Below are positions 1-35,976 of a DNA stretch of 35,976 nucleotides, in pieces; positions within the stretch are counted from its first letter, which is position 1; each line of letters begins with the position of its first letter. The position numbers were made by a program, and so were the translations under genes. Under the pieces are notes generated by a model. That model had not been told where the DNA came from and ran no database searches. It saw only the letters and a list, made by a program, of their open reading frames with translations. This stretch comes from a virus, in IMG/VR virus record IMGVR_UViG_3300025770_000830, positions 1 to 35,976 of that record. The stretch is one strand, 5' to 3'.

Positions 1-1431
1 GTGGAGAAATTGGATCAAAAGGAATCAAAGGTCTATGCGAGTCCTGGGGATCCAAATATAAAACTAGATACCAGGACCTCACCGGAGTCTAAAATAAACT
101 TGCCGTTAAATGAACGTCGTGACGTTAGATCAAATTGGTATAAAGGTGGAACACAGACAACGGATGAAAAACGTGAAATTGAGAAAAAATATGACGCAAC
201 CGTAATGACCGGTCCACACCCACCTACTGCTGAATACGGTAAAGCAACAGAAGATTTTAGAACATTTAAACGAACATATGATGACGCGTTGAAAAGACTT
301 GATGTAAAGACGGAACCTGCAATATTGAATAATATCAAGGAAGCAGGAGTTCTTGCGGTGTTATCAAGTGGGCGAAGTTCCTCCACGGCCATGCAGGAAC
401 TTATAGATAGGGAGCAAAAAAGTAAAACTCCAGGTGCGGATAAGAAATTCTACGATAAGGTGTCACAGAAATATGATAAACAATATGAACATAATATTGG
501 ACATCTTAATAAAAAGAAACTACCTGATTATTCCAAAGATGATCAAACACTGAGGATTGATGGATATAACACAAAGACGGTCGAACCCAATAGTGTAACA
601 AATCAATGGAAATATAGAAATGAAGATTTTATTCCGTTGTATTTTCATGATTTGGTCAATAAAAAATTTATTCCATTTAGGGCATTTCTAGGCTCGGTAT
701 CCGAGGGGTCAAATGCAACATGGTCGGAGGTACAATATTTGGGCAGGGCAGATAAGGTGTATGTATATGGGGGGTTTACACGGACATTGACGATGGACTT
801 CAATGTACAGGCCTTTAGTATTGAGGAATTACATCCTATGTGGCAACGAATTAATTATTTGGTGGGGTTGACCAAACCGGCCGCATATACTGGTGATGTT
901 TCATTATCATCGATGGAGTCGTTTATAATTCCACCATTTGTTAAGTTACGTTTGGGGGATATGTATAGGAATCAACCGGTGCTGATTACAGATGTAACAA
1001 CAACGATTCCAGCAGAGGCCTCCTGGGAACTTGTGTCAAATGAACATGGGCAAAAAAATAACTATGATTATTTAAATGGGTCGATTGTTAGGAAGGGTGT
1101 GAGGTCCGCACAATATCCCACTATGGTAAATATGAGTGTATCTATGACGTTGCTTGAGAAAAAGGCCCCGCAGACCATAGCAAGACACTTTGGGGATTCT
1201 ACAGTGGAGAGCATTCATGACTCGGAGGACAACTCACTACCACAGGGTGATTTTAATCATCAATTAATTCACTATGAGGTAGATAACACCGATGCGGAAT
1301 TGGCAGTACCGTCAATGGGGGTGAGTAATACAGACCAAATCGCAAATGACAAATTTAATTCCGCATCGGAGGATGCCACCGCAAATTTCAATAAACTTCG
1401 GTCAAAATATGAAAAACTCGCAGACCAATAG
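1..1431 (+). CDS. Tail/baseplate structural protein (5' end at window edge)
   Basis: The frame is open from the first base, which is a GTG. The true start may lie upstream, so the 476-residue length is a minimum. The first 190 or so residues are charged, Lys/Asp-rich and look flexible. From about residue 200 to 390 the sequence becomes a compact, aromatic-rich segment (FIPLYFHDLV, YVYGGFTRTL, ELHPMWQRINYL, PPFVKLRLGDMY, IPAEASWELVS) of the kind seen in baseplate or tail-tube-associated proteins of contractile-tailed phages. The last 80 residues are again polar. The next gene is a LysM/gp53-like baseplate protein only 3 bases downstream, which supports a baseplate role. T4 gp48/gp54-type tube-initiator or wedge proteins are candidates, but no exact family could be fixed by eye. 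The coding call is firm and the function is inferred from context. Confidence 0.6.
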   Translation: MEKLDQKESKVYASPGDPNIKLDTRTSPESKINLPLNERRDVRSNWYKGGTQTTDEKREIEKKYDATVMTGPHPPTAEYGKATEDFRTFKRTYDDALKRLDVKTEPAILNNIKEAGVLAVLSSGRSSSTAMQELIDREQKSKTPGADKKFYDKVSQKYDKQYEHNIGHLNKKKLPDYSKDDQTLRIDGYNTKTVEPNSVTNQWKYRNEDFIPLYFHDLVNKKFIPFRAFLGSVSEGSNATWSEVQYLGRADKVYVYGGFTRTLTMDFNVQAFSIEELHPMWQRINYLVGLTKPAAYTGDVSLSSMESFIIPPFVKLRLGDMYRNQPVLITDVTTTIPAEASWELVSNEHGQKNNYDYLNGSIVRKGVRSAQYPTMVNMSVSMTLLEKKAPQTIARHFGDSTVESIHDSEDNSLPQGDFNHQLIHYEVDNTDAELAVPSMGVSNTDQIANDKFNSASEDATANFNKLRSKYEKLADQ

Positions 1432-1434
1432 AAT

Positions 1435-1728
1435 ATGAGATATAAAACTGCAAAGTCAAAGTCAAATGAAGTTGGTAAGAAGATACTTACTACAACTTTG
1501 TATCCTAGAGTAAAACACCGTAGTACGGATACGTTTTTGATTATGGTCGAAAAGACTAGACTTGATCACCTTGCACATAAGTTTTATGAAAATGCAAATC
1601 ATTGGTGGATAATAGCAATTGCGAATAATATAAAAGGGACGATGTATGTGAACCCTGGAGTGCAGATAAGAATTCCCAGGGACATAGGAAGTGTTCTGCA
1701 TGATTACAACAAAATAAATAAAAGATAA
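1435..1728 (+). CDS. LysM / gp53-like small baseplate wedge protein
   Basis: A 97-residue protein. After a basic N-terminus of about 30 residues it has a LysM-like core: TRLDHLAHKFYENANHWWII, then an Asn-rich turn and NPGVQIRIPRD. This matches the pattern of phage tail protein X and T4 gp53-like proteins (a D-x-L-A-x-K-F-Y opening, W-W-x-I-A-x-A-N middle, and G-x-x-I-x-I-P ending). In contractile tails these small LysM proteins join baseplate wedge and hub. It starts 3 bases after the upstream stop without a clear Shine-Dalgarno, so translation is probably coupled to the preceding tail gene. The LysM assignment rests on motif shape alone. The baseplate role follows from family knowledge plus its place between two structural genes. 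Confidence 0.7.
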   Translation: MRYKTAKSKSNEVGKKILTTTLYPRVKHRSTDTFLIMVEKTRLDHLAHKFYENANHWWIIAIANNIKGTMYVNPGVQIRIPRDIGSVLHDYNKINKR

Positions 1729-1739
1729 GGGTTATACGT

Positions 1740-4529
1740 ATGTCACTATTTGATGACGCATTAGGAGGGATAAAGGACAAGGTTTCTGGACTGCTTGGGG
1801 GTTTGGGTGAGAATAAGAGTGTGAGCAATCTGCTCGGCGGATCGTTCGGTGGACTGTCGGAGGCCTTCGATGGGATATACGATGCAGTCTCCGGAATTTT
1901 CAAACCTCAATTTGAAACTATGGCAGAGGCCGAGGATGCATTGTTTAATGAACAACCAACGGCACCTGCACCGGGTAGTATATACGAATCAAGTGTACAG
2001 GATGCCGAGTCTCATTCAAGTTATGGGGATATTCTCATGGTCCGAAGTTTTGTCCGAAATGAACTTGCAAATCGTGAACGTGATTTTGGTTTATATTACA
2101 CAAACTCCGGTGAGGCCGCAGAGGGGGTAACCGATGATCCCAATGAAGCATATACAGGAGAAATATATAGAGGTCCCAGAAGTGCGTGGGTGAGACTCTG
2201 TTCAAACTCTATGTTTCAACCCGAGGGAACGAATGAGAAATATGAAGGGTTTATTATACACGGAGTGAATGATTTTGATGATGTATATGGGTTTGGTCCA
2301 GATGCAACACGTGAGGAGACAACCAATGTTATTGGATATGATGTACATGGAAAGCAACACGTGGTTCATGAAAAGATGTTTCATCACAGGCCCTGTCCAG
2401 GAATTACAGGAGTTGACTCCAGTGTTGTGGATAATATGCACAACGGCCGTGAGTCAACGATTAACATTACGTGCTGGAGCAGATCGCAATTGGATTACCT
2501 CCAACCATATTTTTTCAATCCAGGTATAACTGTTGTGTTAGAGTGGGGGTGGAATAATTACCCACGTGGTTCACTTATAGATTTGACGGATATAGGAAAG
2601 GCCGTTGATGATGAATCTGCGGCCGATTTCCTCGATTTTGATTTTGATGATGATGCGGAGTCTTCGGGTCTAATGGGGTTACATTATGATGTTCAGCACG
2701 GAAATAAGCATATTATGAATGGTAGAGGGAATTATATGTACCTTATAGGAATGATAACCACCTTTGATTATTCAATTCGTGATGATGGGGGGTATGATTG
2801 TAAGGTTCAAGTAAAAAACGTTGCCGCTCTTGCCCATGATCAAAAAACCAAGAATGGTAAAAAGACATGTGGTGGTTCAGACCTTACTCCAGATACCGAT
2901 GATGAAGAAGATGCAACCGAGGATTTCGAAACAAGGGAAGAGGATTTTGTGGATTTTTGTGAAAAGCATTTGACGGACTATCTTGATGAAGATGACGATG
3001 AGGAGGGTGTGGATGTGACATGGGGCCGAGGAGGAGAATATATGACGGACAGAAACAAGGGTAAAATCACAAGAGGCAGATATTTTACACCAGATACACT
3101 GGATGCAAAGGCAAGTTATGAATTTGGTTACGGTTTTAAATCTTATTATATAACATTTGGACTTTTTATTGATTTTGTTAATGAGTTTTATGGAAAATCT
3201 GGATTTGCAGCCAACGGTGCCGAGACAACATTGTTCAAATTTACATGTGAACGAACTAGGTGCGCTGCACACCCCAATATAAAATCGCTGAATGGTGACG
3301 TATTACTGATACCCAATTCTACTTCACCCCGAAGAAATGGTGGGTCCAGCACCGCACTTCCGAATGTGATTTCATCTTCATCCAGGGGGATCTCAACCGC
3401 GGAGTTAAAGTCGGTCATGATGGCACAGGGAACACACGAAGCAGCCACGGCTACGAGTTTAGCAGATGCGTTGGCAATTTCACCAAGGGATGATTTGTTT
3501 GGGATTTTGGCAACCAAGGCAATTGCTCAGGGGAATAAACGACAAGTTTTTGATTATGTTACGGAGCAATCCACAGGAAAACTTAAGAAGAGACGGATAT
3601 GGGAAAAGGCAGTTAAACCATTTCCTGATTACGTAAAAGGATCCGGTGGGTATTCTGGTAGACTTAAGGATTTGTTTGTTAATGTTGAAATAATTAAGGA
3701 TGCGGTATCCACTTCGACTGAAGTTAAGGGTTTTTTGACAAACATTTTGAATAAAATGTCGGAAGCTTCCGGTGGGTTGTGGAGTTTTAATCTTGGTGCA
3801 GAGGATAAATCCGTACCAAATTGTCCGGTTACGGCAATAGTTGATAAGAATTATACAGGACTCGGTTCTACGGATGAAAAGCAACGAAGTGGAGAGGTGT
3901 ATACGTTTAACTCACATGTAAAGAATAGTATTGTAAAGGGGATGTCAATGTCTGTGGAATTGTCTGGAGAGGTAGCAACTGAAGTTATGGGTTCTGCAAG
4001 CACCAAGAATGTGAGCAAGGAAACCCGTGCGTTTTTTACTCGGTCAAAGGATAGGATTCTTGCTCAACCAAGACCGAATTTGTGTGGAGATACTAAGTCG
4101 TCCGCAAAGAGAGAGGAAAAGGATGACATAGAGGAGTCTGAAAAGTATATTATATTGAAGGAAATTCAAGTACAGGTTAAAAAGAGTATAACTGAATGGG
4201 ATGGAGTGGATGATAGGGAGATAAAAATTGAGATGGTGGATACGAATTCGGGTCGGGCTTTGAAGTCTATGCGGAGTGATAAAAATCCCCAAAATAACGT
4301 AAATTACAATGGACCAGTTAATCCTATTAAGTTGGAAATAACATTAATGGGAATTGCCGGATTTCGTGTGATGGAGTCTTTTAATTGTACGGGAATACCA
4401 ACTCTATATTTTACCCGAGGATTTTTCACCGTCAATGGAATAACAGACTCCATAGCAGACAATAATTGGACAACCACGATTGAGGGGTTATTTGTCCAAA
4501 ATTCAAACGAACCAAAGAAAAATGAGTAA
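1740..4529 (+). CDS. Large tail/baseplate hub-type structural protein
   Basis: A 929-residue protein starting at an ATG preceded by AAGGG and the recurrent GTTATA leader (1727-1736). The N-terminal 40 residues are Gly/Ser-rich with an amphipathic stretch. Around residues 235-285 there is a segment with the motif TVVLEWGWNNYPRG, which resembles a recurring EWGW motif in hub-type structural proteins of myoviruses. Two very acidic stretches lie near residues 295-310 and 380-425, and Ser/Thr-rich regions follow. The C-terminal 200 residues look beta-rich and globular (IKLEITLMGIAGFRVM, IPTLYFTRGFFTVNG). It lies between the LysM-like baseplate gene and a further small structural-looking gene. A virion baseplate/hub role is likely but the exact T4 counterpart (gp27-like or wedge) is not determined. 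No lysozyme or peptidase motif was recognised. Confidence 0.6.
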   Translation: MSLFDDALGGIKDKVSGLLGGLGENKSVSNLLGGSFGGLSEAFDGIYDAVSGIFKPQFETMAEAEDALFNEQPTAPAPGSIYESSVQDAESHSSYGDILMVRSFVRNELANRERDFGLYYTNSGEAAEGVTDDPNEAYTGEIYRGPRSAWVRLCSNSMFQPEGTNEKYEGFIIHGVNDFDDVYGFGPDATREETTNVIGYDVHGKQHVVHEKMFHHRPCPGITGVDSSVVDNMHNGRESTINITCWSRSQLDYLQPYFFNPGITVVLEWGWNNYPRGSLIDLTDIGKAVDDESAADFLDFDFDDDAESSGLMGLHYDVQHGNKHIMNGRGNYMYLIGMITTFDYSIRDDGGYDCKVQVKNVAALAHDQKTKNGKKTCGGSDLTPDTDDEEDATEDFETREEDFVDFCEKHLTDYLDEDDDEEGVDVTWGRGGEYMTDRNKGKITRGRYFTPDTLDAKASYEFGYGFKSYYITFGLFIDFVNEFYGKSGFAANGAETTLFKFTCERTRCAAHPNIKSLNGDVLLIPNSTSPRRNGGSSTALPNVISSSSRGISTAELKSVMMAQGTHEAATATSLADALAISPRDDLFGILATKAIAQGNKRQVFDYVTEQSTGKLKKRRIWEKAVKPFPDYVKGSGGYSGRLKDLFVNVEIIKDAVSTSTEVKGFLTNILNKMSEASGGLWSFNLGAEDKSVPNCPVTAIVDKNYTGLGSTDEKQRSGEVYTFNSHVKNSIVKGMSMSVELSGEVATEVMGSASTKNVSKETRAFFTRSKDRILAQPRPNLCGDTKSSAKREEKDDIEESEKYIILKEIQVQVKKSITEWDGVDDREIKIEMVDTNSGRALKSMRSDKNPQNNVNYNGPVNPIKLEITLMGIAGFRVMESFNCTGIPTLYFTRGFFTVNGITDSIADNNWTTTIEGLFVQNSNEPKKNE

Positions 4530-4923
4530 TAACGAAGATGTAGATGTTTATAATGTGCTCTCAAGGCACAATACTGGATTTTATTCGCAAACACCAAAGG
4601 TGTATTTACCGACTCCCGGGCCCCCGGATTACTTTGATGGTTATATTATGCGATTTTTTATACAACGGGGAAACGATAGAAACGGACCAATTGTTGAGAT
4701 AAGTGAACACTCGGCAAAGTTATTCAAAGATAACCCATTTTATACAAAGGTATCGATAAGTTGGAAGATTACTGGACCACCGAACACGATAACTCGTGAG
4801 GGAGTGGAGCATGAAGAGGGTGTTTCGGAACACAATTATAGACGGGCAAATCTTGCAAATGAAACTATAATGGGGATTGGTGATAAACTATCCGATGTAT
4901 ATCAATTTTATAAACCGAGTTGA
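4522..4923 (+). CDS. Small protein of unknown function, probably virion-associated
   Basis: The chosen ATG at 4522 overlaps the end of the upstream tail gene (stop 4527-4529) and gives 133 residues; an upstream in-frame start would only add residues translated inside the neighbour. The sequence begins MSNNEDVDVYNVLSRHNTGF, has a Pro/Gly loop near residues 26-34 (PTPGPPDYFDGYIMRFF), a central part that looks like beta strands, and ends in a helical segment (MGIGDKLSDVYQFYKPS). No catalytic motif, signal peptide or membrane segment is visible. Overlap with and position after three tail genes suggest a baseplate or tail completion protein made with them, but I do not recognise the family. Confidence 0.6.
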   Translation: MSNNEDVDVYNVLSRHNTGFYSQTPKVYLPTPGPPDYFDGYIMRFFIQRGNDRNGPIVEISEHSAKLFKDNPFYTKVSISWKITGPPNTITREGVEHEEGVSEHNYRRANLANETIMGIGDKLSDVYQFYKPS

Positions 4924-4948
4924 CAAATTATAATTTATATCGTATTAT
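4920..4948 (+). promoter_or_regulatory. Sigma70-like promoter, transcript predicted to start at the polymerase ATG
   Basis: TTGACA (4920-4925) is a perfect -35 box, separated by exactly 17 bases from TATTAT (4943-4948), one mismatch from the -10 consensus. Seven bases past the -10 box is 4955, the A of the polymerase start codon, so the mRNA would be leaderless. No Shine-Dalgarno lies upstream of 4955. Seen directly; activity is inferred. Confidence 0.6.
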
Positions 4949-4954
4949 ACTACT

Positions 4955-6250
4955 ATGCGATTTGTTGAAACTGGGGAAGATGTAAAGGCCCTACTTGGTG
5001 AATTAAGTGATGGTGAGTGCTTTCTGCATTTGTTTTGGAGATATGATTCTCATCCGGTGAAGAATGAGCCACTTGTATTGCTGATTCAACATTATAGTAC
5101 AGACGAGGTGTATGTTGTTTCGTTTTCGCATCCTGATGTTATTCCGGCAAAACTAACTACCTTGCAGTTGATTGCCAATACTCCATGTAAGAAATACGTG
5201 ATGAATCGCAAGGATATGTTGCATTTGGTGGAGATGAAGAATTGCGTGGATGTTGGGTTAGGGATATATGCCGAAACGTTGAAGACAATTGGACTTGAAA
5301 AATTCCGATACAAAGACATCCGTTCCGTCCCGATAATGAGGATAATTAAAAGTTTCAAGGATACGTCCAAACTTTTTTCTTCTCGTATTAAATCATTGGA
5401 TACGAACATGATTCGGTACGAAGCAGACTTCTCTGTTGTACTAAAGGAGATTGAGGAATCGGGAATCTATGTGACCGACTTTACCTTGGGTGACAAATCG
5501 TTAGTGGACGAGCACGGATTGGTGCATAGTCAGTATAATATGTTCACTCCCGCAGGAAGACCGAGTAATCGGTTCGGTGGGGTCAATTATGCGGCGTTAA
5601 ACAAGAAGACGGGAGACCGAGATTGCTTTGTCAGTAGATATGGCAAGGATGGTGCGATTGTGATGATGGACTATGAAAGTTATCATTTACGTCTGATAGG
5701 CAATCATGTAAATTTTGATTTACCCGATGAATCTCTACATGAATATTTAGGTAAGTTGTATCACGGAAAGGACGAATTAACCAAGGAAGAGTATGATTTA
5801 TCCAAGAAGATAACTTTTAATCTGATTTTCGGTGGAATTACTGATGATGTGAGGGACAACGTACCTTTTATGGCAAGAATTGCAGACTATGTGGACAAGA
5901 CATGGGAGAAATATCAACGGAACGGATATGTGGAGACTTGGTATTATAATAGAAAACTGAACTCATCGATATTTGATGAACAAACAAATTCTTACAAGGT
6001 ATTTAACTATTTGCTCCAATCCGCCGAGACCGAACGCAATTGCGGAATAATGCGTAGGATTTTGGACTATTTGAAGGGAAAGGACACTAAGTTTTTTCTA
6101 TACACATACGATGCGTTTTTGTTTGATATACCCAAGCACGAATTCATAGAGGTTAAAAATCTTGCGGAAATAATGCGTGAAGGAAACAAATTTCCCATCC
6201 GAATGGAAGTCGGTGGAAACTACGGAGATTTGCGAGAAGTGAGAGTTTAG
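4955..6250 (+). CDS. Divergent, compact family A DNA polymerase (PolA-like)
   Basis: A 431-residue protein with the landmarks of a DNA polymerase I palm: TPAGRPSNRF (198-207, the T-x-T-G-R-x-S region), motif A DYESYHLR (239-246), motif B KKITFNLIFGG (284-294), a Q-S-A-E-T-E-R-N helix (about 355-362) and motif C YTYDAFLFDIP (383-393). The N-terminal 150 residues look like a degenerate 3'-5' exonuclease fold without its acidic motifs. Several normally invariant residues differ: the motif A steric-gate Glu is His244, motif B Tyr is Phe, and motif C His-Asp-Glu is Tyr-Asp-Ala. Full enzymes are 600-900 residues, so this is short. It may be the replicative polymerase of a T4-like phage that lacks PolB, a repair enzyme, or partly inactive. 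Both metal-binding Asp candidates (239, 386) remain. Family call is good, activity uncertain. Confidence 0.8.
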   Translation: MRFVETGEDVKALLGELSDGECFLHLFWRYDSHPVKNEPLVLLIQHYSTDEVYVVSFSHPDVIPAKLTTLQLIANTPCKKYVMNRKDMLHLVEMKNCVDVGLGIYAETLKTIGLEKFRYKDIRSVPIMRIIKSFKDTSKLFSSRIKSLDTNMIRYEADFSVVLKEIEESGIYVTDFTLGDKSLVDEHGLVHSQYNMFTPAGRPSNRFGGVNYAALNKKTGDRDCFVSRYGKDGAIVMMDYESYHLRLIGNHVNFDLPDESLHEYLGKLYHGKDELTKEEYDLSKKITFNLIFGGITDDVRDNVPFMARIADYVDKTWEKYQRNGYVETWYYNRKLNSSIFDEQTNSYKVFNYLLQSAETERNCGIMRRILDYLKGKDTKFFLYTYDAFLFDIPKHEFIEVKNLAEIMREGNKFPIRMEVGGNYGDLREVRV

Positions 6251-6300
6251 AATTATTGCGACATATTTATTGGTAACACAACACCAAAGGTTATGTACGC

Positions 6301-6696
6301 ATGAATACACAGTTACTATGCACATTCAGCACCACGGACGATTACACGGCCGTCGTGGACGAGATTACCAAGTTTTATGATGTGTTGTTTGGGAAGGTCT
6401 ACGTTTTGCAAAATAGAGATGACTTGGATAGTTTGATGTTGACTTACAACATTGATCCAAGTAGAGTTAATGGAAATATGTTTTATACGGACACAATAAG
6501 TGTTCATCGAAAAAAAGATTCCAATACAATATACACGATAAATTCATTGAATGCATTGATAAAAGATTTGAACGGCGGCCGGGTCGACCACCATTTTTCG
6601 GTGGATTGGGATCAATATAGAAATACTATTTTACTGACGGACGAATCTTCGTATAAGGAGATTCCGACAAAATTATACAAAATTATCAATATTTAA
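6301..6696 (+). CDS. Conserved-looking phage protein of unknown function
   Basis: A 131-residue soluble protein beginning MNTQLLCTFST, preceded by AAAGG (6286-6290) and the recurrent GGTTATG leader. It has no Cys-rich, membrane or catalytic motif. The N-terminal half reads as an alternating beta/alpha fold (VVDEITKFYDVLFGKVYVLQ, DDLDSLMLTYNID) and the C-terminal half includes a helix (SLNALIKDLNGG) and strands. Small proteins of this look occur among T4-like marine phages, but I cannot name a function. It sits between the polymerase and the kinase gene, each with its own leader. Confidence 0.65.
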   Translation: MNTQLLCTFSTTDDYTAVVDEITKFYDVLFGKVYVLQNRDDLDSLMLTYNIDPSRVNGNMFYTDTISVHRKKDSNTIYTINSLNALIKDLNGGRVDHHFSVDWDQYRNTILLTDESSYKEIPTKLYKIINI

Positions 6697-6749
6697 CAAT
6701 GAGAGCAATTTAATAGATTGACGTATTAGGGAAAAAACAATAAGGTTAT

Positions 6750-8858
6750 ATGCATATGGAAAATAAAAAAGAATCTTCGGAAACCGAGTCTAAAAAGACT
6801 AAGAGTTTAGCATCCATCATTAAACGGGAGAACAAGGAAGCAGTTTCCGACTACCGCAACTTAAATTGGACGGGTACGTTTTGGGAATACTTGGAGTTGG
6901 TGGAACTCAATCCAAAGGTTGTACGGAACGCATATCAGAGATTGTTTGATATGATTGCGTCACATGGGACGGAAGAAGTTGAGTACTGCAAGAGAAAACA
7001 CATCAAGTACAATTTTTTTAAGGACAAGGGAGACATCTCCATTTATGGATTGGAAGAAAACCTAATGGAACTTATGGACACCCTCAAGAGTGCAAGTCGG
7101 CACTATGGACCAGAACGTCGTGTACTTCTTCTACACGGTCCAGTTGGTAGTAGTAAGTCGACAATTGTGACTGCGATAAAGAAGGGTCTTGAGGAATATT
7201 CAAGAACGGATGATGGTGCGTTATATAGTTTTAGTTGGAAAACAACTGACGATGAAGGCAAGGAGGAAATAGTCCCATGTCCAATGAACGAAGAACCTCT
7301 TAAGTTGCTTCCCGATAATGTAAGAGAGCAGATCGTAGATAAACTGAATCAGCTTATCGGTGAAGGTGAATATCAGATCAAACTTGATGGTGCATTAAAC
7401 CCAGTTAATGAATTTTATTATGGTAACTTAATGGAAAAATACAAGGGTGACTATCGCAAGGTTCTTGACCATGTTATTATTCGTAGAGTCGCACTTTCCG
7501 AAAAGAACCGAGTCGGAATAGGAACTTTCCAACCCAAGGACGAGAAGTCACAAGATGCAACCGAACTTACGGGTGACATCAATTATCGCAAACTTGCGGA
7601 GTATGGAAGTGAAAGTGACCCGCGTGCGTTTGACTTTGACGGAGAGTTCTTGGTAGCAAATCGAGGCCTCATCGAATTTCAGGAAATCCTTAAGTTGCAA
7701 ACTGAGTTCTTGTATGACTTGTTGGGTGCAACTCAAGAGCATCGTGTCAAACCACGTCGTTTCAATCAAGTTCCCATTGATGAAGTTATTCTTGGTCATA
7801 CCAATAATGCCGAGTTTGAAAAACTGAAGAACAATAAATTTATGGAAGCACTTAGAGATAGAACAATCAAGGTGGACATTCCATATCTGTTGAAGGTATC
7901 GGAAGAGCAAAAGATTTACGACCACTTCTATAATGAGAAGTCGGTAAACAAGCACATTGCACCCCACACGACTTTCTTGGCTGCATTGTTTGCAGTTGTG
8001 AGTCGGTTGGAGGAAAGTTCCAAGCATGACATGAGCATAATCCAAAAGGCAAAGTTGTATGATGGTAATGCGGTTCATGGTTTCACGTCGGAACACGTGA
8101 AGGAAATGATGGAAGAGAGTCCAGCAGAAGGGTTATACGGAGGGGTTTCCGCACGATTTATACAGAATCAGTTCAGTAATGCCATCGTCAATCCAAGAAT
8201 GGGCGCAAAGAGTTTAAATCCCTTCATGTTGTTTGCTCAAATCCGAGAGGGTCTTAAGAGTTATAGTGGATTTCAGAGTGAGGATCAAAAGAAGGGTATG
8301 ATGGAACGTCTTGAACTCGTTGAAAAGGAATATGATAGAATTGTGAAAAGAGAAGTACAACAAGCACTTAGTAGTAGTGAAGAGGCAATCAAGGCACTTT
8401 GCACAAACTACATTGACAACATTGTAGCATACATCCAAGACGAGAAGGTTAAGAACCCTGTCACAGGAAAAGATGAGCAAGCAAACGAACAATTGATGCG
8501 TAGCATTGAAGAAAAGATTGGAATCTCCGAAGGTATGAAAGATGATTTCCGCAGAGAAATCATGAACTACATGGGTGGACTTGCCGCGAAAGGCAAAGAG
8601 TTCAAGTATTCTTCCAACGAACAATTGCTCAAGGCACTCGAAAAGAAGTTGTTTGAGGATACCAAGGATAGCATCAAGTTGTCTGCTCTTGCTCAAGATA
8701 CCGCAACCGTGGTTGACAAGGAACTTCTTGAAAAGATTGATGCACTCAAGCAAAGACTTATTAACTCTTTTGGATATGACGAAGATAGTGCTTCCGACGT
8801 CCTCACTTATGTAGGCAGTATTTTTGCCCGAGGTGACGTTGAAGAAGACGAGGATTAA
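6750..8858 (+). CDS. prkA: PrkA-type AAA+ serine protein kinase
   Basis: A 702-residue homologue of bacterial PrkA/YeaG. N-terminal WTGTFWEYLELVELNP (40-55) matches the PrkA opening. The Walker A is GPVGSSKST (130-138). Further PrkA signatures are FDFDGEFLVANRGLIEFQE, a FLYDLLGATQEH stretch, LGHTNNAEF and EALRDRTIKVDIPYLLKV. PrkA is known as a stress-responsive Ser/Thr kinase and, in Bacillus, is also reported to act as a Lon-like protease. The protein is longer than E. coli YeaG (about 644), with a helical, charged C-terminal extension. AAGG (6742-6745) could serve ATG 6750 or, with better spacing, ATG 6756, so the first two residues are uncertain. It heads a three-gene run with yeaH and spoVR, the same partners as in bacteria. 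In a phage it may rewire host stationary-phase or stress signalling (inference). Confidence 0.93.
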   Translation: MHMENKKESSETESKKTKSLASIIKRENKEAVSDYRNLNWTGTFWEYLELVELNPKVVRNAYQRLFDMIASHGTEEVEYCKRKHIKYNFFKDKGDISIYGLEENLMELMDTLKSASRHYGPERRVLLLHGPVGSSKSTIVTAIKKGLEEYSRTDDGALYSFSWKTTDDEGKEEIVPCPMNEEPLKLLPDNVREQIVDKLNQLIGEGEYQIKLDGALNPVNEFYYGNLMEKYKGDYRKVLDHVIIRRVALSEKNRVGIGTFQPKDEKSQDATELTGDINYRKLAEYGSESDPRAFDFDGEFLVANRGLIEFQEILKLQTEFLYDLLGATQEHRVKPRRFNQVPIDEVILGHTNNAEFEKLKNNKFMEALRDRTIKVDIPYLLKVSEEQKIYDHFYNEKSVNKHIAPHTTFLAALFAVVSRLEESSKHDMSIIQKAKLYDGNAVHGFTSEHVKEMMEESPAEGLYGGVSARFIQNQFSNAIVNPRMGAKSLNPFMLFAQIREGLKSYSGFQSEDQKKGMMERLELVEKEYDRIVKREVQQALSSSEEAIKALCTNYIDNIVAYIQDEKVKNPVTGKDEQANEQLMRSIEEKIGISEGMKDDFRREIMNYMGGLAAKGKEFKYSSNEQLLKALEKKLFEDTKDSIKLSALAQDTATVVDKELLEKIDALKQRLINSFGYDEDSASDVLTYVGSIFARGDVEEDED

Positions 8859-8879
8859 TTTGGATTCTTCGACTACCAC

Positions 8880-8889
8880 TATTTATAAT
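8880..8889 (+). promoter_or_regulatory. TATTTATAAT motif abutting the yeaH start
   Basis: TATTTATAAT ends 4 bases before the yeaH ATG and no Shine-Dalgarno is present. The same ten bases lie directly before the ATGs at 21601 and 23458. The likely reading is a phage promoter -10/late-promoter element giving a leaderless or nearly leaderless mRNA. No good -35 box was found. Confidence 0.45.
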
Positions 8890-8893
8890 CGTT

Positions 8894-10039
8894 ATGCCAT
8901 CACGCAGAGTCAGAGAAGACCACAAGGAATATAGAGATATCGTCAAGGGAAACGTTGACGAGAAGTTAAAGAAACATATTAAGGGTGGTCAACGGATAAC
9001 AAGACGAGGCAAAGACTTCGTGGTGGTTCGTGTACCTCATGTGGAATTACCGAATTTCAGATTTGGAAGACCATCGAATGGAGAGGGTATAGGAAATGGT
9101 GAAGCTGACGTCGGTGATGAGGTCGGTGACGGTCCACCACAAGATGGTGGCAACGAACCAGGTGAAGGTGGAAATGGAGATGGAGAACATGAAATAGATG
9201 TTGGGATAAGCATGGATGCTTATTTTGACATGATAGGTGAAGAACTTCAACTTCCAAATCTACTACCAAAGGAAAATGGTGACTTGGTGAAGGAGAAAAT
9301 AAAGTGGAATCGCATTGCCAAGGTCGGAAACAACAGTCTCCTCCACAAGAGACGAACACTCAAGAATGCGTTTAAACGAATTATCTCCGTTGGAGAATTT
9401 GATCCAATGGATGTATCAAACGTATATCCAATTAAGGAAGATATGGAATATAGAAGTTGGAGCTCCGTTGAAGTTCCAGATACCAACGCAGCTATCTTTT
9501 TTGTTGCGGACATATCCGCAAGCATGAGTCAAGACAAACGAGACTTAATCAGAGAGTTATGTTGGTATTTGGAAAATTGGATTGAAAGGTTTTATCAAGA
9601 AACTCAGAGGAAGTATATCGTCCATGATCATGTTGCCCAAGAAGTCGACCAAGAGAAATTCTACAAGTATCAGAGTGGTGGTGGAACTCAAATCAGTAGT
9701 GCGTTTGAATTGGTGAATGATGTCATAGAAAAAGCATTTCCATTGAACGAGTGGAACATTTACGTATTTTATTTAAGTGATGGTGAGAACTTTGGTGATG
9801 ACAACGAATTGTGTGTTGAACATCTTAAGAAGATGCAAAAGTATGCCAATTTAATTGGAATCACCGAGGTAAAGGCAGTTCGTAGCTGGGCAACTTTCCT
9901 ACCTCACATAAAAAATCGGATTAATAGTGGGTCACTAGACCCCAGTAAAATAGCAACGGCATCAATCGAAGGACCAGGTGACGTACTCAAGGCATTGCAG
10001 ACTTTGCTGACCCCCGCAGAGGATGAAGTTCCGTTTTAA
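8894..10039 (+). CDS. yeaH: YeaH/DUF444 von Willebrand factor A-like protein
   Basis: A 381-residue member of the DUF444 (YeaH) family, partner of PrkA in bacteria. The N-terminus RRVREDHKEYRDIVKGNVDE and RITRRGKDFVVVRVPHVELP matches the YeaH opening. Residues 60-100 are a Gly/Asp/Asn-rich linker. The VWA domain carries a MIDAS DISAS (206-210) after a hydrophobic strand and the GGGTQISSA segment (262-270). A short C-terminal tail follows the VWA domain. E. coli YeaH is about 427 residues, so this copy is somewhat compact. No Shine-Dalgarno precedes the ATG; a TATTTATAAT box ends 4 bases upstream. DUF444 proteins are thought to be substrates or adaptors of PrkA. The gene follows prkA by 35 bases and leads into spoVR 9 bases on. 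Function in the phage is unknown. Confidence 0.93.
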   Translation: MPSRRVREDHKEYRDIVKGNVDEKLKKHIKGGQRITRRGKDFVVVRVPHVELPNFRFGRPSNGEGIGNGEADVGDEVGDGPPQDGGNEPGEGGNGDGEHEIDVGISMDAYFDMIGEELQLPNLLPKENGDLVKEKIKWNRIAKVGNNSLLHKRRTLKNAFKRIISVGEFDPMDVSNVYPIKEDMEYRSWSSVEVPDTNAAIFFVADISASMSQDKRDLIRELCWYLENWIERFYQETQRKYIVHDHVAQEVDQEKFYKYQSGGGTQISSAFELVNDVIEKAFPLNEWNIYVFYLSDGENFGDDNELCVEHLKKMQKYANLIGITEVKAVRSWATFLPHIKNRINSGSLDPSKIATASIEGPGDVLKALQTLLTPAEDEVPF

Positions 10040-10048
10040 GGATTGGTT

Positions 10049-11614
10049 ATGGGAATAGCATGGGAAAGTGACAAACTCCAACAAGGTGTATGCAAGGAAT
10101 TGGCAGAGCAAATTCCCGATGTACTCAAGGCATGTTCGGATAATGGACTTGATCCATATCCTCTATGTATTGAAGAATTTGATGCAGATGAGATTGTTGA
10201 GATTGCGGCGTATGGTGGATTCCCAGTAAGGTATCCACACTTCTCATTCGGACAGCAGTTTGAACAATTACATCATCAGTATCACCACGGCATGGGCAAG
10301 ATTTATGAGATGGTGGTCAATACAGATCCAACTTATATGTACTTGCAGAGAAATAATCCGTTGGTGGATAATTTGACGGTGGTTGCCCATGCAACCGCAC
10401 ATAGTGATTTTTTTAAGAACAATATTATGTTCAAACACACGAATCGGAACATGATGAACGTAATGGCAAACCATAGTCATAAGATACGCAAGTACATGGA
10501 TAGGTTCGGTAGGAAGAAGGTTAAGGATTTTCTTAATGCGGCTCTTGCTGTTGGTGATTTGATTGATCCATCCTTGTGCTATCGTGAAAGTACGTGGAAA
10601 AAATCAAGGAAGTTTAATTTTGAGGATAGAAAACCACGTGAACACGTTTCACGAATTGAAACAAAAGAGTATATGGACAAGTGGGTAAACCCACAAGAAT
10701 ATATTGATAAGCAACGACGTGACCGAGAGGAGAAGCATAGACTAGCAGAGAATAAATTTCCAGTTCGCCCCGAGCGCGATATTATGTTGATGATAATTAA
10801 TTTTGTTCGGCTTGAACCCTGGCAACAAAATATTCTTAGCATGATTCGAGACGAGTCTCTATACTATCGTCCACAAGGAATGACCAAGGTTCTTAATGAG
10901 GGGTGGGCAAGTTATTGGGATTCTTATATTATGGCATCATGTAATTTTGCAGGAGATGAAGGAATCTTTGATTATGCAAAACATCATGCAGGTGTCCTCG
11001 GCGGAAAATATAACATGAACAACCCATATAAACTTGGGAATACTTTGTTGCGTGATATTGAAGATCGATGGAACAAGGGTAGATTCGGCACGGAGTATGA
11101 AATGTGCGAAGATGCCGAGAAACTTAGGAATTGGGATTTGAAGTTAAACAAGGGGCGTGAGAAGTTATTTGAAGTGCGTGAGAACTATAACGATGTTACC
11201 TTCTTGAACGAATTTTTCACCCGGGATTTTTGTGATAAGTACAAGTATTTTGAATATGCGTTGGATAAGGACACCAACAAATATGTGGTTGTTAGTAAAG
11301 ACCACAAGAAAATCAAACAGAAGTTGATTGACAGACATGTGAACATGGGGATGCCAGTTATATACATGGAGAACATGAAATACAATACGCATGAGATTTT
11401 ACTTAGACATGAGTTTGAAGGAAGACCATTGGATTTGAAATATGCAACGGGAACGATGGCATATCTCCACGAGATTATACAGAAACCGATTAATATTTTG
11501 ACAAACGACGTCATGGAAGAAGGTTACGGTAGTGAAAAGGAAACGGTTGAAGTTGAGGTTAGGTATCGTTATGAAAATGGTGAGATGAAACGATACGAGG
11601 GTAGCAAAGTTTAA
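10049..11614 (+). CDS. spoVR: SpoVR/YcgB-family protein
   Basis: A 521-residue SpoVR-family protein. AAGG at 10038-10041 supports ATG 10049 rather than the TTG two codons upstream. Family signatures include LEPWQQNILSMIRDESLYY, GMTKVLNEGWASYWDSYIM, HHAGVLGGKYNMNNPYKLGN, the FFTRDFCDKYKYFEY segment and FEGRPLDLKYATGTMAYLHE near the C-terminus. Length is close to E. coli YcgB (about 510). SpoVR is needed for Bacillus spore cortex formation and is widespread in non-sporulating bacteria, where it is usually linked with prkA and yeaH; its biochemical activity is not settled. The conserved HHxx and NEGWA regions look intact. Its presence downstream of prkA-yeaH means the whole bacterial triad has been retained as a unit. 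Confidence 0.94.
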   Translation: MGIAWESDKLQQGVCKELAEQIPDVLKACSDNGLDPYPLCIEEFDADEIVEIAAYGGFPVRYPHFSFGQQFEQLHHQYHHGMGKIYEMVVNTDPTYMYLQRNNPLVDNLTVVAHATAHSDFFKNNIMFKHTNRNMMNVMANHSHKIRKYMDRFGRKKVKDFLNAALAVGDLIDPSLCYRESTWKKSRKFNFEDRKPREHVSRIETKEYMDKWVNPQEYIDKQRRDREEKHRLAENKFPVRPERDIMLMIINFVRLEPWQQNILSMIRDESLYYRPQGMTKVLNEGWASYWDSYIMASCNFAGDEGIFDYAKHHAGVLGGKYNMNNPYKLGNTLLRDIEDRWNKGRFGTEYEMCEDAEKLRNWDLKLNKGREKLFEVRENYNDVTFLNEFFTRDFCDKYKYFEYALDKDTNKYVVVSKDHKKIKQKLIDRHVNMGMPVIYMENMKYNTHEILLRHEFEGRPLDLKYATGTMAYLHEIIQKPINILTNDVMEEGYGSEKETVEVEVRYRYENGEMKRYEGSKV

Positions 11615-11619
11615 CACAC

Positions 11620-12402
11620 GTGTTTTCAGAGAACGAAATATACTGCACGGACAATTTGAAGTTTCTGTGCAACTTGGATTTCAATTATATCAATTTGATT
11701 TATTGTGATATATTGTATGGAACTGGAAAGAAGTTCAAAGATTATGATGACCTTCCACCGGAAAAGACTGCAATTGAAGAACACTATATACCAAGACTGA
11801 AGGAAATGCATCGTGTATTGACGGACACCGGAACGATATGTTTGCAAATGGATTTGCGTATTGTTCATTGGATACGAAATATAATGGATGACATATTCGG
11901 TTATGAAAACTTTAGAAATCAGATTGTGGTGAAATTTAATATTGGAGGCCGAGGCAAACGAGAGTTCGCAAAAAAGCACGACTATATAATAGTATACACG
12001 AAGTCCGATGAGTTTGTATTTAATGACATGGACATCAGAGTTCCATACAAGTCTGTCATCAGCAAGAAGCAAGACAGACCCAACATCACCGAAGAGAAAT
12101 TAAAAATTGGGACGATACCTACAAATGTTTGGGATGACATTCCATCTGGGTTAAAAGTCAAAAAGGCAACTGACTATTATAGTGAAAAACACCCGAAGAT
12201 TTTGGAAAGAATTATCAAGGCAAGTAGTAACGAAGGTGACTTGGTTGGTGACTTTTATTGCGGAAGTGGAACAACTTTCGCAGTTGCTAAGTCGTTGAAT
12301 CGTAGGTTCATCGGATGCGATTTAAACCAACGTGCGGTAGATGTTTCGAGGGACAGAATTGATGATAAAATAAGTCAATTATTTTCCTTGCAAACCACAT
12401 AA
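11620..12402 (+). CDS. DNA N4/N6 methyltransferase with unusual DILY motif
   Basis: A 260-residue enzyme in the N4-cytosine/N6-adenine MTase family (PF01555 type). Motif order is catalytic motif IV first (IYCDILYGTG, residues 27-36), then motif I at the C-terminal side (VGDFYCGSGTTFAVAKSL), the beta-class arrangement. The SAM pocket motif is canonical and EKHPKILERIIKASS precedes it as expected. Motif IV reads Asp-Ile-Leu-Tyr rather than Asp-Pro-Pro-Tyr. The start is a GTG 5 bases after the spoVR stop, without a convincing Shine-Dalgarno; no later start would preserve motif IV. It may mark phage DNA against restriction. No partner restriction enzyme is visible. The family is clear; activity is less certain because of the altered motif. 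Confidence 0.85.
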   Translation: MFSENEIYCTDNLKFLCNLDFNYINLIYCDILYGTGKKFKDYDDLPPEKTAIEEHYIPRLKEMHRVLTDTGTICLQMDLRIVHWIRNIMDDIFGYENFRNQIVVKFNIGGRGKREFAKKHDYIIVYTKSDEFVFNDMDIRVPYKSVISKKQDRPNITEEKLKIGTIPTNVWDDIPSGLKVKKATDYYSEKHPKILERIIKASSNEGDLVGDFYCGSGTTFAVAKSLNRRFIGCDLNQRAVDVSRDRIDDKISQLFSLQTT

Positions 12403-12417
12403 AATATGTGCTATTAT
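12388..12417 (+). promoter_or_regulatory. Possible promoter before the 12428 leader peptide
   Basis: TTGCAA (12388-12393) and TATTAT (12412-12417) are spaced by 18 bases, followed by a TATTTATAT tract that runs directly into the ATG at 12428. The predicted transcript start is about 12424, again next to a start codon. The -35 box is weak, so this is a tentative call. Confidence 0.35.
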
Positions 12418-12427
12418 ATATTTATAT

Positions 12428-12453
12428 ATGAGCATTAATTCGTTAATACTCAT
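12428..12453 (+). promoter_or_regulatory. RNA hairpin with TTCG loop
   Basis: Arms ATGAGCATTAA (12428-12438) and TTAATACTCAT (12443-12453) pair over 11 positions with one C-A mismatch, closing a TTCG tetraloop. There is no T-tract after it, so it is more likely a 5' mRNA structure than a terminator. If the leader peptide is real, its start codon is inside the stem. Confidence 0.5.
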
Positions 12454-12490
12454 CACACACAAACACACACAAAAAGGAATAGAAAAATGA
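12428..12490 (+). CDS. Putative 20-codon leader peptide overlapping the next gene
   Basis: A short frame, MSINSLILITHKHTQKGIEK, starts directly after TATTTATAT and stops with TGA at 12488-12490, sharing ATGA with the start of the 77-residue gene at 12487. The first 26 bases also form a hairpin. This geometry suits translational coupling or a regulatory leader. It is too short to judge by composition, and the CA-rich stretch could simply be an untranslated leader. Confidence 0.35.
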   Translation: MSINSLILITHKHTQKGIEK

Positions 12491-12720
12491 TTAATACAAC
12501 TAATCAAAATCCGAATGCATATGCTATTCGGTTGGAAGTACTAAAGAACGCAAAAGACCTAGTTTGGGATGCGTGGCACATGAAGAATAACGAAGCAGAG
12601 CGAAATGCCGAGAATAGTGAATCTTCATTCGTAATGCCACCACAACCATCCACAAAGGATGTCCTTGATACTGCGGCTCAATTGTACGACTTCGTGCAAA
12701 ATCACGGAAAAAGTTCTTAA
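12487..12720 (+). CDS. Small acidic/polar protein of unknown function
   Basis: A 77-residue protein with an AAGGA Shine-Dalgarno at 12474-12478. It reads as two helices (YAIRLEVLKNAKDLVWDAWH and DVLDTAAQLYDFVQNHG) joined by a polar, Pro-containing linker. No Cys, membrane segment or known motif is visible. It lies directly before the single-stranded DNA-binding protein gene, which has its own promoter. Small helical proteins of this sort are common near replication genes of T4-like marine phages; I do not recognise a function. Confidence 0.65.
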   Translation: MINTTNQNPNAYAIRLEVLKNAKDLVWDAWHMKNNEAERNAENSESSFVMPPQPSTKDVLDTAAQLYDFVQNHGKSS

Positions 12721-12736
12721 TAAAGTATGATTCTTG

Positions 12737-12765
12737 TTGACGAAAGTCAATGTGAAGAGTATTAT
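12737..12765 (+). promoter_or_regulatory. Sigma70-like promoter for the gp32-like SSB gene
   Basis: TTGACG (12737-12742), a 17-base spacer and TATTAT (12760-12765) make a strong sigma70-type promoter. The transcript would start near 12772, giving a leader of about 38 bases with a TGGAG Shine-Dalgarno before ATG 12810. Seen directly in sequence; activity is inferred. Confidence 0.6.
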
Positions 12766-12809
12766 ATTATGAATATTAATAAACAATAACAAATGGAGTA
12801 TATAAAAAA

Positions 12810-13634
12810 ATGGCTATTGACTTAGACAAAATTAAATCGAGACTTTCAAGTCTCGCACAGAGCAACAACCGCACGAACTATCAGTGGAAACCCCAACCGG
12901 GTAAGCAACAAGTTCGTATTGTTCCCTACAAGCATCAACCCGATAATCCGTTCATTGAACTGTATTTTCATTATGGTATCAACAATCGGACTTATCTTTC
13001 CCCTGTATCATTTGGTCGACCAGACCCAATCGTAGAGTTTGCGGAAAAGTTGAAACGCAGTGGTGACAAGGATGACTATCGTATGGGGCGTTCTTTAATG
13101 CCCAAGATGCGTACGTTTGTCCCCGTTATTGTTCGTGGGGAAGAAGCAGAAGGAGTAAAGTTCTGGGGATTCGGAAAGGAAGTTTATCAAGAACTTCTAG
13201 GAGTAATCGCAGATCCCGACTACGGAGACATCACAGACCCTACAAATGGTCGTGACATCACCATCGAGTTCCTTACTGCTGAAGAAGCCGGTCGCTCGTT
13301 CCCAAAAACCAATATTCGTGTAAAACCGAATACGTCTCCCATCTCGGAAGACAAAAATGTTCTCACTAATGTTTCCACCAACCAAACTGAGGTAACGGAA
13401 ATTTACCAAGAACTCAGTTATGATGAGTTGAAGGAAGCATTGGAGAAGTGGGTGAGTGGTGAATCGGAAGATACACCCCCCGCAGAGTCCGTTGAAACTG
13501 GAACTGACGTTACGGTTGAATCCACGGAAACTAAGGTTAAGCATCCCACAGGTGCCACTACTGAAAAGAGTGGTCTAAACACAGCAGCCACAGAAGATGT
13601 GGAGGCTGCGTTTGAAGAGTTGTTTAAGTCTTAA
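12810..13634 (+). CDS. gp32-like single-stranded DNA-binding protein
   Basis: A 274-residue protein resembling T4 gp32-type SSBs of marine myoviruses. After a short N-terminal helix (AIDLDKIKSRLSSLAQ) comes the OB-type core with VRIVPYKHQPDNPFIELYFH, SFGRPDPIVEFAEKLKRSG, MRTFVPVIVRGEE and GVKFWGFGKEVYQELLG. The C-terminal 75 residues are Ser/Thr/Glu-rich and end in an acidic helix (DVEAAFEELFKS), the usual protein-interaction tail of SSBs. The protein contains no cysteine, so it lacks the zinc site of T4 gp32. It is followed by a strong hairpin and then uvsX, the classic replication/recombination pairing. It coats ssDNA and organises UvsX, helicase and polymerase at forks. Confidence 0.85.
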   Translation: MAIDLDKIKSRLSSLAQSNNRTNYQWKPQPGKQQVRIVPYKHQPDNPFIELYFHYGINNRTYLSPVSFGRPDPIVEFAEKLKRSGDKDDYRMGRSLMPKMRTFVPVIVRGEEAEGVKFWGFGKEVYQELLGVIADPDYGDITDPTNGRDITIEFLTAEEAGRSFPKTNIRVKPNTSPISEDKNVLTNVSTNQTEVTEIYQELSYDELKEALEKWVSGESEDTPPAESVETGTDVTVESTETKVKHPTGATTEKSGLNTAATEDVEAAFEELFKS

Positions 13635-13654
13635 GATTAGGAATGGAACTATTT

Positions 13655-13683
13655 GCGATGCGGAGATTTATGTCTCCCATCGC
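13655..13683 (+). terminator. Strong hairpin between gp32-like gene and uvsX
   Basis: GCGATG (13655-13660) and GGAGA (13662-13666) pair with TCTCC (13673-13677) and CATCGC (13678-13683), an 11-bp stem with one bulged C and a TTTATG loop. The downstream tract (TTATGGTTTGTT) is only moderately T-rich. It may be a partial terminator that sets the gp32:uvsX ratio, or a processing/mRNA-stability element. Confidence 0.5.
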
Positions 13684-13715
13684 TTATGGTTTGTTCTGTA
13701 AAAAGGAAAATACAT

Positions 13716-14876
13716 ATGGCGAAAAAGAAAGAAGTTAAGCCTACAAGCAAGTCGGATGATCTCGCAACGGTCCTTGCCGAAAGTTTGAATAAGGCATATA
13801 AGGATGAAGGCAAGGTTGCCTTTTTCTTGAGTGAGGGTGATGACCCCTCACTTATTACCGATTGGATCTCAACTGGTAGTAGTCTTCTTGACTTAGCCAT
13901 CTCCAATCGTCCTGACGGAGGAATTCCCGTTGGTAGGATTATGGAAATTACTGGACTTGAGCAAAGTGGCAAGAGTCTAGTGTCAGGTCATTTGCTTGCA
14001 TCTACTCAAAAGAAGGGAGGTGTTGCGGTATTGATTGATACCGAGACAAGTGTATCTGCGGAATATTTGAGGGCAATCGGTGTGGATACGGACAAACTTT
14101 TGTATGTACACGTGGACACAGTTGAAGATATTTTTGCAACGATTGACAATATCATAGCAACAATTAGAAAGTCCGACAGGGATAGACTTGTTACGATTGT
14201 AACGGATAGTGTTTCCGCCGCATCAACCAAAGTTGAGATGGCCACGGATTACACCAAGGATGGATATGCCACCACCAAAGCAATCCTAATCAGCAAGGCA
14301 ATGAGAAAACTGACCTCCACGATTGGACGTCAAAGAATTGCACTTGTGTTTACCAACCAACTCCGTCAGAAGATGGGAGTTATGTTTGGTGATCCGTGGA
14401 CTACGAGTGGTGGTAAAGCACTTGCTTTCCACGCAAGTGTTCGTGTGCGACTGAAGAACCTTGGACAGATTAAACAAGGGTCTACAACCGAGGTCATCGG
14501 AAATAAGTGCGAGGCAACCGTAGTTAAGAATAGAATGGGCCCACCACAACGTAAGGCCGCATTTGAGATTTATTTCAACCGAGGGGTTGATGATATTGGA
14601 AGTTGGATAAACACACTGAAGACTCACAAGATTTTCAAGCAAGGGGGTGCATATTATTCCTATACCGATGACAAAGGAAACGATCATAAGTTTATGGCAA
14701 AGGATTTTCCCGAAATGCTTCGGGACGAAGAACTCAAGAAAGAACTTTATCAAAAGATTTGTGACAAGACTATCATGGAATACTCCACCGCAAATAGTGT
14801 GGTGGACGAGGACGTGGAGTTTGAGGGTAATGATGAAATTGCCGAAAAAGAATTGGCCTCCGTTGATAATGAGTGA
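13716..14876 (+). CDS. uvsX: UvsX/RecA-family recombinase
   Basis: The start at ATG 13716 is chosen because AAAAGGA (13701-13707) sits at proper spacing; an upstream in-frame TTG would begin inside the hairpin. This gives 386 residues. The RecA core has Walker A GLEQSGKS (80-87) after PVGRIMEITG, an E-T sensor (VLIDTETSVS), a Walker B-like strand (LVTIVTDSVSAAS), and the L2-adjacent FTNQLRQKMGVMFG and GGKALAFHASVRVRL segments. The C-terminal tail is acidic. It forms filaments on ssDNA coated by the gp32-like SSB and drives strand exchange and recombination-dependent replication. Its length is like T4 UvsX (391). It overlaps the next gene by 8 bases. Confidence 0.93.
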   Translation: MAKKKEVKPTSKSDDLATVLAESLNKAYKDEGKVAFFLSEGDDPSLITDWISTGSSLLDLAISNRPDGGIPVGRIMEITGLEQSGKSLVSGHLLASTQKKGGVAVLIDTETSVSAEYLRAIGVDTDKLLYVHVDTVEDIFATIDNIIATIRKSDRDRLVTIVTDSVSAASTKVEMATDYTKDGYATTKAILISKAMRKLTSTIGRQRIALVFTNQLRQKMGVMFGDPWTTSGGKALAFHASVRVRLKNLGQIKQGSTTEVIGNKCEATVVKNRMGPPQRKAAFEIYFNRGVDDIGSWINTLKTHKIFKQGGAYYSYTDDKGNDHKFMAKDFPEMLRDEELKKELYQKICDKTIMEYSTANSVVDEDVEFEGNDEIAEKELASVDNE

Positions 14877-15951
14877 TAAGACTCGCATATTTAGTTTGTT
14901 CGAAGAATTCAGTGAAGAGCAGAAGAACGAATTAAGTCATGACCGACACTTGAACAGTGATGCCCTCTTGATAGATGGGATGAACACTTTCATGCGAGTC
15001 TGGACAATGTACCCAACCACGAATGATAACGGTGAACACATTGGTGGATTTACTGGATTTCTAAAGAGCATAGGACATGCAATTCGGTTACTCAAACCCT
15101 CAAGGTGTATAGTTGTGTTTGATGGCAAGGGGGGAAGTCAACGGAGGAGGAAGATTTTCTCAGACTACAAGATGAAAAAGAATGTGAGGTTTCGTGTAAA
15201 CCGAGCAATGAGTCTAGATATGAATCGTGATGAAGAGTCGGATTCAATGAAAACTCAAATCGTTAAATTGGTTCAATATCTGAATCTATTACCAGTTACG
15301 ACAATATGTGTGGATAATGTCGAGGCAGACGACGTGCTTGCGTTCCTGGCATTGTCAAAGTTTGAGATGAATGGAAACAAGTCAACTATAATGAGCACGG
15401 ACAAGGACTTCCTTCAGTTGGTGAGTAACAAGACTTCGGTGTACAGTCCTACGAAACGAACTATTTACGTACCAGAAAAGGTAAATCATGAATATGGCAT
15501 TCATCCGAACAATTTTTTGTTGTATAGAATGATTGATGGTGACCGTGGTGATAATATCGATGGTATAAAGGGTGCGGGTGATAAGAAAATTAAAACTGCA
15601 TTTCCGTGCCTCGCAGATGAACAAGAAGTGCTACTTTCGGAATTGGAGACGATTGCCACGCAGAATGCGAAGAAAATGCCGTTTTATAAGACTTTTCTAA
15701 CGGAAGAGAATCAGAAACTTTTAAAACGGAATCGCAAGTTAATGCAATTGACCGACACTATTTTACCCGCAAGTATGCAAACCAAGATACTTGATCATGT
15801 GGATACACCCGTAACTCAATTAAATAAATTTGAGTTCAGTAAAAAGTTCGCAGAAGACCAAGCTTGGGCTGCGTTTCCCAATCACCATAACTGGCTTATG
15901 GAAACTTGGACTGTTCTGAACAACTACGCAATTTCCGACTCTTCGGTATAA
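14869..15951 (+). CDS. RNase H / 5'-3' exonuclease (FEN/PIN family)
   Basis: ATG 14869 overlaps the uvsX stop and gives 360 residues. The PIN-like nuclease motifs are in order: ALLIDGMNTFMRVW (32-45), IVVFDGKGGSQRRRKI (81-96), a VEADDVLAFLAL acidic pair, MSTDKDFLQLV, and the helix-hairpin-helix region MIDGDRGDNIDGIKGAGDKK. These are the acidic metal-binding clusters of T4 RNase H and PolA-type 5' nucleases. It would remove RNA primers and flaps during lagging-strand synthesis. This complements the upstream polymerase, which lacks a 5' nuclease domain. The C-terminal 100 residues are less conserved and may contact SSB or clamp. Confidence 0.9.
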   Translation: MSDKTRIFSLFEEFSEEQKNELSHDRHLNSDALLIDGMNTFMRVWTMYPTTNDNGEHIGGFTGFLKSIGHAIRLLKPSRCIVVFDGKGGSQRRRKIFSDYKMKKNVRFRVNRAMSLDMNRDEESDSMKTQIVKLVQYLNLLPVTTICVDNVEADDVLAFLALSKFEMNGNKSTIMSTDKDFLQLVSNKTSVYSPTKRTIYVPEKVNHEYGIHPNNFLLYRMIDGDRGDNIDGIKGAGDKKIKTAFPCLADEQEVLLSELETIATQNAKKMPFYKTFLTEENQKLLKRNRKLMQLTDTILPASMQTKILDHVDTPVTQLNKFEFSKKFAEDQAWAAFPNHHNWLMETWTVLNNYAISDSSV

Positions 15952-16016
15952 TTTGATATTTTGTGAAGAAAAACCTTGAACAAATCACAAGAGTTTGGTA
16001 AGGTAGGGTATATTAA

Positions 16017-17426
16017 ATGACCGACTCTAACAAGGACGAAATCGATACTCTTCAAAAATACGGAACTGCGTTCCAGGGCAAGACAATACGAGCCCTGATA
16101 GATGATAAGGGATTTCTAGAAAGAACCCATGACATTATTGACCCGGAGTATTGGGAGAGTGAACCACACAAGTGGATTGTTTCGGAAATTTTGGATTATT
16201 TCGGAATTTACAAAAGAACAATCACCTTAGATGTATTTAAAATTAAGGTAGGGGACTTGGGGATTGAAGTTCTCAAGGCTGCTATAATAGATCAACTCAA
16301 GCACATATTTACGAAGGTTGATTTGAATGACACCGAGTTTGTTAAAGAGGAATTTTTAACTTTCGGTAAGAATCAGAAATTAAAGAACGCAATCATAACG
16401 AGTGTTGATTTACTGAAACTTGGTCAATACGACTCAATCAAGAGAACCGTAGATGATGCAATGAAGGCGGGAACGGAACGGAATCTCGGACATGACTATA
16501 TGGAAGGCCTTGATGAACGAATGTCCGAATCTGCAAGGGAAACCGTACCAACTGGATGGGATGTGATAGATGATTTGACCGGCACAGGATTGGGCCCAGG
16601 AGAACTTGGGGTAATTATTAGTAGTGCAGGTGGCGGTAAGAGTTGGTGTCTTGCTCATCTTGGCAAGGAAGCAATGAAACGTGGAAAGAACGTATTACAT
16701 TACACTCTTGAGTTAAACGAGTGTTACGTGGGATTGCGTTATGATAGTTGTTTTGCGAATATACCATTTCAAGAAATCGTAGAGAATATTGAAAAGGTGA
16801 GGGCAGTTATCGGTGGAATTACTGGTAATCTTCTCATTAAGGAATACCCCACGAAAAGTGTGGGTGTATCAACCATTCTTGCCCATGCGAATTTGGCAAG
16901 GACAATGGGATATGGTGTGGATATGATTGTTGTGGATTATGCGGATATTTTATCTCCGGGTAACGTAGGTAACAATTCAAACACATACGTTGAACAAGGA
17001 AGTATTTATGAAGACCTTAGAGGTCTTGCGGGGGAACTAGGTGTCCCCGTTTGGACGGCAAGTCAAGCTAGTCGTTCATCGTTGGATGATAATATTATTG
17101 AGGCTCAGAAGGTTGCGGATAGTTATCGTAAGATAATGACGGCAGACTTTGTTATGAGTTTATCAAGAAAGGCATCTGACAAAGTTAGTAACACGGGTCG
17201 TTTCCATGTGATCAAAAATAGATTTGGTCCGGACGGAATGACTTTTCCAAGTAGAGTAGATACCTCAGCTGGCATGATTGAGATATATGATGAAAAAAGC
17301 ACTAATGGTGCAGAAATAATGGTCGAAATGAATAATGCGGATAATACTGCACAGGGGGCATTACGACAAAGATATAATCAGATGAATCAAGCACAAGATG
17401 GAGAAGAACTCGAAGAACTTGGATAA
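16017..17426 (+). CDS. Replicative DnaB/gp41-family DNA helicase
   Basis: A 469-residue hexameric helicase homologue. The N-terminal 150 residues are helical, as in the DnaB N-domain. The RecA-like ATPase begins at VPTGWDVIDDLTGTGLGPGE, followed by Walker A SSAGGGKS (202-209), the segment VLHYTLELNECYVGLRYDS, Walker B DMIVVDYADIL, and an Arg/Gln-rich sensor strand VPVWTASQASRSS. The end is Gln/Asn- and Glu-rich. It unwinds DNA at the replication fork, probably loaded onto SSB-coated DNA as T4 gp41 is. No primase or loader gene is in the window. It has its own 65-base leader after the nuclease gene. Confidence 0.92.
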   Translation: MTDSNKDEIDTLQKYGTAFQGKTIRALIDDKGFLERTHDIIDPEYWESEPHKWIVSEILDYFGIYKRTITLDVFKIKVGDLGIEVLKAAIIDQLKHIFTKVDLNDTEFVKEEFLTFGKNQKLKNAIITSVDLLKLGQYDSIKRTVDDAMKAGTERNLGHDYMEGLDERMSESARETVPTGWDVIDDLTGTGLGPGELGVIISSAGGGKSWCLAHLGKEAMKRGKNVLHYTLELNECYVGLRYDSCFANIPFQEIVENIEKVRAVIGGITGNLLIKEYPTKSVGVSTILAHANLARTMGYGVDMIVVDYADILSPGNVGNNSNTYVEQGSIYEDLRGLAGELGVPVWTASQASRSSLDDNIIEAQKVADSYRKIMTADFVMSLSRKASDKVSNTGRFHVIKNRFGPDGMTFPSRVDTSAGMIEIYDEKSTNGAEIMVEMNNADNTAQGALRQRYNQMNQAQDGEELEELG

Positions 17427-17452
17427 ATTTTTCATATATATTCTATGTATGT

Positions 17453-17473
17453 TTTTCGGCATTCTGTCGGAAA
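17453..17473 (+). terminator. Hairpin between helicase and nrdA, possible terminator
   Basis: TTTTCGGC (17453-17460) pairs with GTCGGAAA (17466-17473) over 8 positions including two G-T pairs, with an ATTCT loop. A T-rich stretch (GATTTATTATAGTTTTT) follows at a few bases distance. It is weak for an intrinsic terminator but well placed at a boundary before the nrdA leader. Confidence 0.35.
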
Positions 17474-17518
17474 GATTTATTATAGTTTTTCTATAATTTA
17501 TAACAAAAAGGTTACAAC

Positions 17519-19993
17519 ATGAAAGTAAAGAAACGGAATGGTCGGTTGGAAGAGTTTAATGTTGAAAAAATCAACAAATGTGCCGAACGGGCATGTGAAG
17601 GGTTGGAGAATGTCAGTGCGAGTCAAGTTATCCTCGCCGCAGAGATTAAGTTATATGATAAGGTGACTACCATAGAGATTGACAAGTCACTTATTATGAG
17701 TGCTAGGTCAAAGATTGAATATGAACCGAATTATAGTTTGGTTGCAGCCAGATTGTTGTTAAACACAATTTACAAGGAAGTTTTCGGTGAAGGTGTCGAT
17801 AGTGATGCCAACGAACTTCAATATCGCAAGAGTTTCATTACCAACCTTCGTAAGTTAGTCCGAGAAGATATTCTCAATCCAGAACTTGTGGAGTCTTATG
17901 ACTTACGAGAACTGAGTGCAAAACTTGATCTGACACGTGACGGGAATTGGAAGTATTTGGGAATTCAAACCATTTATGATAGGTATCTGCTTCACATAGA
18001 TGGCCGCAGAATGGAAACTCCACAGGCAATGTGGATGCGAGTTGCAATGGGACTTGCTTTAAATGAAGCACCCGATCAGAGACAAGAATATGCATTGAAG
18101 TTTTATGATGTCTTGAGTAATTTTGAGTTGGTCAGTTCAACACCCACCTTGTTCAATAGTGGAACAACGCATAGTCAGTTGAGTAGTTGCTATCTAAATA
18201 CCTTTGACGATTCTATTGATGGAATCTTTGACGGACTTTGGCAAGAGGCAAGAAAGAGCAAGTTCGCAGGTGGTCTTGGTTTTGACATCACCAACTTCCG
18301 TTCACGGGGTAGTTTTATCAAGGGAACAAATGGAACAAATCAAGGTCCCGTCTACTTTTGGAAACTTTACAACGATATGTTGGTTGCAGTAAACCAAGGC
18401 GGAAAACGAAAAGGTGCGGGTTGTGCATATCTTGAAACATGGCACGCTGACATCGAGGATTTCTTGGCACTTAGAAAAACAGTAGGTGACGATAGAATGA
18501 GATGTCACGATATGAATACTGCAAATTGGATTCCCGATTTGTTTATGGAACAAGTGCAAAAGGACGGAGACTGGCATTTGTTCAGTCCAGACGAAGTTCC
18601 TGAACTACATGAAACTTTCGGTGCGGAATTCAAGAAGCACTATAAGAAATATGTTAAAAAGGGAAAGAACGAAGAATTGCGAGTATTCAAGACAGTATCT
18701 GCAAAAGCTCTATGGAAGAAGATGTTGAAGAGTTTGTTTGAAACGGGGCATCCGTGGATTACATTCAAAGACCCATGTAACATTCGTTATTCCAACCAAC
18801 ATGCGGGTGTGGTTCATAGTAGTAATCTTTGTACGGAAATTCAACTGCACACGAAACCATCAACTTATGATAATCAAGGTGGTCGTGTTGTAAAGGAATA
18901 TGGAGAAACTGCGACTTGCAATCTCTCAAGTATCAACTTAAAACAACACATTGGGGTAGACGATAATGGTGAAAAGTTCATTGACTACGACAAAATGGAC
19001 AGAACCATTGATGTGGGGATGCGGATGTTGGATAATGTAATTGACTTGAATTATTACCCAACCGAAGAGGCAAGAAGAAGTAATCTGCTTAACAGACCAG
19101 TGGGATTGGGTACTATGGGGTGGCATGACCTATTTTATGAGTTTGGGGTAACATATAGTAGCAAGGATGCGACACGTATATCAGATGAGATATATGAACA
19201 CATAAGTTATTCTGCAATAAATGCATCCTCCACCCTGGCATCTGAACGTGGAACATACGAAACTTATGAAGGAAGTCTCTGGAGTCAAGATATATTTCCA
19301 GTTGACACTTATCGGGAACTTATGCGTATCCGTGGAGTGGAAAAACGAATCCACTTGAGAAAGGATTGGGACGAATTGAGGAAAACGGTCAAGGCCCAGG
19401 GGATGAGAAATAGTAACACTATGGCAATTGCACCAACCGCAACAATCAGCTATATTGCAGGATGTTCGCAAAGTATTGAACCGAACTTCGGCGTTATCTT
19501 CGTGTATTCAACATTAAGTGGTGAATTTACGATGATGAATGAATACTTTGTCAATGACATGAAGGAGTTGGGATTGTGGGACAAGACCGTTGCCGATATG
19601 GTGAAGAGTGTGGACGGAGACTTGTCAAAGTTGAACGGACAGATACCACAATGGGTCAAGGACAAGTATGTGACTGCGTTCGGCCAAGACCAATTTGCAC
19701 TCATTGATTGTGCCGCTGCTCGTCAAAAATGGATTGACCAAGGGCAGAGTTTGAATCTTTACAATGACGGAACTAGCATGAAGTTTTTGAACGACATATA
19801 CTTTCATGCGTGGAAAAGTGGGTTGAAAACAACTTACTACTTGAGGAACTTGGCCGCAAGTTCCATAGAAAAGTCAACCGTAACGGAGGTTGACAAGATG
19901 GAGTCTGTGGAAATTGATGATGAAGAACAACCATCCGCAATGTGTAGTCTAGAGGCAAAAATGCGTGGGGAAACCTGCGAAAGTTGCCAATAA
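17519..19993 (+). CDS. nrdA: Class I ribonucleotide reductase large (alpha) subunit
   Basis: An 824-residue NrdA. It opens with an ATP-cone (KVKKRNGRLEEFNVEKINK, first 90 residues), the allosteric activity domain. Active-site landmarks are present: SSCYLNTFDDS with one of the redox cysteines, SNLCTEIQLH with the thiyl-radical Cys and general-base Glu, ATCNLSSINLKQH with the second redox Cys, and TTYYLRNLAASS with the tandem Tyr of the radical-transfer path. The C-terminus ends CSLEAKMRGETCESCQ with the CxxC thiol-exchange pair. It converts ribonucleotide to deoxyribonucleotide diphosphates with NrdB (22159-23166). The two subunits are separated by about 2.2 kb of envelope-directed genes. A Shine-Dalgarno AAAAAGG with the GGTTACA leader precedes the ATG. 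Confidence 0.96.
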   Translation: MKVKKRNGRLEEFNVEKINKCAERACEGLENVSASQVILAAEIKLYDKVTTIEIDKSLIMSARSKIEYEPNYSLVAARLLLNTIYKEVFGEGVDSDANELQYRKSFITNLRKLVREDILNPELVESYDLRELSAKLDLTRDGNWKYLGIQTIYDRYLLHIDGRRMETPQAMWMRVAMGLALNEAPDQRQEYALKFYDVLSNFELVSSTPTLFNSGTTHSQLSSCYLNTFDDSIDGIFDGLWQEARKSKFAGGLGFDITNFRSRGSFIKGTNGTNQGPVYFWKLYNDMLVAVNQGGKRKGAGCAYLETWHADIEDFLALRKTVGDDRMRCHDMNTANWIPDLFMEQVQKDGDWHLFSPDEVPELHETFGAEFKKHYKKYVKKGKNEELRVFKTVSAKALWKKMLKSLFETGHPWITFKDPCNIRYSNQHAGVVHSSNLCTEIQLHTKPSTYDNQGGRVVKEYGETATCNLSSINLKQHIGVDDNGEKFIDYDKMDRTIDVGMRMLDNVIDLNYYPTEEARRSNLLNRPVGLGTMGWHDLFYEFGVTYSSKDATRISDEIYEHISYSAINASSTLASERGTYETYEGSLWSQDIFPVDTYRELMRIRGVEKRIHLRKDWDELRKTVKAQGMRNSNTMAIAPTATISYIAGCSQSIEPNFGVIFVYSTLSGEFTMMNEYFVNDMKELGLWDKTVADMVKSVDGDLSKLNGQIPQWVKDKYVTAFGQDQFALIDCAAARQKWIDQGQSLNLYNDGTSMKFLNDIYFHAWKSGLKTTYYLRNLAASSIEKSTVTEVDKMESVEIDDEEQPSAMCSLEAKMRGETCESCQ

Positions 19994-20024
19994 AGTCCAG
20001 CAGAATTTTAAATTTCCACGAAGT

Positions 20025-20047
20025 TTCGCCGACGATTACTCGGTGAA
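20025..20047 (+). terminator. Hairpin downstream of nrdA
   Basis: TTCGCCGA (20025-20032) pairs with TCGGTGAA (20040-20047), 8 bp with one G-T pair, around a CGATTAC loop. It lies in the gap between nrdA and the protease gene. No T-run follows at once, so terminator function is tentative; RNA processing is an alternative. Confidence 0.4.
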
Positions 20048-20094
20048 GTGTATAGTTATATATAGAATATTAACAACCAACGAGGTAGAAATTT

Positions 20095-21108
20095 ATGAAT
20101 ATGAGGTTTACAACATTATTAGTGGCGAGTTTAACATTTTTAAGCTTGGCTTCATTTGCAGATGAGGCATCCAAGAATCTTCGTAAGGTTGCCGACCATT
20201 TACAAGATATTTCAGTAACAATCAAGGCCGAGTCTCCGAGTGGATATGGTTCGTCGGAAGGTTCGGGTACGATGATTGTCCGTGAGGTCAACGGAGAGAA
20301 AATTACTTTCGTATGGACAGCTGGTCATGTTATTGATCATCTACGCAATGTTCGGACTGTCATCAATGAAAGTGGACAACCGGTTAAGGTAGTTGAGTTT
20401 GCAGATCCCACCATTGTTAAGGAACTTGTTGAGAAAGGTCGTCGAGTCGGTGAAATGAAAATGGATGCAAGAGTCATCAAATTTTCCGATGCCGATGACG
20501 GAGAAGACCTTGCAGTTCTTATGGTTCGTGCAAGAGATTATGCAAAGTCCGGTGCAGAATTTCGTCTTGAGAAAGAAGACGACAACATCGTACCAATTGG
20601 AACCCAGTTATTTCATGTAGGTTCGTTACTAGGTCAAATGGGTGCAAACTCAATGACAACCGGTATTATTTCACAAGTAGGTAGAACTCTGGGAAAAGTT
20701 GAGTATGACCAAACCACCGTGACTGCATTCCCCGGAAGTTCTGGGGGTGGGGTTTATTTAACCGATGGACGTTACGTCGGGATGCTTGTCCGTGGTGCGG
20801 GTGAAGGTTTCAATCTTATCGTTCCTGTACGTCGTATGGAACGTTGGGCAAAAAAGCACAATATCATGTGGGCACTTGACTCAAAGGTCAAAATGCCATC
20901 CTTTGATGAAATTGATGAACTTCCAGTTGAAGCTGCAGGTTTACCAACGAAGTCTAAGAAAACCAAGTCTGACAAAGAAAAGACCGCATTGAAGGATATG
21001 CCATTTCTTATCAAGGTAATTCCCGCGGAAGGTTCTTCCGATTTGGAAACGGAGTTGGACAAAAGACCAACGGGACAAACCCTTTCCCCAAAACTCGAAC
21101 TTAGATAA
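20095..21108 (+). CDS. Secreted trypsin-like serine protease
   Basis: A 337-residue protein with a signal peptide (MNMRFTTLLVASLTFLSLAS, cleavage probably after FA at residue 22). The triad is visible: His78 in TAGHVI, Asp138 in GEDLA and Ser216 in FPGSSGGG. This is the chymotrypsin/HtrA (S1) fold. After the catalytic domain there is a Lys-rich linker and a C-terminal tail but no PDZ domain. GAGG at 20082-20085 supports the ATG at 20095. A phage-encoded periplasmic protease could process virion or host envelope proteins, degrade secreted host defence or stress proteins, or act in lysis (inference). The Ser is preceded by Ser rather than Asp, common in HtrA-like and viral relatives. It begins a run of four envelope-type genes inside the nrdA-nrdB interval. 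Confidence 0.85.
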   Translation: MNMRFTTLLVASLTFLSLASFADEASKNLRKVADHLQDISVTIKAESPSGYGSSEGSGTMIVREVNGEKITFVWTAGHVIDHLRNVRTVINESGQPVKVVEFADPTIVKELVEKGRRVGEMKMDARVIKFSDADDGEDLAVLMVRARDYAKSGAEFRLEKEDDNIVPIGTQLFHVGSLLGQMGANSMTTGIISQVGRTLGKVEYDQTTVTAFPGSSGGGVYLTDGRYVGMLVRGAGEGFNLIVPVRRMERWAKKHNIMWALDSKVKMPSFDEIDELPVEAAGLPTKSKKTKSDKEKTALKDMPFLIKVIPAEGSSDLETELDKRPTGQTLSPKLELR

Positions 21109-21113
21109 AACGA

Positions 21114-21584
21114 TTGGAATATCCCGATTTAGTAAAAAGGGTTATTCAGTTAATATTATTATCATCCTTGGTAGTTTCTGCCAAGGATGATGGGTTTATA
21201 ACGGCAACGGATTCCGATAAAGAATCCGTCAAGGTAGAGGAAACGGAAACTAAAGACGAATCGGAGAAAGATAAGAAAGATACCACCACCCCACCCAAAC
21301 CAACGGAATCGGAATTGAAAGAGTTTTATACGAGGGTAGAGGGATATCAGTTCATGGACCCCAAGTTGATAGAACTTGCGAGGTTGATATTGGAGTGGAA
21401 TATTGAAGGTGCGGATTTTAAACAAGAGACTTATGAGGAGGACACTAAGTGGTTGGCAATATACAAAAAGGAAATGCAGATAGCAGAGGATAACTTGGAT
21501 ATGGGTGCGTATATTTTCTTTTTCCAAGAACATGTTCACCTCGTTATAAAAAGAGCAGGAATGTCTGTGAAAAGTGGTAGGTAG
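21114..21584 (+). CDS. Putative secreted protein with non-ATG start
   Basis: A 156-residue frame with no ATG near its beginning. A TTG at 21114 gives the N-terminus MEYPDLVKRVIQLILLSSLV, which reads as a signal peptide with a Lys-Arg n-region, hydrophobic core and VSA cleavage site. AAAAAGG at 21134-21140 lies inside this and could instead serve an unusual start further on, so the first residues are uncertain. The mature part has a Lys/Glu/Thr-rich linker ending in PPKPTES, then a helical, acidic domain (LKEFYTRVEGYQ, PKLIELARLILEW, EMQIAEDNLDMGAYIFFF). No known family is recognised. It begins 5 bases after the protease gene, suggesting coexpression and a common periplasmic site of action. 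Confidence 0.55.
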   Translation: MEYPDLVKRVIQLILLSSLVVSAKDDGFITATDSDKESVKVEETETKDESEKDKKDTTTPPKPTESELKEFYTRVEGYQFMDPKLIELARLILEWNIEGADFKQETYEEDTKWLAIYKKEMQIAEDNLDMGAYIFFFQEHVHLVIKRAGMSVKSGR

Positions 21585-21587
21585 TCA

Positions 21588-21597
21588 TATTTATAAT
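21588..21597 (+). promoter_or_regulatory. TATTTATAAT motif before the microprotein start
   Basis: TATTTATAAT ends 3 bases before ATG 21601. It is identical to the boxes before 8894 and 23458, and no Shine-Dalgarno is present. Its recurrence at three starts supports a common promoter or initiation signal. Confidence 0.45.
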
Positions 21598-21600
21598 ATT

Positions 21601-21702
21601 ATGGGATTTATAAAGAAAATTATTCATATGGTTAAGTGTTGGTTTGTTGATGATTGTTGCAACAAAAAAGGTTGCGAATGTCACACTCACGATAAAAAAT
21701 AA
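21601..21702 (+). CDS. Cys/His-rich 33-residue microprotein
   Basis: A short gene with ATG 21601 and TAA 21700-21702. The peptide has a basic, hydrophobic start (MGFIKKIIHMVKCWFV) and a Cys/His cluster near the end (DDCCNKKGCECHTHDKK). Cys lies at 13, 19, 20, 25 and 27, with His at 9, 28 and 30, enough ligands for a zinc or iron site or for disulfides. Support for it being real: the TATTTATAAT box immediately upstream, the same as before two longer genes, and a tight fit between its neighbours. The amphipathic N-terminus could associate with membrane. No family is recognised, and the peptide is short, so a chance frame cannot be excluded. Confidence 0.5.
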   Translation: MGFIKKIIHMVKCWFVDDCCNKKGCECHTHDKK

Positions 21703-21712
21703 TCAAAAGTTC

Positions 21713-21741
21713 TTTACTTGAGGGCAAATAAGTGGTATATT
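21713..21741 (+). promoter_or_regulatory. Sigma70-like promoter for the lipoprotein gene
   Basis: TTTACT (21713-21718) and TATATT (21736-21741) are 17 bases apart. The transcript would start near 21748 and carry AAAGGA at 21760-21765 as Shine-Dalgarno for ATG 21774. A reasonable but unproven promoter. Confidence 0.45.
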
Positions 21742-21773
21742 ACTTTAGTTATTAATACTAAAGGAATAAACCT

Positions 21774-22127
21774 ATGAGATTTAAAAGAATTATATGTATG
21801 TTGATGATGACCATGCTTGTGTCATCATGTAAGATTACCCACGATCTGGCATTGTCAAAGAAACCCACCACCGATGAGATAGTTCTCACGGAAGTTGAAC
21901 CACGGAAAAATAATACCTCGGAAGGTCTACCTGAGAGGATTGCAGGTCATAAAGTTACCTACTCGGATGTAAATGCTACGGAAGCAACCGTGGAGCAACC
22001 CGCGGCAATTAAAGTCAATAAAACTAACTGGTGGTTAATTGCCCTTGTTACATTGCCCCCGTTACTTATATTGTTGTATGTGATTAATAAAAAAGTCACA
22101 AAAAAGTTAAACGAAAATGTGAACTAA
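21774..22127 (+). CDS. Lipoprotein with C-terminal membrane anchor, u-spanin-like
   Basis: A 117-residue protein with a lipoprotein signal peptide (MRFKRIICMLMMTMLVSSC, lipobox Leu-Val-Ser-Ser-Cys, lipidated Cys19). A polar linker of about 65 residues follows, rich in Thr/Glu/Val, and then a single C-terminal transmembrane segment (86-104, WWLIALVTLPPLLILLYVI) and a basic tail. Outer-membrane lipid anchor plus inner-membrane segment in one short chain is the architecture of unimolecular spanins (for example T1 gp11), which fuse inner and outer membranes in the last step of lysis. No holin or endolysin gene was recognised nearby, so the assignment rests on topology. It could instead be another inner-membrane lipoprotein. 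The gene has its own promoter and a good Shine-Dalgarno. Confidence 0.6.
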   Translation: MRFKRIICMLMMTMLVSSCKITHDLALSKKPTTDEIVLTEVEPRKNNTSEGLPERIAGHKVTYSDVNATEATVEQPAAIKVNKTNWWLIALVTLPPLLILLYVINKKVTKKLNENVN

Positions 22128-22158
22128 TTTAATCTGCAAATCGTTATATATATTTAAT

Positions 22159-23166
22159 ATGAAAACAGGTGAACTATTGGGCAAGGAGTCGGAGGGAGTC
22201 AATCAAATACTCCCCCACAAACATAAATGGGCATGGGAAATGTACGAGCAGGGTGTGAAGAACAACTGGGTACCAACCGATGTACCAATGACAAAGGACG
22301 TTCAGAACTGGAAGTCTGGTAATGGGGAGAGTTTGAGTGACGACGAACGTCTTGTTATTAAGAGATGTCTTGGATTCTTCGCGGGAAGTGAAAGTTTAGT
22401 TGCGAATAACTTAATGACACTTGCACAATATATCACAGACCCGGAGTGTAGACAGTACATGGCCAGGCAGATGTATGAGGAATGTTTACATAATCACACC
22501 ATTGTTTATATTTGTGATAGTCTTGGTTTAAGTATCACTGAAGTATATGAGGCATATAATACGGTATCATCCATTAAAGCAAAGGATGACTTTTTGATGG
22601 AAGTGACCAAGGAACTTAATGGAAAAAACTTGAACACACAAACAAAACAAGGAAAGCGTGAGTTATATAAAACTGCGTTCACTTATTGGATTGTCTGCGA
22701 GGGAACTTTCTTTTTCAGTGGATTTGCTATGTTACTTGCACTGAGCGATAAGATTCCGGGGATTGCAGAACAGATTCAGTATACTTTGCGAGATGAGAGT
22801 GTTCATATTAAATTTGGCACTACTCTACTTCTGAAACTTCAAGAACAATATCCGGAAATCATGGACAAAACCTTTGAGAAGGAACTGACGGATGTTCTAC
22901 AAAAGGCAGTGGAGTTGGAAATTGCATATGCACAAGATGTACTACCAAGAGGAATTCTCGGATTGAATTCCGAAATGTTTGTGGACTATATGCAATTCGT
23001 TGCAAATCGTAGACTTGAGAACTTAAATATGGATTTCAGATATGATAGTGATCACAATCCCTTCCCTTGGTTGAGTGAGATTATTGACCTCCGTAAACAA
23101 AAGAACTTTTTTGAAACTAGAGTTACAGAGTATCAAGATGAATCTGCATTAATTGACGATTTTTAA
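22159..23166 (+). CDS. nrdB: Ribonucleotide reductase small (beta) subunit, lacking the radical Tyr
   Basis: A 335-residue NrdB. Metal ligands are Glu78 (FFAGSESLVANN), Glu108 and His111 (YEECLHNHTIVYIC), Glu181 (CEGTFFFSG), Glu213 and His216 (RDESVHIKFG). Using a Glu at the first ligand and the SESLVANN context matches the Chlamydia-type class Ic lineage rather than E. coli NrdB. The residue at the usual radical-Tyr position, four after His111, is Ile115; class Ic has Phe there. The protein thus probably uses a Tyr-independent metal cofactor, such as Mn/Fe or di-Mn. The C-terminus ends in DDF, the usual docking tail to NrdA. No Shine-Dalgarno is seen; TATTTAAT directly abuts the ATG. Confidence 0.95.
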   Translation: MKTGELLGKESEGVNQILPHKHKWAWEMYEQGVKNNWVPTDVPMTKDVQNWKSGNGESLSDDERLVIKRCLGFFAGSESLVANNLMTLAQYITDPECRQYMARQMYEECLHNHTIVYICDSLGLSITEVYEAYNTVSSIKAKDDFLMEVTKELNGKNLNTQTKQGKRELYKTAFTYWIVCEGTFFFSGFAMLLALSDKIPGIAEQIQYTLRDESVHIKFGTTLLLKLQEQYPEIMDKTFEKELTDVLQKAVELEIAYAQDVLPRGILGLNSEMFVDYMQFVANRRLENLNMDFRYDSDHNPFPWLSEIIDLRKQKNFFETRVTEYQDESALIDDF

Positions 23167-23221
23167 AACGGAAACTTATATATACATATACATATATTTA
23201 AGAGTGGATTACGATAGAGAT

Positions 23222-23422
23222 ATGTACAACCGAAGCACCTTCTATAAAAGGCAGGTGGATGAGATTCTCGAGGTTGAAAAGCATAAGTGGTTTGAAAGTG
23301 AAAAGGCAGGACATGATATTGGTGGAAACGCAGCCATGTTAGACTGGATGAAAAAATATCGTAAGACATGGAATCGAGATTGGAACACACAGAATAAAAA
23401 ATCAAAAGATTCAATAGATTGA
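23222..23422 (+). CDS. Small basic protein of unknown function
   Basis: ATG 23222 is chosen over an upstream in-frame start inside nrdB; the extension would encode a repetitive Tyr-Ile tract from a TA-repeat region. The 66-residue product is helical and charged, with the notable run EVEKHKWFESEKAGHDIGG followed by MLDWMKKYRKTW. The KHKW-x-ESEKAG-x-DIG pattern resembles short conserved proteins of cyanobacteria and T4-like marine phages, but its function is not known to me. The region upstream (23176-23205) is an alternating TA-rich tract that may hold a promoter. Confidence 0.6.
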   Translation: MYNRSTFYKRQVDEILEVEKHKWFESEKAGHDIGGNAAMLDWMKKYRKTWNRDWNTQNKKSKDSID

Positions 23423-23445
23423 TGGAAAGATTTCCCGACTCGTAG

Positions 23446-23455
23446 TATTTATAAT
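23446..23455 (+). promoter_or_regulatory. TATTTATAAT motif abutting the 23458 start
   Basis: TATTTATAAT ends 2 bases before ATG 23458. This is the third identical copy next to a start codon lacking a Shine-Dalgarno. Confidence 0.45.
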
Positions 23456-23457
23456 AT

Positions 23458-23883
23458 ATGGCAGAGGGTAACTGGAAGGAACTAAGTGAAAAGAAGAATA
23501 AAGCAGTCGATGCAAAGACATTCAAATTCCTCCCCACCGAACCACTTAAGAATATAAAATTGTTGTTGGTGGTGCTACTCCATCACGCAGTTGTTATTGG
23601 TAATTTTTCAGCATTTTTTATACTCGCATTTCAGGGATTCACTCCATATGGATTCCCTTGGTATGTAGCACTTCCTCTGTGTTCGTTTATTATATTGGTA
23701 TCATTTTCCAAAGTATTGGATTGTCCAATGACTCAATACGAAAATAAATTAAGACGTGACGTAGGCAAGCCAGAAATTCGTGGGTTTATGAAACACTATA
23801 TAATGCGTCCATATGCTAGATTTAGATATAATTTAAAGAAAGCAAAGAAAGCAAGAGAAGAAAAGAAATCAACGGATAGTTGA
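23458..23883 (+). CDS. Two-span membrane protein of unknown function
   Basis: A 141-residue protein with a polar N-terminus, two transmembrane helices (about 34-57 and 68-86) separated by a short Pro/Gly/Trp loop, then a conserved-looking segment CPMTQYENKLRRDVGKPE and a basic tail ending KKAKKAREEKKSTDS. The CPxTxxEN motif after the second helix recalls DUF2784-type small membrane proteins, though the match is by eye only. Basic flanks suggest both ends in the cytoplasm. It precedes the Ldh2-type dehydrogenase by 2 bases, so the two are likely cotranscribed. Confidence 0.6.
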   Translation: MAEGNWKELSEKKNKAVDAKTFKFLPTEPLKNIKLLLVVLLHHAVVIGNFSAFFILAFQGFTPYGFPWYVALPLCSFIILVSFSKVLDCPMTQYENKLRRDVGKPEIRGFMKHYIMRPYARFRYNLKKAKKAREEKKSTDS

Positions 23884-23885
23884 CG

Positions 23886-24965
23886 ATGAAGTTAAAATTT
23901 GAAGAAGCATACGACTTTGTTCTGTGGGTTTTTAAAAAGAATAAAGTACCCAAGAAATATTTGAATATATGTGCAGATGTCTTGTTAAGTGCAGACGAAC
24001 TTGGTTTCAAGTCTCATGGATTGAGTAGACTTGGGTATTACGTAAAACGAATCAAGGATGGTGTGATAGATGTAAAGGCAGAACCTGAAATTGTACGAGA
24101 TAGTAAATCATGTGTAACGATTGATGGTCACAATGCACTGGGTCAGGTGGTGGGTTCACTTGCAATTGAACAAGCAATCACCAAAACCCAAGAACATGGA
24201 ATAAGTTGCGTTGCGGTTAGAAATTCATCACACTATGGAATTGCAAGTTATTATAGCCGATTGGCAACGGAACATAATTTGGTGGGAATGAGTTTTACGA
24301 ATGCCCGACCAGCAGTTGCACCATTTAACGGTGCAGAACCAAAGATGGGAACAAATCCGTTCGCAATAGCATTCCCGTCTGATATGAAATACCCGTTCAG
24401 TATTGATTGTGCAACTTCTGCATACCAACGAGGTGACCTTGAAATCCAGGCCAGAAAGAATCCGAATCAATATGTGCCAAATTGTGCAATAGTTTCTCAA
24501 AATGAAAATCTTACGTTTGAACGTTCTTTGCGTTGGTTGAAAAAAGGAATAGCAGCGTTAACTCCAATTGGAGGGCATAAGGGTTCTGGATTATCTATTG
24601 CAATAGAATTAATGTGTTCAGCATTTCAGAGTGGTGCATATATGAGCAAGTTGAGTGGACTTTATGAAGGAGATACTGACAATCCTAGTTATGACATTGG
24701 TCATTTCTTTGTTTGTATTGATCCGGAAAATTTCACGGAACTTGATAACTTTAAAAAGAATGTCGGTGATGTCATGCGAGAGTTGAAGGAAACAAAATCA
24801 ATTAAAGGTGAGGATGAGGTTCTTGTTCCGGGTGAGATTGAATACAAGACTTCTCTTGAGGTGCATAAGGATGGGATAGAAGTTCCAGAGGAGTTGTTTG
24901 CCGATTTGAAAAAACTTGGATTTGATAGATGGAAGAAACAACACATAGCAAAAAATTCGAAATAA
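23886..24965 (+). CDS. Ldh2-family NAD(P)-dependent malate/lactate-type dehydrogenase
   Basis: A 359-residue member of the Ldh2/malate-dehydrogenase-2 family (PF02615), structurally unrelated to ordinary MDH/LDH. Family features are GFKSHGLSRLGYYVKRI near residues 40-55, VTIDGHNALGQVVGS, the catalytic NSSHYGIASYYSRLA, MSFTNARPAVAPFNGAEPKM, GTNPFAIAFP and the LTPIGGHKGSGLSIAIEL segment. Members oxidise 2-hydroxyacids such as malate, L-lactate, sulfolactate, ureidoglycolate or imino acids; the substrate cannot be fixed from sequence. Length is typical. The start is ATG 23886; a TTG two codons earlier is less likely. It lies just upstream of the beta-oxidation operon and would produce a 2-oxoacid and NAD(P)H. 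Use of such a gene by a phage is uncommon. Confidence 0.88.
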   Translation: MKLKFEEAYDFVLWVFKKNKVPKKYLNICADVLLSADELGFKSHGLSRLGYYVKRIKDGVIDVKAEPEIVRDSKSCVTIDGHNALGQVVGSLAIEQAITKTQEHGISCVAVRNSSHYGIASYYSRLATEHNLVGMSFTNARPAVAPFNGAEPKMGTNPFAIAFPSDMKYPFSIDCATSAYQRGDLEIQARKNPNQYVPNCAIVSQNENLTFERSLRWLKKGIAALTPIGGHKGSGLSIAIELMCSAFQSGAYMSKLSGLYEGDTDNPSYDIGHFFVCIDPENFTELDNFKKNVGDVMRELKETKSIKGEDEVLVPGEIEYKTSLEVHKDGIEVPEELFADLKKLGFDRWKKQHIAKNSK

Positions 24966-25177
24966 TCATTGCAATAACCGGAATGTTGGGTGGTATAATG
25001 TTGCCGTTTCCAGAATATTTGGGTTGGGGTTTTTTGGTTTTTCTTATTGCAAACTTTCTCAGTATGATATTTTTCTATGGTAGAAAGATGTATTGGTTGG
25101 CCGCATTGGCATTTTATTTTGTGATAGTTGACGCAATTGGTGTTTGGATAAATTTACTGGTGGGGTGGTTGGTATGA
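24929..25177 (+). CDS. Small polytopic membrane protein
   Basis: An 82-residue very hydrophobic protein with three probable transmembrane helices (about 10-26, 31-50 and 55-80). It starts 37 bases inside the end of the dehydrogenase gene in another frame and its stop overlaps the next start as ATGA, so the three genes are likely translationally coupled. The loop FFYGRKMYWLAAL suggests a positive-inside turn. No transporter motif is recognisable. It could carry the dehydrogenase substrate or product, or be a small regulator of a membrane complex, but this is only position-based. Confidence 0.6.
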   Translation: MEETTHSKKFEIIIAITGMLGGIMLPFPEYLGWGFLVFLIANFLSMIFFYGRKMYWLAALAFYFVIVDAIGVWINLLVGWLV

Positions 25178-25797
25178 GATTGATGGATTTTATGGAAGAT
25201 TATGAAGAGCATGTTTCTCTTGGAGGAACTTGTCGTGTTTCGTTGAAGCTAAAGGAAAAGGGATTTCGGAAAGGTTCGTATCCTTTTGATTGGATTGTTA
25301 TCAGTCTAATCCAACTCACGGACTTACTTGAGAATGATTTTGACGGATGGTCGGATAGAGACAACATGGTACATCTGCAAGGTGAATGGTATGAAAATAC
25401 AAGATACGGAACGGGTCATAAGCACGAATTCACGGAAGCAACTGAGAACCGAGGTGACCACTTATATGATTTTAATGATGATAAGGATTTTGCAAAGTGG
25501 CAAGATGAGAAGAAACGCAGAGCAGAAAGGTTTGTGGATTTGTTGGATTCCGATAAGAAAGTTCTATTTGTCAAAAGAAGTAGAATGTCCAAGACCGGTG
25601 GAGGATATATACCAACAAGACTTGACCCATTCGAGGAATTGAAATCTACATGTAAGTTTGCCGATTATCTTGAGACAGCTTACCCAAAACTGAATTTTGA
25701 CATACTATTCATCAATACCGGGTCGTGGAAACATTGCAACTATGTGTGTAGTTCAAGGGTGATTTGTGTATCCGAGTATCAGTGGAATGCCTTGTAA
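25174..25797 (+). CDS. DUF1796 putative papain-like cysteine peptidase
   Basis: ATG 25174 overlaps the upstream TGA (ATGA), giving 207 residues. The N-terminus carries the DUF1796 hallmark: VSLGGTCRVSLKLKEKGFRK (Cys20 the proposed nucleophile) followed by GSYPFDWIV (34-42). The family is annotated as putative papain-like cysteine peptidases, though many members may be glycan-related and activity is rarely shown. A central His-rich area (GHKHEFTEA, GDHLYDFN) and the strand KKVLFVKRS follow. The C-terminus is short and ends at EYQWNAL. Found often next to glycosyltransferases in bacteria, but here it stands alone between a membrane protein and the thiolase gene. Family assignment is good, function open. 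Confidence 0.75.
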   Translation: MRLMDFMEDYEEHVSLGGTCRVSLKLKEKGFRKGSYPFDWIVISLIQLTDLLENDFDGWSDRDNMVHLQGEWYENTRYGTGHKHEFTEATENRGDHLYDFNDDKDFAKWQDEKKRRAERFVDLLDSDKKVLFVKRSRMSKTGGGYIPTRLDPFEELKSTCKFADYLETAYPKLNFDILFINTGSWKHCNYVCSSRVICVSEYQWNAL

Positions 25798-25819
25798 GGC
25801 TATGGCCACACCTATTTGT

Positions 25820-25848
25820 TTGACTAATTCAATATATATTGACATAGT
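25820..25848 (+). promoter_or_regulatory. Possible promoter of the beta-oxidation operon
   Basis: TTGACT (25820-25825) and CATAGT (25843-25848) are spaced by 17 bases. The transcript would start near 25855 and include AAAAGG (25861-25866) before ATG 25872. A second TTGACA at 25839 has no suitable -10 partner. The -10 box is weak, so confidence is modest. Confidence 0.35.
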
Positions 25849-25871
25849 TATACATTGAATAAAAGGTTATA

Positions 25872-27119
25872 ATGAGTAAAAATGTTTACATAGTTAGTGG
25901 TGTGCGAACACCATTTTGCAAGATGGGTTCCGATTTTACGACTGCATCTGCATCTGATTTGGGAGTATGTTCAACGAAAAGATTGTTCACCAACTTAGAT
26001 TTAGATCCATCTATAATAGACGAAAGTGTGATGGGATGCGTTTGCCAACCCGCGGATACCGCAAATATAACGAGAGTCATTGCACTTCGTGCAGGAGTAC
26101 CAAAATCCGTTCCCGCATATACAGTGCATAGGAATTGTGCCTCGGGGTTTGAGTCGGTAACACAAGTGTCCGACAAGATTAATGCAGGAAGAGGGTCAGT
26201 TTATTTGTCTGGAGGATCGGAGAATATGACAAATGCCCCATTCATCTATAACGCAAGTGCAGTTAAGAAGTTTACCAAACTTTCAAGGAGCAGATACTTC
26301 AGAGATAAACTACATAACATATTGTCATTTCGACCATCCGATTTTGCACCCATCGTCAGTCTCCGACTCGGGTTGAGTGACGTCACAGTTGGTATGAACA
26401 TGGGACAAACTGCTGAATTGATTGCAAGGGAGAACGGAGTTACACGATATCATCAAGATACTTTTGCACTGGAGTCTCACTTGAAGGCATTCGTTGCGAA
26501 AGAAAAGTTCGACAAGGAAATTACACCCTATTATTTTCCAGATGGAAGATTTGTTACCGAGGACAACGGAATCCGTGGAGAACAATCATTGGGTGCATTG
26601 GAGAAACTTAAACCAGTCTTTGACAGACGAGAGGGAACAGTCACCGCCGGAAACGCATCTCAAATTACCGATGGGGCAGTATCGTTGTTGATGTCCGATG
26701 AACAGGCGATAACTGAAAACGGATGGGAACCACTTGGTAGAGTTACCGCATATGCGTACGCTGGGTGTGATCCCGAAAGAATGGGACTTGGTCCGGTGTA
26801 TGCAATTGAAAAGGTTTGTGCAGAAGCTGGGTTGAAGATGAAGGATTTTGATTTAATTGAGGTGAATGAGGCCTTCGCAGCGCAAGTGTTGTCGGTATGT
26901 AAGGTACTTGAGAATACAACTGATTTGGGTGAAATTCCAAAAGAGAAGTTAAACGTTAACGGAGGTGCGATTGCATTGGGTCATCCCGTAGGTTCGTCCG
27001 GTTCAAGAATTGTTCTTACCACATTAAAGGAACTTGAAAGACGAGGAGGTAGACGGGCATTAGTTTCTCTTTGTATTGGTGGTGGTCAAGGTGGTGCAAT
27101 TATCTTAGAAAGAGAATAA
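25872..27119 (+). CDS. fadI: FadI-like thiolase (3-ketoacyl-CoA thiolase)
   Basis: A 415-residue thiolase. The nucleophilic Cys89 sits in YTVHRNCASGFESV. The other catalytic elements are VNEAFAAQV, the NGGAIALGHPVGSSGSR His loop and the C-terminal LCIGGGQGGA Cys. The FadI/trifunctional-protein-beta subfamily is favoured by RTPFCKMGSDF near the start, an internal MNMGQTAELIARENGVTR and the VTEDNGIRGEQSLG loop. It cleaves 3-ketoacyl-CoA to acetyl-CoA and a shortened acyl-CoA, the last step of a beta-oxidation turn. It starts after AAAAGG with the TTATA leader and its stop overlaps the next start by one base. With fadJ and an acyl-CoA dehydrogenase it forms a pathway unit. A biosynthetic acetoacetyl-CoA thiolase is less likely given the partners. 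Confidence 0.92.
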   Translation: MSKNVYIVSGVRTPFCKMGSDFTTASASDLGVCSTKRLFTNLDLDPSIIDESVMGCVCQPADTANITRVIALRAGVPKSVPAYTVHRNCASGFESVTQVSDKINAGRGSVYLSGGSENMTNAPFIYNASAVKKFTKLSRSRYFRDKLHNILSFRPSDFAPIVSLRLGLSDVTVGMNMGQTAELIARENGVTRYHQDTFALESHLKAFVAKEKFDKEITPYYFPDGRFVTEDNGIRGEQSLGALEKLKPVFDRREGTVTAGNASQITDGAVSLLMSDEQAITENGWEPLGRVTAYAYAGCDPERMGLGPVYAIEKVCAEAGLKMKDFDLIEVNEAFAAQVLSVCKVLENTTDLGEIPKEKLNVNGGAIALGHPVGSSGSRIVLTTLKELERRGGRRALVSLCIGGGQGGAIILERE

Positions 27120-29194
27120 TGAGTAATACAATAAAAAGAACAATATTTGACAACGTATGCACACTTACGTTTGACCAACCTAAATCAGCCGCAAACGTAC
27201 TGAACGAAGGAATTTTTGAAGAACTGAATGTGCAGTTGGATTTCGTTGAAGAAAACGAGGACACACTTAGAGGTGTCGTGTTTGCAAGTGCCAAGAAAAG
27301 TATTTTTATTGCAGGTGCGGATTTGAATGCATTTGCAAGTAATCCAGATGAAGCAAGGGTGGAGGAATTAATCTTGATGGGACAGGAGACCTTCACTCGT
27401 ATCGAGAATCTGAAGATTCCAACAGTCGCAGCCATTCATGGTGCATGTCTTGGGGGTGGGTATGAACTTGCTCTTGCGTGTGACCACCGAGTTGCATCCG
27501 TAGATCCCGCAACTAAAGTCGGATTACCGGAAACCATGTTGGGAATTCTTCCTGCATGGGGAGGTTCAACGAGATTGCCGAGAATGATTGGCTTGCCATC
27601 TGCAATGGGAATTATTCTTGCGGGAAGTGTGGTCGTTGCAAAGAAAGCACTTAAACTTGGGATGGTGGATAAGGTAGTATTTAAGGAAAATCTTCAGAAG
27701 TCTGCTGTTTCGTGTCTCCACAATGGAAAGAAGAAGTATAAGAAACTGTGGTCAAACAAGTTTCCAATTTCAACCATTGCAAGGAGAAAGGCAACTCAGA
27801 ACGTAATGAAAAAGACCAACGGACTTTATCCTGCACCATTGGAAGCAATTGACGTGATGGTCGATGGTCTTGGTAGAGATATAAAAGGTTCGTTGCAATT
27901 GGAAAGAGAAGCATTTGAAAGATTACTGAAGACGGATGTTGCGGAAAACTTGGTCGGTGTATTCTTTCTACAAGAGAGGTCAAAGAAAACCAAAGGTGAG
28001 AAGGGATATAAGGTTGGAAAGTCTGCGGTTATAGGTGCAGGTGTCATGGGTGCAGGAATTGCTCAGTGGGTAAGTTCACGAGGCATTCCCACGATTCTCA
28101 AGGATATTAAACCGGAGTTCGTTGCAAATGGAATGAAGACCATTGGAAAACTTTATGGAGCAGCGGTAAAGAAACGAGTGATGACAAAAACTGAGGCACA
28201 ATCCTCATTGGACAGAATTACACCTCTTACCGAAACAATGCCGATGACTCATGTTGATTTTGTTGTTGAAGCCGCAGTCGAGAAGTTGGATATCAAGAAG
28301 AAGCTGTTTCTTGAATTGGAGCAAAACGTCAGAGAGGATACTGTACTGGCAACTAATACGTCGGCACTTTCAATTGACGTTATTTCCGAGGGTATGGAAC
28401 ATCCCGAACGAGTGGTCGGTGTTCATTTCTTCAACCCAGTTCACAAGATGAAGTTGGTGGAAATCGTCAAGGGTGATAATACTTCCGATGAAACCGTTGG
28501 AAAGGCAGTTGAGTTTACCAAACAAATCGGCAAGTTGCCCGTGGTGGTTAAGGATAGTCCTGGTTTCTTGGTCAATAGAATTTTAATGCCTTATCTTATT
28601 GAGGCAGTTTACCTTTCATCAATTGGAACTGAGGTTGACCGAGTTGACAAACTCTTGCGTGACTTCGGAATGCCTATGGGCCCATTCCGTTTGATAGACG
28701 AAGTGGGTGGGGACGTATGTCAACACGTTGCCGATGATTTATTGGCACGACTTGATACTGAGTTTCCAAATTCAAATGCCCTTAGAAAGATGATTGAGAA
28801 CGGAGACTTCGGAAAGAAATCGGGTAAGGGATTTTATCTTTACAAGAATGGTAGGTCAAGTGGGGTCAATGAAAAATACAAAAGGGAACTCACTCAATTA
28901 CCATTTTCCGATGAGGTAATTCTTGACCGATTGGTGCTTATCATGGTAAACGAAGCAGTTAGATGCCTTCAAGAAGGAATCGTAGGAAGTCCAAGGGACA
29001 TTGATTTCGGAATGATAATGGGAACGGGATGGGCACCGTTCAGAGGTGGTCCAATGAGGTATCTTGATTCCGAAGGTGCTTTAAACATATTCAATAGAAT
29101 GAAGGAACTTGAAAAGAAGCACAAGTACTTCAAACCTTGCGAATTGTTATCGGAATATTCTAACAACGACAAGAAATTTTACGAGGAAAAATAA
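27119..29194 (+). CDS. fadJ: FadJ-like enoyl-CoA hydratase / 3-hydroxyacyl-CoA dehydrogenase
   Basis: A 691-residue bifunctional enzyme. ATG 27119 shares one base with the thiolase stop. The crotonase domain has the oxyanion stretch FIAGADLNAF (63-72), and catalytic Glu116 (LGGGYELALA) and Glu138 (GLPETMLGILPAWGG). The NAD-binding dehydrogenase domain starts with VIGAGVMGAGIAQ (304-316), followed by TNTSALSID and the catalytic pair His436/Glu448 in VGVHFFNP and MKLVEIV. The C-terminal domain has KDSPGFLVNRI and GWAPFRGGPMRYLD. The order is that of FadB/FadJ and mitochondrial trifunctional alpha subunit. All key residues are intact, so an active enzyme is expected. It converts trans-2-enoyl-CoA to 3-ketoacyl-CoA with NADH output for the thiolase next door. 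The length is close to E. coli FadJ (714). Confidence 0.94.
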   Translation: MSNTIKRTIFDNVCTLTFDQPKSAANVLNEGIFEELNVQLDFVEENEDTLRGVVFASAKKSIFIAGADLNAFASNPDEARVEELILMGQETFTRIENLKIPTVAAIHGACLGGGYELALACDHRVASVDPATKVGLPETMLGILPAWGGSTRLPRMIGLPSAMGIILAGSVVVAKKALKLGMVDKVVFKENLQKSAVSCLHNGKKKYKKLWSNKFPISTIARRKATQNVMKKTNGLYPAPLEAIDVMVDGLGRDIKGSLQLEREAFERLLKTDVAENLVGVFFLQERSKKTKGEKGYKVGKSAVIGAGVMGAGIAQWVSSRGIPTILKDIKPEFVANGMKTIGKLYGAAVKKRVMTKTEAQSSLDRITPLTETMPMTHVDFVVEAAVEKLDIKKKLFLELEQNVREDTVLATNTSALSIDVISEGMEHPERVVGVHFFNPVHKMKLVEIVKGDNTSDETVGKAVEFTKQIGKLPVVVKDSPGFLVNRILMPYLIEAVYLSSIGTEVDRVDKLLRDFGMPMGPFRLIDEVGGDVCQHVADDLLARLDTEFPNSNALRKMIENGDFGKKSGKGFYLYKNGRSSGVNEKYKRELTQLPFSDEVILDRLVLIMVNEAVRCLQEGIVGSPRDIDFGMIMGTGWAPFRGGPMRYLDSEGALNIFNRMKELEKKHKYFKPCELLSEYSNNDKKFYEEK

Positions 29195-29197
29195 ATA

Positions 29198-31051
29198 ATG
29201 ACGGATGAAATAGATACTTCAAAAATGTCCAAGGGTAAGGCAGATGCCTTGGAGGCTGCAGAGGCCGCAAGAGATGTAGGTAAAAAAGGAGTAAAGAGTT
29301 ATGCAGGTGGTTTGTTTATGGGTGATGCTGATTTTGATTTGATTTATCCGTTCCCCGAACAACCTGAAGTTGACGTGAAGGCAGGTGAACAATTTATATC
29401 CCAATTGAGTGACGTGATGGAGAATCACGTAGATGCAGACAAGATTGATAGAGAAGGTGAAATTCCAGATGAAGTATTTAGGAAGTTGGCAGAGATTGGG
29501 GCATTTTGCATCAAGATCCCAACAGAGTATGACGGACTTGGTTTGTCACAGACGAACTATTCAAAATCCGCAATGCTTCTTGGGCGTCATTGTGGTAACA
29601 TAACCGCATTGATTTCTGCTCACCAATCAATCGGAGTTCCACAACCTTTGTTGTTATTTGGAACGGATGAGCAGAAGAAGAAACATCTTCCGAGATTTAG
29701 AAAGGGTGACGTAAGTGCATTTGCATTGACCGAGGAAACCGTTGGGTCTGACCCCGCACAAATGACTGCATATGCCGAGTTGTCTGAAGACGGAACTCAT
29801 TACGTACTCAATGGTGACAAACTTTGGTGTACGAATGGAGTCAAGGCAAGTGTCATTATTGTTATGGCAAGAACACCCGATGTTGAAATCAAAGGAAAGA
29901 TGAGGAAATCAATTTCAGCATTAATCGTAGACATGGACACTCCAGGAGTGGAAGTTATTGTGCGTTGCCGATTTATGGGATTGAAGGCACTCTATAATGG
30001 AATTGTGAGGTTTACTGATGCCAAGATACCCGTTGAAAACCTAGTCGCAGGAGAAGGTCGTGGTTTGAAGGTTGCATTGAGCACTTTGAACACAGGCAGA
30101 TTGACGTTACCCGCTGCATGTGTTGGACTTATGAGTAGTTGTTTGAAGATTTCAAGGGAATGGAGTTCTACGAGAGAGCAATGGGGTTGTGTAATTGGAA
30201 AACACCAAGCAATCGCAGACAAGATTACCAAGACTGCAATTTCCAATTTTGCAACGGAAACTATGGTGTTGTTTACATCAAGTCTCGTTGATGGAAAGAA
30301 GGCCGACATCCGTGTGGAATCCGCAATGTGCAAGATGTGGGGAACAGAAGAAGCATGGAGAGTAACAGATGACACGATGCAAATCCGAGGTGGTCGTGGT
30401 TATGAAACTGCTGACTCGTTGAAGAATCGAGGAATGGAGCCAATCGCAGTTGAACGATTTATGCGAGATTGTCGTATCAATCTTATCTTTGAAGGTTCAA
30501 GTGAAATTATGCGTTTACTTCTTGCTAGAGAAGCACTTGACCCACACTTAAAGGCAGCCGGCGCAGTATTGAATTCAAGATTGCCAATTATGGTGAGGTT
30601 GAAAGCCGCACTTGGTGCTGGATTGTTTTATGCAAAGTGGTATCCGAAACAGTGGTTACCATCGTTAGGTGGAACTCCACGTGGACTGGATGGAAGTCTT
30701 AAAAAGTATTTACGTTATGTATCACGAACTTCCAAGAAATTGTCCAAGAAACTATTTCATTCAATGGCAAGGCACGGGCCAGCATTGGATAAACAACAAT
30801 TGCTTCTTGCAAGACTCGTTGAAATCGGGACGGAACTATTTGTTATATCAGCATGTACATTGAGAATTGATTCAATGATAAAGAACGAGACTGCACCGAG
30901 AAAGGATTTGTTGCAGTTGATGGATGCAGTCTTTAGTGAATCCAAGGTTCGTATCAAGAATAACTTTTCTTCCATGAGAAACAACAATGACAAGGGGAAC
31001 TATTCTCTCGCAAGAAAAATTTTAGACGGTACCTTTAAGTTTTTAGAATAA
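29198..31051 (+). CDS. fadE: VLCAD-type acyl-CoA dehydrogenase
   Basis: A 617-residue FAD-dependent acyl-CoA dehydrogenase starting 3 bases after fadJ. Landmarks: FALTEETVGSDPAQ (175-188) and KLWCTNGVKASVI (208-220) of the FAD/substrate pocket, IRGGRGYETAD (397-406), and the catalytic base Glu432 in LIFEGSSEIMRLL. The ~170-residue extension beyond the core, with Arg/Lys-rich helices, resembles the C-terminal membrane-associating extension of VLCAD/ACAD9 enzymes. It makes the first double bond in acyl-CoA and passes electrons to electron-transfer flavoprotein, which is not encoded in the window and would come from the host. The gene symbol denotes role rather than orthology: E. coli FadE is larger (814) and distant. 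Probably long-chain specific, by family resemblance. Confidence 0.92.
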   Translation: MTDEIDTSKMSKGKADALEAAEAARDVGKKGVKSYAGGLFMGDADFDLIYPFPEQPEVDVKAGEQFISQLSDVMENHVDADKIDREGEIPDEVFRKLAEIGAFCIKIPTEYDGLGLSQTNYSKSAMLLGRHCGNITALISAHQSIGVPQPLLLFGTDEQKKKHLPRFRKGDVSAFALTEETVGSDPAQMTAYAELSEDGTHYVLNGDKLWCTNGVKASVIIVMARTPDVEIKGKMRKSISALIVDMDTPGVEVIVRCRFMGLKALYNGIVRFTDAKIPVENLVAGEGRGLKVALSTLNTGRLTLPAACVGLMSSCLKISREWSSTREQWGCVIGKHQAIADKITKTAISNFATETMVLFTSSLVDGKKADIRVESAMCKMWGTEEAWRVTDDTMQIRGGRGYETADSLKNRGMEPIAVERFMRDCRINLIFEGSSEIMRLLLAREALDPHLKAAGAVLNSRLPIMVRLKAALGAGLFYAKWYPKQWLPSLGGTPRGLDGSLKKYLRYVSRTSKKLSKKLFHSMARHGPALDKQQLLLARLVEIGTELFVISACTLRIDSMIKNETAPRKDLLQLMDAVFSESKVRIKNNFSSMRNNNDKGNYSLARKILDGTFKFLE

Positions 31052-31060
31052 AACTCAATT

Positions 31061-32416
31061 ATGAACTTGAGTGTATTTGATTTTTTCAAGATTGGTCTTG
31101 GGCCATCTAGTTCACATACAATGGGTCCGATGAAGGCGGCAAAACAATTTGTCGGATATTTGAAACAAACCAAGAAGTTTGGTGACATTGACGGAATTCG
31201 AGTTGAATTGTATGGTTCTCTTGCGTTGACGGGTGAAGGTCACGGAACATTGGATGCAGTCAAGATAGGGTTGCAAGGAAAATCACCCGATGAAGTTAAG
31301 ACAGATGAAATTGAGGGACTTGTTAAACTTAAGGGACATATTAAATTGGGGGGCCTTCGGAAGATCAAGTTTAAGGATGAACACATTGAGTTTAAGAAGG
31401 GGAAGTGGTTACCATTCCATCCCAATGGAATAAAATTCGTGGGAATCACCAAGAAAAAGGATATATGCCACCGCACCTACTATTCAGTGGGTGGTGGGTT
31501 CGTAGTGACCGAAAAAAACGCAAAGAAGGATAAGTTGAAGGAAGTGTCCAAGGAAGTTCCCAACCCCTTTAAATCGGCAACGGAACTTGTGAATATTGCA
31601 ATTAGGAAGGAAGTGAGAATTTCCGACATCATTCTTGAAAATGAATTGACATGGAGAAAGAAGAACCAAGTATTCAATCGATTGAAGAAAATTTGGAAGG
31701 TCATGCAATCGTCAGTCAATCGAGGAATTACAACCCAAGGCATTCTACCAGGAAAATTGAAACTTGAACGGCGTGCAGCGTCCATGTATGAGAACTTCTT
31801 GCTGAAAAGTGACTTAGATGCACATCAGTTTATGGACTATGCAAGCATATGTGCAATTGCGGTCAACGAGGAAAACGCAAATATGGGAAGAGTTGTTACT
31901 GCACCGACTAATGGTGCAGCGGGGATAATTCCCGCGGTGATGTCGTATGTAGACGACTACATCACCGACAAAGATGATGACTGGTCGTCTAGATTTTTAC
32001 TGACCTCGGGAGCAATTGCAATGTTGTATAAAATGAATGCATCCATTTCTGGTGCAGAGGTCGGTTGTCAGGGAGAAGTGGGAGTTGCCTGCTCTATGGC
32101 GGCCGGAGCATTGACGGAATTAGTCGGTGGGTCAGTCAGTCAAGTGGAAGATGCAGCGGAAATTGGTATGGAACATAATCTTGGGTTGACCTGTGATCCA
32201 GTTGCAGGCCTGGTACAGATTCCGTGTATTGAGAGAAATGCAATGGGAGCAGTTAAGGCAATAAATGCAAGTCGAATGGTTATGTTGGGAGAAACTGATT
32301 CCAAGATAAGTTTGGACGAAGTGATAAATACTATGCGTGAAACTGGTAAGGATATGAAGTCTGCATACAAGGAAACTTCCGAGGGGGGTCTTGCGGTGAA
32401 TATAACCGAGTGTTGA
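31061..32416 (+). CDS. sdaA: L-serine dehydratase (iron-sulfur type)
   Basis: A 451-residue single-chain L-serine ammonia-lyase, close in length to E. coli SdaA (454). The N-terminal beta domain has [17 protein letters not shown] (11-27), the substrate/regulatory region. The catalytic alpha domain has [35 protein letters not shown] and [15 protein letters not shown] with the Cys residues that hold the [4Fe-4S] cluster, then [15 protein letters not shown]. It converts L-serine to pyruvate and ammonia. It follows the acyl-CoA dehydrogenase by 9 bases, so it belongs to the same transcription unit. Together the four genes deliver acetyl-CoA, pyruvate and NADH. All cluster Cys appear intact. The enzyme is oxygen-sensitive in bacteria. 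Confidence 0.94.
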
Positions 32417-32449
32417 CTTTTTCGGAATTTTATGCAAAGATACTAGACA

Positions 32450-33844
32450 ATGTATATTAAGGAACTCGAGAAGTTTATTCAAAAACCATATAAGAATGGT
32501 GAAGGTGATCTGGTTGTACCTTATTACTATATAGGTGAGAAAGATTGGACAGACATCAAAGAGCAATATGAAGTGAATGACCTTAAGGAAACACTCGCTG
32601 AGATCTTGATGAAATATGAACCTCCGTACATGGATATTACGGAGCATGAGGCCCTTGAAGATTTTAAGACACTCAAGGGATTGGGAATTCACGATCTGAA
32701 TGAATATGTTGAGGTAAAGAAATCGGTTAACACGGACTTTTTCAGTTCGTTCACAATGACAGATGATCAGGAGGAGGATTACCAAAAGGCATCTAATAAA
32801 CGAAAACGTCAAAGTCAACAATCCCTGTTCACCGAAGCTTCTTGGTTTGCTCGTTCTGAATATAAGTGGCCCCTGAGTGATAGAGTATTGAAACGGTTGA
32901 ATGCGGGCAACAAGGCAAGTAATTTTTTCCAACAGGAAAACCGATGGAGTGTTGACGGAAGTGTTTCACCTGGACCACTTAGAACTTGGACAAATAAAAG
33001 TTTTATGACGAGTTTAATGGGAAGTCTGTTTACGTTGAAAGCCCCCAGGGTGGATAAACGTGCAATGCGAACTAGTATAGGGTTGCGTAAATATATTTGC
33101 AGTCAGTTCAAACCAAATGTTGCAAAGTTAATATATGATTTTTATCCTGCGTCTATTGAAGGTCGTAATACAAATCAAGCAAAGACGGTATTGGATTTTA
33201 GCATGGGGTGGGGAGATAGATTCGCAGGATTTTACGCAAGCAGTATTGCGGAACATTATATAGGTCTTGATCCCAGAAAAGAAAATCATCCAATATATCA
33301 ACAACAGGCCGATTTCTATGAAAAGTTTAAAACCGAGTATGAGACAAAGAAAACATATGATTTTATTTGTTCACCGGCTGAAGATGCGGATTTGACTAAA
33401 TATGAAAATTCTGTTGATTTGATTATGACAAGTCCACCTTATTTTTCCGTGGAGAGATATAGTTACGATGATACTCAAAGTTGGGTTCGTCATAAAAATA
33501 TCAATGATTGGAATGAGCAATTCTTGCACCGTGCGATTGATAATGTATGGACAACCCTGAAAGTAGGTGGATTGCTTATGGTTAACATAAGTGATGTCAA
33601 TGCAACTAGTAAGGGAACTAAGGGTGGAAAGCAGTGGCAAAAGATCTGTGACCCAATGAACGAACACTTAAGTCGGAAGTCTGATTCTAGTTATGTCGAA
33701 TGCTTTGGGATGGAAATGGCAAAACGACCAAACTGCCTTGGAATTGGAACCGCGGATGATATTGAAGATAGTAATATGGATCAAGAATATCACGAAAGAG
33801 AAGGAAGTTTTGGTGAACCAGTGTGGGTTTGGCAAAAAACTTAG
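32450..33844 (+). CDS. DNA methyltransferase (SPPY type) with N-terminal extension
   Basis: A 464-residue protein. The first 180 residues are a polar, partly helical region of no recognised family. The MTase domain has SAM motif I VLDFSMGWGDRFAGFY (247-262), a downstream acidic Asp (YIGLDPRKE), the catalytic motif IV TSPPYFSVERY (327-337), and a V-G-G-L-L-M-V-N-I strand. TSPPY is typical of amino-MTases acting on N4-cytosine or N6-adenine. Motif order I then IV differs from the methyltransferase at 11620. TTGACT at 32413-32418 overlaps the preceding stop codon and may be a promoter element. The large N-terminal part could recognise DNA or another substrate. A modified-base role against host restriction is likely; RNA or protein targets are not excluded. 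Confidence 0.82.
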   Translation: MYIKELEKFIQKPYKNGEGDLVVPYYYIGEKDWTDIKEQYEVNDLKETLAEILMKYEPPYMDITEHEALEDFKTLKGLGIHDLNEYVEVKKSVNTDFFSSFTMTDDQEEDYQKASNKRKRQSQQSLFTEASWFARSEYKWPLSDRVLKRLNAGNKASNFFQQENRWSVDGSVSPGPLRTWTNKSFMTSLMGSLFTLKAPRVDKRAMRTSIGLRKYICSQFKPNVAKLIYDFYPASIEGRNTNQAKTVLDFSMGWGDRFAGFYASSIAEHYIGLDPRKENHPIYQQQADFYEKFKTEYETKKTYDFICSPAEDADLTKYENSVDLIMTSPPYFSVERYSYDDTQSWVRHKNINDWNEQFLHRAIDNVWTTLKVGGLLMVNISDVNATSKGTKGGKQWQKICDPMNEHLSRKSDSSYVECFGMEMAKRPNCLGIGTADDIEDSNMDQEYHEREGSFGEPVWVWQKT

Positions 33845-33876
33845 ATATTTATGTATATGCAACCAAGAAAGGTAAA

Positions 33877-34401
33877 ATGGATATGGATGAACTAATATTT
33901 GAAATGGGACAACCCAATGAGATTATTACCACACCAGAATGGACAGAGTGGTGGGCAGTAGATGAAACTGGGTTACACCTTGAGTATGCAGCTGGATATG
34001 AACCGGAGCAGTATTATGAATATTCGGAATCCATGTGGGATGATGAGTATGCTACCACTCAGTCATTGGTAATTGATGTGGATGACTTACCCCTATCACG
34101 TTTTCAACATATAGCAGATAGGTGGGAAGAAGTATTTGGAAAACTTGAGGATACCACAGAATCAACAATAGATACACAAGTGGAGCATGAACCTACGTAT
34201 TATCCATATCCGATTACGGAGATGGGTGACCATGAACATTATTTAGACTATTTGAGGGACGCTATTGACCAATACAATGGGTGGTATAATGAGAATCCTA
34301 AATTCAAGGAAGGCCTTGACGAAACACGGGAAGATTCAGAAGAAACTGTAGTTGAATGGAACAACACGGATGGGTTGATTTTACCCACCCCTCGTCTTTA
34401 A
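33877..34401 (+). CDS. Very acidic protein of unknown function
   Basis: ATG 33877 is chosen because GAAAGG lies just upstream (33867-33872); upstream in-frame extension would run inside the methyltransferase. The 174-residue product is strongly acidic and Trp/Tyr-rich (TTPEWTEWWAVDE, YEPEQYYEYSESMWDDEY, DYLRDAIDQYNGWYNEN). No Cys, membrane segment or catalytic signature is seen. Such charge is common in DNA-mimic inhibitors and in adaptor proteins, but there is no direct evidence for either. It ends 41 bases before the SAP-domain gene. Confidence 0.6.
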   Translation: MDMDELIFEMGQPNEIITTPEWTEWWAVDETGLHLEYAAGYEPEQYYEYSESMWDDEYATTQSLVIDVDDLPLSRFQHIADRWEEVFGKLEDTTESTIDTQVEHEPTYYPYPITEMGDHEHYLDYLRDAIDQYNGWYNENPKFKEGLDETREDSEETVVEWNNTDGLILPTPRL

Positions 34402-34403
34402 GT

Positions 34404-34432
34404 TTGACTTTTTATAATATATGTCGTAGAAT
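34404..34432 (+). promoter_or_regulatory. Sigma70-like promoter for the SAP-domain gene
   Basis: TTGACT (34404-34409), a 17-base spacer and TAGAAT (34427-34432) form a good promoter. The predicted transcript start near 34439 is only about 4 bases before ATG 34443, so the mRNA would again be nearly leaderless. Confidence 0.55.
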
Positions 34433-34442
34433 ATATGACATA

Positions 34443-34895
34443 ATGCGAAAAAACAAAAGAAAAACATACCCAAAAAGACACCGGTATAAAGTCGGTGACC
34501 AAGTTATATTTAGATTTGCCGGAAAAACTCGCACAGGTAGTGTGCTAGAGTTGACCAAAGAGGATGTGGGGTTGAAGACGAATGTTCATGCAACATATGT
34601 TGTGGAATGCTATGGAATTCAATATCCGTGTTTGGGGATAGATGATAGCAAGGAGTTCGGAAACATATTGACGAAGGACACTAAACTTGGATATCCGATT
34701 AGGAATTATGGGACAGATACACCAACGAGGCAAGGATTCGGTGTTGCCGAGGACAGAGGATATCAGCACATGACATTACCAAGGTTGAAGGATATGTGCA
34801 GAAAGCACAAGCTCAAGATCGGTGGAAACAAGAAGTCCTTGGTGGAGAGACTTGAAAAACGATACAAGAAAGAAAATGAGATCACAACTATATAA
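34443..34895 (+). CDS. SAP-domain protein with N-terminal SH3-like region
   Basis: ATG 34443 is taken as the start since the promoter ends just before it, giving 150 residues. The N-terminus is very basic (MRKNKRKTYPKRHRYK) and runs into a beta-barrel-like stretch (YKVGDQVIFRFAGKTRTGSV) similar to SH3/KOW-type folds. The C-terminus holds a SAP motif at about 109-141 (HMTLPRLKDMCRKHKLKI then GGNKKSLVERLEKR), a helix-extended-helix DNA-binding module. It probably binds DNA or RNA, perhaps bridging chromatin or the transcription apparatus, consistent with the NusG gene nearby. The exact role is unknown. Confidence 0.75.
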   Translation: MRKNKRKTYPKRHRYKVGDQVIFRFAGKTRTGSVLELTKEDVGLKTNVHATYVVECYGIQYPCLGIDDSKEFGNILTKDTKLGYPIRNYGTDTPTRQGFGVAEDRGYQHMTLPRLKDMCRKHKLKIGGNKKSLVERLEKRYKKENEITTI

Positions 34896-35070
34896 CAGGG
34901 TAGAGGAAAACCTTAAAATCATAAACGATGCGGATGAGTCGTATTTAATTCGCTCATTGCTCAGAGAGGAACTTGAGAACATCAGAAACTTATTGAACAA
35001 GGAATACGATGTCGGTGAAAGGATTTGGAATTTGCAAAAAAGGGAACTTTCCGATAATGGGGAGAAATGA
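34876..35070 (+). CDS. Small coiled protein of unknown function
   Basis: ATG 34876 overlaps the end of the SAP gene by 20 bases and gives 64 residues. The product is almost entirely helical and charged (NRVEENLKIINDADESYLI, LREELENIRNLLNKEYD), likely a short coiled coil. AGAAAG just upstream may act as a weak Shine-Dalgarno. It overlaps the following gene by 62 bases if that gene starts at 35009. No family recognised. Confidence 0.5.
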   Translation: MRSQLYNRVEENLKIINDADESYLIRSLLREELENIRNLLNKEYDVGERIWNLQKRELSDNGEK

Positions 35071-35314
35071 CCTCATTAACAGACTGAAAGACTTGACCAA
35101 AATTCGAGGTTATCAAGTGGTTTTGTGTGATGTGACGGGGAAACTTTCTAGGAAAGTCCACAACTGCAAGTCTCTTGACGATGCAATAGAATTGGTCAAT
35201 CGGAAAAAACAAGAAGCACTTTCTAGAAAACCAAGACGAAATCAGTATATGATTTGGTTGCGTAAGGGAACTTGGAATGCGGTAACCATTGAGTCCGGAT
35301 TTTTGCGGAAATAG
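35009..35314 (+). CDS. Small basic protein of unknown function
   Basis: A 101-residue frame. ATG 35009 has AAGGA (34999-35003) at good spacing, while ATG 35057 (MGRNDLINRLKDL, 85 residues) avoids most of the overlap with the upstream gene; both are possible. The product is basic, with a helix (NDLINRLKDLTKIRG), strands (YQVVLCDVTGKLSRK), a second helix (SLDDAIELVNRKKQEAL) and a C-terminal strand pair (RNQYMIWLRKGTWNAV). This alpha/beta look suggests a small nucleic-acid-binding or adaptor protein, but I recognise no family. Confidence 0.55.
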   Translation: MSVKGFGICKKGNFPIMGRNDLINRLKDLTKIRGYQVVLCDVTGKLSRKVHNCKSLDDAIELVNRKKQEALSRKPRRNQYMIWLRKGTWNAVTIESGFLRK

Positions 35315-35341
35315 CATTCGGATGTATATTTATATTTACCT

Positions 35342-35360
35342 TACATTGGGTTCCCATGTA
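35342..35360 (+). promoter_or_regulatory. Hairpin upstream of nusG
   Basis: TACAT (35342-35346) plus GGG (35348-35350) pairs with CCC (35353-35355) plus ATGTA (35356-35360), with one bulged T and a very short loop. It may end upstream transcripts or be a protein-binding palindrome before the nusG -10 box. No T-run follows. Confidence 0.35.
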
Positions 35361-35379
35361 GGCCCAGATAAATGAATGT

Positions 35380-35385
35380 TATAAT
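35380..35385 (+). promoter_or_regulatory. TATAAT -10 box before nusG
   Basis: A perfect TATAAT lies 13 bases before ATG 35399. The transcript would start near 35392, leaving a leader of only about 7 bases. No strong -35 box is seen at 17 bases. TAGGAAA between the box and the ATG could instead be a weak Shine-Dalgarno on a longer transcript. Confidence 0.4.
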
Positions 35386-35398
35386 ATAGGAAAATGTT

Positions 35399-35974
35399 AT
35401 GGAAAGTACTTCAAACAATGTAGACGAAACGGAGAAATCCACAGAATGTAATTCGTGGTATACACTAATGGTAATGTCAAATTTCGAAGATAAAGTTCAG
35501 AAATTGTTAATGAAAAAAAAACTTGATGCCAAGGAGAAGGCCTCCGAATTTTTTCACGAAGTGCTGATGCCATCCCAGATAGTTACCGAGGTGAAGCAAG
35601 GGAAAAAATCATCCAGAGTTAAAAAGTTATATCCTGGATATTTGTTCGTCCGCATGGATTTGTATAATTCGGAGAGTGATTTAAATGGTGATGCGTTTTA
35701 TTTTGTAAAGCAAGTGAATGGGGTGAGAGGATTTATAGGTGGAAATAGTCCAACCCAACTCAAACGAGTGGAAATAGAGCAGATACAAGACCACATACGA
35801 CAATTTCAGAATAAAGAAACCCCCAAACATAAACTTGATATCGGACAACCTGTCCGCATACTTGATGGTCCGTTTATAAATTTTGAAGGTCCTGTGATTG
35901 AAGTTGATAATGAATTGGGCAAACTTAAGGTTGAGGTTTCCATATTTGGACGGGAAACCCCCGTTGAATTGTAA
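35399..35974 (+). CDS. nusG: NusG-family transcription elongation/antitermination factor
   Basis: A 191-residue NusG. The NGN domain starts at SWYTLMVMSNFEDKVQKLL (19-37), continues with FFHEVLMPSQIVTEVKQGKK and KKLYPGYLFVRMDLYN, and ends VNGVRGFIGGNSPTQLK. The C-terminal KOW domain follows: LDIGQPVRILDGPFINFEGP then KLKVEVSIFGRETPVEL. This is strikingly like cellular NusG, but the stop comes right after TPVEL, so the last 8-10 residues usual in bacteria are missing. NusG binds RNA polymerase, suppresses pausing, and through KOW contacts Rho or ribosomal S10. In a phage it could redirect host polymerase or block Rho termination on phage operons. No secE or ribosomal-protein gene precedes it. 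Confidence 0.93.
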   Translation: MESTSNNVDETEKSTECNSWYTLMVMSNFEDKVQKLLMKKKLDAKEKASEFFHEVLMPSQIVTEVKQGKKSSRVKKLYPGYLFVRMDLYNSESDLNGDAFYFVKQVNGVRGFIGGNSPTQLKRVEIEQIQDHIRQFQNKETPKHKLDIGQPVRILDGPFINFEGPVIEVDNELGKLKVEVSIFGRETPVEL

Positions 35975-35976
35975 TC

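Follow-up and report, generated by a model that had tools for sequence, protein, structure and literature searches.

A compact, exonuclease-dead divPolA1 polymerase with a rebuilt nucleotide site heads a replication gene run in a phage genome fragment

The gene at positions 4955-6250 of the window, that is, of the whole 35,976-nucleotide stretch of viral DNA analysed here, belongs to divPolA1, a branch of family A that is divergent, confined to phages and carried there as a second polymerase. Its nucleotide site is rebuilt throughout the family, with a histidine at the steric gate, a tyrosine in place of H881, usually a tyrosine in place of R754 and an invariant new glutamate at position 852 (motif numbering is that of E. 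coli Pol I). The gene heads an operon-like run comprising a 131-aa neighbour, a single-strand DNA-binding protein (SSB), UvsX, a 5'-nuclease and a helicase, and we favour the reading that its product is an active accessory polymerase for short, non-proofread synthesis beside a separate full polymerase. The features on which the argument draws are the following.

4955..6250, + strand: divPolA1, compact exonuclease-dead family A polymerase, 431 aa (Pfam, motif alignment, AF2 model, homology to immuto35A_1)
4955..5329, + strand: vestigial 3'-5' exonuclease-like domain, residues about 1-125, without conserved acidic residues (column conservation, model, superposition)
5669..5692, + strand: motif A, D239-Y-E-S-Y-H244-L-R, with the catalytic Asp retained and His in place of the steric-gate Glu (His in 63/63 and 47/47)
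5792..5833, + strand: motif B, Y280...K284...F288...F292-G, R754 replaced by Tyr, K758 and F762 kept, Y766 replaced by Phe (both censuses)
6107..6115, + strand: motif C, Y385-D386-A387, with the catalytic Asp retained, Tyr in place of His and Ala in place of Glu (both censuses)
6301..6696, + strand: 131-aa obligate neighbour, ferredoxin-like secondary-structure order, conserved HRKKxxNTxYTIN (linkage counts, model)
12810..13634, + strand: gp32-like single-strand DNA-binding protein (PF08804; phrog_1192)
13686..14876, + strand: UvsX/RecA recombinase (PF00154; phrog_97)
14668..15951, + strand: 5'-3' exonuclease of the Pol I 5'-nuclease / T4 RNase H type, as its own gene (PF02739, 1.5e-29; phrog_107)
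16017..17426, + strand: DnaB/gp41-like replicative helicase (PF03796; phrog_19)

The open reading frame is intact and starts with ATG. Its Pfam match to DNA_pol_A (7.6e-8) lies under the gathering score and aligns the C-terminal residues 307-424 only, while phmmer against PDB sequences returned weak matches to Pol I enzymes. Structure prediction and superposition had been proposed in the earlier note; the AF2 model, built with 47 aligned relatives as input (pLDDT 93.4, pTM 0.91), superposes over residues 1-428 on Pol I large fragments (best Z 28.9, to M. smegmatis Pol1, rmsd 3.6 Å over 408 residues; about 28.5 to Bst), and its best structural matches are DNA polymerases. The motifs hence align structurally with those of family A, the exonuclease fold is present and the thumb is reduced: the 408 model residues align across a 567-residue large fragment, a truncated thumb is present and only two helices (127-142 and 150-169) precede the palm. 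The modelled divPolA1 is thus a Pol I large fragment in fold, its exonuclease domain dead and its thumb reduced, and the earlier description of a compact family A polymerase with two metal-binding aspartates is borne out, D239 and D386 both being kept. Synonymous sites are saturated while dN is 0.18-0.45, so that the gene is under strong purifying selection and is not decaying.

The exonuclease domain is indeed degenerate, as had been suspected. PF01612 does not match the 431-aa protein and, across residues 1-125 of 47 relatives, no acidic column is conserved at 90% or more, though the AF2 model and the structural alignment still show the inactivated fold there. As the sequence alignment of the exonuclease motifs is unreliable (T7's own residues were misaligned), the verdict rests on column conservation and structure; the loss of conserved acidic residues agrees with the published replacement of all three catalytic Asp of the exonuclease in divPolA1 (PMC11348598). 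The proposal that the enzyme depends on a separate 3'-5' exonuclease found no backing. Searches with PF00929 and PF01612 for a stand-alone proofreading exonuclease returned nothing convincing in Microcystis phage Mel-JY01 or in the closest four of the long contigs, no more than the domain belonging to the canonical PolA in Flavobacterium phage immuto, and a single DnaQ-like match in the uncultured 484-kb LR756508; neither profile, nor PolB, has a match inside the 36-kb window. The separate nuclease of the operon is a 5'-nuclease (PF02739), not a 3'-5' exonuclease. The analogy drawn with a split PolA in phage RM378 also fails, since RM378 has no family A match and its split polymerase is of family B (PF00136 at 79977-81137, PF03104 for the exonuclease part). 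An RM378-type split polymerase was accordingly rejected for the window, which has no PF00929, PF01612 or PolB match; the two systems are alike in placing polymerase and exonuclease functions on different genes and in having their own 5'-nuclease gene.

The active site was read from an alignment including E. coli Pol I, T7 gp5, SPO1 gp31 and other phage PolAs. In the window protein, D239 corresponds to D705, H244 to E710 (the gate Glu), Y280 to R754, K284 to K758, F288 to F762, F292 to Y766 and Y385-D386-A387 to H881-D882-E883, so that the histidine gate and the Tyr-Asp-Ala of motif C first noticed in the sequence are real. Like E. coli Pol I and Bst Pol I, the protein keeps D705, D882, K758, F762, R668 and Q849; unlike them, it shows Glu710 to His, Arg754 to Tyr, His881 to Tyr, Glu883 to Ala and Ala852 to Glu, is exonuclease-dead, has a reduced thumb and spans only 431 aa. 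It therefore lacks the features of a canonical proofreading PolA, with His244 and Tyr-Asp-Ala instead of a Glu gate and His-Asp, and no active exonuclease.

These changes are not peculiar to the window. Among 63 full-length relatives, D705, K758, F762, R668, Q849 and D882 are kept in 63/63, and E710 to His, H881 to Tyr and A852 to Glu are likewise each found in 63/63; R754 is replaced by Tyr in 55 of the 63 (Arg in 6) and E883 by Ser or Ala in all 63, whereas Glu710 and His881 are present in each of the seven comparison sequences. Because E883 is also Ser in SPO1-type canonical phage PolAs, the change of Glu to Ala alone is unremarkable. As the search pattern of the first scan contained the gate histidine, the census was repeated on 47 further relatives from loci found through the 131-aa protein, recruited without any polymerase motif, and here again the His gate, Tyr-Asp, Glu852 and K758 were each found in 47/47; ascertainment bias as the source of the invariant histidine is thereby ruled out. 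Both censuses taken together, the canonical Glu gate is absent from 110/110 relatives, whereas D882 and K758 are invariant (63/63 and 47/47) and D705 is present in every sequence resolved. Position Y766 is Tyr in 62/63 and 47/47, the window protein being the only distinct sequence with Phe (F292). Glu710 to His, His881 to Tyr and the new Glu852 are family invariants, and they are new here: the main text of PMC11348598 makes no mention of steric gate, glutamate or histidine, and a literature search found no paper in which E710 is named together with R754 or H881, or a histidine together with the gate.

Yutin et al. (2024, Virol J 21:200, PMC11348598) described divPolA1 from 14 phages, which encode a regular polymerase of family A, B or C besides, as a divergent PolA followed by conserved replication genes, with immuto protein QQO91919 as exemplar. 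The window protein matches immuto35A_1 by tblastn (E 7e-42, 26% over residues 33-422, 90% of its length) and shares its invariant motif columns, and homologues covering most of the query in annotated collections come from the Flavobacterium phages immuto and from Mel-JY01, then LR756508. Homology over about 90%, the inactivated exonuclease domain, the small thumb, the palm Asp and the following SSB, recombinase, 5'-nuclease and helicase are all common to the window and immuto, and the window gene, like that of immuto, is probably the second polymerase of a phage in the 155-190 kb class; the window differs in its divergence (about 26-27% identity between the two proteins), in Phe at Y766 and in a PrkA-DUF444-SpoVR cassette between partner gene and SSB. 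divPolA2 of the barbaviruses is similar as a divergent PolA beside a PolB and without 3'-5' exonuclease, but, by description, it has an unrelated N-terminal globular domain and a variable neighbourhood (PMC11348598), whereas the N-terminus of the window protein superposes on the exonuclease domain of Pol I and its neighbourhood is conserved. The family is far larger than published, extending from 14 phages to hundreds of environmental contigs, at least 585 of which carry it (585 of the 600 matches listed in a divPolA1 pattern scan). By contrast, 84,980 cellular genomes gave only seven matches, all in MAG contigs and probably binned phage.

The 131-aa gene is strictly linked to divPolA1, and it is not singled out in the main text of PMC11348598. 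A homologue lies downstream of divPolA1 in 69/69 loci whose downstream sequence runs to at least 2.5 kb, a count that takes in near-identical contigs; in the reverse search, divPolA1 lies upstream of the 131-aa gene in 54 of 80 loci, the remaining 26 having less than 2.5 kb of upstream sequence. Six of 50,697 phage records contain the 131-aa protein (four immuto records, Mel-JY01 and LR756508), and the same six carry divPolA1 homologues with the Tyr-Asp-Ala motif. The model of the protein, which is of high confidence (pLDDT 92.8), has a beta-alpha-beta ferredoxin-like arrangement, with no PDB match by Foldseek at E <= 0.001, a best Z of 6.2 in a VIA search, which yields no convincing solved relative, and one match among viral structures, an uncharacterised phage protein. 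No convincing PHROG was found for it.

SSB, UvsX, 5'-nuclease and helicase follow in the order conserved with divPolA1, and ribonucleotide reductase is also among the genes downstream of divPolA1. Among long relatives the nearest is G005, whose genes correspond one by one to those of the window over positions 1-23883 (about 24 kb), with 49% identity for divPolA1, 58% for the partner and 70-85% for the downstream replication genes. Over positions 1-6696 identity to G005 is 30-58%, and genes after 6750 (to 17426) are mostly at 70-85%; this step at 6696/6750 may be a recombination junction or reflect faster evolution of the upstream block, divPolA1 and partner included. Immediately beyond it, at 6750-11614, lies the complete PrkA kinase - DUF444 (YeaH-like) - SpoVR cassette, found only in the window's clade (L001-L009, L016-L020), bar one partial PrkA-like match in L080. 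Further along, an acyl-CoA dehydrogenase adjoins an L-serine dehydratase (29198-32416, full-length Pfam matches), an unusual metabolic cargo for a phage, and a NusG-like transcription factor stands at the contig end (35399-35974).

Regarding the second polymerase, the earlier note had remarked that the window has no PolB. This holds for the 36 kb, itself a fragment, and is an effect of fragmentation, G005 having a PolB of about 837 aa. The search for PolB beyond the window, which the note had also called for, was run in relatives, covering families A and B, and found another full polymerase in 11/11 related records of at least 129 kb: ten PolB (G005-G009, G028-G030, Mel-JY01 and LR756508) and one proofreading PolA, that of immuto (777 aa, PF00476 7.8e-58, PF01612 5.5e-13, adjoining GroES/GroEL). 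Related records without a second polymerase are fragments under 100 kb. Since the syntenic G005 and all 11 long records carry one, the window phage probably encodes a full polymerase outside the fragment. In LR756508, PolB matches extend over two long frames of 1022 and 625 aa (260623-266900), possibly reflecting an intein, an intron or a split gene. In Mel-JY01, PolB has neighbours with the annotations HolB ATPase and clamp loader A subunit, and G005 and G007 have gp44- and gp45-type homologues near PolB, which suggests that PolB is the replicase bound to the clamp. The PolB of G007 also has a UvsX homologue and a helicase beside it and the 2024 paper leans the opposite way, hence we infer this role rather than assert it.

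On these grounds, divPolA1 would be catalytically active and would take on short, non-proofread synthesis left undone by a clamp-bound PolB, together with the SSB, UvsX, 5'-nuclease and helicase encoded in its operon. A Klenow-like enzyme that lacks proofreading and a Pol I-type 5'-nuclease in one gene run look like a split Pol I, and gap filling next to the 5'-nuclease, extension of UvsX-made D-loops (recombination-primed synthesis) and Okazaki maturation are the best-supported candidate jobs. The 131-aa protein may be a cofactor that helps in binding DNA or the SSB. That PolB sits with clamp and clamp-loader homologues, and divPolA1 with the SSB-UvsX-5'-nuclease-helicase group, speaks for this accessory role, and the faster divergence of divPolA1 and its partner relative to the downstream replication genes suits it, although such divergence also fits a dispensable role. 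Against it, an enzyme with Tyr for H881, Tyr for R754 and a reduced thumb might have hardly any polymerase activity left, and the division of labour is not uniform, as the G007 arrangement illustrates. More tentatively, divPolA1 and the 131-aa protein might be the two obligate parts of one accessory polymerase, its nucleotide site reprogrammed by the His gate, the Tyr at H881 and Glu 852, acting with the separate 5'-nuclease as a phage split Pol I or accepting unusual or damaged nucleotides.

The opposite assignment, in which divPolA1 is the main genome replicase and the full PolB, PolA or PolC has a secondary job, is close to where gene context leads the 2024 paper (PMC11348598). divPolA1 does head the conserved SSB-UvsX-nuclease-helicase run, as that paper also reports, and the regular polymerase differs in family between genomes; we nevertheless judge it unlikely, as divPolA1 has neither a proofreading domain nor a stand-alone proofreading exonuclease that could be found, its thumb is reduced, its sequence diverges more quickly than the other genes of the run, and it is PolB that clusters with clamp and clamp-loader homologues. 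The non-replicative option of the earlier note is supported in so far as divPolA1 is probably not the main replicase.

That the His gate and other changes widen the substrate range, making a nucleotide-relaxed enzyme (rNTP-tolerant, primer-making, translesion or RNA polymerase), is less likely still. The canonical Glu gate is lost in all relatives and gate mutations in family A enzymes relax sugar choice, as in E615G of Taq, with Gly at the gate (PMC4215692), but known gate mutants carry small residues and not one as bulky as His, the family mostly retains F762 and Y766, and the top structural matches are DNA polymerases. Furthermore, immuto has its own DnaG primase, and replacement of a missing primase by divPolA1 is rejected for that phage. 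Pseudo-enzymes usually lose catalytic residues first, and a catalytically dead, structural pseudo-polymerase organising operon proteins on DNA, for which the missing equivalents of H881, R754 and E883, the lost exonuclease and the strict pairing with the small protein would speak, is very improbable with D882, K758 and D705 so conserved.

The reading we favour, an active accessory polymerase, bears on a question raised in 2024, namely why a second, proofreading-dead PolA is kept beside a complete PolB replicase. As the His gate is invariant across the family, a single-residue test is possible, and the 131-aa protein is a concrete candidate subunit for divPolA1.

Follow-up and report, generated by a model that had tools for sequence, protein, structure and literature searches.

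A beta-oxidation gene block with serine dehydratase in T4-like phages and its probable capture from a Verrucomicrobiota-like bacterium

The auxiliary metabolic gene sets of cyanophages comprise photosystem, pentose-phosphate and nucleotide genes and redirect flux to nucleotides. Overall, the metabolic genes known so far from phages serve mostly photosynthesis or the tuning of sugar and nucleotide metabolism, or are single enzymes. In giant viruses, a 2022 review reported the presence of acyl-CoA dehydrogenase and acyl-CoA synthetase, with hydratase and thiolase undetected (PMC9270025), and a phage contig of a cold-seep mussel virome carries one expressed enoyl-CoA hydratase (PMC11078923).

In the current study, we describe a block of four phage genes predicted to encode the core of a beta-oxidation turn together with a serine dehydratase. 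A first-pass annotation of this DNA knew of no well-characterised phage with such a unit, and our searches of the open-access literature likewise turned up no virus reported to have a complete beta-oxidation turn.

Gene map and enzymes of the block

The stretch of DNA analysed (the window) is the whole IMG/VR record IMGVR_UViG_3300025770_000830, a linear fragment of 35,976 bases with nearly all genes on the + strand. From the left, it encodes baseplate/tail proteins, a family A polymerase-like protein, PrkA kinase-DUF444-SpoVR, a methyltransferase, SSB, UvsX and an exonuclease, then a DnaB-type helicase, NrdA, a trypsin-like protease, NrdB, DUF2784, an Ldh_2 dehydrogenase and small ORFs, and finally thiolase, FadJ, acyl-CoA dehydrogenase (ACAD), SdaA, a DNA methyltransferase, a SAP-domain protein and NusG, ending 2 bases past NusG. 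The PrkA serine kinase, DUF444 and SpoVR genes are consecutive (6750-11614), like bacterial YeaG-YeaH-YcgB, and the kinase has 50% identity to that of the huge phage LR756511 and about 32% to those of Thermus phages.

Two phage groups are considered below. Lineage A (clade A) is the T4-like group of the window, with 23 contigs including the window (22 further ones), gathered partly by a scan with NrdB. Lineage B consists of G003 (107 kb), G004 (48 kb), IMGVR 3300032006_002787 and the contig L039 (NZCP01000022.1), which is labelled Candidatus Woesebacteria in a genome collection and is apparently a mis-binned phage contig.

The four block genes all lie on the + strand, head to tail, with the gaps of -1, 3 and 9 bases originally annotated. 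The first (25872-27119) encodes a 3-ketoacyl-CoA thiolase (FadI/FadA-like; PF00108/PF02803, Thiolase_N/C, above cut-off) with PDB relatives that include FadI 8bnu and the trifunctional-enzyme beta 6dv2, and its expected catalytic Cys, His and Cys are present as Cys89, His371 and Cys401, invariant across eight phage copies. The second (27119-29194) encodes a FadJ-type hydratase/dehydrogenase (PF00378+PF02737+PF00725, i.e., ECH_1 + 3HCDH_N + 3HCDH, above cut-off) whose top PDB match is 8bnu_C, the FAO complex alpha (E 7e-164). It starts at the ATG at 27119, a longer ORF with a TTG start at 27071 being an artefact, and combines the hydratase pair Glu116/Glu138 of an alpha subunit with an NAD-binding 3-hydroxyacyl-CoA dehydrogenase (GAGVMGAG, His436/Glu448), residues that are invariant in the phage copies. 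The third gene (29198-31051) encodes a VLCAD/ACAD9-type acyl-CoA dehydrogenase with a C-terminal extension (PF02771/02770/00441 + PF21343, ACAD9-ACADV_C, above cut-off). Its top PDB match is ACAD9 (8phe), and the catalytic Glu432 in IFEGSSEIMR, invariant in the phage copies, is aligned with IFEGTNEILR of human ACAD9. The fourth (31061-32416) encodes an Fe-S (type II) L-serine dehydratase, SdaA, with fused beta and alpha domains (PF03315+PF03313, SDH_beta + SDH_alpha, above cut-off), which aligns end to end with 4rqo, with the cluster cysteines and the C-terminal Cys conserved. These identities, based on matches to solved structures, were judged unambiguous, and the alignments bear out the earlier claim that the catalytic residues are intact. 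By the residues of its thiolase, alpha subunit and ACAD, the block matches a bacterial operon of the FAO/trifunctional-enzyme type and is predicted to have its activity.

The first-pass annotation was also right that the turn is complete save for acyl-CoA synthetase and electron-transfer flavoprotein (ETF). Searches for the former (PF00501) in 17 viral records and for the latter (PF01012) in 8, all of them incomplete, gave no match, with positive controls. Beta-oxidation is thus not self-sufficient in these records, and the simplest reading is that the host must supply both acyl activation and electron transfer; without FadD and ETF the pathway is wholly host-dependent, all long contigs being incomplete. 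An acyl-CoA synthetase match in the MAG holding L039 is on a separate contig with no tie to the phage.

On the left flank, the phage ribonucleotide reductase small subunit NrdB (22159-23166, +; phrog_86) is syntenic in the clade-A contigs. It is followed by two further genes of the conserved neighbourhood, encoding a DUF2784 small membrane protein (23458-23883, +; PF10861) and an Ldh_2 family NAD(P) dehydrogenase of the malate/lactate/sulfolactate type (23880-24965, +; PF02615, E 4e-104), with a probable start at the ATG at 23886 and a best NCBIfam match to L-sulfolactate DH, under cut-off. A DUF1796 (papain-like peptidase) gene lies directly 5' of the thiolase gene in the window (25144-25797) and in L007 (9273-9920) only, and is absent there in the remaining relatives. 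The intergenic leader of the thiolase gene (25798-25871, +) contains TTGAC...TATA-like elements, partly conserved in seven phages, and since their spacing of about 22 is non-canonical we regard it as a putative promoter only. The T4 late promoter TATAAATA was uninformative, each of its 5 matches (1.9 expected) lying on the minus strand. On the right flank, an N6/N4 DNA methyltransferase (32450-33844, +; PF01555, phrog_12517/phrog_67) and the NusG-like antiterminator (35399-35974, +; phrog_6386) are syntenic in L002 and L004.

Predicted role during infection

Judged from sequence, the block most likely serves to oxidize acyl-CoA and serine of the host and so to provide energy and carbon, considering the intact enzymes, the selection on their genes (see below), the linkage of SdaA and the position beside nucleotide-synthesis genes. 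We propose that acyl-CoA made by a host synthetase, with fatty acids that are stored, imported or derived from membranes, would be passed to the phage enzymes and oxidized through host ETF and the respiratory chain, giving acetyl-CoA, NADH and reduced ETF. SdaA, whose gene directly follows the other three in the T4-like group, with the Ldh_2-family dehydrogenase gene just upstream of the block, would convert serine to pyruvate and ammonia. The phage might thereby gain energy, reducing power, and carbon and nitrogen for its nucleotide and protein synthesis once host uptake fails. A demand of this kind exists, as in a phosphorus-limited, phage-infected marine bacterium fatty-acid degradation proteins rise and lipids fall, via host genes (PMC11170926).

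The first-pass annotation had proposed the burning of lipid and serine by the phage in the infected cell, and this becomes likelier now that the genes are seen to be under purifying selection, that there are two phage carriers and that one relative has a second block for amino-acid catabolism. The latter was found in a single phage, the lineage-A contig G001 (IMGVR_UViG_3300046168_000085, 80 kb), which extends 35 kb beyond NusG, where the window stops. Just past NusG and the gene next to it, the beginning of which is also seen in G002 before that contig ends, G001 carries an arginine succinyltransferase block (L060:7093-14964, - strand, the same strand as its beta-oxidation block) with an HglS-family gene, AstD, an M20 hydrolase, a class III aminotransferase, AstA and AstB. 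AstB, AstD and the HglS gene are split between frames in G001, and likewise NrdA, DnaB and Ldh_2; these last three are intact in other contigs, so that we read the splits as sequencing errors. An AstA probe matched G001 alone, and no phage with arginine succinyltransferase genes was found in the open-access literature. Together, SdaA and the arginine block suggest amino-acid as well as fatty-acid breakdown. Besides, G001 encodes IF-3 (infC, E 2e-54; L059:8665-9207), a peptide-deformylase-like protein (L059:6732-7280) and a DUF2828/DUF7788 protein (L059:10752-12299), all on the - strand.

Two other uses of the enzymes are less favoured than oxidation. The block could serve acyl-chain turnover or remodelling instead of energy supply, either by clearing acyl-CoA from membrane breakdown or by altering the lipid pool before lysis. 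VLCAD/ACAD9-type enzymes favour long, membrane-type chains, and the DUF2784 small membrane protein is linked to the thiolase-FadJ-ACAD trio in both lineages. However, SdaA directly after the trio in lineage A and arginine catabolism in one relative fit general catabolism better, and no lipase was noticed in the annotation, in a search that was not systematic, so that we consider remodelling unlikely. Reverse flux or product-making (chain elongation, acetoacetyl-CoA, hydroxyacyl-CoA) appears more improbable still. The enzymes can run backward under some conditions, with thiolase and 3-hydroxyacyl-CoA dehydrogenase being reversible, and the thiolase profile is also a good match to acetoacetyl-CoA thiolases, but FAD acyl-CoA dehydrogenases of the VLCAD type are strongly oxidative, and the annotation contains neither a trans-enoyl-CoA reductase nor a PHA synthase.

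Origin of the block and selection on it

The nearest bacterial relatives, in one scan of genome_contigs, were mainly Verrucomicrobiota, many of them with thiolase-fadJ-acd in identical order. The Verrucomicrobiota thiolase-fadJ-VLCAD operon (loci L010, L011, L013, L115 and L146) shares with the phages the same three genes, order and strand, at about 45-61% identity, while the stretches examined lack SdaA, Ldh_2 and DUF2784, their spacers are mostly longer and their GC is usually higher. We built an ACAD tree with seven phage ACADs and a bacterial set to which 286 genomes from a single class and 177 from a single order had been added. In this tree, the phage ACADs group together in one clade (support 100/99-100) nested among the ACADs of the Verrucomicrobiota operons; the closest bacterial rows are G058, G311 and G316, with a support of 55/94 for the branching fork, in a sample that was partly picked by motif and may hide a closer bacterial sister group. 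The thiolase tree agrees, with a weaker support of 93/81, and the FadJ tree did not resolve the phage placement. The phylogenies called for by the first-pass annotation thus point to a Verrucomicrobiota-like donor for ACAD and, less strongly, for thiolase.

The shared gene order and the single phage ACAD clade indicate that the trio was taken en bloc and long ago, apparently once or with later exchange between phages. The host is probably also a member of the Verrucomicrobiota, judging from the origin of the genes and from a DUF1501 protein in lineage B (L005:13348-14631; found in G003), a virulent phage being able to carry non-host genes. DUF1501 is a family typical of Planctomycetes and Verrucomicrobia, and we take its presence as a possible hint to the host.

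Between clade-A phages, dN/dS (Nei-Gojobori, pairs with unsaturated synonymous sites) is about 0.06-0.12 for thiolase, 0.10-0.16 for FadJ, 0.07-0.14 for ACAD and 0.11-0.17 for SdaA, against 0.02-0.09 for the NrdB control. These values indicate that all four genes are under purifying selection, used as proteins and kept by the phages. It is therefore very improbable that the block is functionless cargo carried by chance: the genes were indeed gained by transfer, and phages whose NrdB is more distant had no such block in the 10 kb inspected, but, next to the low dN/dS, the gene order is conserved across deep divergence and all copies inspected have open frames except those of the contig G001, which is prone to frameshifts.

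Phage carriers, catalogue trimming and comparison with known systems

In the lineage-A contigs the flanking order is kept. Ldh_2 is present in all 17 that extend past its start, and thiolase in all nine that reach its position, the remaining ones stopping short; the four-gene block occurs in the window and in the three other contigs that reach SdaA, in one of which SdaA is cut by the contig end. None of the 23 contigs passes the site without the block. The same junctions on both sides recur in independent contigs from many metagenomes, and the genes to the left (baseplate, PrkA, UvsX, DnaB-type helicase, NrdA/B) are those of a phage, as the first-pass annotation had held for the replication and methyltransferase genes. 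The T4-like myovirus assignment rests on UvsX (phrog_97) and a baseplate wedge protein in the window, and on the T4-type major head protein (phrog_138) and tail sheath (phrog_23) on one contig in the syntenic G002 (57 kb). In GC3 the block is no different from the phage around it, at 0.36-0.43 in the window and 0.19-0.23 in the lower-GC G002, which reflects adaptation of the genes to the respective phage. Clade-A phages share about 80% ACAD identity with one another and no more than about 61% with any bacterial copy. A single-protein probe with SdaA gave zero matches in viral_contigs.

In lineage B, neither the tail genes of the window nor the larger part of the window's replication module had a detectable match, the helicase is only 22% identical to that of the window, and a terminase was detected in G003 (phrog_2). 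Where its contigs reach, thiolase-FadJ-ACAD is followed by DUF2784, without SdaA and Ldh_2. DUF2784 (L005:11821-12168) is thus near the trio in both unrelated lineages, in different places, directly 3' of ACAD in lineage B and 5' of Ldh_2 in lineage A. Many INPHARED records with such enzymes (Acinetobacter phage MD-2021a, S.Kent, ECO95, MT835486, CAKLQF/CAKLQH, OR845-OR851 series) appear bacterial; the sole one checked, MT835486.1, has a thl-crt-hbd-bcd-etf cluster amid bacterial genes.

The search in other viral contigs proposed earlier thus found the block in clade A and the trio in lineage B, and neither the misjoin nor the host flanks that might have undone the phage reading turned up. That the block is host DNA, through a chimera or the bacterial flank of a prophage, has a negligible probability and is refuted by synteny: the genes do come from bacteria and are apparently handled as host by catalogue software, with nine contigs ending at gene edges, but both junctions are identical in independent contigs with phage genes beyond each end, on a single strand and with phage-like GC3, the phage ACADs are monophyletic and far closer to each other than to bacteria, and a second phage lineage carries the trio in different surroundings.

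These contig ends deserve attention. L174 (161,235 bases), L183 (151,802 bases), L179 (94,640 bases) and L181 end on the third base of the DUF2784 stop codon, L175, L177 and L187 with the base before the thiolase ATG, and L189 and L161 at the thiolase stop codon, and L184, nearly identical to L183 and from another metagenome, continues into Ldh_2. Nine ends that coincide to the base with gene edges do not result from assembly breaks. The IMG/VR pipeline uses CheckV-type tools that trim host regions, and such trimming of the block in viral catalogues would explain all nine.

As a whole, we consider it probable that an ancestral phage captured a beta-oxidation operon en bloc from a Verrucomicrobiota-like bacterium and that two unrelated groups of large tailed phages carry this operon today, where it would be expressed and act catabolically in infection, in the oxidative direction and to the benefit of the phage. 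More tentatively, and with somewhat less than even confidence, we suggest that large phages of a widespread group have a general programme of catabolism, which covers fatty acids by beta-oxidation, serine and, in one or more members, arginine by the succinyltransferase pathway, that this programme gives a virocell burning lipids and amino acids, and that its island is hidden by catalogue trimming as host. A complete turn as a ready operon in two unrelated phage groups would mean that phages can force the burning of cell lipids and amino acids, and makes it testable whether phages can encode the lipid loss of infected cells. Should the trimming be real, catalogues delete such islands and phage metabolic capacity is underestimated.

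Flanked by phage genes at either end in independent genomes and kept by selection, the block falls among the auxiliary metabolic genes, an already known class. It resembles the cyanophage sets in consisting of host-derived genes in T4-like phages beside nrdA/B, but differs in being catabolic and in forming one contiguous operon that was taken up as a block. Prymnesium kappa virus RF01 and other Mimiviridae likewise encode an acyl-CoA dehydrogenase, which is thought to feed host energy metabolism (PMC9270025), but in these the carrier is a eukaryotic virus. In the mussel virome a beta-oxidation enzyme is also found on a phage contig (PMC11078923), there as one gene, here as a complete colinear turn across phage groups.
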